In this document: positions 1-64,000 of the stretch, in pieces
How the letters are laid out: the number at the start of each line of letters is the position of its first letter
How positions within the stretch are numbered: position 1 is the first letter of the stretch
Assembly (NCBI RefSeq): GCF_021398735.1
Contig: NZ_CP090350.1
Span: 124,001-188,000, forward strand
Length of the DNA stretch: 64,000 nucleotides
Reading direction: 5' to 3'
Origin: Methylobacterium oryzae
Lineage (GTDB): Bacteria > Pseudomonadota > Alphaproteobacteria > Rhizobiales > Beijerinckiaceae
Notes under the pieces: model-generated
What the model saw: the letters and a program-made list of their open reading frames with translations, nothing else
The model's database searches: none
Told to the model about the DNA's origin: nothing
Position numbers and translations under genes: made by a program

Positions 1-2
1 GG

Positions 3-215
3 TTCGTGCTGTTCGACGTCACCTACGCCGACGGCAGCCGCGCCTCGAATCGGCGCGTGCCAGCCGAGATCCTGGGCGGCCTCGACGGCGACGAGCCGGC
101 ACGCACTCTCATCACCGAGCAGGAAGAGGAGATCGCCCGCAAGTCGGGGAGACCGATGCGGGAGATCGAGAGCCTGACGCGGTCTCCTGCCCCGAGTTCG
201 AAGCCCGATCTGTGA
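3..215 (+). CDS. small conserved hypothetical protein, probably 5'-truncated by the window edge
   Basis: An open frame of about 70 codons, rich in charged residues, containing FDVTYADGSRASNRRVP near the N-terminus and an acidic EQEEEIA stretch. A GTG at position 6 could be the start, but the frame is open to the window edge, so the true start may lie upstream. It has no signal peptide or membrane segment. I recognise it only as the kind of short soluble protein common in Methylobacterium genomes and assign no function. The next gene, cold-shock cspA, faces it. Confidence 0.55.
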   Translation, partial: FVLFDVTYADGSRASNRRVPAEILGGLDGDEPARTLITEQEEEIARKSGRPMREIESLTRSPAPSSKPDL

Positions 216-252
216 CGAGCGGCCCCGATACAGGCCACTCGTCGCGCGGTGC

Positions 253-462
253 TCAGCCAGCCTTCAGGTTGGCGGCGCTCTCCTTGCCGCTGCGGCGGTC
301 CGCCTCGACGTCATAGGAGATCTTCTGACCCTCGTTGAGGGAGCGAAGGCCCGCACGCTCGACGGCCGAGATGTGAACGAACACGTCCTTGCCGCCATCG
401 TCGGGCTGGATGAAACCGTAGCCCTTGGTCTCGTTGAACCACTTCACGGTGCCTGTAGCCAT
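253..462 (-). CDS. cspA: CspA-family cold-shock protein
   Basis: A 69-aa single cold-shock domain, the usual length. The first RNA-binding motif appears as [15 protein letters not shown] (RNP1, about residues 4-18) and the second as DVFVHISAV (RNP2, about 26-34). The C-terminus ([17 protein letters not shown]) is typical of alphaproteobacterial CspA. Proteins of this family bind single-stranded RNA or DNA and act as cytoplasmic RNA chaperones. The ATG at 460-462 gives the canonical [10 protein letters not shown] start; the longer in-frame extension upstream is not family-like and probably corresponds to the long 5' leader cspA genes often carry. Monocistronic. Confidence 0.95.
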
Positions 463-669
463 GGCTGTATCCTGGTCGTCACCGGCTCGCCAACGTGGCG
501 GGCCGTGACGCCTGAACGAGCCGCCGCGGCCGCCTGTTCCAAGGGCCCCCCCGATCAGGAGCCTCGGTTGAGACCCCCGCGCCCTCATCCGCCGACCTCA
601 GGCCGAACGGTCCTGGGCCAGGCCCTGCCGAGCCGGCCAGCGCGGACACCGGCCCGCTCCGCGGCGCGA

Positions 670-1335
670 TCAGGGTCGCTCCGTGCGGGGCCAGACGCCG
701 CCTTCCGTCACGATGATGTCCATGGGGACGTCGTGCGCCTGCGGGTGGATCGTCGCGAGCCGCGCGAACTCGAAGCCGACGCCGATGACCCGCGGCTTCG
801 TCGACCTGGACGCGATGGTCCGGTCATAGAAGCCGCCGCCGTATCCCAGGCGGTACCCTGCCTGATCGAAGCCGACGAGCGGCGCGATCAGGACGTCCGG
901 GTCGACAATCTCGCCCTCTGCGGGAACGGGTATGTTCCAGACGCCGCGGATCATGCGCTCGCCCGGCGACCAGACCCGGAACTGGAGCGGGCGCGCCTTC
1001 TCGACGACGACCGGAAGCGCCAGTCGCGCCCCGCTTCCGCGCAGCTCCGTCAGGAGGGATCTGGCGTCGAACTCGCCCCTGAAGGGCCAGTAGAGACCGA
1101 TCGATAGGCCCGATGCCGAAGGTAGAGCGGCTCGGAGACCCTGCTCGATCCGCTCGCTCCGGGCGGCGCGGTCCTGGGCGGAGATGCCGACCCGCCGCGC
1201 GATGAGCGCGGCGCGGGTCTCCTTTCGCCATTGCCGCACGCTCGGCCAGTCGGATGCGGCGCTCTCAGGACCGCAGGGTTCGGAAGGCCGAGGCTCCGCC
1301 GCCGGGCCGACGAAGTCGGGGCCGAGCTCGTGCAT
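670..1335 (-). CDS. 5-formyltetrahydrofolate cyclo-ligase
   Basis: A 221-aa protein of the 5-FTHF cyclo-ligase (methenyl-THF synthetase) family, which uses ATP to turn 5-formyl-THF into 5,10-methenyl-THF in the cytoplasm. The basic WRKETRAALIARR segment (about residues 35-47) and the signature LGYGGGFYDRT (about 163-173) match the nucleotide- and folate-binding regions. The ATG at 1333-1335 gives MHELGPDFVGP, an N-terminus like those of alphaproteobacterial homologues. The frame stays open upstream to 2607, but that part shadows tupA and tupC. Folate recycling fits a one-carbon-metabolising host next to formate dehydrogenase genes. Confidence 0.88.
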   Translation of the reverse strand: MHELGPDFVGPAAEPRPSEPCGPESAASDWPSVRQWRKETRAALIARRVGISAQDRAARSERIEQGLRAALPSASGLSIGLYWPFRGEFDARSLLTELRGSGARLALPVVVEKARPLQFRVWSPGERMIRGVWNIPVPAEGEIVDPDVLIAPLVGFDQAGYRLGYGGGFYDRTIASRSTKPRVIGVGFEFARLATIHPQAHDVPMDIIVTEGGVWPRTERP

Positions 1336-1688
1336 GAAGCAGGGTGGAGAGCTGTACGCGCCGAACGCGGAGTGTTCGGGCGCCGCGGGTTCCGGGGGCG
1401 TCTCAGGCCGCTCGGTTGAATGCCCGACCACGATGATCTCCCTCGCGACGGTGGACCCGCACAGTCCTGGGTGACCTCGGCCAAACGCGCGCTCGGCACC
1501 TCCGGTTCGGTGAAGCGGATCGCGACGTCCCGCGCCGCCCCGACCCGGCCGACCATCGTCCCTGGCCGGTCTCCGAGCCGCACGATGGCGAATGCCGGCG
1601 AGATCCGCCGCCCACCCTCGCGGATGCCCGGGACGGGCAGGCGCGCGCGTCGACGGCGATCCGGCGCTTCGACCCGGGGATCCCGGGT
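1336..1688 (-). other. 353-bp gap with a coding-like fragment and no intact gene
   Basis: On the minus strand, roughly 1470-1680, one frame reads as protein-like sequence (EGGRRISPAFAIVRLGDRP then AARDVAIRFTEPEVPSARLA). It begins directly after the tupA stop in the same frame and has no ATG; a GTG at 1583 is the only plausible start. Continuation of the similarity-like sequence seems to need a frame change near 1470. It may be a remnant of a small gene between tupA and the cyclo-ligase. I cannot name its family. Confidence 0.25.
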
Positions 1689-2534
1689 TCAGCGCGTCAC
1701 GGGCGCGCCGGCGCTCGGGAAGAACAGCTGCTCGCCGCCGACCTTGTAGCCCGCGATCGCCTGCTGCCCCTCCGGTGAGACGAGCCAGTCGATGAAGGCC
1801 TGTCCCTGCTTCGCCTTCACGCCGGGGTGCCTGTCGGGATCCACCAGCATCGCGCCGTAGGGGTTGAACAGGCTCCGGTCCCCCTGAACCAGGATGACCA
1901 GGTCGGCGCGGTTCTTGAACGCGAGCCAGGTCCCCCGGTCGGCGAGGATGTAGGCGCCGAGGGCCGAGGCCGTGTTGAGCGCGGGGCCCATGCCCTGGCC
2001 GACATCCCGGTACCAGGGGCCGCGCACGGCCGCGAGATCGACGCCCGCCTCCTTCCAGCTGCGCAGCTCGGCGCTGTGAGTGCCCGAGCGGTCCCCGCGC
2101 GACACGAACGCCACCTTGCTGGCCGCGAGCTTGGCGAAGGCCTCGCGCACGCCCAGGCCGCGCACGCCGGCCGGATCGGAGGCCGGGCCGATCAGCACGA
2201 AATCGTTGTACATCACGTCGTACCGCCGCTTCGCGAAGCCCTCGGCGAGGAACTTGTCCTCGGCCGGACGGTCGTGGACCAGGACCACGTCGGCATCGCC
2301 GCGGCGCGCCGCGTCGAGCGCCTGTCCCGTGCCCAGGGCGACGACCTTCACGTCGATCCCGGACGCCTCCCGGAAGAGCGGGAGGATGTGCTTGAACAGG
2401 CCGGACTGCTCGGTCGAGGTCGTCGAGGCGACGACGATCGACACCGGTTCGGCCTCGGCCGGCGGCAGGAGGGCAGCCGCGCTCAGGAGCGCGGCCAGTC
2501 CCAGGGTCAGGAGGCGGCGACGAAAGGCGTCCAC
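1689..2534 (-). CDS. tupA: tungstate ABC transporter substrate-binding protein TupA
   Basis: A 281-aa exported solute-binding protein. Residues 1-28 form a signal peptide (RRRLLTLGLAALLSAAALL, then a PAEAEP cleavage region). Directly after it comes VVASTTSTEQSGLF, the oxyanion-binding TTST motif typical of TupA proteins, followed by SRGDRSGTHSAE, a second conserved anion-site segment. TupA captures tungstate in the periplasm with higher selectivity than ModA. The GTG start overlaps the end of tupC by 28 bp, so the two are translationally linked. Tungstate rather than molybdate fits the nearby formate dehydrogenase, because the Methylobacterium FDH1 enzyme is a tungstoenzyme; substrate preference is inferred from the motif. 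Confidence 0.92.
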   Translation of the reverse strand: MDAFRRRLLTLGLAALLSAAALLPPAEAEPVSIVVASTTSTEQSGLFKHILPLFREASGIDVKVVALGTGQALDAARRGDADVVLVHDRPAEDKFLAEGFAKRRYDVMYNDFVLIGPASDPAGVRGLGVREAFAKLAASKVAFVSRGDRSGTHSAELRSWKEAGVDLAAVRGPWYRDVGQGMGPALNTASALGAYILADRGTWLAFKNRADLVILVQGDRSLFNPYGAMLVDPDRHPGVKAKQGQAFIDWLVSPEGQQAIAGYKVGGEQLFFPSAGAPVTR

Positions 2535-3217
2535 GGCAATTCCCCAGCGAGGTAGGCCCGCGCCTCGGACGTCCGGGGCGAGAACAGGATCTGTCGGGCG
2601 GGACCATGCTCGACGGCGCGGCCCGAGGCCAGCACGATCACCGCGTCGGCGAGGCGCGCCACCTGCCCGAGATTGTGTGAGACGAGCACGACCGTGGTGC
2701 CCGCCCGCGCCATCGCGGACACCAATCCCTCGACGATCTCGGTCGAGGCCGGGTCGAGGTTCGCGGTCGGCTCGTCGAGGAGGAGCAGGTCGGGGCCGAC
2801 CGCCCAGGCACGGGCCAGCGCCAGCCGCTGCTGCTCGCCGCCGGAGAGCCGCGTCGCGGGATCGCGGGCGCGCTCGGAGAGGCGGACGCGGGCGAGCGCC
2901 TCCTCCACCCGCGCGGCCCGCGCAGGACGGGGCAGGTCTCCGAGAGCCAGCGCGACGTTCGCGGCCGCGGTCGCGCGGATCAGCGCCGGCCGCTGGAACA
3001 CGAAGGCCCGCCGGTGCGGGCCGACCTGCACCGTGCCGCCGTCGGGCCGCAGGAGCCCGTCGACGACCCTCAGGGTGACGCTCTTGCCCGCCCCGTTCGG
3101 GCCGATGACGGCCGTGACGCTGCCCGTAGCGACCTCCAGGCAGAGACGGTCGAGCACCGTCCGACCGTCGAGGACCAGGGTCACGTCCTCGAGGCGGATG
3201 GCCGGTGTCGCGCTCAT
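2507..3217 (-). CDS. tupC: tungstate ABC transporter ATP-binding protein TupC
   Basis: A 236-aa ABC ATPase. It has Walker A GPNGAGKS (about residues 39-46), signature LSGGEQQR (about 124-131), Walker B LLLLDEP (about 144-150) and H-loop VSHN (about 179-182). It lacks the C-terminal TOBE domain seen in ModC, as is usual for TupC. It energises import of tungstate by the TupB channel at the inner membrane. The ATG at 3215-3217 overlaps the tupB stop by 4 bp (ATGA), and its 3' end overlaps tupA. The gene order B-C-A in the direction of transcription is a tight three-gene operon. Confidence 0.93.
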   Translation of the reverse strand: MSATPAIRLEDVTLVLDGRTVLDRLCLEVATGSVTAVIGPNGAGKSVTLRVVDGLLRPDGGTVQVGPHRRAFVFQRPALIRATAAANVALALGDLPRPARAARVEEALARVRLSERARDPATRLSGGEQQRLALARAWAVGPDLLLLDEPTANLDPASTEIVEGLVSAMARAGTTVVLVSHNLGQVARLADAVIVLASGRAVEHGPARQILFSPRTSEARAYLAGELPWTPFVAAS

Positions 3218-3909
3218 CCGTACACCCGCGCGGCGTGCCGGCGGAGCAGGGCCACGGCGACGTTCACCACCAGAACGAGGCCGATCAGCACGAGGCCGAG
3301 CGCCAGGGCGAGGCTGAGATCGCCCTTCTGGGTCTCCAGGGAGATCGCCGTCGTCATCGTGCGGGTATACCCGTCGATGTTCCCGCCGACGACGAGGACC
3401 GCGCCGATCTCCGAGATCGCCCGGCCGAACGCGGCGAGCGCGGCGGTCACGAGGGAGAAGCGCACGTCGTAGATCATCGCCGCGGCCTGACGCGGTGCGG
3501 AGAGCCCGAGGGAGCGCAGCTGCTCCCCGAGATGCACCCGGGCGTCGGCGACGACCTGCTGCGTCAGTGCGGCGACGAGCGGGGTCGCGAGCGTCGCCTG
3601 CGCGGCGATCATCGCGGCGGGGGTGAACAGCAGGCCGAGCGGTCCGAGCGGACCGGAGCGGGACAGGACGAGGTAGAGCGCGAGGCCGACGAGCACCGGC
3701 GGCAGCCCCATGAAGGCGTTGAGCAGGCCGACCGCGGCGCCGCGTCCGGGGAAGCGGGCGACGGCCAGGAACGCACCCAGGGGTATGCCGAGCACGAGAC
3801 CGATGCCGACGGCGGTGAGGCTGACACGCAGCGACAGCCACGCGATCGCCAGCACGTCCCGATCCAGGCTGAACAGGCGGGAGAGGATGTCCTGGAGCGT
3901 CTGCATCAT
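3214..3909 (-). CDS. tupB: tungstate ABC transporter permease TupB
   Basis: A 231-aa inner-membrane permease with about five to six hydrophobic helices. The cytoplasmic EAA-like loop is visible around EQLRSLGLSAPRQAAAMIYD (residues about 128-147), which contacts the ATPase. The segment GRAISEIGAVLVVGGNIDG is characteristic of TupB/ModB permeases. First gene of the tupBCA operon; the start ATG is near 3909, and an MMQ double methionine leaves a one-codon ambiguity. It is divergent from the MoeA-like gene with a 158-bp intergenic region. Confidence 0.92.
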   Translation of the reverse strand: MMQTLQDILSRLFSLDRDVLAIAWLSLRVSLTAVGIGLVLGIPLGAFLAVARFPGRGAAVGLLNAFMGLPPVLVGLALYLVLSRSGPLGPLGLLFTPAAMIAAQATLATPLVAALTQQVVADARVHLGEQLRSLGLSAPRQAAAMIYDVRFSLVTAALAAFGRAISEIGAVLVVGGNIDGYTRTMTTAISLETQKGDLSLALALGLVLIGLVLVVNVAVALLRRHAARVYG

Positions 3910-4067
3910 GCCCCCGGGCCGGTCCTCGGGAATCGGACGAGGCGGATGGCGAGATCAGCCGTCGAGGCCGACCTCGTGACGCAGGTTCGGCGGAATGGAC
4001 CTGTCATGCCTGTCAGGGGAGCGCGTGCGGATAGGCGGCGAGCATATCGCCCGGGGCGACCATTGTC
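3910..4067. promoter_or_regulatory. divergent promoter region between tupBCA and the MoeA-like genes
   Basis: A 158-bp intergenic stretch that must hold promoters for both directions. A direct repeat CCTGTCA occurs at 4000-4006 and 4009-4015 (CCTGTCATGCCTGTCAGG), spaced 9 bp centre to centre, a possible regulator site. The Mo-box-like palindrome seen near mobB and the avidin-like gene was not found here. Confidence 0.3.
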
Positions 4068-5225
4068 GTGTCGGCGGGTCGGCCGCCGCGCCGGCCCTTG
4101 ATCATCGAACCCGGATGGCGCATCGCCGCCACGATGATCCGGAATGCGTCCTCGGCGCTGATCCCGCTTCGGGAGGCGGCGATCCTGCTCAGCGGCGCGG
4201 CGGCTCCCGTCGAACCCGCGACCGTCCCGCTCGCAGCGGCGCTCGGACGCGTCGCCGCGCGAGCGGTCGTCGCGCACGCTGCCGTGCCCACGGGCCCGAC
4301 GGCGATGCGGGACGGCTTCGCGGTCGCGGCCGCCGCGGTGGGCGGCGCGTCGGCCTACGCGCCGATCTTCCCGGCGCGACCGCCACCCTGGGTCGAGGCG
4401 GGACAGCCGCTGCCGTCGGGCACCGATGCCGTCCTGCCCCCGGAGGGATTCGCGGACGGCATGGTCGTCGCGGACATCGCCCCGCGGGAGGGCGTGCGCG
4501 GAGCGGGGGAGGACGTCGCCGCCAACGCGCGGCTGATCGAGGCCGGCACCCGGATCGAGCCCCTTCACCTGCTCGTCCTGGAGGCGGCCGGCCTGGAGGC
4601 GGTCGACGTCCGTCAGCCGCGCTTGCGCGTCGTCACCGCCGGGACGTCCAGCCTCGATACCGTGTCGCCCCTGCTCGGGCGTCTGATCGCGCGGGCGGGC
4701 GGGGCGACCGAGGCGGTTCGCGCCCGGGGGGGCGAGGAGATCGCCGAGGCGATCCGCGGCGGCACGGCGGACGCGGTGCTGGTGGTCGGGGGCAGCGGTT
4801 TCGGCCGCTCGGACCACAGCGCGGCGGCCCTCGCCCGCGCCGGAGACGTCCGCGCGCACGGCATCGCCCTGCGGCCCGGGGAGACCACCGCGGTCGGCTC
4901 CGCGGCCGGCAGGCCGGTCCTCCTGGTGCCCGGGCCTCCCGAGGCGGCGCTCGCCGCGTTCCTGGCCCTCGGCCGTCCGCTCATCGCGCGGCTCGCCGGC
5001 GCGCGGGAGCGCTCGCCGCGGCGGCACGTCCTCCTCCGGAAGATCGTCTCGTCGATCGGTCTGTCCGAGGTCGTCTTCGTCCGGAGCGGGTCGGACGGCG
5101 TGGAGCCGCTGGGCGGAGCCGGCCTTCCGCTCGGTCGGTTGGTGCAGGCGGACGGCATCGTCGTGGTCGAGCCGGAGAGCGAAGGCTTCCGGGCCGGCGA
5201 GGAGGTAGAGGTTTGGGCCCTGTGA
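4068..5225 (+). CDS. divergent MoeA-like molybdopterin-binding protein
   Basis: A 385-aa MoeA paralogue. Recognisable MoeA landmarks are TAMRDGFAV (about residues 78-86, the counterpart of SAVDGYAV), LPSGTDAVLPPEGF (GADAVV region), GEDVAANARLIEAGTRI and RPVLLVPGPPEAALA. The TG(D/N)EL motif and following YDSN segment of catalytic MoeA are replaced by TAGTSSLDTVSPLLG, and GGVSxGxxD reads GGSGFGRSD. Family members insert Mo or W into adenylylated molybdopterin; this copy may have lost catalysis or act as a partner or chaperone (inference). The GTG start at 4068 is assumed; an ATG at 4134 is possible. Its TGA overlaps the next gene's GTG. Confidence 0.8.
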   Translation: MSAGRPPRRPLIIEPGWRIAATMIRNASSALIPLREAAILLSGAAAPVEPATVPLAAALGRVAARAVVAHAAVPTGPTAMRDGFAVAAAAVGGASAYAPIFPARPPPWVEAGQPLPSGTDAVLPPEGFADGMVVADIAPREGVRGAGEDVAANARLIEAGTRIEPLHLLVLEAAGLEAVDVRQPRLRVVTAGTSSLDTVSPLLGRLIARAGGATEAVRARGGEEIAEAIRGGTADAVLVVGGSGFGRSDHSAAALARAGDVRAHGIALRPGETTAVGSAAGRPVLLVPGPPEAALAAFLALGRPLIARLAGARERSPRRHVLLRKIVSSIGLSEVVFVRSGSDGVEPLGGAGLPLGRLVQADGIVVVEPESEGFRAGEEVEVWAL

Positions 5226-7201
5226 GCGCCGACGCGGACCGTGACGGGGCGGCGGATTTCGTCGCGCGCCTCGCCGCGGCCTCGAGCCAGGAGCAGTTTC
5301 TCCGGGTGATGAGCCGGGACGACGCGCTCGCGCGGTTCCGGGCGGCGGTCCCGCACGCGCGCCTGCCGTCCGAGACGGTGTCGTTGGACGACGCGCTCGG
5401 GCGCGTTCTGGCCCGCGACGTCGCCTCGCCCATGGACGTCCCGCCCTTCGACCGGTCCCTGGTCGACGGTTTCGCCCTGCGCGCGACCGACACGGAAGGC
5501 GCCGGGCCGGCGAGCCCGCGGCGTCTCACGCTGAACCGCGAGATCCTCGCCTGCGGCGTCGCGCCGACCGTCGTCGTCCAGCCGGGTACGGCGACGCCGA
5601 TCGCCACCGGCGGCGTGATCCCCCGCGGCGCCGACGCGGTGGTGATGGTCGAGCACACGGAGTTCGACGCCCGGAGCCTTACCGTCGATGTCCTGACCGC
5701 GGTGCGGCCGGCGCAGTTCGTGGGCTATGCCGGGGCCGACATGGCCCGCGGCGAGACGGTGCTGCGCGCGGGAACGCGGATCACCGCCCGCGAGATCGGC
5801 ATGCTGGCGGCGTGCGGCCTGGCGGCCGTCGACGTCACAGGACGCCCGCGGGTCGCAATCCTGTCCACGGGGGACGAGCTGGTCGCACCGGGCGAGCCCC
5901 TGCCCGAGGGCGCGATCTACGATTCGAACGGCGCGATCATCGCGGCCGCGGTGACCGAGAACGGCGGGGAGCCGGTCCGGCTCGGGATCGTGCGCGACGA
6001 GGCTTCCGTCCTCGAGGCCGCCCTCCGGTCCGCCCTCCGGGACAGCGACCTCGTCGTGCTCTCGGGCGGCACGTCCAAAGGCGCCGGCGACGTGTCGCAC
6101 CGGGTGCTGTCCCGCCTCGGCGAGCCGGGAATCCTGTTCCACGGCGTGGCCCTGAAGCCCGGGAAGCCGCTCTGCGTGGCGGTGGCGCAGGGAAAGCCGG
6201 TCATCGTCCTGCCGGGGTTCCCCACCTCCGCGATGTTCACCTTCCACGACTTCGTCGTGCCGTACGTGCGGGCGCTCGCCGGGTTGCCGCCGCGCGAGGA
6301 CGAGACGATCGCGGCGCAAGTGTCCCAGCGGGTGCCCTCCGAACTCGGCCGCACCGAGTTCGTGATGACCTCCCTCGCCCACGGTCGCGAGGGGACGATC
6401 GCCCTGCCGCTGCCGAAGGGCTCGGGTTCGGTCACCGCCTTCTCGCAGGCGGACGGCTTCTTCGCGGTTCCGGCCGCGCGCGCCGGCGTCGAGGCGGGGG
6501 AGGGCGTCGCCGTGGTCCGCCTGGGCGCCGGCGTGCGGGCGCCGGACCTGACGATCGTCGGCAGCCACTGCATCGGCCTGGACCGGGTGGTCGGCCTGCT
6601 CGGCGAGCGAGGGTACCGCGCCCGCACCATCTGGGTCGGGTCGGCCGGCGGCCTCGCCGCCCTGCGGCGCGGCGAGTGCGATGTCGCCGCCATGCACCTC
6701 TTCGATCCCGAGACGGGCCGGTACAATGCCCCGTTCCTCACCGAGGGCCTGTCCCTCGCGCCCGGGTGGTGCCGCCTCCAGGGCGTCGTGTTCCGCCGCG
6801 GCGACGCCCGGTTCGAAGGGCGCGACGCCGCGGACGCGGTCGCCGCGGCGCTCGCCGACCCCGACGCCGTGATGGTCAACCGCAACGCCGGATCGGGCAC
6901 GCGCCTGCTCGTGGACGGGCTGCTGAACGGTGCCCGGCCGGCGGGGTTCTGGAACCAGCCGCGCTCGCACAACGCCGTCGCCGCGGCGGTCTCGCAGGGC
7001 AGGGCGGACTGGGGCGTGGCCATCGCGAGCGTCGCGGATGCCTACGGGCTGGGCTTCCGCCCGCTGACGGAGGAGGCCTACGACCTCGCGTATCGCGCGG
7101 ACGCGCGGGAGATGCCGGCGCTCGCGGCCTTCCTGAGCCTGCTGGGCGAGCCCGAGACGGCCGCCGCGCTGCGCGCTCTGGGCTTCACGCCCGCCGCGTG
7201 A
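5222..7201 (+). CDS. MoeA fused to a periplasmic-binding-protein-like (LysR-substrate-type) domain
   Basis: A 659-aa two-part protein. Residues about 28-435 are a canonical MoeA: DRSLVDGFALRA, GGVIPRGADAVVMVEH, STGDELVAPGE with IYDSN, LSGGTSKGAGD, and GVALKPGKPLC. From about residue 440 (DLTIVGSHCIGLDRVVGLL) to the end lies a PBP-like domain with RNAGSGTRLLVD and ADWGVAIASVADAYGLGF, resembling substrate-binding proteins that sense oxyanions or cofactors. MoeA-PBP fusions are known in archaea and some bacteria; their exact role is unclear. It starts with GTG in a GTGA overlap after a GAGGTAGAG ribosome site, so it is coupled to the preceding MoeA-like gene. Likely role: insertion of tungsten or molybdenum into the pterin for formate dehydrogenase (inference). 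Confidence 0.9.
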   Translation: MSADADRDGAADFVARLAAASSQEQFLRVMSRDDALARFRAAVPHARLPSETVSLDDALGRVLARDVASPMDVPPFDRSLVDGFALRATDTEGAGPASPRRLTLNREILACGVAPTVVVQPGTATPIATGGVIPRGADAVVMVEHTEFDARSLTVDVLTAVRPAQFVGYAGADMARGETVLRAGTRITAREIGMLAACGLAAVDVTGRPRVAILSTGDELVAPGEPLPEGAIYDSNGAIIAAAVTENGGEPVRLGIVRDEASVLEAALRSALRDSDLVVLSGGTSKGAGDVSHRVLSRLGEPGILFHGVALKPGKPLCVAVAQGKPVIVLPGFPTSAMFTFHDFVVPYVRALAGLPPREDETIAAQVSQRVPSELGRTEFVMTSLAHGREGTIALPLPKGSGSVTAFSQADGFFAVPAARAGVEAGEGVAVVRLGAGVRAPDLTIVGSHCIGLDRVVGLLGERGYRARTIWVGSAGGLAALRRGECDVAAMHLFDPETGRYNAPFLTEGLSLAPGWCRLQGVVFRRGDARFEGRDAADAVAAALADPDAVMVNRNAGSGTRLLVDGLLNGARPAGFWNQPRSHNAVAAAVSQGRADWGVAIASVADAYGLGFRPLTEEAYDLAYRADAREMPALAAFLSLLGEPETAAALRALGFTPAA

Positions 7202-7269
7202 GCCGCGTGACGTGCGCACCGTTGGCCGGCCTCGACGGAACGGGACGGACGATCCTGTCGCCCGCCGGG

Positions 7270-7695
7270 ATGATCGACGCGACCGTTTCGCGTAGGGACG
7301 CCTGCGAGGCGCTGGGGCCTCCGGCGAAGCGGCGGTGTGCGTTGGGCGAGGACACGAGCATCAGTTTGCGGATCGAGCTGGGCTCGGACACCCTGCTGGG
7401 ACCGGGCAAGGCCGCCCTCTTGAGCGGCATCCGCGACACCGGCTCCATCGCCGCCGCGGGGCGCCGGATGGGCATGAGCTACAAGCGAGCCTGGTACCTC
7501 ATCGACACGTTGAACAAGGCGTTCCAGGAGCCGCTCGTCTCCGCGAGCAAGGGCGGCCGCCGGGGCGGCGGGGCGGTCCTGACCAGCACGGGCGACGCCA
7601 TCCTCGACAGCTACCTGCGCATGGAGCGGCTCGCCTCGGAGGCCGTGGCGGGCGAACTCGACCTTCTCGCCTCGCTGATGAAGGCCGATTCGTAG
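7270..7695 (+). CDS. ModE-type winged-helix regulator lacking a molybdate-binding domain
   Basis: A ModE/LysR-like winged-helix DNA-binding domain with nothing after it. Family landmarks are SISLRIELGSDTLLGPGKAALL, DTGSIAAAGRRMGMSYKRAWYLID (the helix-turn-helix) and a glycine-rich wing SKGGRRGGGAVLT. Full ModE adds MOP/TOBE domains that bind molybdate; here the chain ends at about 141 aa, so any metal sensing must involve another protein or this domain alone. Start is uncertain: GTG at 7198 would overlap the previous stop (GTGA), ATG is at 7270, and TTG at 7342 would best match short homologues. It probably regulates tup, moeA and fdh genes (inference from context and the Mo-box-like repeats). 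Confidence 0.82.
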   Translation: MIDATVSRRDACEALGPPAKRRCALGEDTSISLRIELGSDTLLGPGKAALLSGIRDTGSIAAAGRRMGMSYKRAWYLIDTLNKAFQEPLVSASKGGRRGGGAVLTSTGDAILDSYLRMERLASEAVAGELDLLASLMKADS

Positions 7696-7770
7696 GAGCG
7701 AGGCCGCGCAGAGGTGGGCCTCCGTGGGAAGCGGTCTCTCGACGGTCGGGCGTCGGCTTCGGTCTGTGCA

Positions 7771-7900
7771 GCCCGCTGCGTCATCGCGAGCGCAGCGAAG
7801 CGACCCAGGGCCGCGTGATATCTGTCAGCGTCGCGCCGACTGGATTGCTCCGCTCCGCTCGCAAGGACGGCACCGGGCTGATCGACCGGAAACAGCATCA
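7771..7900. repeat. 130-bp dispersed palindromic repeat, tandem copy 1
   Basis: The unit begins GCCCGCTGCGTCATCGCGAG and is repeated almost exactly 130 bp later. Its two ends form a long imperfect inverted repeat: GCGAGCGCAGCGAAGC near 7787-7802 pairs with GCTCCGCTCGCAAG near 7848-7864. Preceding bases GCTTCGGTC also match the copy at 55.0 kb. It has no coding potential. Such hairpin-forming repeats are frequent between genes in alphaproteobacteria. With copy 2 it fills the 397-bp gap 7696-8092. Confidence 0.85.
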
Positions 7901-8030
7901 GCCCGCTGCGTCATCGCGAGCGCAGCGAAGCGACCCAGGGCCGCGCGACATCTGCCGGCGTCGCGCCGACTGGATTGCTTCGCTCCGCTCGCAAGGACGG
8001 CACCGGGCTGATCAATTGGAAACAGGATCA
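7901..8030. repeat. 130-bp dispersed palindromic repeat, tandem copy 2
   Basis: Second direct copy of the unit at 7771-7900 with only a few substitutions (for example CGTGATATCTGTCAGC becomes CGCGACATCTGCCGGC). The terminal inverted repeat GCGAGCGCAGCGAAGC / GCTTCGCTCCGCTCGC is more perfect here than in copy 1. A third, more diverged copy lies at 55020-55166 in the same orientation. Confidence 0.85.
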
Positions 8031-8051
8031 GCCCGATGTCCGCCGCCAGGG

Positions 8052-8081
8052 TCCGGCGGCACGCCTGGGCGCGCCGCCGGA
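8052..8081 (-). terminator. hairpin downstream of the fdh operon
   Basis: TCCGGCGGC at 8052-8060 and GCCGCCGGA at 8073-8081 form a perfect 9-bp stem with a 12-nt loop, 12 bp beyond the stop of the formate dehydrogenase alpha gene. No long T-run follows, so it may stop transcription only partly or protect the 3' end of the mRNA. Confidence 0.5.
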
Positions 8082-8092
8082 GATCACGCCGC

Positions 8093-11062
8093 CTACTCGG
8101 CGGCCATGGCCGTGTGGACGGCGGAGGCCCGGGCCGCGCAGAACTTGAACTCCGGGATCTTGCCCATCGGGTCGAGCGCCGGGTTCGTCAGCAGGTTGGC
8201 CGCGGCCTCGGCGTAGCAGAACGGCATGAAGATCATGCCGACCGGCACGTCGCGGTCGGAGCGCACCTTCAGGTGGACCGCGCCGCGGCGCGTCTCCAGC
8301 TTCATCGTGTCGCCGGGCTCCAGCCCGAGCCGGTAGAGCTCCTTCGGGGCCATGAAGGCGACCGCCTCGGGCTCCAGCGCGTCGAGGACGCCGGCGCGCC
8401 GGGTCATCGATCCGGTGTGCCAGTGCTCGAGCACGCGGCCGGTCGACAAGACCATCGGGTAGTCCTCGTCCGGCAGCTCGTCCGGGGGCACCACGGCGGC
8501 CGGGACGATCTTCGCGCGCCCGCTCTCGGTGGGGAAGCCGGCGTAGAAGATGATCTCGTTGCCGGGCTGGTCCGGCGCGTCGACCGGGTAGGTCACGGCG
8601 CCCTCGCGCTCCAGGCGCTCCCAGGTGATGTTGTTGAACGACGGCATCACCATGGCCATCTCGCGGAAGATGTCGGCCGGGCCGCCGTAGTTCCAGGGCA
8701 GGCCGAGGCGCTTCCCCAGTTCCTGGATGATCCACCAATCCTGCCGCGCGTCGCCCGGCGGGGACACCACCGGCTGCGAGATCTGCACGCGACGGTCGGT
8801 GTTGGTGAAGGTGCCCGCCTTCTCGGCGAAGGCGGAGGCCGGCAGCACCACGTCGGCGTGGAAGGCGGTCTCCGTCAGGAACAGGTCCTGCACGACGAGG
8901 TGGTCGAGCATCGCCAGGGCGTGCCGGGCGTGGTTCAGGTCCGGGTCGGACATCGCGGGGTTCTCGCCCTCGACGAACATGCCCTTGATCTCGCCGGCGT
9001 GGATCGCCCGCATGATCTCGACGACGGTGAGGCCCTTCTGCGGGTCGAGCTTCTGACCCCAGAACTCCTCGAACATCTCCCGCACCGCGGCCTTCTCGAC
9101 CGACTGGTAGTCCGGGTAGACCATCGGGATCAGGCCGGCATCGGACGCGCCCTGGACGTTGTTCTGGCCGCGCAGCGGATGCAGGCCGGTGCCGGGGCGC
9201 CCGATCTGCCCCGTGACGAGGGCGAGCGCGATCAGGCAGCGCGAGTTGTCCGTGCCGTGGACGTGCTGGCTGATGCCCATGCCCCAGAAGATGATCGAGG
9301 ACTTGGCCCGGGCGTAGAGCCGGGCGACCTCGCGCAGGGTCTCCGCGTCGATGCCGCAGACCGAGGCCATCTTCTCCGGCGTGAACTCGACGATCTTCTC
9401 CTTGAGCGCCTCGAAGTTCTCGGTGTAGCCGGCGATGTACTGCTCGTCGTAGAGCCGCTCCTCGATGATCACGTTGAGCATCGCGTTGAGCATCGCGACG
9501 TCCGAGCCGGGCTTGAACGCGAGGTGCTTGTAGGCGTGCCGCGACAGCACCTGCCGGCGCGGGTCCATGACGATCAGCTTGGCGCCGCGCTGCTTCACGG
9601 CGTTCTTGAGGAAGGTCGCCGCCACCGGGTGGTTCACGGTCGGGTTGGCGCCGATCACGATGATGACCTCGGCGTCGAGCGCCGCCGAGAACGGCGCCGA
9701 CACGGCGCCCGAGTTCAGGCCCTCCATGAGGGCGGCGACCGACGAGGCGTGGCACAGCCGGGTGCAGTGGTCGACGTTGTTCGAGCCGAACCCGAGCCGC
9801 ACCAGCTTCTGGAAGAGGTAGGCCTCCTCGTTCGAGCCCTTCGCGGAGCCGAAGCCGGCGAGCGCCTTGCGGCCATGGGTGTCGCGGACCGTCCTGAGGC
9901 CGCCGGCGGCGCGGTCGAGCGCCTCCTCCCAGGTCGCCTCGCGGAAGTGCGTCCACGGGTTGGCCGGGTCGACCTGGTCGTTGGCGTCCTTCGGGACGTT
10001 GTCCAGGCGGATCAGCGGCGCCGTCAGGCGGTGGGGGTGGTGGACGTAGTCGAAGCCGAAGCGGCCCTTCACGCAGAGCCGGTTGTGGTTGGCCGGGCCG
10101 TTCACGCCCTCGGCGTAGACGATCCTCTCGTCCTTCACCTTGTAGGAGACCTGGCAGCCGACGCCGCAATAGGGGCACAGCGAGGTCACCTCGCGGTCGG
10201 GATAGACCGTCCGGGTGTTGTGCTCGGCGTCGAGGTAGGCGGACGGCATCAGCGCGCCGGTCGGGCAGGCCTGGACGCACTCGCCGCAGGCCACGCAGGT
10301 CGATCCGCCCATCGGGTCGTCGAAGTCGAACACCACCTTCGCGTCGGCCGAGCGGTAGGCCATGCCGATCACGTCGTTGACCTGGACCTCGCGGCAGGCG
10401 CGGACGCAGAGGTTGCACTGGATGCAGGCGTCGAGATTGACGCTCATGGCCGGGTGGCTGAAGTCGCCGGTCCAGCGCTCGGCCGCGGGGAAGCGGCTCT
10501 CGGACACGTCGAGGAAGTCGGCCTGCACCCAGAAGTGCGATGTCGGGTCGTGCGAGGTCGCGCGCTCGGGCTGGTCGGCCACGAGCAGCTCGAGCACCAT
10601 GGCGCGGGCCTTGGTGGCGCGCTCGGTCGCGGACTTGACCTTCATGCCCACGGCCGGCGTGCGCTTGCACGAGGCGGCCAGCACGCGCTCGCCCTCGATC
10701 TCGACCATGCAGGCGCGGCAATTGCCGTCCGGGCGGTAGCCCGGCTCGGGCTTGTGGCAGAGGTGCGGGATGTGGGTGCCGAGGCGCTTGGCGACGGCCC
10801 AGATCGTCTCGCCGGGGGCGGCCTCGACCTGCTGGCCGTCGAATTCGAACGCGATGGTCGAGGGGGCGGTCGGCCGCTCCTTGAGATCGTGCAAGCCCGA
10901 CGGCTCCGGGGCCGCCTGGCCGCCCGCCTTCGCCCCTTCCGAGTAGGAGCCGCCGGCTCCCGGCTTCGGGCCCGGCGCGGGGCCGCCCGCATCCTGCAGC
11001 CCGTCGGCCCGGATCTCGGGCTTCTCGGTCTTGTCGCCGCGCTGTTCGGGGGCGTTGCTCAT
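8093..11062 (-). CDS. fdh1A: NAD-dependent formate dehydrogenase, alpha (catalytic) subunit, FDH1 type
   Basis: A 989-aa catalytic subunit oxidising formate to CO2 in the cytoplasm. N-terminal NuoG-like [2Fe-2S] domain: C102, C115, C118, C132. Two [4Fe-4S] sites: C213/C216/C219/C223 and C256/C259/C262/C266. The FDH cubane site is C296/C299/C303/C330 (LCPYCGVGC start). The active site is DHCTRLCHASS with the metal-ligating Cys at about 437 followed by His, so it is a cysteine, not selenocysteine, enzyme. Length and layout match the tungsten-containing FDH1 alpha subunit of Methylobacterium. Its residues 1-60 are a low-complexity Gly/Pro/Lys extension. It lies 55 bp after the beta-subunit gene. 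Confidence 0.96.
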   Translation of the reverse strand: MSNAPEQRGDKTEKPEIRADGLQDAGGPAPGPKPGAGGSYSEGAKAGGQAAPEPSGLHDLKERPTAPSTIAFEFDGQQVEAAPGETIWAVAKRLGTHIPHLCHKPEPGYRPDGNCRACMVEIEGERVLAASCKRTPAVGMKVKSATERATKARAMVLELLVADQPERATSHDPTSHFWVQADFLDVSESRFPAAERWTGDFSHPAMSVNLDACIQCNLCVRACREVQVNDVIGMAYRSADAKVVFDFDDPMGGSTCVACGECVQACPTGALMPSAYLDAEHNTRTVYPDREVTSLCPYCGVGCQVSYKVKDERIVYAEGVNGPANHNRLCVKGRFGFDYVHHPHRLTAPLIRLDNVPKDANDQVDPANPWTHFREATWEEALDRAAGGLRTVRDTHGRKALAGFGSAKGSNEEAYLFQKLVRLGFGSNNVDHCTRLCHASSVAALMEGLNSGAVSAPFSAALDAEVIIVIGANPTVNHPVAATFLKNAVKQRGAKLIVMDPRRQVLSRHAYKHLAFKPGSDVAMLNAMLNVIIEERLYDEQYIAGYTENFEALKEKIVEFTPEKMASVCGIDAETLREVARLYARAKSSIIFWGMGISQHVHGTDNSRCLIALALVTGQIGRPGTGLHPLRGQNNVQGASDAGLIPMVYPDYQSVEKAAVREMFEEFWGQKLDPQKGLTVVEIMRAIHAGEIKGMFVEGENPAMSDPDLNHARHALAMLDHLVVQDLFLTETAFHADVVLPASAFAEKAGTFTNTDRRVQISQPVVSPPGDARQDWWIIQELGKRLGLPWNYGGPADIFREMAMVMPSFNNITWERLEREGAVTYPVDAPDQPGNEIIFYAGFPTESGRAKIVPAAVVPPDELPDEDYPMVLSTGRVLEHWHTGSMTRRAGVLDALEPEAVAFMAPKELYRLGLEPGDTMKLETRRGAVHLKVRSDRDVPVGMIFMPFCYAEAAANLLTNPALDPMGKIPEFKFCAARASAVHTAMAAE

Positions 11063-11117
11063 GCGGCCGCTCCTGGCTCGGACATCGGGATAGAATTCGC
11101 CGGTACCATCGGTTGCC

Positions 11118-12836
11118 TCACTCGGCAGCCGCGGCGCGCGGGGCGGGGAACAGGTCCGGGAAGTACTTGATGACGCTGCTGAGCGGGTTCGAGGCGGCCT
11201 GGCCGAGGCCGCAGATCGAGGCGTCCCGCATGCACTGGGACAATTCGCCCAGGAGCTCGGTGTCCCAGACGCCCTGCTCCATCAGGATGCGGGCCTTCTG
11301 GGTCCCCGAACGGCAGGGGGTGCACTGCCCGCAGCTCTCGTCCTCGAAGAACTTCATCAGGTTCAACGCGGCGCCGCGCACATCGTCCCGGTCGGACAGG
11401 ATCACGACGGCGGCGGAGCCGATGAAGCAGCCGTACTTCTCCAGCGTCCCGAAATCGAGCGGGATGTCGTTCATCGACGCCGGCAGGATGCCGCCCGACG
11501 CGCCGCCCGGCAGGTAGGCCGCGAAGGTGTGGCCCTCCGCCATGCCGCCGCAATACTCGTCGATCAGTTCCTGGATGGTGAGGCCGGACGGGGCGAGCTT
11601 CACCCCCGGCTCCTTCACGCGCCCCGAGACCGAGTAGGAGCGCAGGCCGACGCGGTCGTTGCGGCCGTGGCTCTTCCACCAGTCGCCGCCCCGCTCGATC
11701 AGGTCGCGGACCCAGAACAGCGTCTCGATGTTGTTGATCAGCGTCGGACGGTTGAACAGGCCGACCTGGAACGGGAACGGCGGCTTGTGCCGCGGCAGCC
11801 CGCGCTTGCCTTCGAGGGACTCGATCAGCGAGGATTCCTCGCCGCAGATATAGGCGCCGGCGCCGCGGCGCAGGTCTATGCGCGGGCCGCCCGCGGGGAG
11901 CTTCGCGATCTCGCGCGTCAGGATCTCGCGGGAGATGGGATACTCGTCGCGCAGGTAGATGTAGACCTCCGGCGCCTCGACGACGTGGGCGCCGATCAGC
12001 ATGCCCTCGAGGAAGCGGTGCGGGTCGGTGTTGAGGTAGAGCTGGTCCTTGAAGGTGCCCGGCTCGCCCTCGTCCCCGTTGACCGCCATCAGCCGGGGCC
12101 CGGGCTCGCCGCGCACCGAGCGCCACTTGCGCCCCGTCGGGAAGCCCGCGCCGCCGAGGCCGCGCAGGCCGCCGTCGTCGAGCACCTTCAGGACGTCGTC
12201 GACCGGAAGGTCCCCGCTGCGGAGCCGGTCGAGGGTCGCGTACCCGCCGGCGGCCCGATAGGCCTCGTAGTCGACGTAGTCCGGGATATGGGCGTGCGTG
12301 TCGCCGGCCTCGACCGCGGCCCGCACGGAGGCGAGGTCGGCCTTGTGCAGGAAGTTGTGCCCGACCTCGACGGCGGGCGCGTGGTCGCACAGGCCGACGC
12401 AGGGCGCGCGCACGACGCGGACGGCGTCGGAGGCGAGTTCCCGCTGGAGCGTCTCCAGCAGCTCGTCGGCGCCGAACATCGCGCAGGTGATGCTGTCGCA
12501 GACCCGGACGGTCAGCCGCGGGATCGAGGCGTCACCCTCCTTCACGACGTCGAAATGCGCGTAGAAGGTCGCGGTCTCGAACACCTCGGCGAAGGCCAGG
12601 GCCATCTCGTCGGCGAGCGCCGCCAGGTGCTCGGCGCTGATCTGGCCGTAGGTGTCCTGGATCAGGTGCAGGTGCTCGATGAGCAGGTCGCGCTGGCGCG
12701 AGCGGGAGCCGAGAAGCTCCTCGATCTCGACCTTCGCCCGCGGCTCGACCTGGCGCCCCTTGGGGACGCTGCGCGCCTTGTTCCGCCCCCGGCCGGGATG
12801 CGAGAAAGTCCTGACTGTCCCCGGTGCCTCACTCAT
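11118..12836 (-). CDS. fdh1B: NAD-dependent formate dehydrogenase, beta subunit (NuoE-NuoF fusion)
   Basis: A 572-aa diaphorase subunit. Residues about 40-200 are NuoE-like with [2Fe-2S] ligands in VRVCDSITCAMFG and APCVGLCDHAP. Residues about 220-560 are NuoF-like: GLGGAGFPTGRKW (NADH site), NGDEGEPGTFKDQ (FMN site), GAGAYICGEESSLIESLEG, and a [4Fe-4S] site in ESCGQCTPCRSGT with a fourth Cys in ASICGLGQA. It passes electrons from the alpha subunit to NAD+. The fusion of NuoE and NuoF is characteristic of Methylobacterium FDH1. The start is ATG at 12834-12836; the longer open frame upstream shadows other sequence. Confidence 0.95.
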   Translation of the reverse strand: MSEAPGTVRTFSHPGRGRNKARSVPKGRQVEPRAKVEIEELLGSRSRQRDLLIEHLHLIQDTYGQISAEHLAALADEMALAFAEVFETATFYAHFDVVKEGDASIPRLTVRVCDSITCAMFGADELLETLQRELASDAVRVVRAPCVGLCDHAPAVEVGHNFLHKADLASVRAAVEAGDTHAHIPDYVDYEAYRAAGGYATLDRLRSGDLPVDDVLKVLDDGGLRGLGGAGFPTGRKWRSVRGEPGPRLMAVNGDEGEPGTFKDQLYLNTDPHRFLEGMLIGAHVVEAPEVYIYLRDEYPISREILTREIAKLPAGGPRIDLRRGAGAYICGEESSLIESLEGKRGLPRHKPPFPFQVGLFNRPTLINNIETLFWVRDLIERGGDWWKSHGRNDRVGLRSYSVSGRVKEPGVKLAPSGLTIQELIDEYCGGMAEGHTFAAYLPGGASGGILPASMNDIPLDFGTLEKYGCFIGSAAVVILSDRDDVRGAALNLMKFFEDESCGQCTPCRSGTQKARILMEQGVWDTELLGELSQCMRDASICGLGQAASNPLSSVIKYFPDLFPAPRAAAAE

Positions 12837-12898
12837 GCGGTATCTGATTTCCAACTGCTGGGACGGGTGGTCGCGGTGTCCTGAGGGCCGGTCGGAGG

Positions 12899-13213
12899 TT
12901 ACTGGCCGCCGAAGGCCCGGAGCGGCTGGCCGGCCTCGGACCGCGGCTTCATCGTGGCCGTGCCCGTCGCCTCGTCCAGGGACGTGACCCTGGGTCCGAC
13001 GACGGAGCGCAGCTCGGTCTCGAACGCGTCGAGGGCGTCGTTCAGGCGGTCCATCAGGGAGCCCGGCGCGTCTCCGGCCGGCGACGCGGCCGCCTGGGCG
13101 AGCGCGTCGCGGACCCGGCCGGCGAGCTCCTGCGTGAGCGGCGGCTTCGCGTCGGCGCAGTAGGCGTCCGTCACGATGGCGGCCCAGTCCGCCGCGGAGG
13201 ATGCGTCGCCCAT
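12899..13213 (-). CDS. small conserved protein, first cistron of the fdh operon
   Basis: A 104-aa soluble protein, predicted mostly helical (DWAAIVTDAYCADAKPPLTQE, LAGRVRDALAQAA, MDRLNDALDAFETELRSVV) with a flexible Ala/Gly-rich linker about residues 40-52. No metal-binding motif or signal peptide; one cysteine. It precedes the beta-subunit gene by 62 bp in the same direction, so it is probably cotranscribed with fdh1B-fdh1A. It has the position of the small delta/FdsD-type accessory subunits of other NAD-dependent formate dehydrogenases, but I do not see clear sequence identity with FdsD. A maturation or structural role is plausible but unproven. Confidence 0.7.
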   Translation of the reverse strand: MGDASSAADWAAIVTDAYCADAKPPLTQELAGRVRDALAQAAASPAGDAPGSLMDRLNDALDAFETELRSVVGPRVTSLDEATGTATMKPRSEAGQPLRAFGGQ

Positions 13214-13312
13214 GCTCAGGCCTGCGCGATCGAGGGACGGTTGAAGTCGTGCATGGCGTGCCCGTTCGGGTCCGTTGGCGTGGCGCTCGCTCGTGGCATA
13301 CCAAATGGCAGC

Positions 13313-13336
13313 CGTTATAGCGGAGGTGTTATATCG
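13313..13336. promoter_or_regulatory. Mo-box-like inverted repeat between the fdh operon and mobB
   Basis: CGTTATA at 13313-13319, ten bases, then TATATCG at 13330-13336, giving CGnTATA-N10-TATAnCG. The same architecture with the same spacing recurs at 15308-15331. It resembles the inverted TATA-containing boxes bound by ModE proteins, and a ModE-type regulator is encoded at 7270. It sits 100 bp from the fdh operon start and 127 bp from mobB, so it could act on either side. Confidence 0.55.
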
Positions 13337-13463
13337 TTTTTGAAGTCGTTTCAATTTGCGTGACGCCGGGGTCACGCGTCCCGGCGGCGCGGCCGACGCT
13401 TGCCCTGAGCCCTCGCGCGGGGCAGTGGGAACGGCACGAGAGGGGCTGTCAGCGGTGTCCGGC

Positions 13464-13982
13464 ATGCGCGTAATCGGACTCGCCGGGTGGAGCGGGGCCG
13501 GCAAGACCAGCCTGCTGGTCCGGGCCATCCCCCTGCTCGTCGCCCGCGGGGTGCGGGTGGCGACCATCAAGCACGCCCATCACGACTTCGACACGGACTG
13601 GCCTGGGAAGGATTCCTACGAGCACCGCAGGGCGGGCGCGAGCGAGGTTCTGATCTCGTCGGGCCGCCGCTGGGCCCAGGTCCACGAGCTGCGCGACGAG
13701 CAGGAGGCGAGCCTCGGCCAGCTCCTGCGGCGGATCAGCCCGTGCGACCTCGTCGTCGTGGAAGGGTACAAGCGGGAGCCAATCCCCAAGATCGAGGTCC
13801 ATCGCGCCGAGAACGGCCGCCCGCCCCTCCATCCGCTGGACACCACCATCGTGGGCATCGCGAGCGACGTCGCGTTTCCGGCCTCGGGCATTCCCGTCGT
13901 AGATCTGAACGACGCGGCGGCGGTGACGGGGCTGATGCTCGACGTGGCCGTTCCCTTCGAAGACGTCCTCGGGAGGCTCTAG
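13464..13982 (+). CDS. mobB: molybdopterin-guanine dinucleotide biosynthesis adaptor protein MobB
   Basis: A 172-aa P-loop GTPase. Walker A GWSGAGKTS (about residues 7-15) and the family motif HAHHDFDTDWPGKDSYEHRRAGA region (about 37-59) are clear, followed by LVVVEGYKREPIPKIEVHR, typical of MobB. MobB assists MobA in attaching GMP to molybdopterin to make the guanine dinucleotide cofactor used by formate dehydrogenases; mobA is not in this window. The ATG at 13464 gives a standard N-terminus (MRVIGLAGWSG); GTG at 13455 is an alternative. moeA begins 4 bp after its stop. Confidence 0.93.
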   Translation: MRVIGLAGWSGAGKTSLLVRAIPLLVARGVRVATIKHAHHDFDTDWPGKDSYEHRRAGASEVLISSGRRWAQVHELRDEQEASLGQLLRRISPCDLVVVEGYKREPIPKIEVHRAENGRPPLHPLDTTIVGIASDVAFPASGIPVVDLNDAAAVTGLMLDVAVPFEDVLGRL

Positions 13983-13986
13983 CCGG

Positions 13987-15243
13987 ATGGCCCAGCTCAG
14001 CGACGACTGCTTCGCGTTCGGCGGTCCTCTGATGACCATCGAGGACGCGCACGCGCTGTTCGGCGAGCGGCTCGCAGCGATCGTCGGCACCGAGGACGTT
14101 CCCGTCCCGGACGCCGACGGGCGCGTCCTGGCCGAGGATTGCGTCGCGCCCATCGACGTCCCGCCGTTCCCCAACTCGGCCGTCGACGGTTACGCGGTCC
14201 GTTTCGCGGACCTGCGCGCCTCCGATGCGACGATCCTGCCGGTCGGCGCGGTCGTCGCGGCCGGCGCCTCCCCCGAAGGCGTGTCGGTGGCGGGCTCGGC
14301 CGCCCGGATCTTCACCGGGGCCCCGATGCCGGCGGGGGCCGACACCGTCTTCATGCAGGAGGACGTCCAGGTCCTGCCCGACGGCCGGGTGTCCCTGCCG
14401 CTCGGGCTGAAGCGGGGCGCCAACAGCCGCGACGCCGGCGAGGACGCGGCGAAGGGCTCGACGATCATCGCGGCCGGCCGGCGTCTCCGGCCGCAGGACC
14501 TGGCCCTGGCGACCGCGGTCGGCCTGCGCACGCTGAAGGTCCGCCGCACCCTGCGGGTCGGCGTGTTCTCGACGGGCAACGAACTCGTCGAGCCCGGGTC
14601 GCCCCTGGGGCCGGGCGCGATCTACGACTCGAACCGCGTCCTGCTGCTCGCTCTTCTCCGGCGGATGGGCGTCGCGGCGCGCGACCTCGGCGTCATCCGC
14701 GACGACCCGGCGGCCCTCGCGGCCAGGCTCTCGGCGGCGGCCGCCGAGCACGACGTGATCCTGACTTCGGGCGGCGTGTCGACCGGCGACGAGGATCACG
14801 TGAAGACCGCCGTCGAGAGCATCGGGCGCCTCGTGTTCTGGCGGCTGGGGATCAAGCCGGGACGGCCGGTCGCGATGGGCATGATCGACGGCAAGCCGTT
14901 CCTGGGCCTGCCGGGCAACCCGGTGGCTGTCTACGTCACCCTGCTGTTCGTGGTGCGGCCGCTCCTCGCCCGGCTCGCCGGCGAGGCCTACGCGCCGTCG
15001 CGCGGATTCACCGTCAGGGCGGCCTTTCCCTATCGGAAGCGCGCGGGCCGCAGGGAGTTCGTCCGGGTCAGCCTCGCCCGGGACGCCGACGGCGCCTGGG
15101 AGGCCCGGAAGTTCCAGCGCGACGGCGCGGGCATGCTGTCATCGCTCACCGAATCCGACGGCCTCGTGGAGCTGGAGGATGACCGGACCGAGGTCGTGCC
15201 GGGCGACGCCGTGCGGTTCCACCCGCACGGGGCCCTCTGGTAG
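13987..15243 (+). CDS. moeA: molybdopterin molybdenumtransferase MoeA
   Basis: A 418-aa canonical MoeA, the third MoeA homologue in this locus. It inserts the metal into adenylylated molybdopterin. Motifs in order: FPNSAVDGYAVRF (about residues 59-71), FTGAPMPAGADTVFMQED (about 108-125), GEDAAKGSTI, STGNELVEPGSPL (about 196-208) with IYDSNR, TSGGVSTGDEDHV (about 260-272), GIKPGRPVAMG (about 291-301), LGLPGNPVAVYV. The N-terminus MAQLSDDCFAFGGPLMTIEDA is typical of alphaproteobacterial MoeA. It follows mobB by 4 bp and forms a two-gene operon. Confidence 0.95.
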   Translation: MAQLSDDCFAFGGPLMTIEDAHALFGERLAAIVGTEDVPVPDADGRVLAEDCVAPIDVPPFPNSAVDGYAVRFADLRASDATILPVGAVVAAGASPEGVSVAGSAARIFTGAPMPAGADTVFMQEDVQVLPDGRVSLPLGLKRGANSRDAGEDAAKGSTIIAAGRRLRPQDLALATAVGLRTLKVRRTLRVGVFSTGNELVEPGSPLGPGAIYDSNRVLLLALLRRMGVAARDLGVIRDDPAALAARLSAAAAEHDVILTSGGVSTGDEDHVKTAVESIGRLVFWRLGIKPGRPVAMGMIDGKPFLGLPGNPVAVYVTLLFVVRPLLARLAGEAYAPSRGFTVRAAFPYRKRAGRREFVRVSLARDADGAWEARKFQRDGAGMLSSLTESDGLVELEDDRTEVVPGDAVRFHPHGALW

Positions 15244-15307
15244 CGGGGCCGCGCTCAGGGCCTCACGAGACGCGGACCGCGCCCCAGCATTGCCGGGCTC
15301 GCGCATC

Positions 15308-15331
15308 CGTTATATCAAATCTGCTATATCG
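15308..15331 (+). promoter_or_regulatory. Mo-box-like inverted repeat upstream of the avidin-like gene
   Basis: CGTTATA at 15308-15314, ten bases, TATATCG at 15325-15331. Together with the preceding C, the 25-base arrangement CCGTTATA...TATATCG is shared with the site at 13313-13336, differing only in the centre. It ends 50 bp before the ATG at 15382 and 64 bp after moeA, so it most likely serves the downstream gene. Confidence 0.55.
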
Positions 15332-15381
15332 CTTGTGATGGGCCGTGCGAGCGGCCGCTCGATCGGCGGGCTTGAGCAACG

Positions 15382-15735
15382 ATGTTCGATGGTGTCTGGC
15401 GGAGCCAAGCCGGCGCGGAACTCCGCCTCCTCCAGATGGGCGAGGCGGTCTCCGGGACCTACACCGCCGCCGATCCCGGCTTCGCGCAGACGCATCGAAG
15501 CCGCATCCTCGTCGGCACGGCCGAGGGCGACATCATCGGCTTCGTGACCAGCACGTCGTCGCCCCAGGAGATCACGGCCTGGACCGGGCGCCTCGTCCGG
15601 ACCGACGAGAAGACGGCCGAGGCGATCCACGCGGTCTTCCACGCCGTCGAACGGTCCTCGCAGCCGAAGGCCGTGGCCGATCACGTCGCGCTCGAGACGA
15701 CCATCTTCTCGAAGGTCGAGAACGCCTGTTCGTGA
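15382..15735 (+). CDS. avidin/streptavidin-like beta-barrel protein
   Basis: A 117-aa protein without a signal peptide. Its spacing of hallmark residues fits the avidin family: FDGVWRSQAGAELRLLQ (strands 1-2), VSGTYTAAD (GTY...A), ILVGTAEGDIIGFVTST (G...GFxV), ITAWTGRLV (TTWSGQ position), AIHAVFHAV (TQWLL position) and TIFSKV (DTFTKV position) at the C-terminus. Of the streptavidin biotin contacts, Tyr43, Thr90 and Trp92 equivalents appear kept, while Asn23, Ser27, Trp79, Trp108, Trp120 and Asp128 equivalents appear changed. The fold assignment is by pattern only; biotin binding is doubtful and another small ligand is possible. It lies just after moeA behind a Mo-box-like repeat. Confidence 0.65.
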   Translation: MFDGVWRSQAGAELRLLQMGEAVSGTYTAADPGFAQTHRSRILVGTAEGDIIGFVTSTSSPQEITAWTGRLVRTDEKTAEAIHAVFHAVERSSQPKAVADHVALETTIFSKVENACS

Positions 15736-15828
15736 AGCCAGGGTCGCGTCCCTCCTCGATGGGGTCCCGAGGAACGGGGGCGACCGTGGCGCGAGGAGCG
15801 GTCGGCGCATGCGTGATCGGCGACGGCT

Positions 15829-17040
15829 CTAGATGAACGGCGCGTCGGCTTCGAGGCCCAGAAGGATGCGGCCGGTCGGCACGAGCAGCCGGTCCTGATA
15901 ATGCATGTGCTGGCAGGCCGCGTAGACATCGCGGAGCTGGCGCGCGAACGGCAGGTCTTCGAGGACGGCGGAACTGCCGGCCGCCTCGTACATGCTCGTG
16001 ACCACCTGCTTCCCGACATGGCCCGCGTACCAGCAGGCCCGCCGAAGCTTGGCCTGCCACGCGAGCGTTATCGGACGGCCGTTCTCGGCTTCCCACCAGA
16101 ATTCGGAGACCGTGTCCCGGGCGAAGGCGCGCGCGGCTTCGAGGCTCGTCTCGGCACGCGCGATCGCGACCTGGACATCCTCGCGAAGTCTCAGGGGCAC
16201 CTTGCCGCCATGCGGCGTCTTCGTCTGCGCGAGATCGATGAACGCGTCGATCGAGGCCCGGGCGATCCCGAGCGGAACACCGATGGCGGCGATCGCGGCC
16301 GCCGATGCCATGGGCAGCATGTAGAGGGGCCTTCTGTCGCGAGGCATCATGAGGCTCGCGCCGTCGATGGTCTGCGCGTTCGGCACCCAGATGTCGGTGC
16401 ACGCGACGTCGTGACTCCCGCTGGCCCGGAGCCCCCCGGCATTCCAGTTGCCGACGACCTCGACATCCTTCGAGGCGATGAAGACGCCGCGCAGCGACGG
16501 CCGCCCGTTCTCGTCGAGCTTCGGCCGCTCGCCCTCGATCTCCACACACATCAATGCGGACACGGAACTGTAGCGGCAGAAGCTCGCCCAGGACCAGCGT
16601 CCGTTGATCCGCCAGCCGGATCCATGGCGAACCGCTGTTCCCGTCGGCTGGCCGCTCCCGCTGCCCGCGAACTTCCTGCCGGCAGGGATGAGCGAACGCA
16701 TCACGTCCGCGTCGATCAGGTCGGCGAAGCGTGACGCGCCCCCGGACGAGATCGCGGCGCACCAGGCGACCGAACCGTCGAGTTCCGCCAGAGCTTCGAT
16801 CGCCGCCAGGACGCTCAGCGGATGCGCTTCAGGACCGCCCAGGCCCCGCGGAAGCCAGAGCTGCGCGAGACCGGCGTCGATGAGCGCCTCTGCGACCGGC
16901 TCCGGCAGGTCCGGGCCGACAGCGAGGGCCGACCGGTGCTCCGCGATGAGGGGCCGAAGCGCCGCGACGGTCGCGAGAAACGCCGCGTCCGGATCTCCGG
17001 CTCGCGCGGCAGGGCGGATCGAGGGGGCGACACCGTTCAT
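15829..17040 (-). CDS. acyl-CoA dehydrogenase-like flavoprotein (DszC/HsaA-type monooxygenase family)
   Basis: A 403-aa protein with the three-part acyl-CoA dehydrogenase layout: helical N-terminal domain (about residues 25-120), middle beta domain with SGSGQPTGTAVRHGSGWRINGRWSWAS (about 126-152), and a C-terminal helical domain ending in a YAACQHMHYQDR motif. The middle and C-terminal features resemble flavin-dependent monooxygenases such as DszC and HsaA rather than true acyl-CoA dehydrogenases, and no catalytic Glu of the latter is evident. It would then use reduced flavin from a separate reductase, which is not encoded next to it. Substrate unknown. A perfect 14-bp palindrome lies about 79 bp upstream. 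Confidence 0.8.
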   Translation of the reverse strand: MNGVAPSIRPAARAGDPDAAFLATVAALRPLIAEHRSALAVGPDLPEPVAEALIDAGLAQLWLPRGLGGPEAHPLSVLAAIEALAELDGSVAWCAAISSGGASRFADLIDADVMRSLIPAGRKFAGSGSGQPTGTAVRHGSGWRINGRWSWASFCRYSSVSALMCVEIEGERPKLDENGRPSLRGVFIASKDVEVVGNWNAGGLRASGSHDVACTDIWVPNAQTIDGASLMMPRDRRPLYMLPMASAAAIAAIGVPLGIARASIDAFIDLAQTKTPHGGKVPLRLREDVQVAIARAETSLEAARAFARDTVSEFWWEAENGRPITLAWQAKLRRACWYAGHVGKQVVTSMYEAAGSSAVLEDLPFARQLRDVYAACQHMHYQDRLLVPTGRILLGLEADAPFI

Positions 17041-17118
17041 TCTCAGACCTCATGACTGTCCGAGATGCATAGTAAGTTCGGTGATCGACCGCTTTCGTGT
17101 CTGTCGGAAGAGTTTTTG

Positions 17119-17132
17119 GTTACGATCGTAAC
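17119..17132. promoter_or_regulatory. perfect 14-bp palindrome upstream of the flavoprotein gene
   Basis: GTTACGATCGTAAC reads identically on both strands. It lies in the 266-bp gap between the flavoprotein gene (start 17040, minus) and the end of the histidine kinase gene, so it is placed to act as an operator for the flavoprotein gene. No regulator gene is adjacent. Confidence 0.4.
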
Positions 17133-17306
17133 TGGGGCGCCGTCAGACGATATTATCTGCCGGTCGGGACGCGGTAGATCGCGCTGTAACGGTTGTCGTT
17201 GAATTTTCTCGCGCTGGATCCGAGATGATGATGCTCGAATGCTTCGGGTGGACGGTCTCGTGATCGCGGAAGCCGCTGACCAACGTTGACGGATCGCGCG
17301 CGCATC

Positions 17307-19490
17307 CTAGGACACCGGCATCTCGATGCGGCAGCGCACGCCGTCGCGGTCCAGCGCGTACTCGACCGTGGCGCCCAGGGCATATGCCAGCGCCTCCTGG
17401 ATCAACTCGGTCCCGTAGCCGCGGCGGGTGACGCGCGCCGCCTGCGCGGGCAGGCCGCTCTCGATCCAGCACAGGGCCAGTCGGCGGCGCTCGCGCCGGT
17501 CGCGCACGATCTCCCAGGTGACGCTGAGATGGCCGGTCCCGGTCTTGAGCACCCCGTGCTTGACCGCGTTGGTCGTCAGCTCGTGGACGGCGAGGGCGAA
17601 GTTCTGCACCTGTCGCGCGGTCAGGTGCACCTCGGGGCCGGCGACGGTCATGCGGTCGGTCGCGCCGTCGACGTAGGCGGCCAGCTCGGCGCGCACCAGC
17701 GCGCCCACCTCGACCGAGTCGCTGCCGTACTGGCTGAGCAGGCCCTGCGCGCGGCTGAGCGCCTGCAGCCGCGCCTCGAACGCCTCGACCGAGCTGCCCT
17801 GCCGCAGTGTCTTGCCCGCCACGGCGCTGACGACGCCGAGGAGGTTGCGCGTGCGGTGCTGCAGCTCGTTGATCAGCACTTCCTGGCGCGCCAGCAGCCT
17901 GTGGTGGTCCGTGACGTCAATGTTCACCCCCGACCACTTGCGGATCGACCCGTCGGGGTTCGTGATCGGCACCGCGCGGACGTTCGACCACCGCCAGGAC
18001 GCGCTCGGGGCGTGCCACAGGCGATACTCGTGATCGACCGCCGTCCGCGTCGCGACGGCCTGCCGCCACTTCGCTTCCGTGAGCGCCCGGTCGTCCGCGT
18101 GGATCGCGTGGATCCAGCCGCGCCCGAGCCACTCGTCCGGGCGCTGCCCGGTGAACGCGCGCCAGCCCGGGCTGTCGACCTCGATGAGGCCCTCGGCCGA
18201 GGCCTCCCAGCTGAACTGACCGAACCCCTCGACCAGCCCGCGGAACCGCTCCTCGCTCGCGCGCAGATCGTCCTCCACCCGCTTGCGCGCGGTCACGTCG
18301 CTGGCGGCGCCGAACCATTCGCGGATCTCGCCGTCATCGTCGAGCAGCGGCACGGCCCGGGACAGCGCCCAGCCCAGGCTCCCGTCCGCCTGCCGGACGG
18401 GGTGCTCCAGCTCGAACATCGTCTTGGATCGGATCGCCCGCTGGATGGCCTCGCGCAGGCGCGGCTGGTCGGCCGGATCGATGTAGGCGCTCAGCCAGTC
18501 GTCGTTCGGGGTGACGGTGTCGGCCAGGAAGCCGCGGCCCTCCAGGACCCGCAGCTCGCTCCAGTCCGGGCTCATGCGGTAGATGACGTCCGAGCTGGCC
18601 GTGACGAGGGCGCGGAACCGCTCCTCGCTCGCGCGCAGCCGATCCTCGGCGCGCTTGCGCTGGAGGATGTCCTTGAACAGGACCGCCACCTGCCGCCGCT
18701 CCGGCGCCCCGATGGGGAAGGCGTAGACCTCGTACCAGCGCCCGAGCGCGTCGGCGCGGTCCTCGAAGCGTTCCGCCTTGCCGGTTCGGACGATCCGGCC
18801 GTAGGTCTCGAACCAGTGCGGCTCGAGGTCGGGCGCCAGCGCCCGGACCGTCCGGCCCACCGCGTCGCGGAGCCCGGTCTGCTGCTCGAAGGCCGCGTTC
18901 ACGGACAGGAAGCGGTAGTCGACCGCCCGCCCGGCCGCGTCGAACAGGACCTCGATGGTGCAGAAGCCCTCGTCGATGGCGTCGAAGAGGTGGCGGTACC
19001 GGGCCTCGCTCGTGCGCAGCTTGGCCTCGGCGCGCAGGCGCTCACCGATCTCGAAGCCGGTCATGTGGACGGCCATGACCTTCCCGTCGGCGTCGCGCAC
19101 GGGCACGAGGAGCGCGTCGAAGACGTCCTCCGCGGCGCCCTCGCCGCGGGTGTCCAGCGGCTGCCCGGCCACCTGCACGGCCTCGCCCGCGAAGGCGCGC
19201 GCGTAGAAGTCCGCGACCGTCGCCCCCCCCTCCGGGAACGTGCGCGCGAGCGGCCGGCCGAGACCCTCGGGGTGCCGGGCGCCGTAGAGCCGGGCGGCGG
19301 CGTCGTTGTAGATCAGGAGGCGCTCGGGCCCGCAGACGAGGGACGCGACCAGCGGGCTGGCGAGCACCTGCTCGACCATCACCTTGAGGCGCTCCGGCCA
19401 GCGGGCGGCCGGCCCCAGCGGCGTCCGCTCCCAGCCGAAGTCGCGGATGCGCGCGGCCATCTCGCCGTCGCCCTGTGGCCATGCCGACAC
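17307..19490 (-). CDS. multi-PAS HWE-family sensor histidine kinase
   Basis: A 727-aa soluble kinase. Four PAS modules can be placed at about 35-150, 165-285, 290-405 and 415-530, each pair joined by a SEERFR-type linker helix. The HWE kinase core follows: NELQHRTRNLLGVV with phospho-acceptor His545, AVHELTTNAVKHGVL (N box) and RRGYGTELIQEALAYALGATVEY (G box, GxE type). No transmembrane helices, so it senses a cytoplasmic or diffusible signal. HWE kinases usually signal to receiver proteins of the general stress or light response. No response regulator is adjacent. The start is GTG at 19490; ATG at 19460 is possible. Confidence 0.9.
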   Translation of the reverse strand: MSAWPQGDGEMAARIRDFGWERTPLGPAARWPERLKVMVEQVLASPLVASLVCGPERLLIYNDAAARLYGARHPEGLGRPLARTFPEGGATVADFYARAFAGEAVQVAGQPLDTRGEGAAEDVFDALLVPVRDADGKVMAVHMTGFEIGERLRAEAKLRTSEARYRHLFDAIDEGFCTIEVLFDAAGRAVDYRFLSVNAAFEQQTGLRDAVGRTVRALAPDLEPHWFETYGRIVRTGKAERFEDRADALGRWYEVYAFPIGAPERRQVAVLFKDILQRKRAEDRLRASEERFRALVTASSDVIYRMSPDWSELRVLEGRGFLADTVTPNDDWLSAYIDPADQPRLREAIQRAIRSKTMFELEHPVRQADGSLGWALSRAVPLLDDDGEIREWFGAASDVTARKRVEDDLRASEERFRGLVEGFGQFSWEASAEGLIEVDSPGWRAFTGQRPDEWLGRGWIHAIHADDRALTEAKWRQAVATRTAVDHEYRLWHAPSASWRWSNVRAVPITNPDGSIRKWSGVNIDVTDHHRLLARQEVLINELQHRTRNLLGVVSAVAGKTLRQGSSVEAFEARLQALSRAQGLLSQYGSDSVEVGALVRAELAAYVDGATDRMTVAGPEVHLTARQVQNFALAVHELTTNAVKHGVLKTGTGHLSVTWEIVRDRRERRRLALCWIESGLPAQAARVTRRGYGTELIQEALAYALGATVEYALDRDGVRCRIEMPVS

Positions 19491-19617
19491 TGATACGCCG
19501 CCTCGGTGATGTCGCGCGCCAGCATGTCCGCTCGCGGCGCGCGCAGCAACGTTCAGGCCCGATCGGACGACGAAATCTTCGTTCCGCCGGGCGATGACAG
19601 CATTCGCAGAGACCGGC

Positions 19618-21312
19618 TCAGGCCGTCTCGGATCGCGCGAGGCCCAGCTGCTCCTCCACGCACCGACGCATCACGAATTTCTGGATCTTTCCGGAGACCG
19701 TCATCGGGAAGGCGTCGACGAACTGGATGTATTTCGGGATCTTCTGATGCGCGATCTGCCCCGCGCAGAACGCGCGCACCGCCGGCTCCGACAGGGTCTC
19801 GCCGTCGCGCAGCCTGATCCAGGCGCACAGCTCCTCCCCGTATTTCGGGTCGGAGACCCCGAAGACCTGGACATCCTGGATCTGCGGGTGCCGGAAGAGG
19901 AACTCCTCGATCTCGCGCGGATAGATGTTCTCGCCGCCGCGTATGACCATGTCTTTGATCCGCCCGACGATGTTGCAGTAGCCCTCCGCATCCAGCGTCG
20001 CGAGGTCGCCTGTGTGCATCCATCCGGCGTCGTCGAGGACCTCCGCGGTCCGCGCGGCGTCGCCCCAGTAGCCGAGCATGACCGAGTAGCCGCGCGTGCA
20101 CAGCTCGCCGCGCGTCCCCCGAGGGGTCACGCGCCCCTCGGGATCCACGATCTTGACCTCGAGATGCGGGTGGATCCGGCCGACGGTCGTGACGCGCCGC
20201 TCCAGCGGGTCGTCGCTCGAGCTCTGGAAGCTCACCGGGCTGGTCTCGGTCATGCCGTACGCGATGGTGACGTCGCGCATGTTCATCTGCTCCACGACCC
20301 GGCGCATCACCGCGATCGGGCACGGCGCGCCCGCCATGATCCCGGTCCGCAGGGAGCGGAGATCGAATTGCGCGAACTCGGGATGGTCGAGCTCGGCGAT
20401 GAACATGGTCGGCACGCCGTAGAGCGCGGTGCAGCGCTCGGCCTGCACGGTCTCCAGCGTCGCGCGCGGGTCGAAGCCCTCGCCCGGAAACACCATGGCG
20501 CAACCGTGGGTCAGGGCCGCGAGATTGCCCATCACCATGCCGAAGCAATGGTAGAGCGGCACCGGGATGCAGATCCGATCCTCGGCGGTCAGCCGCATCG
20601 CGCGGCCGACGAAGTGGCCGTTGTTGAGGATGTTGTGGTGGGTCAGCGTCACGCCCTTCGGGGCGCCCGTCGTGCCGCTGGTGAACTGGATGTTGGCCGC
20701 GTCGTCGAACTGCATCGCGTCGGCGAGGTCGCGCAGGGCGCCGGTGCCGGCCGCGTCGCCCCGGGCCGCGACCGCGTCGAACGGGACCGTCCCCGGGGCC
20801 GGCGGTCCGCCGATCTGGATCACCGTGCGCAGGTGCGGCAGGCGGGCGGCGGACAGCCGGCCCGGCCCGGAGGCGGCGAGTTCGGGGGCCAGGGTGTCGA
20901 GCATCCCGAGATAATCGCTGGTCTTGAACGCCGTCGCCGTCACCAGAGCGGTGCAGCCGACATTGTTGAGCGCGAATTCCAGCTCCGACAGCCGGTAGGC
21001 CGGGTTGATCGTCACCAGGATCAGCCCCGCACGGGCGGCGGCGAACTGGGTCAGCACCCACTCGGCGCGGTTGAGCGACCAGATCCCGATACGGTCGCCG
21101 GGCCGAAGGCCGAGGGCGAGCAGGCCGGCCGCGAAGGCGTCGGCTTGGTCCCTCAGCTCGCGCCAGGTCCATCGGACGCCCTGGGCGTGCGCGACCAGCG
21201 CCAGGTGATCCGGCCACGCCGCGGCGGCGCGATCCAGGGCCTGGCCGATGGTCAGGCCGAGCAGGGGCTCGCCGATCGCCCCGTGGACATAGCTCACCGC
21301 CCGGTCGCTCAT
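19618..21312 (-). CDS. AMP-dependent acyl-CoA synthetase of the liu operon
   Basis: A 564-aa ANL-superfamily ligase that activates a carboxylic acid as acyl-AMP and transfers it to CoA. Motifs: [15 protein letters not shown] (about residues 200-214), YGMTETSP (about 347-354), [25 protein letters not shown] and the catalytic Lys region [14 protein letters not shown] near the end. The N-terminus [20 protein letters not shown] resembles ACSF2-like medium-chain or branched acyl-CoA ligases often found in leucine/isovalerate operons, so isovalerate, acetoacetate or a similar short acid is plausible. It is the last gene of the operon, 64 bp after HMG-CoA lyase. Confidence 0.9.
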
Positions 21313-21376
21313 GTCGTCCTCCCTCGTTCCTCCGAACGCGCGCGCCGCCGCGGCGCTGTCCGAGGCCGCCCTTCGA

Positions 21377-22287
21377 TCAGGGTGTCGGCGGCGGCGCGGC
21401 GGCCAGCGCGCGGGCGACCTTCGAGGCCGGCTCCCGGCCGAGCCGGGACGCGATCGACCGCCCGGCCGCGGCGAGGGCATCGAGATCGATCCCGGTCTCG
21501 ATGCCCATGCCGCGCAGCATGTAAACGACGTCCTCGGTGGCGACGTTGCCGGCGGCCCCCGGCGCGTAGGGGCAGCCCCCGAGGCCCGCCACCGCGGCGT
21601 CCACGGCCGACACGCCGAGTTCGAGGCAGGCGAGGATGTTGGCCAGGGCCTGCCCGTAGGTGTCGTGGAGGTGCAGGGCGATCGCCTGCAGCGGCACGTC
21701 GGCGGCCACCCGCTCGACCAGCCGCCGGGCCGCGCGCGGCGTCCCGGTCCCGATCGTGTCGCCGAGGGCGATCTCGTGGCAGCCCATCGCGTGGAGGGAC
21801 GCGGCGACGCGGGCGACCGCCGCCGGCGCGACGTCGCCCTCGTAGGGGCAGCCCAGGACGCAGGAGACGTAGCCCCGCACCCGCAGGTCGTTCGCGCGCG
21901 CCGCCTCCAGCACCGGGGCGAAGCGGTCGAGGGTCTCGGCGATCGAGCCGTTGACGTTGCGCCGGGAGAAGCTCTCGGAGGCGGCGGCGAACACCGCGAC
22001 CTCCCGGACGCCGGAGGCGAGGGCCCGCTCCAGACCCTGCAGGTTCGGGACCAGAACGGAATAGCCGACCTCGGGCCGGGGGCGCAGCCGCGCCAGAACC
22101 TCCGCGGTCTCGGCCATCTGCGGCACCCATCGGGGCGACACGAAGCTGCCGGCCTCGATGCGGGTCAGCCCGGCCTCGGCCAGGGCCTCGATCAGCGCCA
22201 CCCTGGCGGCGATCGGCACCGGCGCGGGCTCGTTCTGGAGCCCGTCGCGCGGCCCGACCTCGACCACCTGCACCCGGGCCGGATAGC

Positions 22288-22291
<4 letters not shown>
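21377..22291 (-). CDS. liuE: hydroxymethylglutaryl-CoA lyase
   Basis: A 304-aa TIM-barrel lyase that splits HMG-CoA into acetoacetate and acetyl-CoA, the last step of leucine breakdown. [13 protein letters not shown] near the N-terminus, [30 protein letters not shown] (metal ligands H-x-H) and the signature [19 protein letters not shown] with the active-site Cys are all present. The ATG at 22289-22291 overlaps the stop of the carboxylase alpha gene by 4 bp, so the two are translationally coupled. Confidence 0.95.
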
Positions 22292-24306
<2,015 letters not shown>

Positions 24307-24316
24307 GGCCGCCCCC

Positions 24317-25105
24317 TCAGTCCCGCCGCCACGGGGCTAAGCGCTTGTCGAGGAAGGCGGCGATGCCGGCCTGCCCCTCGTCCGAGGCTCGGCGCCGGGC
24401 GATGCGCCGGCCCGTCTCGCGCCCCAGGTCGGCGTCCACCGGCCGCCCCTCGCACAGGAAGACGAGGTCCTTGGCCTCGGCCTGCGCGCCCGGGGCGCCC
24501 CGGAGGATGTCGCGCAGCACCTCCGCGCCGGCCGCCTCCAGCCGGTCGTCGGGCACCACCTCGTGCACGAGGCCGATCGCCCGGGCGCGCTCGGCGGAGA
24601 AGACCTCCGCGGTCTGGAACAGGCGCCGGGCCCAGCGCGGGCCGATCGCGTTGACCACGTAGGGGCCGATCGTCGCCGGGATCAGGCCGAGCCGCACCTC
24701 GCTCAGGCAGAACCGCGCGCTCTCGGCCGCGATGGCGATATCGCAGCAGGCGGCGAGCCCGACGCCGCCGCCGTAGGCCGCCCCGTGCACGAGGGCGAGC
24801 GTCGGCTTCGGCAGCCGGTCGAGACTGTGCATCAGCCCCGCGAGCCCGGCGGCGTCGGCGAGGTTGCTGTCGAAGGACTGGCCGGCGATCCGGCGCATCC
24901 AGGCGAGGTCGGCGCCCGCCGAGAAGCTCTGGCCGGCGCCCGCCAGGACGACCGCCCGGATCCCGGGAGCGGCGCCCAGCCGGTGCAGGGACGCGGTGAG
25001 GGCGGCGATCAGGCCGTCGTCGAAGGCGTTGTGCTGCTCCGGACGGTTGAGCGTCAGGGTGGCGACCCCGCGTTCGTCGACCGTCTCCAGCAAGGTGCCA
25101 CTCAT
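24317..25105 (-). CDS. liuC: enoyl-CoA hydratase family protein (probable methylglutaconyl-CoA hydratase)
   Basis: A 262-aa crotonase-fold protein. The oxyanion-hole segments are AGAGQSFSAGADLAWMRR (about residues 55-72) and ALVHGAAYGGGVGLAACCD (about 102-120), followed by FCLSEVRLGLIPATIGPYV, the usual catalytic region. In this operon the expected reaction is hydration of 3-methylglutaconyl-CoA to HMG-CoA. The assignment of substrate rests on its position between the two carboxylase genes, since crotonase sequences alone do not tell substrates apart. Confidence 0.92.
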   Translation of the reverse strand: MSGTLLETVDERGVATLTLNRPEQHNAFDDGLIAALTASLHRLGAAPGIRAVVLAGAGQSFSAGADLAWMRRIAGQSFDSNLADAAGLAGLMHSLDRLPKPTLALVHGAAYGGGVGLAACCDIAIAAESARFCLSEVRLGLIPATIGPYVVNAIGPRWARRLFQTAEVFSAERARAIGLVHEVVPDDRLEAAGAEVLRDILRGAPGAQAEAKDLVFLCEGRPVDADLGRETGRRIARRRASDEGQAGIAAFLDKRLAPWRRD

Positions 25106-25115
25106 CCCGCGCCTC

Positions 25116-26723
25116 CTACATCCGGAACAGGCCGAAGCGGGTCTCGGGAATCGGCGCGTTGAGGCTCGCCGAGAGACCGAGCGCCAGGACGCGGCGCGTG
25201 TCGGCCGGGTCGATCACCCCGTCGTCCCAGAGCCGGGCGCTGGAATAGTAGGGGTGGCCCTGCTCCTCGTACTGCGCCCGGATCGGCGCCTTGAACGCCG
25301 CCTCGTCCTCCGCCGACCACGTGCCGCCGCGGCCCTCGACACCGTCGCGCCGGACCGTGGCCAGGACCGAGGCGGCCTGCTCGCCGCCCATCACGCCGAT
25401 CCTCGCGTTCGGCCACATCCAGAGGAAGCGCGGCCCGTAGGCCCGCCCGCACATGCCGTAATTGCCGGCCCCGAAGCTGCCGCCGATCAGGACGGTGAAT
25501 TTCGGCACCGCCGCGGTCGCGACGGCGGTGACCATCTTGGCCCCGTCCTTGGCGATGCCGCCGGCCTCGTAGCGCCGGCCGACCATGAAACCGGTGATGT
25601 TCTGGAGGAACACCAGGGGCACGCCGCGCTGGGCGCAGAGCTCGACGAAGTGGGCGCCCTTCAGGGCACTCTCCGAGAACAGGATGCCGTTGTTGGCGAC
25701 GATCCCCACCGGGTAGCCCCAGATATGGGCGAAGCCGCAGACCAGGGTCTGGCCGTAGAGGTGCTTGAACTCGTCGAAGTCGCTGCCGTCCACCAGCCGG
25801 GCGATGACCTCGCGCACGTCGTAGGGCGTCCGGCGGTCGGCCGGCACCGCCGCGTAGATCTCCTCGGCGGCGTAGCGCGGCGGCTCGGGCTGCCGCGGCG
25901 CGAGCGCGGGGCGCTTCACCGCGTTCAGGTTGGCCACGATGCGGCGGGCGATGCCGAGGGCGTGGGCGTCGGTCTCCGCCATGTGGTCGGTCACGCCCGA
26001 GATCCGGGCGTGCACGTCGGCGCCCCCGAGTTCCTCGGCGCTGACCACCTCGCCGGTCGCGGCCTTCACCAGCGGCGGCCCGCCGAGGAAGATCGTGCCC
26101 TGGCCGCGGACGATGATCGACTCGTCGCACAGCGCCGGCACGTAGGCGCCGCCGGCGGTGCAGGAGCCCATCACCACGGCGATCTGGGCGATGCCCTGCG
26201 CCGACATCGTCGCCTGGTTGTAGAAGATGCGGCCGAAATGGTCCCGGCCCGGGAAGACCTCGTCCTGGCTGGGCAGATGCGCGCCGCCGCTGTCGACGAG
26301 GTAGAGGCAGGGCAGCCGGTTCTGCTGCGCGATCTCCTGCGCCCGGAGGTGCTTCTGCACCGTCATCGGGAAGTAGGTGCCGCCCTTCACGGTCGCGTCG
26401 TTGGCGACGATCACGCACTCGCGCCCCGCGACGCGGCCGATGCCGGTGACGATCCCGGCCGAGGGGACCTCGCCGCCGTAGAGGCCGTGCCCGGCGAGCT
26501 GGCCGATTTCCAGGAAGGGCGAGAACGGGTCGATCAGCGCCCGGATCCGGTCCCGGGGCAGGAGCTTGCCGCGGGCGCGATGGCGCTCCCGCGCGGCCTC
26601 CCCGCCGCCGAGGCGGACGCGGTCGGCGGTCGCGCGCAGGTCCGCCACCAGGGCGCGCATGGCCTCGGCATTGGCACGGGCCTCGGGCGCGCGCGGATCC
26701 AGAGCGGATTCGATCACCGGCAC
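25116..26723 (-). CDS. liuB: methylcrotonyl-CoA carboxylase, carboxyltransferase beta subunit
   Basis: A 535-aa carboxyltransferase with N and C crotonase-like lobes. Recognisable segments are [22 protein letters not shown] (about residues 70-91), [35 protein letters not shown] and, in the C lobe, [26 protein letters not shown] with [16 protein letters not shown]. It transfers carboxylate from biotin on LiuD to 3-methylcrotonyl-CoA in the cytoplasm. It lies 16 bp after isovaleryl-CoA dehydrogenase in the operon. Confidence 0.94.
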
Positions 26724-26739
26724 GGCGCCCGCTCCCCGC

Positions 26740-27909
26740 TCAGGCCGTCTCGGCGAACAATTCGCGGCCGATCAGCATCCGCCGGATCTCGCTCGTGCCG
26801 GCGCCGATCTCGTAGAGCTTGGCGTCGCGCAGCAGGCGGCCGGTCGGATAGTCGTTGATGTAGCCGTTGCCGCCGAGCGCCTGGATCGCGTCGAGGGCCA
26901 CCGTGGTCGCGCGCTCGGCCGCGAACAGGATCGCGCCCGCGGCGTCCCGGCGCGTCGCCCGCCCCCGGTCGCAGGCCCGCGCCACCGCGTAGACGTAGGC
27001 CCGGGCGGCGTTCGTCGCCGTGTACATGTCGGCGATCTTGCCCTGCATGAGCTGGAACTCGCCGATCGGCCGACCGAACTGCCGGCGCTCGTGGAGGTAG
27101 GGCAGGACGACGTCGAGGCAGGCGCGCATGATGCCGAGCGGCCCGGCGGCCAGCACGGCGCGCTCGTAGTCGAGGCCCGACATCAGCACGCCGACGCCGC
27201 GCCCGACCGCGCCCAGGACGTTCTCCTCCGGTATCTCGCAGTCCTGGAACAGCAGCTCGCAGGTGTTCGAGCCGCGCATGCCGAGCTTGTCGAGCTTCTG
27301 CGCGGTGGAGAAGCCGGGAAAATCCTTCTCGACCAGGAACGCCGTGATCCCCCGCGGACCGGCCTCGGGATCCGTCTTGGCGTAGACCACCAGGACGTTG
27401 GCGTCGGGACCGTTGGTGATCCACATCTTGGTGCCGTTCAGGACGTAGCGGTCGCCGCGCCTGTCGGCCCGCAGCCGCATGGAGACGACGTCGCTGCCGG
27501 AGCCCGGCTCGGACATCGCGAGCGCGCCGACATGCTCGCCCGCGATCAGCTTCGGCAGGTAGCGCCGCTTCTGCGCCTCGGTGCCGTTGCGGCGGATCTG
27601 GTTCACGCAGAGGTTGGAATGCGCGCCGTAGGACAGCCCGACCGAGGCCGAGGCCCGGCTGATCTCCTCCATGGCCACGGCGTGCTCGAGGTAGCCCATG
27701 CCGGCGCCGCCATAGGTCTCCTCGACGGTGACGCCCAGAACGCCGAGGGCGCCGAGCTTGCGCCAGAGGTCCGCGGGAAACGCGTTGCTGGCATCGATCG
27801 CCGCCGCGCGGGGGGCGATCTCGGCGCGCGCGAAGCGCTCCACCTCGGCGCGCAGGGCGTCGGCCGTCTCGCCCAGGCCGAAGTCGAAATCCTGCAGGCC
27901 GATGGGCAT
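26740..27909 (-). CDS. liuA: isovaleryl-CoA dehydrogenase
   Basis: A 389-aa FAD-dependent acyl-CoA dehydrogenase. [14 protein letters not shown] (acyl-CoA DH signature 1), [19 protein letters not shown] and [33 protein letters not shown] (signature 2 region) are present. The catalytic base is the Glu in [14 protein letters not shown], the position specific to isovaleryl-CoA dehydrogenases. It oxidises isovaleryl-CoA to 3-methylcrotonyl-CoA and hands electrons to ETF. The ATG at 27907-27909 gives [14 protein letters not shown]; the longer open frame would run through the operator palindromes. First gene of the operon. Confidence 0.94.
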
Positions 27910-27951
27910 CGCGCGTCTCCTCGCCTGAGAATCGGGCACTCGCCTCTTTGA

Positions 27952-27969
27952 AACGAACGTACGTTCGTT
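27952..27969. promoter_or_regulatory. 18-bp perfect palindrome, probable TetR operator 1 of the liu operon
   Basis: AACGAACGTACGTTCGTT is a perfect palindrome located 43 bp upstream of the liuA ATG and 113 bp from the TetR gene. Its position between the divergent genes and its resemblance to the site at 27993 mark it as an operator for the adjacent regulator. Confidence 0.75.
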
Positions 27970-27992
27970 AAGCGAGGCTGGCAAGGCGATTT

Positions 27993-28008
27993 ACGAACGG
28001 TTGTTCGT
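27993..28008. promoter_or_regulatory. second operator-like palindrome of the liu promoter region
   Basis: ACGAAC (27993-27998), GGTT, GTTCGT (28003-28008) repeats the arms of operator 1 with a less regular centre. The two sites are about 40 bp apart centre to centre, or close to four helical turns, which would suit two dimers bound on one DNA face. Confidence 0.65.
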
Positions 28009-28081
28009 TAGCCTATAGCGAGGATCGGCGTGAGCATTCCCCGGTGTCTGTTGCGCTCTGAACTTTCTTCGGAGTGTCTTC

Positions 28082-28684
28082 GTGGGTCGCACCGCCGGAT
28101 CGAACGGGCCGCGCACGGCCGCCGCCATCCGCCGGGCCGGGCTTCGGCTCATCTATCGCCACGGCTACGAGGCGATGACCCTGCGCGCCCTGGCCGCCGA
28201 GGTCGGGATCCAGGCGGCCTCGCTCTACAACCACATCCGCAGCAAGCAGGATCTGCTGTTCGACATCGTCCGCGACCACATGGAGACGCTGCTGGCGCGG
28301 ACCGACGCGGCGCTGGCGACGGCGACCGGCACCCCGACGGACCGTCTCCGCGCCTTCGTGGCGCACCATGTCACGTACCATCTCGAGAAGAAGCAGGAAG
28401 TCTTCATCGCGAATTTCGAGCTGCGCTCGCTCGACCCGCCGCATTACGCGGCGATCGTCGCCCTGCGCCGGGCCTACGAAGACCGATTGGTCGCGCTGCT
28501 CGAGCGGGGATCGGAGGCGGGGGAGCTGGACGTCCGGGATGCGCGGGTCGCCGGCTACGCAATCCTCGGGATGCTCACCAGCGCCTGCACGTGGTACCGG
28601 CCCGACGGCCGGATGACCAAGGCGGAGATCGTCGCCCTGCACACCGACATGGCGCTGCGGGGTTGCGTCAGGCGTCAGCCATAG
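28082..28684 (+). CDS. TetR-family regulator divergent from the liu operon
   Basis: A 200-aa regulator. Residues about 12-58 form the TetR DNA-binding domain (LRLIYRHGYEAMTLRALAAEVGIQAASLYNHIRSKQDLLFDIV, with the helix-turn-helix in the middle). The remaining helical domain is likely to bind a CoA ester or branched acid. It starts with GTG; no convincing ATG is available upstream. Divergent placement and the two AACGAAC palindromes suggest it represses liu genes and itself until isovalerate or leucine breakdown products accumulate (inference). Confidence 0.88.
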   Translation: MGRTAGSNGPRTAAAIRRAGLRLIYRHGYEAMTLRALAAEVGIQAASLYNHIRSKQDLLFDIVRDHMETLLARTDAALATATGTPTDRLRAFVAHHVTYHLEKKQEVFIANFELRSLDPPHYAAIVALRRAYEDRLVALLERGSEAGELDVRDARVAGYAILGMLTSACTWYRPDGRMTKAEIVALHTDMALRGCVRRQP

Positions 28685-28714
28685 ACCCCGTCGCGCCGGG
28701 GAACGGCGGTCGCC

Positions 28715-28912
28715 TCAGATCAGGCCGCCCGGCGGTGCGGCGGTGAGAGTCCTGCCGGCCCGCGTGACGAGCTTGGCGAAGGCCAGCGCCGCCGCCGAGG
28801 CCTGGGCTTCCGAGGGGAAGGTGCGGTCCGATGTCAGGACCGGCATCTGCGTCGTATCGAGGAGGACCCAGGTCCACAGACGGGTGTCGGTCGCGCGGAT
28901 CTCGAAATGCAT
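28715..28912 (-). CDS. small hypothetical protein
   Basis: A 65-aa protein (MHFEIRATDTRLWTWVLL...) with an aromatic beta-like N-terminal half and a helical EAQASAAALAFAKLVTRA segment. This beta-beta-helix pattern recalls short DUF1508-type proteins in which a residue-level adduct of unknown role is formed, but the match is weak. The ATG at 28910-28912 is preferred; a TTG at 28948 would extend it. It converges on the TetR gene. Confidence 0.5.
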   Translation of the reverse strand: MHFEIRATDTRLWTWVLLDTTQMPVLTSDRTFPSEAQASAAALAFAKLVTRAGRTLTAAPPGGLI

Positions 28913-29182
28913 GGCGAACTCGTCGGGCAATGGCACATGCCCGCACAATGCGCCGCGAAAAGGCCTGACGCGTTAAGAGCTTGACTGGCGCAACAACCTG
29001 CGTCGGCGCGCACCGGCCTTGCCCCCGACATCCTCGCAGATCACAGGCGGGAACCTGCGCCGCCCAGGGCGGATCTCGCCACGGTCGGCCCCGACTTGGC
29101 ATGCCAGCTTGGCTTTATCCGGCCATTCGATGCTACCCTCGCGCGGTCGGCATGCCGTGCCGACGGCGTGAGCAGGAGCGAC

Positions 29183-29401
29183 ATGGTAGAGCGGTACCAT
29201 TTCCGCCTGAGGGGGCCGGACGAGGTCATCGAGGACGAGGAGGGCGTGCTGGCAAACTCGATCGAGATCGCCGTGGCCGAGGCGACGCAGCTGATCGCCG
29301 AGATGCACGCACGGGGCGAGTTGCCCGATCCCGACGAGCGCTGGTGCGTGGAGATCCACACCACCGACGGTGTCGTGCTTCGTTCCCTTCAGCTGTACTG
29401 A
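29183..29401 (+). CDS. DUF6894-like small protein
   Basis: A 72-aa protein beginning MVERYHFRLRGPDEVIEDEEGV, the aromatic strand and acidic DEEG turn typical of DUF6894 proteins, which are numerous in Methylobacterium and have unknown function. A GAGCAGGAGCGAC ribosome site precedes the ATG at 29183; the longer open frame from 29096 lacks family similarity. Its 3' end overlaps by 13 bp a convergent small reading frame. Confidence 0.7.
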   Translation: MVERYHFRLRGPDEVIEDEEGVLANSIEIAVAEATQLIAEMHARGELPDPDERWCVEIHTTDGVVLRSLQLY

Positions 29402-29535
29402 GCGCTGGGCGCGGGGCGCGGGAGCTTGCGCAGGATCAGGCGGATGTGTTCGCGGAGGGTGATCGCCTCAGGCGGCGGACCGGCACCCGGAGGCTCGACC
29501 GCTATCTCCGGACCACCCAGCACCGAGGCGTACAT
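29389..29535 (-). CDS. 48-aa possible small protein
   Basis: A short frame starting MYASVLGGPEIAVEPPG and ending in a basic helix, EAITLREHIRLILRKLPRP. A TGGAGAG ribosome-binding sequence lies about 6 bp before the ATG at 29533-29535. The amphipathic, strongly basic C-terminus and codon use are gene-like, but no family is recognised. It would overlap the end of the DUF6894-like gene on the other strand. Confidence 0.4.
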   Translation of the reverse strand: MYASVLGGPEIAVEPPGAGPPPEAITLREHIRLILRKLPRPAPSAQYS

Positions 29536-30036
29536 CGAGCTCTCCACGCTTTTCGCGAGCAGTAACCATCAGCCGTAGCAAACCGTTGCAAGCATCATAA
29601 GTCAGGTTTCGCCCTACAGGACGCGGCCGCTTCTACGTCGACAGGGGCACCCGGCTCGATGGGCGACTTTCGGATATGAAGTCTCTCGCAGACGAGGCAC
29701 ATATTTCGGCGGCCGCGAGGCCGGCTGAGTCAGGTATTCGCCTGGACAGGTCGGCGCGGCACTGGAGGCGCGTGCCGCATCGGTCGAGGACGAGGCTGCG
29801 GCGGCACACGCTGATCTCGGCGACGGCGCCGGAAGCCCGGCAAGCGCGGCGATGACTTGCCGGATCGGTGACCGAAGCGTCCGGCTGGGGTCGCGCAGGG
29901 TTGGCCTCGTGCGCCGCGTACGCGGTCGGGAGGTCGACAGCGCCGCCGGCGAGCCGGATTTGTCGAAAGGGTCGCAGGCGTCGGAAAATCCCCGGCCACG
30001 CTGAAACAGGCGACCCGGCGATGCAGTTGCCGCTGC
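29536..30036. other. 501-bp stretch with no recognisable gene
   Basis: No frame with family-like sequence was found on either strand. A relatively AT-rich part near 29570-29610 (CAAACCGTTGCAAGCATCATAAGTCAGG) could hold a promoter. The rest looks like non-coding or decayed sequence. Confidence 0.4.
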
Positions 30037-30405
30037 ATGTCAGGACCTCGCCCCATCGCCGTCCTCGCCGAGGACGAAGAGTTCAGCCGCCTCGTCGCGG
30101 CCGACATGCTGACGGCGTTGGGGTTCGAGGTGCTGGAGGCGGAACACGCCCAGGGCGCGCTCCAGCATCTGGAGGCATGTGACGGGGCCGTCCTGCTCTA
30201 CACCGACATCAACATGCCCGGCACGATGGACGGCCGCGCGCTCGCGCACGCCGTCCGGGCACGCTGGCCGGAGACCCGGATCATCGTCTGCTCGGGCTGC
30301 GATCCGCGCGAGGCGACCGCGCTGCCCGAGGAGGCCCATTTCATCGCCAAGCCCTGTGGGGAGAAACTGGTGCGCAAGGCGCTCAAGGCCCTGCACCTGC
30401 ACTAG
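30037..30405 (+). CDS. single-domain response regulator
   Basis: A 122-aa stand-alone receiver of the CheY type. Acidic pocket residues E12/D13, phospho-acceptor D57 in LLYTDINMPG, the Ser of IVCSG and Lys of FIAKP are present. No output domain, so it acts through protein contacts. It is not beside a kinase, but the window contains an HWE kinase (17307-19490), a family that often pairs with lone receivers; this pairing is a guess. Confidence 0.9.
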   Translation: MSGPRPIAVLAEDEEFSRLVAADMLTALGFEVLEAEHAQGALQHLEACDGAVLLYTDINMPGTMDGRALAHAVRARWPETRIIVCSGCDPREATALPEEAHFIAKPCGEKLVRKALKALHLH

Positions 30406-30412
30406 GGCCGCT

Positions 30413-30427
30413 CCCGACCGGGTCGGG
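30413..30427 (+). terminator. short hairpin after the receiver gene
   Basis: CCCGAC / CGG / GTCGGG forms a 6-bp stem with a 3-nt loop, beginning 8 bp after the stop of the receiver gene. No T-run follows. Confidence 0.35.
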
Positions 30428-30524
30428 CGAGGGGGCATGTCGCGGCTGTCTCGACCGGCGACACCTGTCCTCCAGCCGTCGCAGCACGGTCGAGAACGGC
30501 CCGCGCTGCGCTGTCTGGGCGGCC

Positions 30525-30731
30525 TCAGCTCGCGAGGAAGGCGGCCAGCCCGGCCAATCCCGAGAGGGAAGCGCGGCTTTCCTCCAGGCACCGCGCGTTC
30601 AGGTCCGCGGCCAAACCGTCGAGCTTGGCCTGGAGCAGGCCGATGCTGGCCGGGGACAGGTTGCCGGGGAGCAGGACGATCACGTCGCCTTCGTCGAGGT
30701 GTATCGTCTCGCGGATCGCAGCATCAGCCAT
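30525..30731 (-). CDS. small hypothetical protein
   Basis: A 68-aa acidic protein, MADAAIRETIHLDEGDVIVLLPGN followed by an amphipathic helix LLQAKLDGLAADLNARCLEE and a hydrophobic tail. A strong ribosome site (GGTGGAGG) lies upstream of the ATG at 30729-30731. No family recognised. It is downstream of the PAS protein on the same strand and convergent with the receiver gene, so a signalling link is conceivable but unsupported. Confidence 0.55.
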   Translation of the reverse strand: MADAAIRETIHLDEGDVIVLLPGNLSPASIGLLQAKLDGLAADLNARCLEESRASLSGLAGLAAFLAS

Positions 30732-30889
30732 CGGAGCCTCCACCGGGAATACTGATCTCTCGGCCTGTCGGTAAGCTCTCACGGGCCGAGGCCGCCGACC
30801 GTGCTCCGGCGCACGCCCTCGAACACTGACTCGCATCCGTGGCGATCCGGGGAGATCCGCGCCGGCGTCCCGCGGACAGGACCGTCCGG

Positions 30890-31555
30890 CTACGCCCGAG
30901 CGCGCCGCGCCAGCGCTCGCCCGACCTCGAAGAGCGCCAGATCCGACACCTGTTGCAGCCGCTGGTGGCCCATCGCGACGATCGCCGCGCGCGCCTGCAG
31001 GAGGTGATCGACCGCGATGATCATTGGGTCGTCCGCCGGCAGATCGCCCGCCGCGCTCGGAAGGAAGGGGCCGCGGTGGCTGTCCGTGGTGTCGATGATG
31101 ATGCCGCGACCGCGCATCCGTCCCGCCGGATCGGGCGTGAGGCTGCCACGGTCGAGAACCCATCGAACCTCGCCGCCGTCCGTGAGGACGCGGTACTCGG
31201 CCGAGACGGGGCCGCCGGTCCGGCGCACCCGGGCGATGCGCGCGAAGACCCAGTCGCGATCGTCCGGATGGGTGCATCGAAGGGCGATCTCGATGGGCAG
31301 CGGGCGCCCGGCCAGGGTCGCATCCCCGGCGAGCAGCGCCGCCGTCCCCTCGTCGAGGAGGGATTGTCCCGCCGACACGTCCGCTGTCCAGGCGCCGACA
31401 TAGCCGGCCGCGCGCAATGCAAGATCAGCCGTAGTCTGCAACAGCCTGGCCTCCTCCGGCGCAAATCGGTTCGCACAAACCCGATCTCTGGTAGCGATAT
31501 ACCAAAATCGATAATCGGTACCAGTATCATACCGCCCGTACCGGAAATTTGGCAA
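30890..31555 (-). CDS. PAS-domain protein without output domain
   Basis: A single PAS_3-type fold: GYVGAWTADVSAGQSLLDEG, AGRPLPIEIALRCTHPDDRDWVFARI, GGPVSAEYRVLTDGGEVRWVLDRG and RGIIIDTTDSH, followed by a C-terminal helix (MIIAVDHLLQARAAIVAMGHQRLQQVSDLALFEVGRALAR). No kinase, GGDEF or transcription domain. It could be a sensory subunit for another protein. The start is uncertain: 31555 uses TTG; an internal TTG at LLQTTADLAL would give the length of related PAS proteins. Confidence 0.65.
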   Translation of the reverse strand: MPNFRYGRYDTGTDYRFWYIATRDRVCANRFAPEEARLLQTTADLALRAAGYVGAWTADVSAGQSLLDEGTAALLAGDATLAGRPLPIEIALRCTHPDDRDWVFARIARVRRTGGPVSAEYRVLTDGGEVRWVLDRGSLTPDPAGRMRGRGIIIDTTDSHRGPFLPSAAGDLPADDPMIIAVDHLLQARAAIVAMGHQRLQQVSDLALFEVGRALARRARA

Positions 31556-31911
31556 CTTCTAGTATCTGCGTGACCCGCAGATATACAACTCTCTGCAGCA
31601 GATCGTGTCGGCCAGGATCGGCGCGACGCGCGGCAAGAACTCCTCGGCGCCGCCGCAACAATGTGTCAGTGCTCCCGGCGACCCGACAGCGCCGTCATCG
31701 ATCGAAGCGCGCCGCGGCACCCCGCTCTGCTATGTCGGCGGGACAGGTGATCGCGGGCCGCCTTCACCCCGTCGACGGGACGCGGGTCCACTGCGGGCGC
31801 GTCGGGCGCATCCGATCGGATCGGCCTGTTCCGGGGGCGCGCCCAAGGGCCTCCTTGTGGCAACGCCCGAACTTCGACAAACCCGGACGGAGCTATCGAG
31901 GACGGGCGCCC
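31556..31911. other. 356-bp intergenic stretch, no gene seen
   Basis: Lies between the divergent PAS and GT61-like genes. The only notable feature is AT-rich sequence at its left edge (about 31490-31560, overlapping the 5' end of the PAS frame) that could hold promoters. No family-like reading frame. Confidence 0.4.
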
Positions 31912-33786
31912 ATGATCATCCGCCACACCCGCAGGCTGCAGCGATCGGGCGAGGCGGTCGCGAGCCGCGATGGTCGGCTCGTCGCGCCTGCCCCGACGGA
32001 GCCCGACTGGGATGTCCTGGGTCTGATCGATCTCGGCGGGCGCGTCACAGTGGTCGCGCTCCTGGGTCCGAACGACGCGCGCGCGTTCCGATTCCTGAAC
32101 CCGGACGGCACACCGCTGGCGTCCTGCGCTGCGGACTTCCTCGCCGCGCCGTGGGACGGCGCCGGCCCGCTCGACTGGCAGGCCGAGGCGCTCCACACCG
32201 ACGACGGCGACGCGTCGAACACGCGGGCCATGATCGAGGATCTCCACCTCCTGATCGAAGCCCTCGCACGCGCGGCTGCCGCGAGCCCGGAGCACGCTGT
32301 CCGGGTCGTCACGGGCGGCGGTTCCGATCCGCGGGCGCAGGCGATGCACGCGGCGCTGGCACGCCTCAACGCCGCACCGGCGGGGGCTCCGCCCCACCTG
32401 CCCGAACTGGTGACGAAGGCGATCGTCGCGCGCGGCGGCCAGGAGACGGCCCATCCGGACGGCGGCGATCTGCGCTTCTCGATCTACCTGCCCATGCCGG
32501 GCTTCCGCTTTGTCGGCTACGCGGCGGACCGGAACGAGACGCTGTGCACGCTGATCGGCAAGAACTCGCGCCTCGCGTCGGCCCTGCTGGACGTTCGCGC
32601 GAACACGGCCTACGCCCGGCCGAACCTGGGAAGCGTCGGGTTCGACGCCGCGACCCTGGTGCAGGTGCGGTTGTGGCGGCAGTACCTCCTGCCGGCGCTG
32701 ATCGACGGCGCGGCGCGGTCGACGCGCGTCGGGGTGGTCTTCGAGCACGCGCACATCAGTCACGCCATCTGGAACGAGCTGGCCGCGGTCGACGACGTGC
32801 TGTCGCTCGGTCGCGCGCCGGCGGTGTTCCTGTTCGCGAGCTGCAACGAGCCGATCTCTCCGGTCGACGCCGTCTTCCCGGAGCTCGCCGGGCAGGTGTA
32901 TCGCGGGATCGAAGGCCCGCTGCCCCTGCTGCAGGCTGCCGTCGCCGGCGCGGCCACCTTCCTGCCCTTCCGGTCCTACCGCGTGAGCCAGCGATTGGCC
33001 GATCGTCTCGCGGCCCTGGCGCGGAGCGCGGAACCCGCTCTCGATGCCCGCCTGACGGACGCGGCGCGCCGGGCCACGATCGTCCTGATCGGGCTGCGTC
33101 TGGAGAACCGCCAGTGGGTCCGGCAGCTCGACGGCTACGTGGCGCTGATCCGACGCCTCGGCCGGAGGCGCGGCGAGAGGTTCCTCGTCATCGTCGACGG
33201 GCACAACACGCTCGCGGGCGCGGAGGGCGGCTACGTCGAGAGCTACTGCGAGAGCCTCGTGCCCGCGGAAGGGAGCGTGCCATCCATCGTCCGGAAGGAG
33301 CTCGAGCTGATCGGGGCGCTGCGCGCACGGGTCGCCGACGTCTCCAACGTGGAGTTGATGCCGCTCGTGCCCTGCTCGATGGGGGCGAGCCTCGTGGCCG
33401 CGCTCCACACCGACCTGTTCGTGACGCATTTCGGGGCCGGGCTCGCCAAGTATAAGTGGGTCGCCAACGCGCCCGGATGCGTCATATCGAGCCGATCCGT
33501 GCTCAGCGGGAAGGACGATCTGCGCATCTACGACACCGAGATCTTTCGCGAGAACGTGTCGGCCTGTCACTACTTTCCCGCCGAGCGGGTGACGGACCTC
33601 GACACCTCGACCAACGCCCTACATGTCCCCGGCAGCCGGGAGCGCGAGGATTTCGATCTCGACCTCGAAGAGTTCGCCAGCTTCGTCGAGCAGAACCTGC
33701 CGAAGCGGCGCGCCGCGCGACCGCACTGGCTGAGACGGCTCACCCTCTTCAGGACCCGCGCCGCCACCGACGCGGCCAGGCTCTGA
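31912..33786 (+). CDS. large hypothetical protein with a GT61-like C-terminal segment
   Basis: A 624-aa soluble protein. The last third contains FLVIVDGHNT, LELIGALRARV and a region ALHTDLFVTHFGAGLAKYKWVANAPGCVISSRSVLS, which resembles the part of GT61/DUF563 glycosyltransferases where HGAGL-type residues follow an NNxxF-like core. The N-terminal half (RFSIYLPMPGFRFVGYAAD, GKNSRLASALLDVRANT) is not recognised. It precedes a UDP-glucuronate decarboxylase gene by 18 bp, pointing to surface polysaccharide synthesis, perhaps transfer of a pentose. Glycosyltransferase activity is an inference. The start is ATG 31912. Confidence 0.6.
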   Translation: MIIRHTRRLQRSGEAVASRDGRLVAPAPTEPDWDVLGLIDLGGRVTVVALLGPNDARAFRFLNPDGTPLASCAADFLAAPWDGAGPLDWQAEALHTDDGDASNTRAMIEDLHLLIEALARAAAASPEHAVRVVTGGGSDPRAQAMHAALARLNAAPAGAPPHLPELVTKAIVARGGQETAHPDGGDLRFSIYLPMPGFRFVGYAADRNETLCTLIGKNSRLASALLDVRANTAYARPNLGSVGFDAATLVQVRLWRQYLLPALIDGAARSTRVGVVFEHAHISHAIWNELAAVDDVLSLGRAPAVFLFASCNEPISPVDAVFPELAGQVYRGIEGPLPLLQAAVAGAATFLPFRSYRVSQRLADRLAALARSAEPALDARLTDAARRATIVLIGLRLENRQWVRQLDGYVALIRRLGRRRGERFLVIVDGHNTLAGAEGGYVESYCESLVPAEGSVPSIVRKELELIGALRARVADVSNVELMPLVPCSMGASLVAALHTDLFVTHFGAGLAKYKWVANAPGCVISSRSVLSGKDDLRIYDTEIFRENVSACHYFPAERVTDLDTSTNALHVPGSREREDFDLDLEEFASFVEQNLPKRRAARPHWLRRLTLFRTRAATDAARL

Positions 33787-33804
33787 GCGCCGGGAGCATC
33801 ACGG

Positions 33805-34764
33805 ATGAGCGATCGGATCCTGATCACCGGCGGCGGCGGCTTCATCGGCTCGCACCTCAGCGAGCGCCTGCTGGAGCAGGGCCACGAGGTGCTCTGCGTC
33901 GACAATTTCTTCACGGGCCGGAAGAGCAATATCGCCCACCTGTTCGACAATCCGCGCTTCGAGCTCATACGGCACGACGTCACGCACCCGCTCTTCGTCG
34001 AGGTGGATCGGATCTACAATCTCGCCTGCCCGGCATCCCCGATCCACTACCAGTTCGACCCGGTCCAGACGACCAAGACCAGCGTCATGGGGGCGATCAA
34101 CATGCTGGGGCTGGCGAAGCGGCTCCGCGTGCCGATCCTCCAGGCCTCGACCTCGGAGGTTTACGGGGATCCGCTCGTGCACCCGCAGCCCGAGGGCTAC
34201 TGGGGGAACGTCAATCCCCTCGGCCCGCGCTCCTGCTACGACGAGGGCAAGCGCTGCGCCGAGACCCTGTTCTTCGACTATCACCGACAGCACCGCGTCT
34301 CGATCAAGGTGGTGCGAATCTTCAACACCTACGGCCCGCGCATGCATCCCAGCGACGGCCGGGTCGTCTCCAACTTCGTCGTCCAGGCCCTGCGCGGCGC
34401 GCCGATCACGATCTTCGGCGAAGGGCATCAAACCCGCTCGTTCTGCTACGTCGACGACTTGGTCCTGGGGCTGCAGGCGATGATGGCCACCGACGCGGAG
34501 ATCACCGGCCCCGTCAATCTGGGAAACTCGGACGAGTTCACCATCCGGCAGCTCGCCGAACTCGTCGTCGACTTGTCGGGCTCGCGCTCGAAGCTCGTGC
34601 ACGCCCCGCTGCCGGTGGACGACCCGCGCCAGAGGCGGCCCGACATCGCCCTGGCCGCGCAACTCCTCGACTGGCGCCCGACCGTGCCGTTGCGGGACGG
34701 GCTCATGAGAACCATCGCGTATTTCGAGACGCTGCTGGCCTCGGAGCCGATCGGGCCGCGCTGA
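33805..34764 (+). CDS. uxs: UDP-glucuronate decarboxylase (UDP-xylose synthase)
   Basis: A 319-aa extended short-chain dehydrogenase. NAD-binding [10 protein letters not shown] at residues about 9-18, the UXS-typical [31 protein letters not shown] and the catalytic YDEGKR (YxxxK) are all present; RTYGP appears as NTYGPRMHP. It converts UDP-glucuronate to UDP-xylose in the cytoplasm for polysaccharide or glycan assembly. It follows the GT61-like gene closely in the same direction. Confidence 0.95.
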
Positions 34765-34806
34765 TCCGGCGCGCGTGTCTCGGCGGGATCGGTCCTGACC
34801 GACCGT

Positions 34807-34829
34807 CGGCCGCTCCGGGCGAGCGGCCG
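34807..34829. terminator. hairpin between convergent uxs and arsR-type genes
   Basis: CGGCCGCTC (34807-34815), loop CGGGC, GAGCGGCCG (34821-34829): a perfect 9-bp G+C-rich stem between two genes that end toward each other (34764 and 34873). Its place suggests a bidirectional terminator. Confidence 0.6.
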
Positions 34830-34872
34830 TGCGCGCTCGGGGCGCCCGCGGCGGCCGACCCGGGCCGGGCCC

Positions 34873-35229
34873 CTATCGCGGTCCGGCAGCCTCTGCGGCG
34901 GGGCCGGCCTCCGCCGCGTAGGCGTTGATGATGCCCATCAGCAGGCCGGGAAAGCGCGCCTCCACCTCGGCCCAGCGGGAATGGTTGCGCACCTCGACGC
35001 CGTGACGCTCGCTGCGGATCAACCCGGCCTCGCGCAGGACCTTGAAGTGGTTGGACAACGAGGATTTCGGGATGACGCGGTCCCCGAGCGCCGACACGGC
35101 CGAGCAGGCCTCGACGCATCCCGCCCGCATGATCCTGGCGAAGATGGCCGCGCGGCTCGGGTCGGCGAGGGCGTGCAGGATGGCCTCGGGTCGCACGTCC
35201 TCGATGGCGGGGTGAAACAGCGGTCTCAT
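34873..35229 (-). CDS. ArsR-family winged-helix regulator
   Basis: A 118-aa ArsR-type repressor. The HTH is in ALADPSRAAIFARIM ... KSSLSNHFKVLREAGLIRSERHGVEVRNHSRW. Two cysteines occur close together (RAGCVEACSAV, about residues 37-41), but the classic ELCVCDL metal motif is absent, so it may sense redox or a small molecule instead of arsenic. It is divergent from a short-chain dehydrogenase gene with a 21-bp palindrome between them. Confidence 0.88.
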   Translation of the reverse strand: MRPLFHPAIEDVRPEAILHALADPSRAAIFARIMRAGCVEACSAVSALGDRVIPKSSLSNHFKVLREAGLIRSERHGVEVRNHSRWAEVEARFPGLLMGIINAYAAEAGPAAEAAGPR

Positions 35230-35264
35230 CTTTCGTCCATATGGGGTCTTGAACGACGCTCCGT

Positions 35265-35285
35265 TAGTTCCGAAGTTCCGAACTA
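35265..35285. promoter_or_regulatory. 21-bp palindromic operator between ArsR and SDR genes
   Basis: TAGTTCCGAAGTTCCGAACTA is palindromic except for two base pairs and the centre (TAGTTCnGAAnTTCnGAACTA); it also contains a tandem GTTCCGAA repeat. It lies 36 bp from the ArsR start and 51 bp from the SDR start, as expected of an operator controlling both. Confidence 0.7.
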
Positions 35286-35335
35286 TGGGACTCAGGCCGC
35301 CATCCCGCGGCCGACCCATATCGGAGATAGGACAC

Positions 35336-36082
35336 ATGTCGAAGCTTGCGGGCAAGGTCGCCGTCGTGACCGGGGCATCGAAGGGCATCGGTGCGGGGAT
35401 CGCCAAGGCGCTGGCGCGGGACGGCGCCGCCGTGGTGGTGAACTACGCGTCCAGCAGGGCAGGGGCCGACGCCGTCGTGGCCGCGATCACGTCCGCCGGC
35501 GGCAGGGCCGTCGCGGCCCAGGGCGACGTGTCCCGAGCGTCCGAGGCGCAGGATGTGATCGAGGCCGCGATCCGCGCGTTCGGGCGGCTCGACGTGCTGG
35601 TCAACAATTCCGGCGTCTACGAGTTCGCGGCGATCGAGGAGGTCACCGAGGAACACTACCGCCGCCAGTTCGACGTCAACGTGCTCGGCGTCCTGCTGGC
35701 GACGCGGGCGGCCGCGAAGCATCTCGGCGAGGGCGGGAGCATCGTGAACGTCTCCTCGGCGATCACGCACGTCCACACGCCGGCGGCGGCGGTCTACGCG
35801 GGGACCAAGGGGGCGGTGAACGCCATATCGGGGGTGCTCGCCAACGAGCTGGCCCCGCGCAAGATCCGCGTGAACGTCGTCAGCCCGGGCTACGTGGTGA
35901 CCGAGGGCACGCACGCGGCCGGGATCTCCGGCTCGGAGATGGAGGCCGGGATGGTCGCGCAGACGCCCCTCGGCCGGGCCGGCGAGCCGGACGACATCGC
36001 CACCGTCGTGGCCTTCCTCGCCTCCGACGACGCGCGCTGGCTCACCGGCGAGAACATCACGGCCAGCGGCGGCATCCGCTGA
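35336..36082 (+). CDS. short-chain dehydrogenase/reductase (FabG-like)
   Basis: A 248-aa classical SDR. TGASKGIG (NADP-binding, about residues 14-21), NNSG (about 88-91), catalytic Ser in NVSSA and YAGTK (YxxxK, about 157-161). Substrate cannot be read from sequence. The start ATG 35336 gives MSKLAGKVAVVTG. Control by the divergent ArsR-type repressor is likely; such pairs respond to electrophiles or solvents in other bacteria (inference). Confidence 0.92.
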   Translation: MSKLAGKVAVVTGASKGIGAGIAKALARDGAAVVVNYASSRAGADAVVAAITSAGGRAVAAQGDVSRASEAQDVIEAAIRAFGRLDVLVNNSGVYEFAAIEEVTEEHYRRQFDVNVLGVLLATRAAAKHLGEGGSIVNVSSAITHVHTPAAAVYAGTKGAVNAISGVLANELAPRKIRVNVVSPGYVVTEGTHAAGISGSEMEAGMVAQTPLGRAGEPDDIATVVAFLASDDARWLTGENITASGGIR

Positions 36083-36255
36083 TCCACGATGCTGCCCCTG
36101 CGCGCGTGTCGGTGCCCGACCGCGTGCCGGGGCAGCGTCGCGGAGACAACGACGCGACGACGACGGCGCCTTCGTCCACGGGGGCGGCTAGGGTGGAGCG
36201 CCGCGCCGTCCATGTCGGTCGCGGTGCCTGCCGCAGGCAGAAGGGGAGGGGAGGG

Positions 36256-36765
36256 ATGATCCGATCGAGATGGGGACTGGCCGTGCTCGCGGCGGCGCTC
36301 GTGACAGCGCTCGCGGCGGCATCGACCGCCAGAGCCGAGCCCGCCAACCAAGTGCTGGGGACGTGGCGCATGGTGTCCGCGCGGCTCGATCCGGAGGGGC
36401 GCAACGCGCCGGCCTACGGCGCGCGCCCGAGCGGGCTGCTGGTGTTCACGCGCGACATGCACTTCGTCGAGGTGCTCACGGACGCCGACATTCCCCGGTT
36501 CGCCTCGAGCGCGCGCGGTCAGGGGACAGCGGAGGAGAACCGGGCGGCCATGGCCGGCAGCATCGGGTTCTTCGGCACCTACACGGTGGACGCCGACGGC
36601 GCGTTCAGCGGCAACCGCGTCGAGGGCTCGACCTTCCCGAACTGGGTCGGCGACGTGCGCACGACCGAGCAGCTTCGCCTGACCGTCGAGGGGGACCGGC
36701 TGAGCGAGAGCTTCCGGCGCCCGGACGGTACGCGGATCGCCATCACGTGGGAGCGCGTCCGCTGA
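36256..36765 (+). CDS. exported lipocalin-like domain protein
   Basis: A 169-aa protein with a signal peptide (residues 1-27, LAVLAAALVTALAAASTARA then EPA). The mature part follows the Lipocalin_5 pattern: NQVLGTWRMVSARLDPEGR, PSGLLVFTRDMHFVEVLTD, GFFGTYTVDADGAF, RTTEQLRLTVEGDRLSESF. Such domains are thought to bind small hydrophobic molecules in the periplasm; ligand unknown. A strong AGGGGAGGGGAGGG ribosome site precedes ATG 36256. Separated from the SDR by 173 bp. Confidence 0.82.
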   Translation: MIRSRWGLAVLAAALVTALAAASTARAEPANQVLGTWRMVSARLDPEGRNAPAYGARPSGLLVFTRDMHFVEVLTDADIPRFASSARGQGTAEENRAAMAGSIGFFGTYTVDADGAFSGNRVEGSTFPNWVGDVRTTEQLRLTVEGDRLSESFRRPDGTRIAITWERVR

Positions 36766-36784
36766 GCCGAAGCCGTGCGCGCGA

Positions 36785-36803
36785 CCCGGGGCTTCGGCCC
36801 GGG
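36785..36803 (+). terminator. UUCG-loop hairpin after the lipocalin-like gene
   Basis: CCCGGGGC, loop TTCG, GCCCGGG forms a G+C-rich stem with one bulged G, 20 bp after the stop of the lipocalin-like gene. Confidence 0.5.
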
Positions 36804-36831
36804 AGGGCCGCGCAGTAGGGCCGCGCAGGAG

Positions 36832-36859
36832 GGCCGCCCCGACCGGGGGCGGGGCGGCC
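36832..36859. terminator. bidirectional hairpin between convergent genes
   Basis: GGCCGCCCCG (36832-36841), 8-nt loop, CGGGGCGGCC (36850-36859): a perfect 10-bp stem between the lipocalin-like gene and the convergent SDR gene ending at 36911. Confidence 0.65.
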
Positions 36860-36910
36860 ATCGGCGGATCGACGCGACGGAGCCCGCGTCCGGCGATCCG
36901 CCGCGGAGGT

Positions 36911-37651
36911 TCACGCGTTGGCGCCGCCGTCGACCGTGAGGGTGGTGCCGGTGATCTGGCGCGCGGCCGGGCTCGCCAGGAAGGCCACCGCGGCCGCGAT
37001 ATCGTCCGGCGTTCCGTAATGGCCGAGGGCGGTCATCGCCCGCTGCATGTCCGCCTGCGCCCCGTCGGACGGGTTCATGTCGGTGTCGGTCGATCCCGGC
37101 TGCACGAGGTTCACCGTGACGGCGCGCGGCCCGAGTTCGCGCGCCAGACCCCGCGTGAACGAGAGCAGGGCGGATTTCGACATGGAGTAGACCGTCACCC
37201 CGGGGAACGGGACCCGCTCCCCGAGGCAGGAGCCGATGGAGATGATCCGGCCGCCCTCCTTCAGGTGCGGGATGGCCGCCTGCGACGCCAGCACGACGGA
37301 GCGGACGTTGACGTCCAGGATGGCGTCGATGTCGGCGAGGCTCATCTCCGCGACGGGGCCGCCGCGGGCGATGCCGGCGTTGTTGACGAGGATGTCGAGC
37401 CCGCCGAGGCTCTCGGCCGCCTCGTCGACCGAGCGCTTCACCGCCGCGGCGTCGGCGCTGTCGGCCTGGATGGCGCGCCCGCGGCGGCCCTTCGCCTCGA
37501 TGGCGCGGACGATCTCGGCCGCCCGCTCGGCGGACCGCTCGTACGTGATGGCGACGTCCGCGCCCCGGTCCGCGAGCGCCAGGGCGATGGCCGCACCGAT
37601 GCCGCGTGATGCGCCCGTCACCAGGGCGCGCTTGCCTGCCAGCTCACTCAC
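36911..37651 (-). CDS. short-chain dehydrogenase/reductase (FabG-like)
   Basis: A 246-aa classical SDR. TGASRGIG (about residues 13-20), NNAGIARGGP (about 90-99), catalytic Ser in SIGSCLGE and YSMSK (YxxxK, about 155-159). Substrate unknown; quinone or ketone reductases of this size are often controlled by a divergent TetR as here. The start ATG near 37651 lies 9 bp from a strong inverted repeat. Confidence 0.92.
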   Translation of the reverse strand: MSELAGKRALVTGASRGIGAAIALALADRGADVAITYERSAERAAEIVRAIEAKGRRGRAIQADSADAAAVKRSVDEAAESLGGLDILVNNAGIARGGPVAEMSLADIDAILDVNVRSVVLASQAAIPHLKEGGRIISIGSCLGERVPFPGVTVYSMSKSALLSFTRGLARELGPRAVTVNLVQPGSTDTDMNPSDGAQADMQRAMTALGHYGTPDDIAAAVAFLASPAARQITGTTLTVDGGANA

Positions 37652-37660
37652 GTCCGCCTC

Positions 37661-37684
37661 TTTCTGTAATGAACAACACAGAAA
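37661..37684. promoter_or_regulatory. inverted-repeat operator between SDR and TetR genes
   Basis: TTTCTGT (37661-37667), ten bases, ACAGAAA (37678-37684): a perfect 7-bp inverted repeat. It lies next to the SDR start codon and 49 bp before the TetR start, a position that would block SDR transcription when bound. Confidence 0.6.
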
Positions 37685-37732
37685 TGGCTAGATGCGTTGC
37701 CGGCCCGGGTCAAGCGGTTTATATAACGATCG

Positions 37733-38434
37733 ATGCAAAAATCCGCTTCGATCCAGGCAGGGGACCAGGCAGGGGACCAGGCAGGGGATCAGGCCGCGCC
37801 CGCCCGCGGTCGCGGCCGGCCCCGCGCCTTCGACCGGGAGGCGGCGCTCGATCAGGCGATGCAGCTGTTCTGGCGCCGCGGCTTCGCCGCGACATCCATC
37901 TCGGATCTCACCGCGGCCATGGGGATCGGGTCGCCGAGCCTCTACGCGGCGTTCGGCTCGAAGGAGGCGCTCTACGCCGAGGCGCTGCGCCACTACGGCG
38001 ACCGGTACGGCGGGATGGTCTGGGCCAACTTCGACGCTGCCGCATCGGCGCGCGAGGCCGTCGAGGCGCTCCTGATGGATTCGGCCGCCGCGCTCACCGG
38101 CGCCTGCGGCCGCATCGAGCCGCTCGGCTGCATGGTGACGCTCTCGGCTGCCGGCAGCGAGGGACAGGCGGAACTCGGCGCGTTGCTGCGCGCGGCCCGC
38201 GCCGAGGGACGCCGACGGGTCGCGGAGCGGCTCGCGCGCGCGGTCGCGGCGGGCGAGATCGGGGCCGCCGTCGACGTCTCCGCACTGACCCGCTTCGTGC
38301 TCACGGTGCAGAACGGCATGTCGCTCCAGGCCCGCGACGGCGCGACCCGGGAGGAGCTCGAGGCCGTCGCCCGGCTGACGATGGCGGGGTGGGACGCGCG
38401 GGTCGGGGGTGAGGGCGATCGACCCCTCCGGTGA
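37733..38434 (+). CDS. TetR-family regulator with an N-terminal AGDQ tandem repeat
   Basis: A 233-aa regulator. Residues 9-20 are three tandem AGDQ units, encoded by three 12-bp direct repeats (GCAGGGGACCAG type), followed by a basic RGRGRPRAF arm typical of TetR proteins. The HTH lies in MQLFWRRGFAATSISDLTAAMGIGSPSLYAAFGSKEAL. The C-terminal domain has a single-letter pattern of the YxxxF/AefR type (TetR_C_16 like). The repeats may vary in number by slippage. It is divergent from the SDR at 36911. Confidence 0.88.
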   Translation: MQKSASIQAGDQAGDQAGDQAAPARGRGRPRAFDREAALDQAMQLFWRRGFAATSISDLTAAMGIGSPSLYAAFGSKEALYAEALRHYGDRYGGMVWANFDAAASAREAVEALLMDSAAALTGACGRIEPLGCMVTLSAAGSEGQAELGALLRAARAEGRRRVAERLARAVAAGEIGAAVDVSALTRFVLTVQNGMSLQARDGATREELEAVARLTMAGWDARVGGEGDRPLR

Positions 38435-38646
38435 CGGTTCGGCACGCGCGGCCCGCCGGCGGCCCGATCGTCTGGGGAGGGCGCGCGGCGTCCTCAGGCG
38501 TCCGGCGGGAAGTCGGCGATGCCGTCTTCGATGAGAAGCTTCGAGCCGCTGAAAGTTATTCGCATAACAAACATTATGGAATGCGGTGACGAATTCCGCA
38601 TGATCGGCACTTATACTACGATCTGACCCCCGGCGTCATCGCGAAG

Positions 38647-39123
38647 TCATCGCGAAGGGCGGCTGCAGCCCGCGACCAGGGCAGCGAGACCGGTCCGGGC
38701 GCCGGCCAGAGGAATCCGCTGCGTGTCGCCAGAGAGCGTCACGCGAAGGGTCTTGCCGGACAGGATCCGCACCCAGTCTTGCGTCAACGTTGTCGTGGTC
38801 TGGAGCACGATCTGGTCGTCGAGTTCCAGCTGTTTCGCCCGCATCGGCAGCGAGAGCGTGCCGCCCTCCGAGGCGAACTCGACCTCGGCCCGGGTGCCGT
38901 CCCGAGCGCGGTCTCTGTCGTCGTAGTAGTCGACACTCAGCTGTCCGCCCCGCGTGTCGCAGGTGAGCGCGAGGCTCTGCGCGCCGCTGTCCGGAATCTC
39001 GTAGGCAAGATGGACGCGACCGTCCCCTTCCCGCTTCTGCCAGCGCATCTCCTGCGCCATCGCCGGTACTCCAAGACAAGACCCTAGAATTGCCACGGTA
39101 AGAAAAGTGATCTCACGACGCAT
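38647..39123 (-). CDS. exported hypothetical protein
   Basis: A 158-aa protein with a signal peptide (residues 1-23: FLTVAILGSCLGVPAMAQ then E). The mature region looks all-beta (RVHLAYEIPDSG, LALTCDTRGGQLSVDYYDD, LDDQIVLQTTTTL, LRVTLSGD) and has two cysteines that could form a disulfide. No family recognised. ATG at 39121-39123 is chosen because the signal peptide begins there; an ATG at 39165 would add 14 residues. Confidence 0.65.
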   Translation of the reverse strand: MRREITFLTVAILGSCLGVPAMAQEMRWQKREGDGRVHLAYEIPDSGAQSLALTCDTRGGQLSVDYYDDRDRARDGTRAEVEFASEGGTLSLPMRAKQLELDDQIVLQTTTTLTQDWVRILSGKTLRVTLSGDTQRIPLAGARTGLAALVAGCSRPSR

Positions 39124-39944
39124 GGCCTTCGATGTCCTCACGCTTCGTCCATGGAGTTGCTGCATGATGGGTGGATTCTGTTCCGTGCGTGTATCCGGCC
39201 GGTGGCGCGTGCTCGATGATGCTGCGTGCCAGGCCGGGAAGCCGTGGAAGCCCCCGGCGCTGTCGGGCGGCCTGTCGTCGCCCGACATGTGACCGTCTTC
39301 GTCGACGCCGGGTCGAGCGCCAGCCCTTGTCCGCATGGTCGAAGACGTGTGCCTCGGGCGATCCGGGGGCCGCCGTCGGTCGCGCGGAGCGCCAGAGCCG
39401 TCACGATCGCGTCCGGGAATGCGCCGAACCCGTCCTCATTCCTGTCACACGCGCCCTGCGGCCGTACGGCTGCGCGCCGGCGTTGCCTCACGGTGGCGCT
39501 CCCTCTGTCATGCGAACCGCAGCCAGCAGAACAGAGCCACGGTGCCCAAACCTGTCCGATGGCATCGTCGGAGCCGGCGGCCCTGTCCAGAGGACTAGCT
39601 CATCGCCGCGCCGTGACGTTCGCTGCAGCGCGGGGTACCATACGAGGGCGCTAGACATGGACGAGCTCCGTGCTCTTCCGGCGCAACACCGGCCGGACCC
39701 GGAGCCGACGGCACGGATGCTGCCGGCGCGCTGCGCGAGATGGATGAAGTCTTTGGGAAGAGTCCGGGACGCGTCGGCAGGATCTCGACAACGGTGCAGG
39801 ACCGGCTCGACCGCCCGCCCCTCGATCCGTGCGAGGCACGGGGAGATACGGGTCACAGCGCCCTCCCCTCTCCGCGGCCATCGGGCGTCCCCGGAGGGCG
39901 GCGGGCCCGTCGACCGAACCTTCCGGCGCTGACGAGGATCGTGC
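39124..39944. other. 821-bp stretch with no convincing gene
   Basis: Open frames exist on both strands, but they read as arginine-, proline- and serine-rich sequence typical of antisense or out-of-frame translation of G+C-rich DNA. No motif, signal peptide or repeat was recognised. It separates the exported protein from the 640-aa protein and may be decayed accessory sequence. Confidence 0.4.
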
Positions 39945-41867
39945 ATGCCCCGTTTGGCGATCACCGGCACTGAGCAGCGATACAACACGGTCGCGGCCGT
40001 CGAAGACGGCGGGCGGTGGCGCATGATCCTGCCTTTTCCGCAGGACTCGATCCGGGCCGCCGCCCTGGTCGGCGCTGCGGGGCTGGTCTGCCTGTCCGAT
40101 GACGGGGAACTCTGCCTGATCGACTGGCGGGCGGGCCGGGATCGCGTGCGGCGCCGCCTGCCGGGCGAGGGACCCTTCAATCACAAACTGTTCGTCACCC
40201 GCGATGCCGACCGGATCGCGGTCTATCGGAGCCATGGCCCGAAGAACGACGAGCAGTACTTCGACGACATCGTCGTCCTGCGGGCGTCGGATCTCGAGAT
40301 CCTGCAGCACGGGCGCGGACTCGTCTGGCATGCCGATGGCCCTGTCGGGTCCCTGTCGCCCGAGGAGGCCTATCCGCCGCGCCCGGACGGGCCGGCCATC
40401 CTGACCATTCACGGCGACCTGTTCGAGGATCCCGGAGGGCGACTGGCCTTCATCGGCTTCCGGTGCGGGCCGGGCGGGTCGGCCTACGGGCTGTGTCGGC
40501 TCGAACGGGCCGGCGCGACGCTGCGCTACGACCCGCTGCCGGACGCGGTGAAGCCCTACTGGTTCAGCCCCAGCGGCCGCTACGCCGTCACGCCGCACTC
40601 CGATCCCGCGCGCGGGGGCGTACCGGAGGCAGCAGCCGATACGGGTGACGCCGGCCCTCCCCGCCTCGGACAGGCCGTCGAACTCTGGACGACCGGGCCC
40701 GTCGCCCGCGCGGCGACGCTCGTCGCGCGGCCCGGCTCCGAGCCTCCGCACGCGATCACCGAGGTGGCCTGGGAGCCCGACGAGCGGGCGTTCTGGATCA
40801 AGTCGGGGTATTTCTGGGATCGGACTACGGACTTCCAGCGCATCGGCCTGGACGGCACGCGCTCGCCCGTCTTCTCCTTCGCGCGCTACGACGGCGCGAA
40901 GGCCGTCTCCGCCTTCGCCGACGTGGCGGATGCGGAGCGGGTCGAGATCCGCTTCTTCAGCGACTCCGTCTACATCCCGCGCGCTCGGTGCGCCGACGCG
41001 GCGCCCGCCCGGACGATCACCCCGGAGGAGGACGGCTATCGATCCCGGCCGTCGGCAGGCCCGAGCGCGTCGGCGGTCCGGCGCTTCCTGGCGCGCTCGC
41101 AGCCGGTGGTCACCGTCGCGGCGTTCTCGGCTGCCGCCATCGCCGAAGCCCTGGACGCGCTCACCGGCCGGATCCGAGCGGATCTGGGGGGACTCCTGCG
41201 GGGCGACGTGCTCGCGTTGACCTTCGAGGTCGGCGGGCGGGCGATGACGGAATCGGCCTTCTTCGCGCGCATCGCCCGCGAGCGCGTTGCCGTGGTCCCG
41301 GCGCTGCGCGCACTCCTCACGACTTATCTCGCGGTCCAGCCGGGGGTGGTGGAGGCCAGGAAGCTGTATCGCCAGCTCTGGGGGCCCGAGGACGATCAGG
41401 GTGCGCTGGCACCGGCCATGCAGGCGCTGCTCCACCTCGATCCGACGGCCCACGACGTCTTCCGCGACTACCTCGCCCAGCGCGACGGGGAGCACGAGGT
41501 CTACTCCACCGACGTGATGATGAGGACCTACATCGCCGAGGCGGGCTGGCGCGACCGGGCCATGATCCGGTTCGGCGTCTATTTCGCGCTGATCCGGTAC
41601 AGGGATGGCCTGATCACCCTAAGTGGCGGATTCCTGGAGGAGTACGGCGTCCTCGATGCCGCCGAGAGTCTGCTGGAGCCCGCCGACTTCGCCGCGCTCA
41701 TCCTCGAGGAACTCGACGGGTTCGCGGCGCGCCCCGATCTCGACTGTCGCCTCGGGAGGGACGACCTCTACCGCGAGCTCCGCGCGAGCCTCGCGACCAC
41801 CGCTTACGGGCGGACGGTCCTGCCGGCGCTCGCGGCCCGATCCGCCGCGCCGTCCCGCCTCGCGTGA
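39945..41867 (+). CDS. uncharacterised 640-aa protein with a beta-propeller-like N-terminal half
   Basis: Residues about 1-350 show repeating beta-rich units of about 40-60 residues (RYNTVAAVEDGGRWRMILP, LVCLSDDGELCLIDWR, YWFSPSGRYAVTPHSDP, ITEVAWEPDERAFWIKSG), in the manner of WD40/Kelch-like propellers. Residues about 370-640 are predicted helical, with no known motif. No signal peptide or membrane segment. It stands alone, after 821 bp without genes, and its family is not recognised. A protein-interaction scaffold is one possibility. Confidence 0.6.
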   Translation: MPRLAITGTEQRYNTVAAVEDGGRWRMILPFPQDSIRAAALVGAAGLVCLSDDGELCLIDWRAGRDRVRRRLPGEGPFNHKLFVTRDADRIAVYRSHGPKNDEQYFDDIVVLRASDLEILQHGRGLVWHADGPVGSLSPEEAYPPRPDGPAILTIHGDLFEDPGGRLAFIGFRCGPGGSAYGLCRLERAGATLRYDPLPDAVKPYWFSPSGRYAVTPHSDPARGGVPEAAADTGDAGPPRLGQAVELWTTGPVARAATLVARPGSEPPHAITEVAWEPDERAFWIKSGYFWDRTTDFQRIGLDGTRSPVFSFARYDGAKAVSAFADVADAERVEIRFFSDSVYIPRARCADAAPARTITPEEDGYRSRPSAGPSASAVRRFLARSQPVVTVAAFSAAAIAEALDALTGRIRADLGGLLRGDVLALTFEVGGRAMTESAFFARIARERVAVVPALRALLTTYLAVQPGVVEARKLYRQLWGPEDDQGALAPAMQALLHLDPTAHDVFRDYLAQRDGEHEVYSTDVMMRTYIAEAGWRDRAMIRFGVYFALIRYRDGLITLSGGFLEEYGVLDAAESLLEPADFAALILEELDGFAARPDLDCRLGRDDLYRELRASLATTAYGRTVLPALAARSAAPSRLA

Positions 41868-41971
41868 ACGACCCGCGCGCATCGCGCGGCGGTCCAGCAC
41901 CCGCGGGGCTGCCGGCCGAACCGACCTGTCCCCACTGACGTCCGGGCCGACAACCGATACGGTGGCGGGCG

Positions 41972-42211
41972 ATGTACAAGCTCCCGCCCGGCAGCCTCTA
42001 CCGGCTCCGCACCCTCGCGCAGACCGGCGCCCGCTTCTATCAGGTCAGCGGCTACATGCGGCGCATGGAGGTCCTGGGACTGGTTCTCGCGACGGGTCGG
42101 ACGGATCCGGACACGAAGACCGTCGAGTACCGCATCACCGAAGCCGGCCGAGCCGAACTCGAGGAGCGTCACGGTCCGGCCTGGCCCGGCTCGGCCGAGG
42201 ACGAGGCCTGA
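41972..42211 (+). CDS. small winged-helix-like hypothetical protein
   Basis: A 79-aa protein: YRLRTLAQTGARFYQVSGYMRRMEVLGLVLATGRTDPDTKTVEYRITEAGRAELEER resembles a single winged helix with a wing ending in YxITExGRxxL, the pattern of PadR/MarR-like domains. It is shorter than either family and may be a DNA-binding fragment or stand-alone domain. It starts at ATG 41972, 104 bp after the 640-aa protein gene, and may be cotranscribed with it. Confidence 0.5.
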   Translation: MYKLPPGSLYRLRTLAQTGARFYQVSGYMRRMEVLGLVLATGRTDPDTKTVEYRITEAGRAELEERHGPAWPGSAEDEA

Positions 42212-42337
42212 CGCGCGGCGACGGCGCGACCCGAGCGCGATGGCCGGTGTCGCAGCCGCCGCGCGGCGCGAGCGGTTCAGGGAGAGGCCGCCGGCAACGG
42301 GGCCGTAACCGGGGCCGTGCCGGCTGATCGTCGACGG

Positions 42338-42625
42338 CTATCGGCTGCTGCCACCGCTGCCGCCCTGCGGCGACGGGCGCTCCGGCTGGTTGGCGTTGCC
42401 CGCGGCTGAGGAGCTGTTGGAACGCGTGTCGGCGGCTTGCCCGGTCGGCGACCCCGTCACCGCGCCCGGCGCGCCGGTCGCGCCCGATTGAGGCGTGACG
42501 ACGCCCGAGGAGGTCGGCGGCGCGCCCGGCGCGGTGGCCGGCGCCTGCGCGTAGGCCGTCCCGGCGAGGACGGCCGCCAGCGGCGCAGCGGCCGAGAGAG
42601 TACGCAAGAGAGTACGGTGTTTCAT
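42338..42625 (-). CDS. exported low-complexity protein
   Basis: A 95-aa protein with a signal peptide (residues 1-27: LLRTLSAAAPLAAVLAGTAYA then QAP). The mature part is rich in Pro, Ala, Gly, Ser and Thr (ATAPGAPPTSSGVVTPQSG, NSSSAAGNANQPERPSPQGG) and probably disordered. Small proteins like this are common in Methylobacterium; function unknown. ATG at 42623-42625 chosen; ATG 15 bp upstream possible. Confidence 0.65.
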   Translation of the reverse strand: MKHRTLLRTLSAAAPLAAVLAGTAYAQAPATAPGAPPTSSGVVTPQSGATGAPGAVTGSPTGQAADTRSNSSSAAGNANQPERPSPQGGSGGSSR

Positions 42626-42723
42626 CGGGACCTCAATCATGGATTGAAGTCTTCAACGCCGGATGCGGGAAGAAGGTTCAGGGCGGACGAGAGCCGCCTT
42701 CGCGGATCTCGGTCCTGAAACGG

Positions 42724-42750
42724 CCCCGTCCGGCGATGAGCCGGACGGGG
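42724..42750 (-). terminator. strong hairpin downstream of the chemoreceptor gene
   Basis: CCCCGTCCGGC (42724-42734), loop GATGA, GCCGGACGGGG (42740-42750): a perfect 11-bp stem 20 bp beyond the chemoreceptor stop, followed in the direction of transcription by GGCCGTTTC. Confidence 0.7.
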
Positions 42751-42770
42751 GCTCGCGGGTCGCCCCCGGA

Positions 42771-44468
42771 TCAGGCGGCTCGGACGGTGGCCATGAAGCG
42801 CCCCACCTCGGCAGCGAGATGCTCGGATTGGCGCGACAGCTCGGAAGCCGCTCCCAGAACCTGGCTCGCCGCCGCGCCCGTCTCCTCGGCCGCGCCGGCC
42901 ACGCCGGCGATGTTGCTGGTCACTTCGCCGGTGCCCATCGCGGCCTGGCTGACGTTGCGGACGATCTCCTGCGTCGCCGCGCCCTGCTGCTCCACGGCCG
43001 CGGCGATCGAGGTGGCCACGTGGCTGATCTCCTGGATCCGCACGGTGATCGACCCGATGGCCGATACGGCCTGACCGGTGGAGGCCTGAACCCGGGCGAT
43101 CTGCCCGGTGATCTCCTCGGTGGCCTTGGCGGTCTGCTCGGCCAGAGCCTTCACCTCCGTTGCCACGACCGCGAAGCCGCGGCCGGCGGCACCCGCGCGG
43201 GCCGCCTCGATGGTAGCATTCAGGGCGAGCAGGTTGGTCTGTCCCGCGATGGTCGAGATCATGCCGACGACGTCGCCGATGCGCGCGACCGACGCGCTCA
43301 GTTCCTGCACCAGCGCGCCGGTCTGGTCGGCCTCGTTGACCGCCACCCGCGCCATGTCGGCGGAGCCGTCGACCTGCCGGCCGATCTCCTGAACCGAGGA
43401 GCCGAGTTCCTCGGCGGCGGCGGCGACCGTGTTGACGTTGCTGGCGGCTTCCTCGGCTGCGGCCGCCACGGTGGTCGACCGGCCAGCCGTCTCGGTGGCC
43501 GTCGCCGTCATCGTCTGCGCCGTGGCCTGGAGTTCGGTGGCCGAGGACGAGACCATGCCGATGATCCCGCCGACCGCGCGCTCGAAACCGTCGGCGAGCT
43601 CGACCATCGTCCGCTTGCGTTCGACGGCCGCCGCCGCGTCGGCAATGCGCCGGATCTCGGCCTGCTCGGCGGCCTTCTGGGCCACCATGGCCTTGATGCC
43701 CTCGACCGCCTTGCCGACGGCACCGATCTCGTCGCCGCGGGCGGCCTCCTCGATCTCGGCGTCGACCTCGCCCCTGGCCATCCGCTGCAGCACGCCGACG
43801 AGGCTGGCCAGCGGCCGGTTGATCCCGAACAGCACGATCCCGCCGAGAATCCCGAATGCGACGAGAAGGCCCGACGCGGCGATGACCGTGAGCGTCAGCT
43901 TGATCTGCTCGGCGACGGCGACGGCGTGGTCCCTGGAGGCTCTGAGCTCCCTGGCGTTCGTCTCGGTCCGCATCTGGACGCCTTCCAGCACTTTGGCCCG
44001 CGCGGGGCGGCCCTCGTCGACCGAGATCGTCCGGGCCCCTTCGGCATCGTTCTTCATGCCCAGGGCGATGGCGCGGTCGGCCGCCGCGAAATACGCGCCC
44101 ATATCGACCTTGATGGCTGCGTTCGCCGAATGCCGAGCCGGGGTGTCCGCGAGGGCGATGAGGCGGTCGATCGCCTCGTAGGCGAGCGTCCGCTCGCGCT
44201 GGAAGTGCTGACGCTCGGCAGCCATCGTGGCCGCATCGGTCTGTATGATGATGTTCTTCTCGGAGATCGTCGCGTTGCTCATGGCCAGCGCCATCTGCAG
44301 CGCTGTGACGGCGCGAACGGCGGCCACGTCGACGATCTGCTGGGTGTTCTTCTCGAGCTCGTCGATCGCCGACCGCGCGAAGAAGACGATGCCGACGGCG
44401 GTCGCGAGCAGTAGGGCGGCCGGTATCGCGATCTTGGTGCCCAATCGCAAATTGCGAAACCGACCCAT
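42771..44468 (-). CDS. methyl-accepting chemotaxis protein
   Basis: A 565-aa chemoreceptor. TM1 at about residues 11-31 and TM2 at about 191-216 bound a roughly 160-residue periplasmic four-helix-type domain. A HAMP domain (INRPLASLVGVLQRMARGEVDAEIEE...) follows at about 216-270, then the signalling coiled coil with the hairpin tip around GQTNLLALNATIEAARAGAAGRGFAVVA. The C-terminus (VGRFMATVRAA) lacks a CheR-binding pentapeptide. The ligand is not apparent. A monocistronic gene with a strong terminator hairpin. Confidence 0.94.
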   Translation of the reverse strand: MGRFRNLRLGTKIAIPAALLLATAVGIVFFARSAIDELEKNTQQIVDVAAVRAVTALQMALAMSNATISEKNIIIQTDAATMAAERQHFQRERTLAYEAIDRLIALADTPARHSANAAIKVDMGAYFAAADRAIALGMKNDAEGARTISVDEGRPARAKVLEGVQMRTETNARELRASRDHAVAVAEQIKLTLTVIAASGLLVAFGILGGIVLFGINRPLASLVGVLQRMARGEVDAEIEEAARGDEIGAVGKAVEGIKAMVAQKAAEQAEIRRIADAAAAVERKRTMVELADGFERAVGGIIGMVSSSATELQATAQTMTATATETAGRSTTVAAAAEEAASNVNTVAAAAEELGSSVQEIGRQVDGSADMARVAVNEADQTGALVQELSASVARIGDVVGMISTIAGQTNLLALNATIEAARAGAAGRGFAVVATEVKALAEQTAKATEEITGQIARVQASTGQAVSAIGSITVRIQEISHVATSIAAAVEQQGAATQEIVRNVSQAAMGTGEVTSNIAGVAGAAEETGAAASQVLGAASELSRQSEHLAAEVGRFMATVRAA

Positions 44469-45155
44469 GACATCCCCTCCAGTGTTCAGGATCGCAGAGA
44501 GCTCCGCAGCTTGCTCGATGCGGAAGGCGTTGAGCCAAGATGCGGGTGCGAAACTAAATGCAGGTTAATGATCGCGGTCTTCTTGCCAGGGATATCCAAT
44601 AGTGATTTGAGGTTGCGCGCTCGGCGTCAGAGTCTGATCAATAAAAACCGCGATCGTCCGGGATTAAAGTTCCGCGGCGTGCTTCACAACCACTGGATGA
44701 ACTTCCGTCGAGCGCGTGACCGCACGCACGGACACCTCCCGCGGCGGTGTTCCAACGTCGCGACCGGGGCGTAGCGACGCTATCGGAGGGTGACCATCCG
44801 GACGAACCGGAGAAGCACTGCCGGCGGGCCGGGCGGCTGGCTCGGACCGTTGGCGGACCGTCTGCCCGGATGCGGAGGCGATGGGGCGCCACCCCGATCC
44901 GATCACACGGTTCCGATGGACGCTCCGACTCGCCGCGGCGGGTGATGCCGGGCCGCAGAGCCGCGCGATCGCGCGCCGTTCTCGCCCTGCCGCGGAGCGG
45001 GAACGTCCCGTCCGCGCGTGGACCGTTCGCGAGGCACGCAGCCCACCCTCCTCCACGTAGCGGGGAGGCCCGGGCCGCGCCGCATCGGTCAGCGTCTGAT
45101 AACCCTTTCTTATCAGACGTAGCGTCACGCTCAGGCGCGACCGAGGGAGAGAGCC
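44469..45155. other. 687-bp intergenic stretch containing the recombinase promoter and palindrome
   Basis: No family-like reading frame on either strand. It holds the chemoreceptor promoter on the left, an AT-richer part at 44560-44690 and the 10-7-10 palindrome at 45093-45119 next to the recombinase gene. Confidence 0.4.
45093..45119. promoter_or_regulatory. 10-7-10 palindrome just upstream of the tyrosine recombinase
   Basis: CGTCTGATAA (45093-45102), CCCTTTC, TTATCAGACG (45110-45119): two perfect 10-bp inverted arms around a 7-bp spacer, ending 36 bp before the recombinase ATG. Tyrosine-recombinase crossover sites commonly have arms of about 9-13 bp around a 6-8 bp spacer, so this may be a recombination site; it could also be an operator overlapping the promoter. 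A second copy was not noticed in the window. Confidence 0.55.
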
Positions 45156-46091
45156 ATGACGCTGCCCGCCACGCTTGCCGCCCGCGCCCGCGCCTTCGCC
45201 GACGAGGCCCTCTCGGAGAATTCCCGTCGGGCCTACCGCGCCGACTGGCAGCACTACGCGCGCTGGTGCAGCGGCCACGATCTCGCGCCCCTCCCCGCGG
45301 GTCCAGATCAGGTGGCGAGCTACCTCACCTCCATGGCCGAGACCCACAAGCGCGCGACGATCGAGCGTCGGCTCGTCACGATCGGTCAGGCGCACAAGCT
45401 CCAGGGGTTGCCGTGGGTCCCGGCCCATCCGGCCGTCCGGGCGGCGCTGCGCGGGATGTTCCGGCGCTACGGCAGGCCGAAGAAGCAGGCCGCCGCGCTC
45501 GGCGTGCCCGAAACGCTCCGGATCGTCGCCGCCTGCGAAGGGACGGTGGCCGCGCTCCGGGACCGCGCCCTGTTCCTGTTGAGCTTCGCCGGCGCGTTCC
45601 GGCGCTCCGAGGTCGCGCGGATCCGCCACGAAGATCTCGCGTTCCGGGACGGCGCCGTCGATGTCTTCCTGCCGCATTCGAAAGGTGATCAGGACGGCGA
45701 GGGCACGGTCGTGACCGTCCTGGCGGGCGGGAGCCCCGCGACCTGTCCGATTGCCGCGCTCCGGCGCTGGCTGCAGGCGGCGCCGGCCGACGGCTACGTC
45801 TTCCGGGCCGTCCGGGCGGACGGCACCGTGATGGACGACGGGCTGCATCCGGACTCGGTGGGCCGCATCGTTCAGAAGCGCGCGGCGGAAGCCGGCCTCG
45901 TCGCCGGACCGCGCGAGCGCATCTCCGCCCACGGGTTCCGCGCGGGCTTCATCACCGAGGCGTACAGGCGCGGATCGCGCGACGAGGAGATCATGGCGCA
46001 TTCCCGCCACCGGGATCTCAAGACGATGCGGGGCTACGTCCGCCGGGCCAAGCTCGCCGACGCGCATCCGGGCCGCAACCTCGGCCTCTAG
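45156..46091 (+). CDS. tyrosine recombinase/integrase
   Basis: A 311-aa phage-integrase-family recombinase. Residues about 5-95 are a SAM-like core-binding domain (SENSRRAYRADWQHYARWC). The catalytic domain shows Arg I in FRRSEVARIRHEDL, Lys in HSKGDQDGEG, HGFRAGF (H-x-x-R), HSRHRDLKTM and the nucleophile Tyr in RGYVRR. Ribosome site GAGGGAGAGAG precedes ATG 45156. No phage, transposon or tRNA gene is near it, so this is a solitary recombinase, perhaps of a small integrated or domesticated element. Confidence 0.93.
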   Translation: MTLPATLAARARAFADEALSENSRRAYRADWQHYARWCSGHDLAPLPAGPDQVASYLTSMAETHKRATIERRLVTIGQAHKLQGLPWVPAHPAVRAALRGMFRRYGRPKKQAAALGVPETLRIVAACEGTVAALRDRALFLLSFAGAFRRSEVARIRHEDLAFRDGAVDVFLPHSKGDQDGEGTVVTVLAGGSPATCPIAALRRWLQAAPADGYVFRAVRADGTVMDDGLHPDSVGRIVQKRAAEAGLVAGPRERISAHGFRAGFITEAYRRGSRDEEIMAHSRHRDLKTMRGYVRRAKLADAHPGRNLGL

Positions 46092-46380
46092 CGCCGGGGC
46101 GGCGCTTCGGGCCTTCGGGAAGCCCGCGGTCGCCGCCGCGGCGGCCGTCGACCGTTTCACGGCAGGGAATGGTGAATTGCGACCACTCGCTGTTCCGGAG
46201 CGCGCCGCGTCCCTGCATCATGGTCGCGCCGTCGGGTTCGCCCGTCCGGGCCGCGGCCCGGCCAGGCCGATCGCCGTCCCGCACGACGGTCGCGCCGTCC
46301 GACCCGGCGGTGACGATCCCGACGCATGCCGTCCCGCCAGGATGAGGCGCGCCATGACGCGACACACGCACGGAGACGAG

Positions 46381-47346
46381 ATGACGGCGCGCGGACCGGC
46401 CCGCGCGACGCGGCGGCGTGTGCTCGCCGGCGGCGTGCTGGCGACGGGCGCGGCGGCGTCGGGCACCGTGCGGGCGGAGGTCCACCCCGCGCGGGCCGGA
46501 GAGGTCCGCCACGGCACGGTCCGGGCCGACGGCGTAGACGTCTTCTACCGGGAGGCCGGTCGCCCCGACGCCCCGGTCATCCTGCTGCTGCACGGCTTCG
46601 CCAACTCGTCCTTCTACTTCCGGCACCTCATGCCGAGGCTGGCCGATCGCTTCCGCCTGATCGCGCCAGACCTGCCCTCCTTCGGGTTCACGCATGTCCC
46701 GGAGGATCGCGCCTACGTCTACGACTTCGCGTCGCTGTCGCGCACGACGGAGGCGTTCGTCGGCGCGCTCGGCCTCGACCGCTACATCCTCTACACGTTC
46801 GATTACGGGGCGCCGGTCGGATGGGATCTGGCGCTCGCCCATCCCGACCGCGTCGCCGGCATCGTGTCCCAGAACGGCAACGCCTATCTCGACGGGCTCG
46901 GCGACGCGGCCTGGGCGCCGCTGCGGGCCTACTGGGCCGCGCCGAACGCGGCCGCCGTCGCGGCGATCCGCGCCCGCATGACCCTCGACGGCGTCAGGGC
47001 CGCCTACGTCCAGGGTGTGCCCGACCCGTCCCGCATCGAGCCCGAGGCCTACACGCTCGACGCGGCCATCCTGGCGCGGCCGGGCAATGCCGACCGGCAA
47101 GTCACGCTCAAGCTCGACTACAAGCGCAATCTCGAGCGTTACCCGCTGATCCAGGCCTTCTTCCGCGCCCGCCGCCCGAAGCTCCTCGCCGTCTGGGGGC
47201 GCAACGACGCGTTCTTCATCCCGCCCGGAGCCGAGGCGTTCCGGCGCGACATCCCGGAGGCCCGCGTCACCTTCCTCGACACCGGGCACTTCGCCCTGGA
47301 GACGGACGGCGACGCGATCGCGGAGGAGATCCGGCGCTTCTTCTGA
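46381..47346 (+). CDS. Tat-exported alpha/beta hydrolase (haloalkane dehalogenase/epoxide hydrolase type)
   Basis: A 321-aa alpha/beta hydrolase with a twin-arginine signal (ATRRRVLAGGVLATGAAASGTVRA, residues about 9-32). LLLHGFANSSFYF (HG-x oxyanion), DLPSFGFT, FDYGAPVG with Asp as the nucleophile, GRNDAFF (acid) and DTGHFALE (base His) form the triad. Asp in the nucleophile elbow, instead of Ser, points to the haloalkane dehalogenase/epoxide hydrolase branch. ATG 46381 has a GGAG ribosome site; ATG at 46354 or 46342 would add residues before the Tat motif. Substrate unknown. Confidence 0.85.
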   Translation: MTARGPARATRRRVLAGGVLATGAAASGTVRAEVHPARAGEVRHGTVRADGVDVFYREAGRPDAPVILLLHGFANSSFYFRHLMPRLADRFRLIAPDLPSFGFTHVPEDRAYVYDFASLSRTTEAFVGALGLDRYILYTFDYGAPVGWDLALAHPDRVAGIVSQNGNAYLDGLGDAAWAPLRAYWAAPNAAAVAAIRARMTLDGVRAAYVQGVPDPSRIEPEAYTLDAAILARPGNADRQVTLKLDYKRNLERYPLIQAFFRARRPKLLAVWGRNDAFFIPPGAEAFRRDIPEARVTFLDTGHFALETDGDAIAEEIRRFF

Positions 47347-47482
47347 CCCTCTCCACCGGGCATGGCGCGGATCGGATCGGACCGCCGCATCCGACACTAT
47401 CCCCGGCCTGATCGTGACCCTACGGTCGCGGACCTGGATCACGGAGATCGGGCGGGTCGCGCCCGTCGCAAGGGAGATCGCG

Positions 47483-47932
47483 GTGCCGCAACCCCAGTCC
47501 GCCTCGTCGGCCATGCTGTTCCACATGGTCTCCGGAGGGCCGCAGCCGGTCGCCCCCTTCAGCCACGCGGTCGAGGTCGACGGCTTCGTCTTCGTCACGG
47601 GTCAGATGCCCGACACGCCGGACGGGCCCGGCGTCCTGCCCGACGGGATCGAGGCGCAGACCCGGAACGTGATGGCCAATCTCGCGACGGTCCTGGCCGG
47701 CCTCGGCCTGGGCCTCGAGAACGTCGTCGTCGCGCGCGCGTTCCTGACCGAGTTCAAGCGCGACTACGCCGCCTTCAACGCCACCTACAAATCCTTCTTC
47801 CCGCCCGACCGGCTGCCGGCCCGCACCTGCGTGGGCACGACGGGGCTCGCCTACGACGCCCTGGTCGAGATCGACCTGATCGCCCACCGCGGCGGCGCGA
47901 CGTCGCCGTCGTCGGACGCGCGATCGGGCTGA
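47483..47932 (+). CDS. RidA/YjgF family protein
   Basis: A 149-aa RidA-fold protein. FSHAVEVDGFVFVTGQMPDTPDG, EAQTRNVMANLATVLAGLGLGLENVV, and the C-terminal PARTCVGTTGLAYDALVEIDLIAHR with the conserved Arg that holds the imine substrate are clear. RidA proteins hydrolyse reactive enamine/imine intermediates. Start is uncertain; GTG 47483 with AAGGGAGATCG upstream is preferred over GTG 47414. It lies 136 bp after the hydrolase gene. Confidence 0.9.
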   Translation: MPQPQSASSAMLFHMVSGGPQPVAPFSHAVEVDGFVFVTGQMPDTPDGPGVLPDGIEAQTRNVMANLATVLAGLGLGLENVVVARAFLTEFKRDYAAFNATYKSFFPPDRLPARTCVGTTGLAYDALVEIDLIAHRGGATSPSSDARSG

Positions 47933-47973
47933 GCCGCGTCCTCCGCGCCCGGGCCGATCGGACGCGTCCCCGC

Positions 47974-48768
47974 TCAGCCTCGCAGCTGGCCGCCGCCGCG
48001 CACGACCAGGCCCAGGCCGACACACGCCGCGGTCAGGCCGAACACGACGACGTAGAGATGGTCGACCTGCAGTCCGGCAGCCGGGTAGTAGGCCGACCTC
48101 ATCCATTCCGCGACCTGCAGGGCCGGATTGAACTTGGCCCAGTAGTACAGCCGTTCCGGCAAGTAGCTCGGCAGGAAGAGGACGCCGCTGGACACGTAGA
48201 GGATGATGCTGAACAGGGCGTAGCCGATCAGCCATCCGGGGAAGAAGCCGATGATCGCGACGTTGATCGTGCCGATCCCGATCCCGAGCGCGATCGCGGC
48301 GAGGTAGCCGCCCACCGCCGTCAGCGGGTCCGCCGGGACCGGGTTCGTGCCGAGCGCGACCAGGACACCGCTCACGACCAGCAGGGCCAGGAAGCCGGTG
48401 ACGATCTCGACGAGCACGCGGGAGAACACCAGGTCGAACAGCCTGACCTGCGGGTAGTAGGTCAGCGGCCGGTTGACGATCACGGACTTCATGACTTCGC
48501 GCGAGATGTACTGGAAGACGAGCACGGGCACGGCGCCCGTCGCGAAGAACAGGGCCCTGTCGTCGCCGAGCGGCGCGGGCAGCTTCTGAACCGTGTAGAT
48601 CGTGATCAGCACGAAGACGTGCACGCACGGCCAGAGAACGACGACCCCGTAGCCCCACATCGACGCGCCGAAGCGGGTGCGCATGTCGCGCAGCATCAGC
48701 GCGTGCAGGACGTGGAGGTAGGCCTCGACCGCGTTCCTCCGCGGCTTCACGCTCGTTCGCGCGCCCAT
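47974..48768 (-). CDS. ABC-2 type polysaccharide export permease
   Basis: A 264-aa inner-membrane protein with about six hydrophobic helices. The N-terminal ALMLRDMRTRFGASMWGYGVVVLWPCVHV segment and later RPLTYYPQVRLFDLVFSRVLVEI are typical of capsule or lipopolysaccharide export permeases (KpsM/Wzm group). No ATPase partner, transporter or glycosyltransferase gene is adjacent, so it may pair with components elsewhere. It converges on the RidA gene. Confidence 0.85.
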   Translation of the reverse strand: MGARTSVKPRRNAVEAYLHVLHALMLRDMRTRFGASMWGYGVVVLWPCVHVFVLITIYTVQKLPAPLGDDRALFFATGAVPVLVFQYISREVMKSVIVNRPLTYYPQVRLFDLVFSRVLVEIVTGFLALLVVSGVLVALGTNPVPADPLTAVGGYLAAIALGIGIGTINVAIIGFFPGWLIGYALFSIILYVSSGVLFLPSYLPERLYYWAKFNPALQVAEWMRSAYYPAAGLQVDHLYVVVFGLTAACVGLGLVVRGGGQLRG

Positions 48769-48874
48769 GGACCATGGCCTCTGCTGTCCGACGGCGGTCG
48801 GGAGGGGACGACGGTGCGGATGTCCGGGGGCCGGGGCGATGATCGAGGTCGGATCCGCCCGGCCGCATCGGCGC

Positions 48875-49462
48875 CTAGGCGGCGCGCGCCCGCGACGCGT
48901 CCCGCAGGCGCGTCACCGTCAGCCAGGCCGCGGAGACGAGGAAGTAGAAGGCGCCGAACGCCGCGTAGGGCGCGACATCCACGATCCCGGGGACCGCGGC
49001 GCCGGCCGCCTGCCGGATGAAGAAGCCGCCGGCGAGCGCCGATTGCGCGCCGCTCAGGACCATGGCCCACTGGGCGCCGGCCCGCCAGCGGCGCGCGCCG
49101 GTGAGAAGCTGGAGCAGTCCCGAGAGGATGGCCCAGGCGCCGAACACCGCGAGCACCGCGTTCGGGCCCCGTCCGAGGGCGACCGCGACCGCGACCGCGA
49201 TCGCGGTCGCCGCGCTGATCGCCGCGTTGAGGGCCTGGCTGGGACTGCCCGCGAGGCCGCCGTTGCGCCGGGCGTCGGCCAGGTTGGCGAGCGCGTCCCA
49301 GGCGGGATAGGCGACCAAGAGCGTCGCGGCGACCGCCGGCATGCCTCTCCCGAGGCCGAGCGCGGCGGCCACCCAGGCGGCGGCGACGCCGGCACGCACG
49401 AAGTAGTAGGCGGTGAGCCAGGGCAAGGCAGGACCGCGATCGCGCTGCGGGTCGGTTCTCAT
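48875..49462 (-). CDS. DUF308-like integral membrane protein
   Basis: A 195-aa protein with about six transmembrane helices in an HdeD/DUF308-like arrangement (AYYFVRAGVAAAWVAAALGLG, MPAVAATLLVAYPAWDALANLADARRNGG, NAVLAVFGAWAILSGLLQLLTGARRWRAGAQWAMVLSG...). The GAWAILSGLLQLLTG motif is diagnostic of the repeat. Function unknown; related proteins affect acid tolerance. ATG at 49460-49462; a shadow frame upstream was excluded. Divergent from the AraC gene at 49628. Confidence 0.75.
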   Translation of the reverse strand: MRTDPQRDRGPALPWLTAYYFVRAGVAAAWVAAALGLGRGMPAVAATLLVAYPAWDALANLADARRNGGLAGSPSQALNAAISAATAIAVAVAVALGRGPNAVLAVFGAWAILSGLLQLLTGARRWRAGAQWAMVLSGAQSALAGGFFIRQAAGAAVPGIVDVAPYAAFGAFYFLVSAAWLTVTRLRDASRARAA

Positions 49463-49627
49463 CGTCGGCTCCTTCGTGTACTGAGCGCGGCTCGACGGAC
49501 CGGATCTATTCGTGAACAAGGCAGATGGACACGATAGATGCCGATTTATAGCTTCGTAGATCCGGACGCGCCGAGCGAATACGCGCTTCGATGGGCCCAC
49601 GTTTAGGATCGGGAGCCGGGGCCAGCC

Positions 49628-50527
49628 ATGTCGGAAACGCTGGAAAACTTGACCGATCTTCCGGAGGGCGGGCCGCGCAGCGCCGCGTCCGGCGACCTGC
49701 TGTCCCACGTGCTCGCGCAGATCCGCCTCACCGGGGACCGCGTCGAGTCCCGGCCGGTCGCGCCGGGCGAGCGCCTGGATCTGGATGCCGGCGCAGGCCA
49801 CGTCCTCGTGGTGATCGCGGGCGCCCTCATCCTCGAAGGCGACGGCGAGTCCCTCGCGGTCGGCCCCGGCGACCTGCTGTTCCTGCCCCGCGGCCTCGGA
49901 ACCGGGCGGTTGGTCGCCGCCGAGGGCGCGGACGTCGTCGCCTGCCGGTTCTGGTTCGATCCCTACACGCTCCGCAGCATGATCGCGCTCCTGCCGAAGC
50001 AGATCTGCATCCGGCGCGAGGAGGGCGCCGGATGGCTCGACGGCCTCGTGCATTTCCTGCTGGTCGAGACGACCGACGCCGAACCCGGCGCGGCCCTGAT
50101 GATCTCGCGCATCATCGACCTCGCGGTCATCCGCACGCTGCGGACCTGGGTTCATCTCGGCCGGACGTCGGGGTGGCTGGCCGGCCTGGCCGATCCCCGC
50201 ATCGCCCGCGCCCTCAAGGTCATGCACGAGAGGCCGCTGCAGCGCTGGAGCGTGGAGGCCCTGTCGGACGTCGCCGGCATGTCGCGGTCGAGCTTCTGCG
50301 AGCGGTTCAACGCGCTCGTCGGTCGCTCACCCCTGCGCTACCAGAACGAGTGGCGCCTGAACCTCGCGCGGGACATGCTCGCCGCGGGCGACGCCCGCGT
50401 CGGCGAGATCGGCCTGCGCGTCGGATACGAGTCGGAGGCGGCGTTCAGCCGGGCCTACAAGGCGCTGTTCGGCCACTCGCCCCGGGAGGCGACCGGTCGC
50501 GCCGCCGGGGCGCGGTCGGAAAGCTGA
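49628..50527 (+). CDS. AraC-family regulator with cupin N-terminal domain
   Basis: A 299-aa regulator. Residues about 40-130 form a cupin sensor (GHVLVVIAGALILEGDGESLAVGPGDLLFLPRG), and the last 100 residues carry two HTHs (WSVEALSDVAGMSRSSFCERFNALVGRSPLRYQNEWRLNLARDML and VGEIGLRVGYESEAAFSRAYKALFGHSPREA). It is convergent with the HIU hydrolase gene of the purine cluster, but a role in purine control is only a positional guess. Confidence 0.88.
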   Translation: MSETLENLTDLPEGGPRSAASGDLLSHVLAQIRLTGDRVESRPVAPGERLDLDAGAGHVLVVIAGALILEGDGESLAVGPGDLLFLPRGLGTGRLVAAEGADVVACRFWFDPYTLRSMIALLPKQICIRREEGAGWLDGLVHFLLVETTDAEPGAALMISRIIDLAVIRTLRTWVHLGRTSGWLAGLADPRIARALKVMHERPLQRWSVEALSDVAGMSRSSFCERFNALVGRSPLRYQNEWRLNLARDMLAAGDARVGEIGLRVGYESEAAFSRAYKALFGHSPREATGRAAGARSES

Positions 50528-50578
50528 GTTCCGGCGCTCCGGCAGGCTCCGCCCGGGCCGATGCCGGCCGATCCCGTG

Positions 50579-50944
50579 TCAGCTCCCGCGATAGGTGGAG
50601 TAGCTCCACGGCGTGATGAGCAGCGGGACGTGATACTTGGCGTCCGGGTCCGAGACGCAGAAGCGCACCGGCACGCGGTCGAGGAACGGCCGCTCGGCGC
50701 CGGCACCCGTCCCGGCGAAATAGGCGCCAACGGCGAAGACGAGCTCGTAGGTCCCGGGCGTCAGGGCGTCGCCCGCGAGCAGGGGGGCGTCGGTCCGTCC
50801 GTCGCCGTTGGTCGTGGCCGACGCGACGGTCTCCCCGGTGCCGTCCCCGCTGCCGTCCCCGGCGAGGCGCCGGAGCTCGACGGTGACCCCGGCCGCCGGC
50901 TTGCCGGCGGCCGTGTCGAGGACGTGTGTCGAAAGATGGCCCAT
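50579..50944 (-). CDS. uraH: 5-hydroxyisourate hydrolase
   Basis: A 121-aa transthyretin-like protein. [17 protein letters not shown] (signature 1 with catalytic His), FYRF-type region as [25 protein letters not shown] and the C-terminal tetrapeptide YRGS typical of HIU hydrolases. It converts 5-hydroxyisourate to OHCU. Divergent from puuD with a 276-bp gap; transcription is opposite to the rest of the urate genes. The longer frame upstream is a shadow; ATG at 50942-50944. Confidence 0.96.
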
Positions 50945-51220
50945 CGGCGTCCTCCCGGACGGAAAGGCCCGCGCCCGCGGCCCGAGGCGGGCGAAGGTCT
51001 GTCGGGCCGAAGGAGACGGTGGAGACGAGCACGGGGCGGGGGGCTCGGACAACCCGGAAAGCGCCCGGCATTTTCCGAACGATTTTGAAGGTCCTTGGCG
51101 CCGCGGCGGGTCGCTGCCGGCCGCGGTTCGGGGCACACCCGGGGTCGCGGCTCGGGCCGAACCACGAGCCGACATCGAGGCCGAACCCGGCCCCACGACA
51201 GATCGCGGAGGATCCGTCCC

Positions 51221-52480
51221 ATGTATCCGATCCTGCACGAATGGGGCGGGTTCCTCATTCGATGGACCCACGTCGTCGCCGCGATCGCCTGGATCGGCGC
51301 GTCGTTCTACTTCATGCATCTCGACGCCAGCTTGCGCGCCATTCCGGCAATCCCGACCGGCAAGGGCGGCGAGGCCTGGGAGGTGCACGGCGGCGGCTTC
51401 TACCAGGTGCGCAAGTATCTCGTCGCGCCCGACCGGATGCCGGAGCACCTGATCTGGCACAAATGGCAATCCTACGCGACCTGGCTGTCGGGCTTCTCGC
51501 TGCTGTGCTGGGTCTATTACGGTCAGGCCGACCTCTACCTGATCGATCCGGCGGTCCGCGTGATCACGCCGATGACCGGGGCGGCCATCGGCCTCGGCGC
51601 CCTCGCCCTCGGCTGGCTGATCTATGACGGGCTCAACCGCTCGCCCCTGGCCAACCGGCCGCCGCTGCTCGCGGCCGCCGTGTTCCTCACGGTCGTCGCC
51701 TTCGCGTACGGCTTCCAGCAGGTCTTCTCCGGCCGGGCCGCGATGCTGCACACGGGCGCGGTGATCGCGACCTGGATGACCGGCAACGTGTTCTTCGTCA
51801 TCATGCCCAACCAGCGCAAGGCGATCGCCGAGCTGGTCGCGGGCCGGGTCCCGAACCCCGCCTGGGGCAAGCAGGCGAAGAACCGCTCGTCCCACAACAA
51901 CTACCTGACGCTGCCGGTGCTGTTCTTCATGCTGTCCGGCCACTACCCGATGGCGTGGTCCTCGCCCTACAGCTGGACCATCGTCGGCCTCGTGGTGATC
52001 GCGGGCGGCGTCGTCCGCCACTACTTCAACGTGCGCAACGCCGGTGGGGGCGACCGCTGGTGGACCTGGGGCGTCGCGACGGCCTGTGTGGCGGTGGCGG
52101 TCGCGATCAGCGTCGCCTCGTCGCCGGGCGCCCGCGAGCAAATCGGCCTGTCGACCGCCGCCGAGGCGGCCCCGGCTCCGGCCCCGGCGATCAGCCTCGC
52201 GGCGGCCGGGGCGGGCGCGCTCGAGGGCCCCGCGGTCGACGACGCCGTGATGGCCGTGGTCGGGACGCGCTGCGCCATGTGCCACGCCGCCGAGCCCCTG
52301 TGGCCGGGCCTGACGAGCCCGCCCAAGGGCGTGCTCCTCGACAGCCCCGAGCACGTCGCGCGCTTCGCGCCGGCCATCCGCCTGCAGGCCGTCCTGACGC
52401 ACGCGATGCCGCCGAACAACATCACCGACATGCAGCCCGAGGAGCGCGCGGCGCTCGCCCGCTGGCTCGCCGCGCGATAA
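51221..52480 (+). CDS. puuD: membrane urate oxidase PuuD with C-terminal cytochrome c domain
   Basis: A 419-aa inner-membrane protein. Residues 1-300 hold about eight helices of the PuuD family ([64 protein letters not shown]). After an Ala/Pro linker, residues about 338-419 form a class I cytochrome c: CAMCH at 351-355 and a likely axial Met in THAMPPNN. PuuD oxidises urate to 5-hydroxyisourate and passes electrons via the heme to a cytochrome oxidase rather than to O2 directly. A GCGGAGGATCCGTCCC ribosome site precedes ATG 51221. Confidence 0.95.
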
Positions 52481-52522
52481 CCGTCGGACCCCGTCTATTC
52501 GCGCCAACGCAGGATCCCGCCC

Positions 52523-53479
52523 GTGACCGCACCGGATACAGACGGCCCCCCGCGCGACTTCGTCGGCTACGGCGAGGCGCCGCCCGACGCCCGCTGGCCC
52601 GGCGGCGCCCGCGTCGCCGTCCAGTTCGTGCTGAACTACGAGGAGGGCGGCGAGCGCTCCGTCCTCGACGGCGACCCCCACGCCGAGATCTTCCTCTCCG
52701 AGATCGCCGGGGCCACGCCCTTCCCCGCGCGGCACATGAGCATGGAGAGCCTCTACGAGTACGGCGCGCGCGCGGGCGTCTGGCGGATCCTGCGCCTGTT
52801 CCGCGAGCGCGGCGTGCCCCTCACGGTCTTCGGCGTCGCGCAGGCGCTCGCCCGCAATCCGGCCGCCGTCGAGGCCTTTCTCCGCGACGGCCACGAGATC
52901 GCCGGCCACGGCTGGCGCTGGCTGCCCTACCAGGACGTCCCGGAGGCGATCGAGCGGGAGCACCTCGCCCGCGCGGTCGAGACGATCCGGAGCCTGACCG
53001 GCGAGACGCCGCTCGGCTGGTACACCGGCCGCGACAGCCCGAACACCCGGCGGCTCGTGGTCGAGCAGGGCGGCTTCCTCTACGATTCGGACAGCTACGC
53101 CGACGACCTGCCCTACTGGGTCCGCGTCGCCGGCCGGGACCACCTCGTGGTGCCCTACACCCTCGACACCAACGACATGCGCTTCTCGATCCCCGGCGGC
53201 TTCCCGTCGGGCGAGCAGTTCTTCGCGCACCTGCGCGACGCCTTCGACTGCCTCTACGAGGAGGGGGCGAGCGCCCCGAAGATGCTGTCGATCGGGCTGC
53301 ATTGCCGCCTCGTCGGGCGCCCGGCGCGCCTGCCGGCCCTCGCCCGGTTCCTCGACCACGTCCTGGCCCGTTCCGACGTCTGGGTGACCCGGCGGATCGA
53401 CATCGCCCGGCACTGGGCGGCCCACCATCCTCCCGGCGCCCCGGCGGCGGGACCGACCCCGGAGAGGACAGGTCCGTGA
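52523..53479 (+). CDS. puuE: PuuE allantoinase (polysaccharide-deacetylase-like)
   Basis: A 318-aa PuuE protein. [41 protein letters not shown] is diagnostic, along with [15 protein letters not shown] and [18 protein letters not shown]. PuuE opens allantoin to allantoate by a cofactor-independent mechanism. GTG start; its TGA overlaps the GTG of the next gene, so the two are coupled. It lies 42 bp after puuD. Confidence 0.95.
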
Positions 53480-53985
53480 TCACCATCGCCGCGCTCAACG
53501 CGCTCGCGCGCGACGCCTTCGTGGACCTCCTCGCCGAGGTCTACGAGCACTCCCCCTGGGTCCCCGAGGCGGCCTTCGACCGCGGGCCCTTCGCGGGGCG
53601 CGCGGACCTGCACGCGGCGATGGAGGCGACGGTCGCCGGCGCCGACCGCGTCCGCCAGCTCGCGCTGCTGCGGGCGCATCCCGAGCTCGCCGGGCGGGCC
53701 GCCCAGCGCGGCGCGCTCACCGCGCATTCCAGCCGCGAGCAGGCGGGAAGCGGATTGCTGGGCGGCCCCTCCCCCGCGGTGGCGCGGCTGCGGGACCTCA
53801 ACCGGGCCTACGCCGAGCGCTTCGGCTTCCCGTTCATCATCGCGGTCCGGGGCCTCGACCGCGACGCGATCCTCGCCCGCCTGGAGCAGCGGCTCGGCAA
53901 CCCGCCGGAGACCGAGCGGGCCGAGGCCCTGCGGCAGGTCGGACGGATCGCCGCCCTGCGCCTGGAGGCCCTCGTCGCGGACTGA
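53476..53985 (+). CDS. uraD: OHCU decarboxylase
   Basis: A 169-aa helical protein of the uricase-pathway OHCU decarboxylase family, which makes (S)-allantoin from [17 protein letters not shown] (catalytic His) and [12 protein letters not shown], then [18 protein letters not shown] are the signature segments. GTG start at 53476 in a GTGA overlap with puuE. It ends 11 bp from the convergent LysR gene. Together, puuD, uraH, uraD and puuE cover urate to allantoate. Confidence 0.95.
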
Positions 53986-53995
53986 CGCGCGCCCG

Positions 53996-54925
53996 TCAGA
54001 CCGCCCGGCCGCCGACCAGGGCGAGCTGCTCGCTCACGTGCTGGCGCAGGGCCTCGTGCGTCATGTCGACGAAGGTCTTGGTCCGGGCCGACAGCATCTT
54101 GCGGGACGGGTAGAGCAGGCCGAGCGTCACGCTGGTCGGCGGGGTGTGCTCGAGGACCGGGACGAGCCGGCCCTCGGCGAGGTGCGCCGCGACCTCGAAC
54201 AGCGGCTTCAGGACGATGCCCTCGCCGGCCAGCGCCCAGGCGGTGAGCGTGTCGCCGTCGTCGGCGTCGATGTGCCCCGAGACCGGCAGGGTCACGGTCT
54301 CCTGGCCGTCGACCAGGGTCCAGCGGAACTGCTCGGCGCCGGGATAGCGCAGCAGCAGGCAATCGTGCTGCAGCAGGTCCGCCGGCTCGGCGGGCGCGGG
54401 GTGCTCGGCCAGGTAGGCCGGCGCCGCGCACAGCACCCGCTCGATCTCCGCGACCTTGCGCAGGGTGAAGGTGGAATCGCGCATCTGCGACAGGCGGACC
54501 GCGACGTCGACCGCCTCCTGCACGAGGTCGAGGAGGTGCTCCGACAGGCGCAGCCGGACATCGGTCTCGCCGTGGCGGTCGCGGAAGCGCGGCACGAGCG
54601 GCGCGACGACCCGGCGGCCGAGACCGAGCGGCGCCGTCACCTTCAGCACCCCGCGCGGCACCGCGCCCGCGGTCTCGACGCTCTTCTCCGCCTGCTCGAC
54701 CGCCGCGGTGATGTCGAGGCAGCGGTCGTAGAAGATCCGGCCGGCCTCCGTGAGGCTCATGCGCCGCGTCGTCCGGGTGAGCAGGAGGCAGCCGAGATGC
54801 TCCTCCAGGGTCTGGATCCGGTAGCTCACCACCGACGGTGACAGCCGCAGCGAGCGGCCGGCGGCCGAGAAGCTCCCCGTCTCCGCCGAGCGCAGGAAGA
54901 TGCGGATGCTTTCCAGGGAAATCAT
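53996..54925 (-). CDS. LysR-family regulator
   Basis: A 309-aa LysR-type regulator. HTH: LESIRIFLRSAETGSFSAAGRSLRLSPSVVSYRIQTLEEHLGCLLLTRTTRRMSLTEAGR. The C-terminal effector domain begins near residue 90 (GVLKVTAPLGLGRRVVAPLVPRFRDR). It lies between the urate-degradation genes and the Tsx/xanthine-dehydrogenase operon, downstream of the latter on the same strand, so control of purine catabolism is plausible. Effector unknown. Confidence 0.92.
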   Translation of the reverse strand: MISLESIRIFLRSAETGSFSAAGRSLRLSPSVVSYRIQTLEEHLGCLLLTRTTRRMSLTEAGRIFYDRCLDITAAVEQAEKSVETAGAVPRGVLKVTAPLGLGRRVVAPLVPRFRDRHGETDVRLRLSEHLLDLVQEAVDVAVRLSQMRDSTFTLRKVAEIERVLCAAPAYLAEHPAPAEPADLLQHDCLLLRYPGAEQFRWTLVDGQETVTLPVSGHIDADDGDTLTAWALAGEGIVLKPLFEVAAHLAEGRLVPVLEHTPPTSVTLGLLYPSRKMLSARTKTFVDMTHEALRQHVSEQLALVGGRAV

Positions 54926-55019
54926 GAGCGGGGATCGTTAGGAGCAGTTCGGACCTGTCAACGGACTGTCCCGACAATGTGAACTCGGCGTCCGACCCGA
55001 TCATCCTCCGCGGCGTGAC

Positions 55020-55166
55020 GCTTCGGTCGGTGCAGCCCGCTCCGTCATTGCGAGCGCAGCGAAGCAACCCAGGGCTGCGGGACATCGGGGAACGTGGTGC
55101 CGGCTGGATGGCTTCGCTCCGCTCGCAACGACGGCGGAACCGATCTGATCGACCGAAACGGCATCA
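55020..55166. repeat. third copy of the 130-bp dispersed palindromic repeat
   Basis: The stretch starting CTTCGGTCGGTGCAGCCCGC matches the tandem copies at 7757-8030 through most of its length (GCGAGCGCAGCGAAGC, GGCTTCGCTCCGCTCGCAACGACGG, CTGATCGACCG) and runs in the same orientation, with more substitutions. Its ends again form an inverted repeat. It lies just beyond the 3' end of the Tsx-like gene. Confidence 0.8.
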
Positions 55167-56180
55167 GAAGACGTGGAACGCGACGCCGGCGAGGAAGCTC
55201 TTCTCCTCGGTGCCCTTGAAGGTCGCGGTCTCGACGTTCCCGAACTTGTTGTGCCAGTACTGGAACCCGACGAAGACATCGACCCGGTTGGGCTGATCGT
55301 AGACGAGCTTGCCGAGATCGAGCACGAGGTTGGTGCGCGACAGGAATTCGAGCCCGCGGGGCGGGTTGAAGGCGAAGGCGGCCGGGTTGCTCACGCCCCG
55401 CCCCTTCGGCAGCACGATGTTGTTGAAGCCGACGAGGCTGAGCGGCAGCCCCGTGAAGGTCAGGGGAAAGTTGTAGACCAGCTCGAATTCCGGGACCGTG
55501 TCGAAGCTCTGGTCGCGGTCCGGCTGGAGATTGAACCCGTTCCGGTTCCACTCCTTGTAGGCTTGCACGGAGAGGTTGAGAAAGCCCGCCGGCACGTCGA
55601 AGGCGAAGTTCAGGCCGCCGACGATGTCGCGCTTCTTCGAGCCGAAGGCGTCGTTCTGGGCGTTGGCGTCGAAGCCGAAGGCGAGGGACACCTCCTTGAC
55701 GAGGCCGGGAATGGTGAAGGCCTTCGTGCCCGTGAGCGCGTTGAGGCTCAGCGTGCCGCGGTACAGCCCGTAGGCTTCGGTGTTGCCGTAATCGGCGAAG
55801 AACGGGGCGGCGACGGAGCCCGGCGCGTTGGTGGTGCCGGCCGGGAACTGGGATCCGGACTTGAGGATGTCGAGGGAGAAGAAGTTCGTCCCGTAGGCCC
55901 AGGCATCGGCGTGGGAGATGTTCAGGATCTGCTTGGGCGCCGCGCGGGAGACGAAGCTGCCGTCGGGGCGCTGGATCTGGATTCCGGGCGAGACGGTGGG
56001 GAACTGGTAGCGGTAGCTGATCTGGGTGTCGGCGAAGAGGAAGAACGGGCCGTCCTCCACCACCGTCGTGGCCTCGGGGGCGACCGGCGCCGAGGAGGCC
56101 GTCCCGAGGTCCTGCGCCCCCGCCGCGCACGTCATCCCGAGCGGCAGCAGCGCGGCCGCGATCCGACAAGCCATGGTCAT
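55164..56180 (-). CDS. Tsx-like outer-membrane channel
   Basis: A 338-aa protein with a signal peptide (residues 1-22, IAAALLPLGMTCAAGA then QDL). The mature chain is rich in aromatic-bounded beta strands and ends in a Phe (VAFHVF), as porins do. Segments such as ISHADAWAYGTNFFSLDILKS and FVGFQYWHNKFG resemble nucleoside-specific channel Tsx and related proteins. In this cluster it may admit nucleosides or purine bases through the outer membrane. First position downstream of the cytochrome gene on the same strand (25 bp). Confidence 0.8.
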   Translation of the reverse strand: MTMACRIAAALLPLGMTCAAGAQDLGTASSAPVAPEATTVVEDGPFFLFADTQISYRYQFPTVSPGIQIQRPDGSFVSRAAPKQILNISHADAWAYGTNFFSLDILKSGSQFPAGTTNAPGSVAAPFFADYGNTEAYGLYRGTLSLNALTGTKAFTIPGLVKEVSLAFGFDANAQNDAFGSKKRDIVGGLNFAFDVPAGFLNLSVQAYKEWNRNGFNLQPDRDQSFDTVPEFELVYNFPLTFTGLPLSLVGFNNIVLPKGRGVSNPAAFAFNPPRGLEFLSRTNLVLDLGKLVYDQPNRVDVFVGFQYWHNKFGNVETATFKGTEEKSFLAGVAFHVF

Positions 56181-56205
56181 GTCCGCCCCCTCCTCCCGGC
56201 CGCCT

Positions 56206-57534
56206 TCAGTGCGAAGCGTCGGCCCGCAAACCCGCGCGCTGGCGCGCGACCTCGTCCGGCGTGACCGCCTGACTTTGCCCGCCCCATTCGGCCCGCATCC
56301 AGGTCGCGAGGTCGGCGAGCGCCGCGTCGTCGATCAGGGCGGCGAAGGGCGGCATGGCCTCCATCCGCTCGTTGCCCGGGAAGCGCTGCGCCGGGAGCCC
56401 GACGAGGATCGCCCGCAGGAGACCGCCCGCGCCCGCGACCCGCATCGCGGCGTTCGTCCGCAGCGGCACGGAGACGTGGGGGATCCCCTCCCCCGCCCCG
56501 CCGTGGCAACCGGCGCAGAGGCCGGCGTAGCTGGCCCGTCCCCGGGCCGCGACCGGCGCGGGGATCGCCGCGGGGGTGGCGGCGACCGGCGTCTCGGGCT
56601 CGGCCGGCAAGGCGTCGCGGTCGAACAGGTAGGCGGAGAGCGCCGTGAGGTCGGCCTCGTCCATGTGCTGCGTCGAGAAATGCACGACGTCGAACATCTG
56701 GTGCGTCGCGCCGCCCTGGGCCGAGAGGCCCGTGCGCATGAAGTCGCGCAGGCCGTGCGGGGTGAAGCCCATCTGCGCGAGGCCCGTCGGCGTGATGTCG
56801 GGCGCCTCGACGCCCTCGATCGTGGCGCCGCGATAGACGGCGTCCGGGCGCATGGCCTGGATCACGGTGCGCGGCGTGTGGCACTCGCCGCAATGGCCGA
56901 GGGCGTCGGCGACGTAGCGGCCCCGGTTCCACAGGGGGGAGCGGCCCGGATCGGGAGCGGCGACCGTGGCCGGCAGGCTCAGGAGGTTCCAGGCCGCCAG
57001 GGTCCAGCGCTGGTCGAACGGGAAGGCGAGGGTGTTGGCCCTGTTCTCCACCGCGACCGGCGCGCGGGTCATCAGGTAGGCGTAGAGGGCGTCGACATCC
57101 TCCGGCGTCAGACCGCGATACGACGTGTAGGGCATCGCCGGGTAGAGGTGGCGGCCGCCCGGCGCGATCCCGTCGCGCAGGGCCCGGTGGAAGTCGGCGC
57201 GGCTCCAGCCGCCGATGCCCTGCGGGCTCGGCGAGATGTTGGTGGCGTGGATCGTGCCGAAGGGCGTCTCCAGGGGCAGTCCCCCCGCCCAGGGGGCGCC
57301 GCCCCGGGCCGTGTGGCAGGCGAAGCAGTCGGCCGCGGCGGCGACCTTGGCGCCGCGGGGGGCGAGGCCGCGCAGGGCCTCCGCGCTCAGCGGGGTCTCG
57401 ACGTCCCGCGCGACGACGCTGCGCTCCAGGGCGCCGGAGGCGACGAGGCCGGCCGCCGAGACGGCCACCGCGAGGGCGGCCGCGAGCCCGGCGCCGACGC
57501 GCCGCGCGGGGGTGGTGAGGGAGGGGATCCGCAT
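56206..57534 (-). CDS. triheme cytochrome c of the molybdenum hydroxylase complex
   Basis: A 442-aa exported protein. One N-terminal hydrophobic helix (residues about 12-33) is a signal or anchor. Three heme motifs occur: CFACH (70-74), CGECH (216-220) and CAGCH (341-345). This arrangement matches the cytochrome subunits of membrane-bound aldehyde/nicotinate/xanthine-type dehydrogenases, where it takes electrons from the [2Fe-2S] subunit and passes them to ubiquinone or a terminal oxidase. It lies 8 bp after the [2Fe-2S] subunit gene in the operon. Confidence 0.92.
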   Translation of the reverse strand: MRIPSLTTPARRVGAGLAAALAVAVSAAGLVASGALERSVVARDVETPLSAEALRGLAPRGAKVAAAADCFACHTARGGAPWAGGLPLETPFGTIHATNISPSPQGIGGWSRADFHRALRDGIAPGGRHLYPAMPYTSYRGLTPEDVDALYAYLMTRAPVAVENRANTLAFPFDQRWTLAAWNLLSLPATVAAPDPGRSPLWNRGRYVADALGHCGECHTPRTVIQAMRPDAVYRGATIEGVEAPDITPTGLAQMGFTPHGLRDFMRTGLSAQGGATHQMFDVVHFSTQHMDEADLTALSAYLFDRDALPAEPETPVAATPAAIPAPVAARGRASYAGLCAGCHGGAGEGIPHVSVPLRTNAAMRVAGAGGLLRAILVGLPAQRFPGNERMEAMPPFAALIDDAALADLATWMRAEWGGQSQAVTPDEVARQRAGLRADASH

Positions 57535-57542
57535 GGCGCGCC

Positions 57543-58088
57543 TCAGGCGGTCACCAGACCGGGGGTCGCCAGCACGAGGTCGCGCACCGCCTGATGGTAG
57601 CGGACGTAGCCGGTGCAGCGGCAGATGTGGCGATCGAGGGCCTCGGTGACGACCCGCTCGACCTCGTCGCGGCGGATCGGTTCGCGGCGCAGGCGCTCGA
57701 TCAGCACGCTCGCCCCGGTGACGAAGCCCGGCGTGCAGTAGCCGCACTGGAACGCGAAGTTCTCGATGAAGGCCTGCTGGACCGGCGAGAGCACGACGGT
57801 GCCGTCCGGCGCGGTGCGGGCATGGCCCTCGACGGTGCGGATGCTGCGCCCCTCGAACCAGTGCGCGCCGGTGATGCAGGCGCGCATCTCCCGCGGGCCG
57901 GCCGCCTCCTCCAGCATCACCGTGCAGGCGTGGCAGATGCCCTGCCCGCAGCCCATGCGGCTGCCGGTGAGGCCCAGCCACTCGTGCAGGACGTCGAGCA
58001 GGCTCGTGCCGACGGGGACGGGGATCGGACCGACGGCCGCGCCGTTCACGCGGAGCGAGAGGTCCTTGATCTCGATGGCGGCGCTCAT
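57543..58088 (-). CDS. [2Fe-2S] subunit of a xanthine-dehydrogenase-type molybdenum hydroxylase
   Basis: A 181-aa small subunit. The plant-type [2Fe-2S] site is C47, C52, C55 and C71; the second site is C115/C118 and C156/C158 (HICRCTGY). It shuttles electrons between the molybdenum site and the cytochrome. It has no signal peptide, and probably travels to the periplasm bound to the Tat-exported large subunit. ATG 58086-58088 overlaps the large subunit stop by 4 bp. Confidence 0.95.
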   Translation of the reverse strand: MSAAIEIKDLSLRVNGAAVGPIPVPVGTSLLDVLHEWLGLTGSRMGCGQGICHACTVMLEEAAGPREMRACITGAHWFEGRSIRTVEGHARTAPDGTVVLSPVQQAFIENFAFQCGYCTPGFVTGASVLIERLRREPIRRDEVERVVTEALDRHICRCTGYVRYHQAVRDLVLATPGLVTA

Positions 58089-60937
58089 GCCAATGCCTCG
58101 CGGATGCGCTCGGGCCGGATGGGGAGTTCGTGGAAGCGGTGGCCGATCGCGTGCGCGACGGCGTTGGCCAGCGCCGGGACGACGGCGATCATCACGACCT
58201 CGGCGATGCCCTTGGGCGGGTCGGTCTCGGAGAGCGGCGGCAGGATCTCCACCGTCTGGTTCCACGGGGCCACGTCGCGGGCGCGGGGGAGCTCGTAGCG
58301 GTTCCAGTTCCACGTGCCGTCGCCGGGGCCGTCCTCGTAGAGGGGCAGCACCTCCTTGAGGGCGTGGCCGATCCCCATGGCGAGGCCGCCCTGCACCTGG
58401 CCGGAGACCAGCTCGGGCACGATCTGACGGCCGCACTCGAGGATCGAGTGGTGGGACAGGATCGTCACGTCGCCGCTGGCGGTGTCGACCGCGACCTCCG
58501 CCAGGGTGGCCATCGGCGAATAGTAGGTCGTGCCGACATTGTTGCGCTGGGTCGGCGGGTAGGTGACCGCCGCCCGGGGCACGAAGTGCCAGCCGGCGGT
58601 CGCCATCAGGGCGCGGCGCTCGGGCGGGGCCCCGGCGCCGTAGCGCACCGACAGGGCGTCGATCGGCAGGCGCGTCCGGCCCGTTCCGGGCAGGTCGAAC
58701 TCGGCCTCGGCCCATTGCCAGCGGTTGAAGGTGTGGAGGGTCACGCCCACCGGCAGCCCGAGCCGGTGCGCCTCGGCGGCCACCTCCTCCAGGGACAGCG
58801 GCGGCAGGCCGCCGCCCAGCACTTGCCCGTCCACCAGCCGCAACTCGTCGCGGGCGACCACGTGGTAGGAGGCCAGCGCCCCGCCGCCGCCGCCCCGCGC
58901 CCAGAGCGCGCGGGCGGCGGGCCAGACGGCGTGGTCGACGAGGAACCGCGCGGCCGTCCGGGTGGCGTGGCCGAGGTAGTAGGCGGAGTTGGTCGCGCTC
59001 ATCGGCGAGGTGAAGCGCGGGGTCCAGCGGGGGTTCTGCGCCCGGCGGTCCTCCTCGTCCTGGGGCGTCGTGTAGGGCTGGTCGGAGGTCTCAAGGGGCA
59101 TCTCGGGCCAGCGCACCACGCCGAACGCGGTTTCGGCGGGGACCCGGCCGAGGATCTCGGCCACCATGACCGCCTGCGAGGTGGTGACGCCCGGGCCCAT
59201 CTCGTGGGCGACGTGGCGCAGGCTCAGGCGGCCCCGCGGGTCGAGCTCCAGCGACGCGACCGCCGCCTCGGCGCCCGTGCCGTAATCCTTGTGCACCTGC
59301 GCGAAGCCGACGCCGTAGCGGCGGCCGGGATGGGCGGCCTCGTAGCCGGCCTTGCGCGCCGCCCGGTCCCGCCAGAGCGGGTGCGCGGCGGCCTTCGTCA
59401 GGATCTCCGCGTTGCGCAGCGCCCCGGCCGGGACCGCGCCCTGGCTGTTGCGCTGGCCCGAGCGGAGCACGTTGCGCAGGCGCAGCTCGATCGCGTCGAT
59501 GTCCAGGAGCGCCGCCGCCTCGTCGACCATCATCTCGGTGGCCGACATGGTCTGGAGCGTGCCGAAGCCCCGGGTCGATCCGGCTTCCACGGCCCGCGAG
59601 GCCAGGGCGATCGCCTGGAAGTCGCTCTTCGGCAGGTAGTAGATCGACTGCGCCGCGGTGGCGCCGACGAAGGAGACCGCGACGGAGTAGTTGGGGCGCC
59701 CGCCGCCGTCGCAGGCGAAGCGCCCGGTCATGGCCCGGAACCGGCCGCTGGCCCGGTCCACCAGCAGGACGTTGTCCATGCGGAAGGCGTGGCGCTTCAG
59801 CCCGTTCTGGAACTGCTCGAACCGGTCGTTGGCGAGGCGCACCGGCCGCCCGCCCGCGTAGAGCGCGGCCACGACGCAGAGGAACGGGAAGATGTGGTGG
59901 TCCTTCGTCCCGTACCCGACCGTGTAGCCGACCTTGAGATCGACCTCCCTGAGCGGGAACCGGGATTTCGAGACCAGCGCGGCGGCGGCCTCGGCCACGT
60001 CGTAGGGCGACTGCGTCGCCATCATCAGGCGCAGCGTGCCGGTGGCCGGATCGTACCAGACGTTGCCGTTGTCGGCCTCCATGGCCGAGGCGTCCGTCGA
60101 CTGCGACCGGTAGGTCCGCCGCATCACCAGGGCGTCCGCGCCGGCGCCGTCGATCTCGGCGGCGATGGCGGCCGCCGCCGCCATACCCCTGGCGAAGGGG
60201 CCGTCGTCGCCGGCCTTCGGCCAGGCGGGCTCGTCGCCGGAGAAGCCGGCGAAGATCGGGGACTGCTCGAACGGCGAGAACCGGTCGGGCGCGTCCGGCG
60301 CGTCGCCCTCGATCCGCACCCAGCGCGAGGCGCCGTAATGGGCCGGCGGCCTGGGACCGGTCTCGGCGCCGTACCGCACGACGTCGTCGGCGAAGCGCAG
60401 GGCGCGCTTGGCCGCGGCGAAGCGCGGGAAGTCGGCGTAGATCAGGATCGCCACCGGCTGCCCGAGCAGGCGCGGCGTCTCGCCCTGCGGCACGAGGAAC
60501 CAGTCGCCGAAGAAGTCGGCGTGCGGGACCGAGACCCCGTCCGCCACCAGGTCCTCGTGCCGGACAATCCGGTCCGGCCGCAGGGCGGCCGGGAGCCGCG
60601 ACAGGTCGAGGCCGGTGAAGCGGCGGTCGGCGCGGGTCGCCGCGACGAGGAAGGCGTGGGCTTGGCCGTCGGGCCAGCCGGCGAGGTCGCGGGCCCGGTA
60701 GTCGCGGGAGAAGGTCTTGGCGCCCGTGACCTTGGCGACGGCGTCGAGGCGGTAGCGGGGCCGGCCCGGCGCGGCCCACGGGGAGCCGGCGGACAGGCCG
60801 GTCTCGGCGAGCTGCGCCCGGGCCGGGGGCGCCAGGAAGGAGACCTTCACGGCGACGCCCGCCGCCGCGCCGGCCTTCAGGAAGTGGCGCCGCGAGAGCG
60901 CCTTGATGGTCTCGGCCGACACGGCGTCTTTCCTCAT
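58085..60937 (-). CDS. molybdenum-binding subunit of a periplasmic xanthine-dehydrogenase-type enzyme
   Basis: A 950-aa CoxL/IorB-like molybdenum hydroxylase subunit. A twin-arginine motif SRRHFLKAG near residue 16 implies Tat export. Molybdopterin contacts occur in RGFGTLQTMSATEMMVDE, and PPKGIAEVVMIAVVPALANAV near the C-terminus carries the catalytic Glu of the family. The single-subunit layout with a [2Fe-2S] partner and a triheme cytochrome c suits an acceptor-linked enzyme. Its genes adjoin a purine permease and urate genes, so xanthine or hypoxanthine is the likely substrate (inference). Aldehydes or N-heterocycles are alternatives. Confidence 0.9.
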   Translation of the reverse strand: MRKDAVSAETIKALSRRHFLKAGAAAGVAVKVSFLAPPARAQLAETGLSAGSPWAAPGRPRYRLDAVAKVTGAKTFSRDYRARDLAGWPDGQAHAFLVAATRADRRFTGLDLSRLPAALRPDRIVRHEDLVADGVSVPHADFFGDWFLVPQGETPRLLGQPVAILIYADFPRFAAAKRALRFADDVVRYGAETGPRPPAHYGASRWVRIEGDAPDAPDRFSPFEQSPIFAGFSGDEPAWPKAGDDGPFARGMAAAAAIAAEIDGAGADALVMRRTYRSQSTDASAMEADNGNVWYDPATGTLRLMMATQSPYDVAEAAAALVSKSRFPLREVDLKVGYTVGYGTKDHHIFPFLCVVAALYAGGRPVRLANDRFEQFQNGLKRHAFRMDNVLLVDRASGRFRAMTGRFACDGGGRPNYSVAVSFVGATAAQSIYYLPKSDFQAIALASRAVEAGSTRGFGTLQTMSATEMMVDEAAALLDIDAIELRLRNVLRSGQRNSQGAVPAGALRNAEILTKAAAHPLWRDRAARKAGYEAAHPGRRYGVGFAQVHKDYGTGAEAAVASLELDPRGRLSLRHVAHEMGPGVTTSQAVMVAEILGRVPAETAFGVVRWPEMPLETSDQPYTTPQDEEDRRAQNPRWTPRFTSPMSATNSAYYLGHATRTAARFLVDHAVWPAARALWARGGGGGALASYHVVARDELRLVDGQVLGGGLPPLSLEEVAAEAHRLGLPVGVTLHTFNRWQWAEAEFDLPGTGRTRLPIDALSVRYGAGAPPERRALMATAGWHFVPRAAVTYPPTQRNNVGTTYYSPMATLAEVAVDTASGDVTILSHHSILECGRQIVPELVSGQVQGGLAMGIGHALKEVLPLYEDGPGDGTWNWNRYELPRARDVAPWNQTVEILPPLSETDPPKGIAEVVMIAVVPALANAVAHAIGHRFHELPIRPERIREALA

Positions 60938-60948
60938 GGCGTGCCCCC

Positions 60949-62340
60949 TCAGGCCCGGTCGAGGACGGCCGCGTGCGGGAAGGCGGGCTCCGCGTCGGCG
61001 ACGCGGTGCTCGGCCCCGGCACCGAGACGGTCCGAGTTCAGCAGCAGGTTCAGGACGATTGCGCCGATCGCGCCGAGGGTGATCCCGCTGTGCAGGATCG
61101 GCCCGGCCCAGTCCGGCGCCGTGGCGGCGAAGAGCTTCGGCGCCGCCATCGGGATCAGGCTGAGGCCGATGCTGACCGCGACGACGATCTGGTTCCGGCG
61201 ATCCCCGAGATCGGCGCCGCCGACGATCTTGAGCCCCGCCGCCGCGACCATCCCGAAGATGACGATGCCGGCGCCGCCGAGCACGGCCGGCGGGATCGAC
61301 GCCACCGCGAAGGCGACCTTGGGCAGGAGGCTGACGCCCAGGATGATGAAGCCCGCCGCGACCGTGACGTAGCGGCTGCGCACCCGCGTCATGTTCACGA
61401 GGCCGACGTTCTGGGAGAACGAGGTGTGCGGGAAGGTGTTGAGGCAGCCCGCGATCAGCGTCGACAGCGAGTCCGCCATCAGGCCGCGGGTCAGGGTCCG
61501 CTTGTCCACCGGGCGCCCGACGATGTCGCCCACCGCCAGGAACATGCCGGTCGACTCGACCAGCGTGACCATCATGACGATGCACATCGCCGCCACGGCC
61601 GTCAGGTGGAAGGTCGGCCAGCCGAAGTGGAACGGCGTGACGAGGGCGATGAGCGGGCGCTCGGCCAGCCCGTCGAGGCGGAACAGGCCGAGCGGCCAGG
61701 CGAGGCACAGGCCCGCGACGAGGCCGATCAGCACGGCGACGTTGGCGACGAAGCCGGTGGCGAAGCGGCTGACCACCAGGATCACCGCCAGCACGAAGGC
61801 CGCGACGCCGAGATGGACCGGAGCGCCGAAATCGGCGGCCCCGAAGCCGCCGCCCGCCCAGTTGATCCCGACCGGCAGCAGCGTGACGCCGATGATCAGG
61901 ATGACCGTGCCGGTCACGAGGGGCGGGAAGAAACTCGCGAGCCTGGAGAAGAACGGCCGGAGCAGCAGGCCGAACAGGCCCGCCCCGATGGTCGCGCCGA
62001 AGATGCCGGGCAGGCCGATCGTCGGGTCCTGCGCCATCGCCACCATCGGGCCGACCGCCGCGAAGCTGACGCCCATGATGACCGGCAGGCGGATGCCGAA
62101 GATCCCCAGGCCGAGGGACTGGATCAGGATCGCGATGCCCGTCACCAGCAGATCGCAGTTGATCAGGTAGGCGACCGTCTCGGTCGGCAGGTTCATCGCC
62201 GCGCCGAGGATGAGCGGCGGCGCGACAGCCCCCGCGCTCATCACGAGCACGTGCTGCATGCCGTAGGCGAGGAGCTTCGGAAGGGGCGGGATCGCGTCGA
62301 CCGCGTCCACCTCGCGCGTTGTCCTGTCGTGAGACGTCAT
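60949..62340 (-). CDS. NCS2/NAT-family purine permease
   Basis: A 463-aa transporter with about 12-14 helices. The NAT signature QNVGLVNMTRVRSR and the upstream STLIAGCLNTFPHTSFSQ segment are present; GSFMAVG-like TGMFLAVGDIVG also fits. Related proteins move xanthine, urate or uracil by proton symport; in this context xanthine or urate is most likely. The ATG at 62338-62340 is chosen over an upstream extension. It precedes the molybdenum subunit gene by 11 bp in the same direction, so uptake and oxidation are probably cotranscribed. Confidence 0.93.
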   Translation of the reverse strand: MTSHDRTTREVDAVDAIPPLPKLLAYGMQHVLVMSAGAVAPPLILGAAMNLPTETVAYLINCDLLVTGIAILIQSLGLGIFGIRLPVIMGVSFAAVGPMVAMAQDPTIGLPGIFGATIGAGLFGLLLRPFFSRLASFFPPLVTGTVILIIGVTLLPVGINWAGGGFGAADFGAPVHLGVAAFVLAVILVVSRFATGFVANVAVLIGLVAGLCLAWPLGLFRLDGLAERPLIALVTPFHFGWPTFHLTAVAAMCIVMMVTLVESTGMFLAVGDIVGRPVDKRTLTRGLMADSLSTLIAGCLNTFPHTSFSQNVGLVNMTRVRSRYVTVAAGFIILGVSLLPKVAFAVASIPPAVLGGAGIVIFGMVAAAGLKIVGGADLGDRRNQIVVAVSIGLSLIPMAAPKLFAATAPDWAGPILHSGITLGAIGAIVLNLLLNSDRLGAGAEHRVADAEPAFPHAAVLDRA

Positions 62341-62780
62341 GGGCGTGTCCTCCGCCAGCCGGGACCTGTCGAGGCGTCGTCCCGTGATGGTGTCGTCAGG
62401 GACCCGGCAGCGGTGGCCGGACCTCTTCCGGGTCCGGGCCGCCAGGAGCGGGTGTGGGGCCAGTCGCAGGGCGGGCCGTGGCGGCACGCCCGGGGGCGGG
62501 GGAGCGGGCTCTCGGCGGCCGCTCCGGGGTCATGCGCTGCCGACTTGGCTGGCTCTCAAACCTTGCATGGCTGGCCGCGAATGCCATGCCGGGATTTCGG
62601 AAGCAGTTTGCGAAAAATCGCCAAGGTGGCCGGTGGCGGCTGCCGTATGCTGCGGCCCGCTGACGGCCCCGAGACGGTGCGCCCGGCACGGCGTTCCTGC
62701 TGCCAGAGGGCGGCATCTGGCCGTGGGGAGGCGTCGCGGCCCGTCCGGCGCGACCTCCAGGGCGTACCCGGAGAGACGCG
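62341..62780. promoter_or_regulatory. 440-bp divergent intergenic region of the purine cluster
   Basis: Lies between the permease operon (minus) and the amidohydrolase (plus). No family-like reading frame. A lower-G+C portion around 62550-62650 (CTTGCATGG..., GCAGTTTGCGAAAAATCGCC) is the most likely place for promoters and a regulator site for the two operons. Confidence 0.4.
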
Positions 62781-64000
62781 ATGACCTCCCTGCTGCTGAC
62801 GAACGCCGACATCCTGGTGACGATGGACGCGCAGCGCCGGGAGATCCCCGGCGGCGCGGTCTACGTGGAGGACAACCGCATCGTCGCCGTCGGCCCCGCC
62901 GCCGAGGTGCCGCAGCGGGCCGATACCGTCCTCGACCTGCGCGGCCACGCGGTGATGCCGGGCCTCGTGAACACCCACCACCACATGTACCAGACGCTCA
63001 CCCGCGCGGTGCCGGCCGCGCAGGACGCCGAGCTATTCGGCTGGCTGAAGGCGCTCTACCCGATCTGGGCCCGGCTCACGCCCGAGATGGTCCGCGTCTC
63101 GACGCAGACCGCGATGGCGGAGCTGATCCTCTCGGGCTGCACCACGTCGAGCGACCACCTCTACATCTACCCGAACGGTTGCCGGCTCGACGATTCCATC
63201 GAGGGTGCCGAGGAGATCGGCATGCGCTTCCACGCCGCCCGCGGCGCGATGAGCGTCGGGGAGAGCGCGGGCGGACTCCCGCCGGACTCGGTCGTCGAGG
63301 ACGAGGCGGCGATCCTCGAAGACACGCGCCGTCTGATCGAGCGCTGGCACGATCCGGAGCGCTTCGCCATGCGCCGGATCGTGGTGGCGCCCTGCTCACC
63401 GTTCTCGGTGAGCCGCGGCCTGATGCGCGATGCCGCCGAGCTGGCCCGGCACTACGGCGTCTCGCTCCACACCCACCTCGCGGAGAACGACGACGACGTC
63501 CGCTACAGCCTGGAAAAATTCGGGATGACGCCGGCGGAGTACGCCGCCGACCTGGGCTGGACGGGCCCGGACGTGTGGCACGCCCACTGCGTCAAGCTCG
63601 ACCGCGCCGGCATCGCGCTGTTCGGCCGGACCGGGACCGGGGTGGCCCACTGTCCCTGCTCCAACATGCGCCTCGCCTCGGGCATCGCGCCCGTCCGGCA
63701 GATGCGGTGCGCGGGCGTGCCGGTCGGGCTCGGCGTCGACGGCTCGGCCTCCAACGACGGGTCGCACATGCTGGGCGAGGCGCGGCAGGCCATGCTGCTC
63801 GCCCGCGTCGGCTTCGGGCCGGCGGCCATGACCGCGCGGGAGGCGCTGGAGATCGCGACGCTGGGCGGCGCGAAGGTGCTGAACCGGGACGATATCGGCG
63901 CGCTGGCCCCCGGCATGGCGGCCGACATCGTCGCCTTCGACCTGCGCGGCCTCGGCATGGCGGGGGCGCTGCACGACCCCGTCGCCGCCCTCACCTTCTG
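62781..64000 (+). CDS. 8-oxoguanine deaminase-like amidohydrolase, cut by the window end
   Basis: The first 406 codons of an ATZ/TRZ-type metal-dependent hydrolase; no stop is reached. Zinc site motifs are VNTHHHMYQTL (about residues 66-76), THLAEN, WHAHCVKLD and GVDGSASNDG with the catalytic Asp. CSNMRLASG and the HHHMYQTLTRA segment are typical of 8-oxoguanine deaminases and hydroxyatrazine ethylaminohydrolases. Here it probably deaminates a guanine derivative to feed xanthine or urate breakdown. GGAGAGACGCG precedes ATG 62781. Confidence 0.88.
   Translation, partial: MTSLLLTNADILVTMDAQRREIPGGAVYVEDNRIVAVGPAAEVPQRADTVLDLRGHAVMPGLVNTHHHMYQTLTRAVPAAQDAELFGWLKALYPIWARLTPEMVRVSTQTAMAELILSGCTTSSDHLYIYPNGCRLDDSIEGAEEIGMRFHAARGAMSVGESAGGLPPDSVVEDEAAILEDTRRLIERWHDPERFAMRRIVVAPCSPFSVSRGLMRDAAELARHYGVSLHTHLAENDDDVRYSLEKFGMTPAEYAADLGWTGPDVWHAHCVKLDRAGIALFGRTGTGVAHCPCSNMRLASGIAPVRQMRCAGVPVGLGVDGSASNDGSHMLGEARQAMLLARVGFGPAAMTAREALEIATLGGAKVLNRDDIGALAPGMAADIVAFDLRGLGMAGALHDPVAALTF

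Follow-up and report, generated by a model that had tools for sequence, protein, structure and literature searches.

A 2021 survey of bacterial avidins describes them as having no clear association with distinctive pathways, and it distinguishes one clade, the 'metavidins', in which non-conservative changes at biotin-binding residues are most numerous and which includes Methylobacterium among its genera (PMC8033661). This clade may be the one studied here. The same survey lists the avidin domains of fibropellins as avidin-like and non-biotin-binding (PMC8033661). On the metal side, moeA1, mobB, and fdhD are reported to be essential for tungsten loading of the formate dehydrogenase FDH1 in M. 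extorquens, where a moeA1-mobB-tupBCA cluster has been described (PMC13197769). In Rhodobacter capsulatus, the ModE-type regulators MopA and MopB repress their targets at Mo-boxes in the presence of molybdate (PMC6925177), and the published consensus for ModE of E. coli is ATCGNTATATA-N6-TATATANCGAT (PMC545781). Our literature search, partly limited by the term 'mode' matching ordinary words, found no link between avidins and molybdenum or tungsten. The main text of the 2021 survey does not contain 'molybd' (PMC8033661), in contrast to the molybdenum/tungsten association of the clade described below.

The window analysed here is the whole stretch of 64,000 nucleotides from Methylobacterium oryzae. 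The preliminary description had placed an avidin-like protein inside a molybdenum/tungsten cofactor locus, and such a locus is present: genes like tupA, tupB, and tupC, moeA paralogues, a one-domain modE, and FDH1-type genes occupy positions 1689-12836, and the whole is better called a tungsten/molybdenum locus. Its minus strand carries genes for a TupA-like binding protein (1689-2534; 203 bits with the TupA model, under the cut-off of 400), a TupC-like ABC ATPase (2507-3217; named from its position), and a TupB-like permease (3214-3909; 162 bits with the TupB model, under the cut-off of 320). On the plus strand there follow a divergent moeA paralogue (4068-5225), a moeA paralogue fused to a PBP-like domain (5222-7201), and, adjoining the latter, a gene for a one-domain ModE-like regulator of 141 aa (7270-7695; TIGR00637, 81.5-81.9 bits, E = 3.6e-23, under the curated cut-off of 98.5). 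The genes for the FDH1 alpha-type subunit (fdhA, 989 aa, 8093-11062) and beta-type subunit (fdhB, 572 aa, 11118-12836) lie on the minus strand, and upstream of fdhB is a conserved open reading frame of about 105 aa (12899-13216, minus strand), which was matched in all 30 fdhB loci examined (of 45 fdhB matches) and for which no Pfam or NCBIfam family was found. The plus-strand genes mobB (13464-13982; Pfam MobB and NCBIfam mobB matches, obtained with the longer frame that opens at 13356, the start being placed at 13464) and moeA (13987-15243; Pfam/NCBIfam match) precede the avidin-fold gene (15382-15735, plus strand). Judging from gene order and content, this moeA probably corresponds to moeA1 of M. 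extorquens, and the window shares matching moeA, mobB, tup-like, and FDH1-like genes with the MoeA1-MobB-FdhD path of that organism. The main text of the M. extorquens paper makes no mention of an avidin (PMC13197769). Near the start of the window, a short open reading frame (253-462, minus strand) has the look of a cold-shock protein by eye, and a weak match to the cspA thermoregulator (30.4 bits, gathering threshold 78) falls at the same place.

The 117-aa frame at 15382-15735 contains all six avidin-family motifs that the preliminary description had listed as landmarks, and its assignment to the family held under a profile search, with a score of 30.6 bits against Pfam Avidin PF01382 (curated cut-off 24 bits). 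The same model recovers 17 of 20 aligned relatives at E 0.01, ordinary avidins included. In the family search, this was the one avidin-family match of its own genome, and 14 control genomes gave none. The predicted structure consists of exactly eight strands and has avidins and streptavidins as its top structural matches, with two low-confidence loops at the pocket (pLDDT 58, residues 31-40, and pLDDT 53); a Methylorubrum member of the clade, modelled as a second case, likewise has eight strands. Comparison of eight close genomes in 28 pairs gave a median dN/dS of 0.20, indicating that the gene is under purifying selection. A chance open frame is ruled out by the HMM score, the predicted fold, and the dN/dS ratio. 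No Mop/TOBE domain was matched in the protein by Pfam or NCBIfam models at E values up to 1.

It had also been claimed that most biotin contact residues are substituted and that a signal peptide is missing, and both points stand. We aligned 18 clade members against five comparison avidins, namely the two ordinary-type avidins of the genus (G059 and G068), P0016, streptavidin (as the engineered chain 6s4q), and xenavidin; the alignment itself was computed, and it was read at the positions that we take to be biotin contacts. Ser27, Trp79, Trp108, and Trp120 are retained in 5/5 comparison avidins and lost in 18/18 clade members, with gaps in the alignment around Trp120. Asp128 is missing in 16 of the 18 and Asn23 is retained in only four, while Tyr43 and Trp92 are kept in every member. 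On this alignment, the avidin-fold protein is without its biotin site across the whole clade. Roughly half of bacterial avidins have a predicted signal peptide (PMC8033661). Here, the open frame in the M. oryzae genome spans only 119 codons, which leaves no leader peptide ahead of the protein; the protein begins directly at strand 1, and a simple hydrophobicity scale found no strongly hydrophobic run at its N terminus. The Methylobacterium protein thus shares with the streptavidin/avidin family (PF01382) the eight-stranded barrel, the GxW and GTY motifs, and the equivalents of Tyr43 and Trp92, and differs in being without the three biotin tryptophans, Ser27, and an export signal, and in having a metal-type control site and neighbours. 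It is like the avidin domains of fibropellins in its avidin-like fold, with biotin binding absent in those domains and the site lost here. Fibropellins are animal extracellular proteins, and we know of no metal link for their avidin domains.

The clade is narrowly distributed. PF01382 matches were found in 15 of 111 genomes of the genus and matches to a profile of the clade in 20, and setting aside G059 and G068, ordinary-type avidins with far lower scores, leaves 18 carriers of the variant. Among 298 sampled genomes of the host's family, from 43 genera, there were 4 matches, all in its own genus and one of them the ordinary-type G059. A species collection yielded 9 loci, exclusively from Methylobacterium/Methylorubrum, and a profile search of 5.8 billion proteins returned 16 matches, the named ones being from Methylobacterium or Methylorubrum and one, P0016, being an ordinary-type avidin. 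These counts rule out a widespread clade. The 18 variant sequences come together in a 23-row tree as a single group (support 99/96, branch length 2.11), whose deeper placement is unsure as long branches meet there. One carrier, G103, has a second, partial match to the variant (C1:6144494-6144604) about 33 kb from the main copy.

The preliminary description had left it to a survey of homologues whether the link to molybdenum genes recurs, and the homologues are not scattered: 16 of 18 adjoin recognisable Mo/W genes, the exceptions being G012, where the neighbours are a metal-free NAD-FDH and a LysR gene, and G092, which is cut by a contig end. Two settings account for most carriers. In 13 of 18, the gene lies at a tungsten-type FDH1 locus, after mobB-moeA in eight and beside fdh in the other five (G015, G018, G049, G054, and G056), where the state of mobB ranges from whole to absent; in G015, G054, and G049 (L169, L165, and L163), the avidin-fold gene has been kept while the adjoining mobB match is fragmented, strongly reduced, or absent. 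Four carriers have it in islands with a one-domain modE and/or an NAD-FDH of the metal-free kind (NCBIfam, 699.5 bits, cut-off 329): in G107, G044, and G040 it is beside both, with modAB and a moeA as well in the first two, and the fourth is the G012 island. The FDH1 gene fdhB was found in 16/18 carriers compared to 28/93 other genomes (Fisher p = 4e-6, uncorrected for kinship). Since FDH1 was not detected at our threshold in two carriers (G040 and G092), the avidin-fold protein cannot serve FDH1 only. Similarly, a moeA match is present in 101 of the 111 genomes of the genus and the avidin variant in 18, so the variant is unnecessary for cofactor assembly as such.

The metal link proved firmer than the preliminary description had supposed, and the strongest evidence for it is a feature absent from that description, a ModE-type box upstream of the gene. 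This 24-base box, CGTTATATCAAATCTGCTATATCG, lies at 15308-15331, 50 nt ahead of the ATG, and its spacing matches the E. coli ModE consensus. When the 28-mers of the window are compared with that consensus, the avidin site comes first with 14 of the 20 specified positions, a lead of one position over three others at 13/20, one of which is the site before mobB. This second box (13313-13336, a pattern match) is located between the fdh genes and mobB. With three mismatches or fewer, the window contains 6 sites where 0.97 are expected. In the whole genome of M. oryzae, the site before the avidin-fold gene is the sole exact 24-base match, and the two sites with one mismatch are before mobB and on C1 without an adjoining Mo gene. 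Among the 18 carriers, 17 have a copy of the box that deviates from the pattern at no more than one position and lies 45-60 nt ahead of the ATG, the copy in G092 being perfect; in the remaining carrier, G049, the nearest box has two mismatches and is 173 nt away. For the two ordinary avidins, the best upstream site had 6 mismatches in a scan that misplaced their start codons. A genome-wide scan of 13 of the 18 carriers (all except G015, G018, G049, G054, and G056) yielded 42 sites that deviate at one position or none. Of these, 27 fall no more than 8 kb from the gene, against an expectation of 0.1; the count is partly circular, since the same upstream regions had served to derive the pattern. 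When the pattern was reversed as a control, it produced 28 strand-hits in 14 genomes, versus 74 for the original. In the eight-genome clade, 21/24 box columns are invariant, compared to 68/114 among the remaining columns of the leader (one-sided p = 0.007). That the box is just a promoter element of mobB-moeA was rejected, as it is absent, like the avidin, from 22 of 30 moeA loci (the best 30 moeA matches, from matches in 101 genomes).

Other features of the leader are less clear. A promoter scan of 13150-15850 found no sigma-70 promoter or terminator pattern, so the promoter is unplaced; TTGCCG (15290-15295, plus strand), invariant in the eight genomes, is a possible -35 hexamer on the strength of its conservation alone. 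Between the box and the start codon there is an inverted repeat (15342-15367) with 13-nt arms that are 85% complementary. A Moco riboswitch before the gene was rejected, with no such Rfam match in positions 1-26000 of the window at E values up to 1.

Box sites in relatives point to a wider regulon. Of 12 stretches inspected, 11 were chosen for a box site, and in seven of these 11 the box adjoins Mo-type genes or an NAD-FDH cluster: at modA (L080, L083, and L085), at modABC/ADH and moeA (L084), at a one-domain modE (L080, L081, and L085, and with two mismatches L078 and L079), and at an orf125-LysR-NAD-FDH cluster (L078, L079, and L081). The sites in L082, L088, and L089 have no adjoining Mo gene, and no box site is present in L087, the stretch chosen for the second ModE-like gene. 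The NAD-FDH genes of such clusters match the metal-independent kind (L018:9894-11057, L078:4179-5366, L079:6017-7204, and L081:6295-7482), as if they were a Mo/W-sparing backup. Upstream ModE-type boxes were also seen at two genes for TonB-dependent receptors (L086:4334-6304 and L018:13855-16050), which are candidates for metal-chelate uptake, and in some relatives a Mop gene adjoins modA. The arrangement is the same as in the MopA/MopB regulon of R. capsulatus in its ModE-type regulators, its Mo-boxes, and the company of a transporter and a metal-free backup enzyme; it differs in that the backup there is an Fe-nitrogenase, and the accessible part of that report mentions no avidin (PMC6925177). 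In M. oryzae itself, a scan allowing up to two mismatches placed no box near modA (C1:2434925), and a search for an NAD-FDH, run with no positive control, came back negative, so that all signs of a wider regulon come from relatives. The avidin-fold gene is likely to belong to a Mo/W regulon, and we put this no higher because the M. oryzae modA is without a box and the consensus favours the avidin site by one position only. The nearby regulator gene at 7270-7695 is outscored by a second ModE-like gene of the same genome (88.3 bits, also under the TIGR00637 cut-off of 98.5), which makes the identity of the regulator uncertain.

The loss of the biotin site, the ModE-type site, and the mostly Mo/W neighbours suggest that the avidin fold was re-used in metal-cofactor supply. 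We favour, with somewhat more confidence than doubt, a cytoplasmic, non-biotin avidin-fold protein in a ModE-type Mo/W regulon whose barrel binds a small ligand of the Mo/W economy. A one-domain ModE, probably the product of 7270-7695, would act by binding the box 50 nt upstream of the start codon, linking expression of the gene to Mo/W status. Derepression under metal shortage appears slightly more probable than activation: where the gene shares an island with molybdate-uptake genes and a formate dehydrogenase of the metal-free kind, this company points to expression at low metal, while either activation or repression could account for the boxes at fdh and mobB. The barrel could then hold or guard a pterin cofactor or intermediate for the tungsten-insertion step of MoeA1-MobB. 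This is our leading guess for the ligand and a tentative one, and it is chemically plausible because avidin structures with 8-oxo purine nucleosides are on record (2a5b and 2a5c), to which pterins, as bicyclic rings, would be similar. The full reading, a ModE-controlled intracellular avidin that binds a pterin or a W/Mo cofactor as carrier or guard of a metal-cofactor intermediate, is possible at about the same tentative level.

A different ligand would be the oxyanion itself, with the barrel buffering or storing molybdate/tungstate, as the molbindin Mop does, through an Arg39-x-Arg41 loop before strand 4. Arg39 is present in 18/18 clade members and Arg41 in 17/18 (Lys in the remaining one), compared to 1/5 and 0/5 comparison avidins at the same columns, and the metal-type regulon and the Mop gene beside modA in some relatives would also fit; however, the placement of the arginines in the pocket is uncertain in this model (pLDDT 58 for residues 31-40), known oxyanion stores have other folds than avidin, and we know of no oxyanion-binding avidin. 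We consider such a store unlikely. It is equally doubtful that the protein binds another protein or a peptide, for example MoeA1, MobB, or FDH1, as an assembly or protective partner with its pocket partly filled. Avidin pockets do accept peptides, as the engineered streptavidins with Strep-tag peptides among the structural matches illustrate, and the C-terminal residues of bradavidin are intrinsic ligands (PMC3344845). Glu13 is invariant in 18/18 clade members and the gene follows mobB-moeA in eight genomes, but four carriers have it away from the FDH1 locus and, as noted above, two have no FDH1 at the threshold.

Residual binding of biotin would give the metal association another origin. Biotin sulfoxide reductase is a molybdoenzyme, so that if the protein weakly bound biotin or a derivative such as biotin sulfoxide, the Mo link would run through biotin salvage. 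The retained Tyr43 and Trp92, the Asn23 kept in 4/18, and the high affinity that rhizavidin reaches without a contribution from the neighbouring subunit (PMC8033661) are compatible with this proposal; yet three tryptophans and Ser27 are lost in every clade member, and changing two such tryptophans in chicken avidin virtually abolished binding (cited in PMC8033661), which leaves weak biotin binding with little probability. Finally, an ordinary divergent avidin that is a chance passenger in the cofactor locus, with a box that serves the neighbours and a founder effect in one genus, is highly improbable, since its confinement to one genus among the sampled genomes, the nearly identical locus in 8/18 carriers, and the one-mismatch box before the fdh operon in 5/14 genomes without the variant are set against two different contexts that have in common the box and nearly the same spacing between it and the start codon, box columns more conserved than the remaining leader, and a gene that is kept where the adjoining mobB is fragmentary, reduced, or missing.

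To an already known family, this analysis adds a metal-type control site, two genomic settings among metal genes, and a biotin site that is lost throughout one clade. Where the survey saw no clear pathway association for bacterial avidins (PMC8033661), this clade has one, with a ModE-type site, Mo/W neighbours in two settings, and its biotin contacts lost. The avidin-fold protein is a candidate for an extra part in the maturation of an aerobic tungsten enzyme that is being pursued for CO2 reduction (PMC13197769). If the proposed role in metal-cofactor supply is true, this would be the first avidin with a physiological role in that supply instead of in biotin binding.
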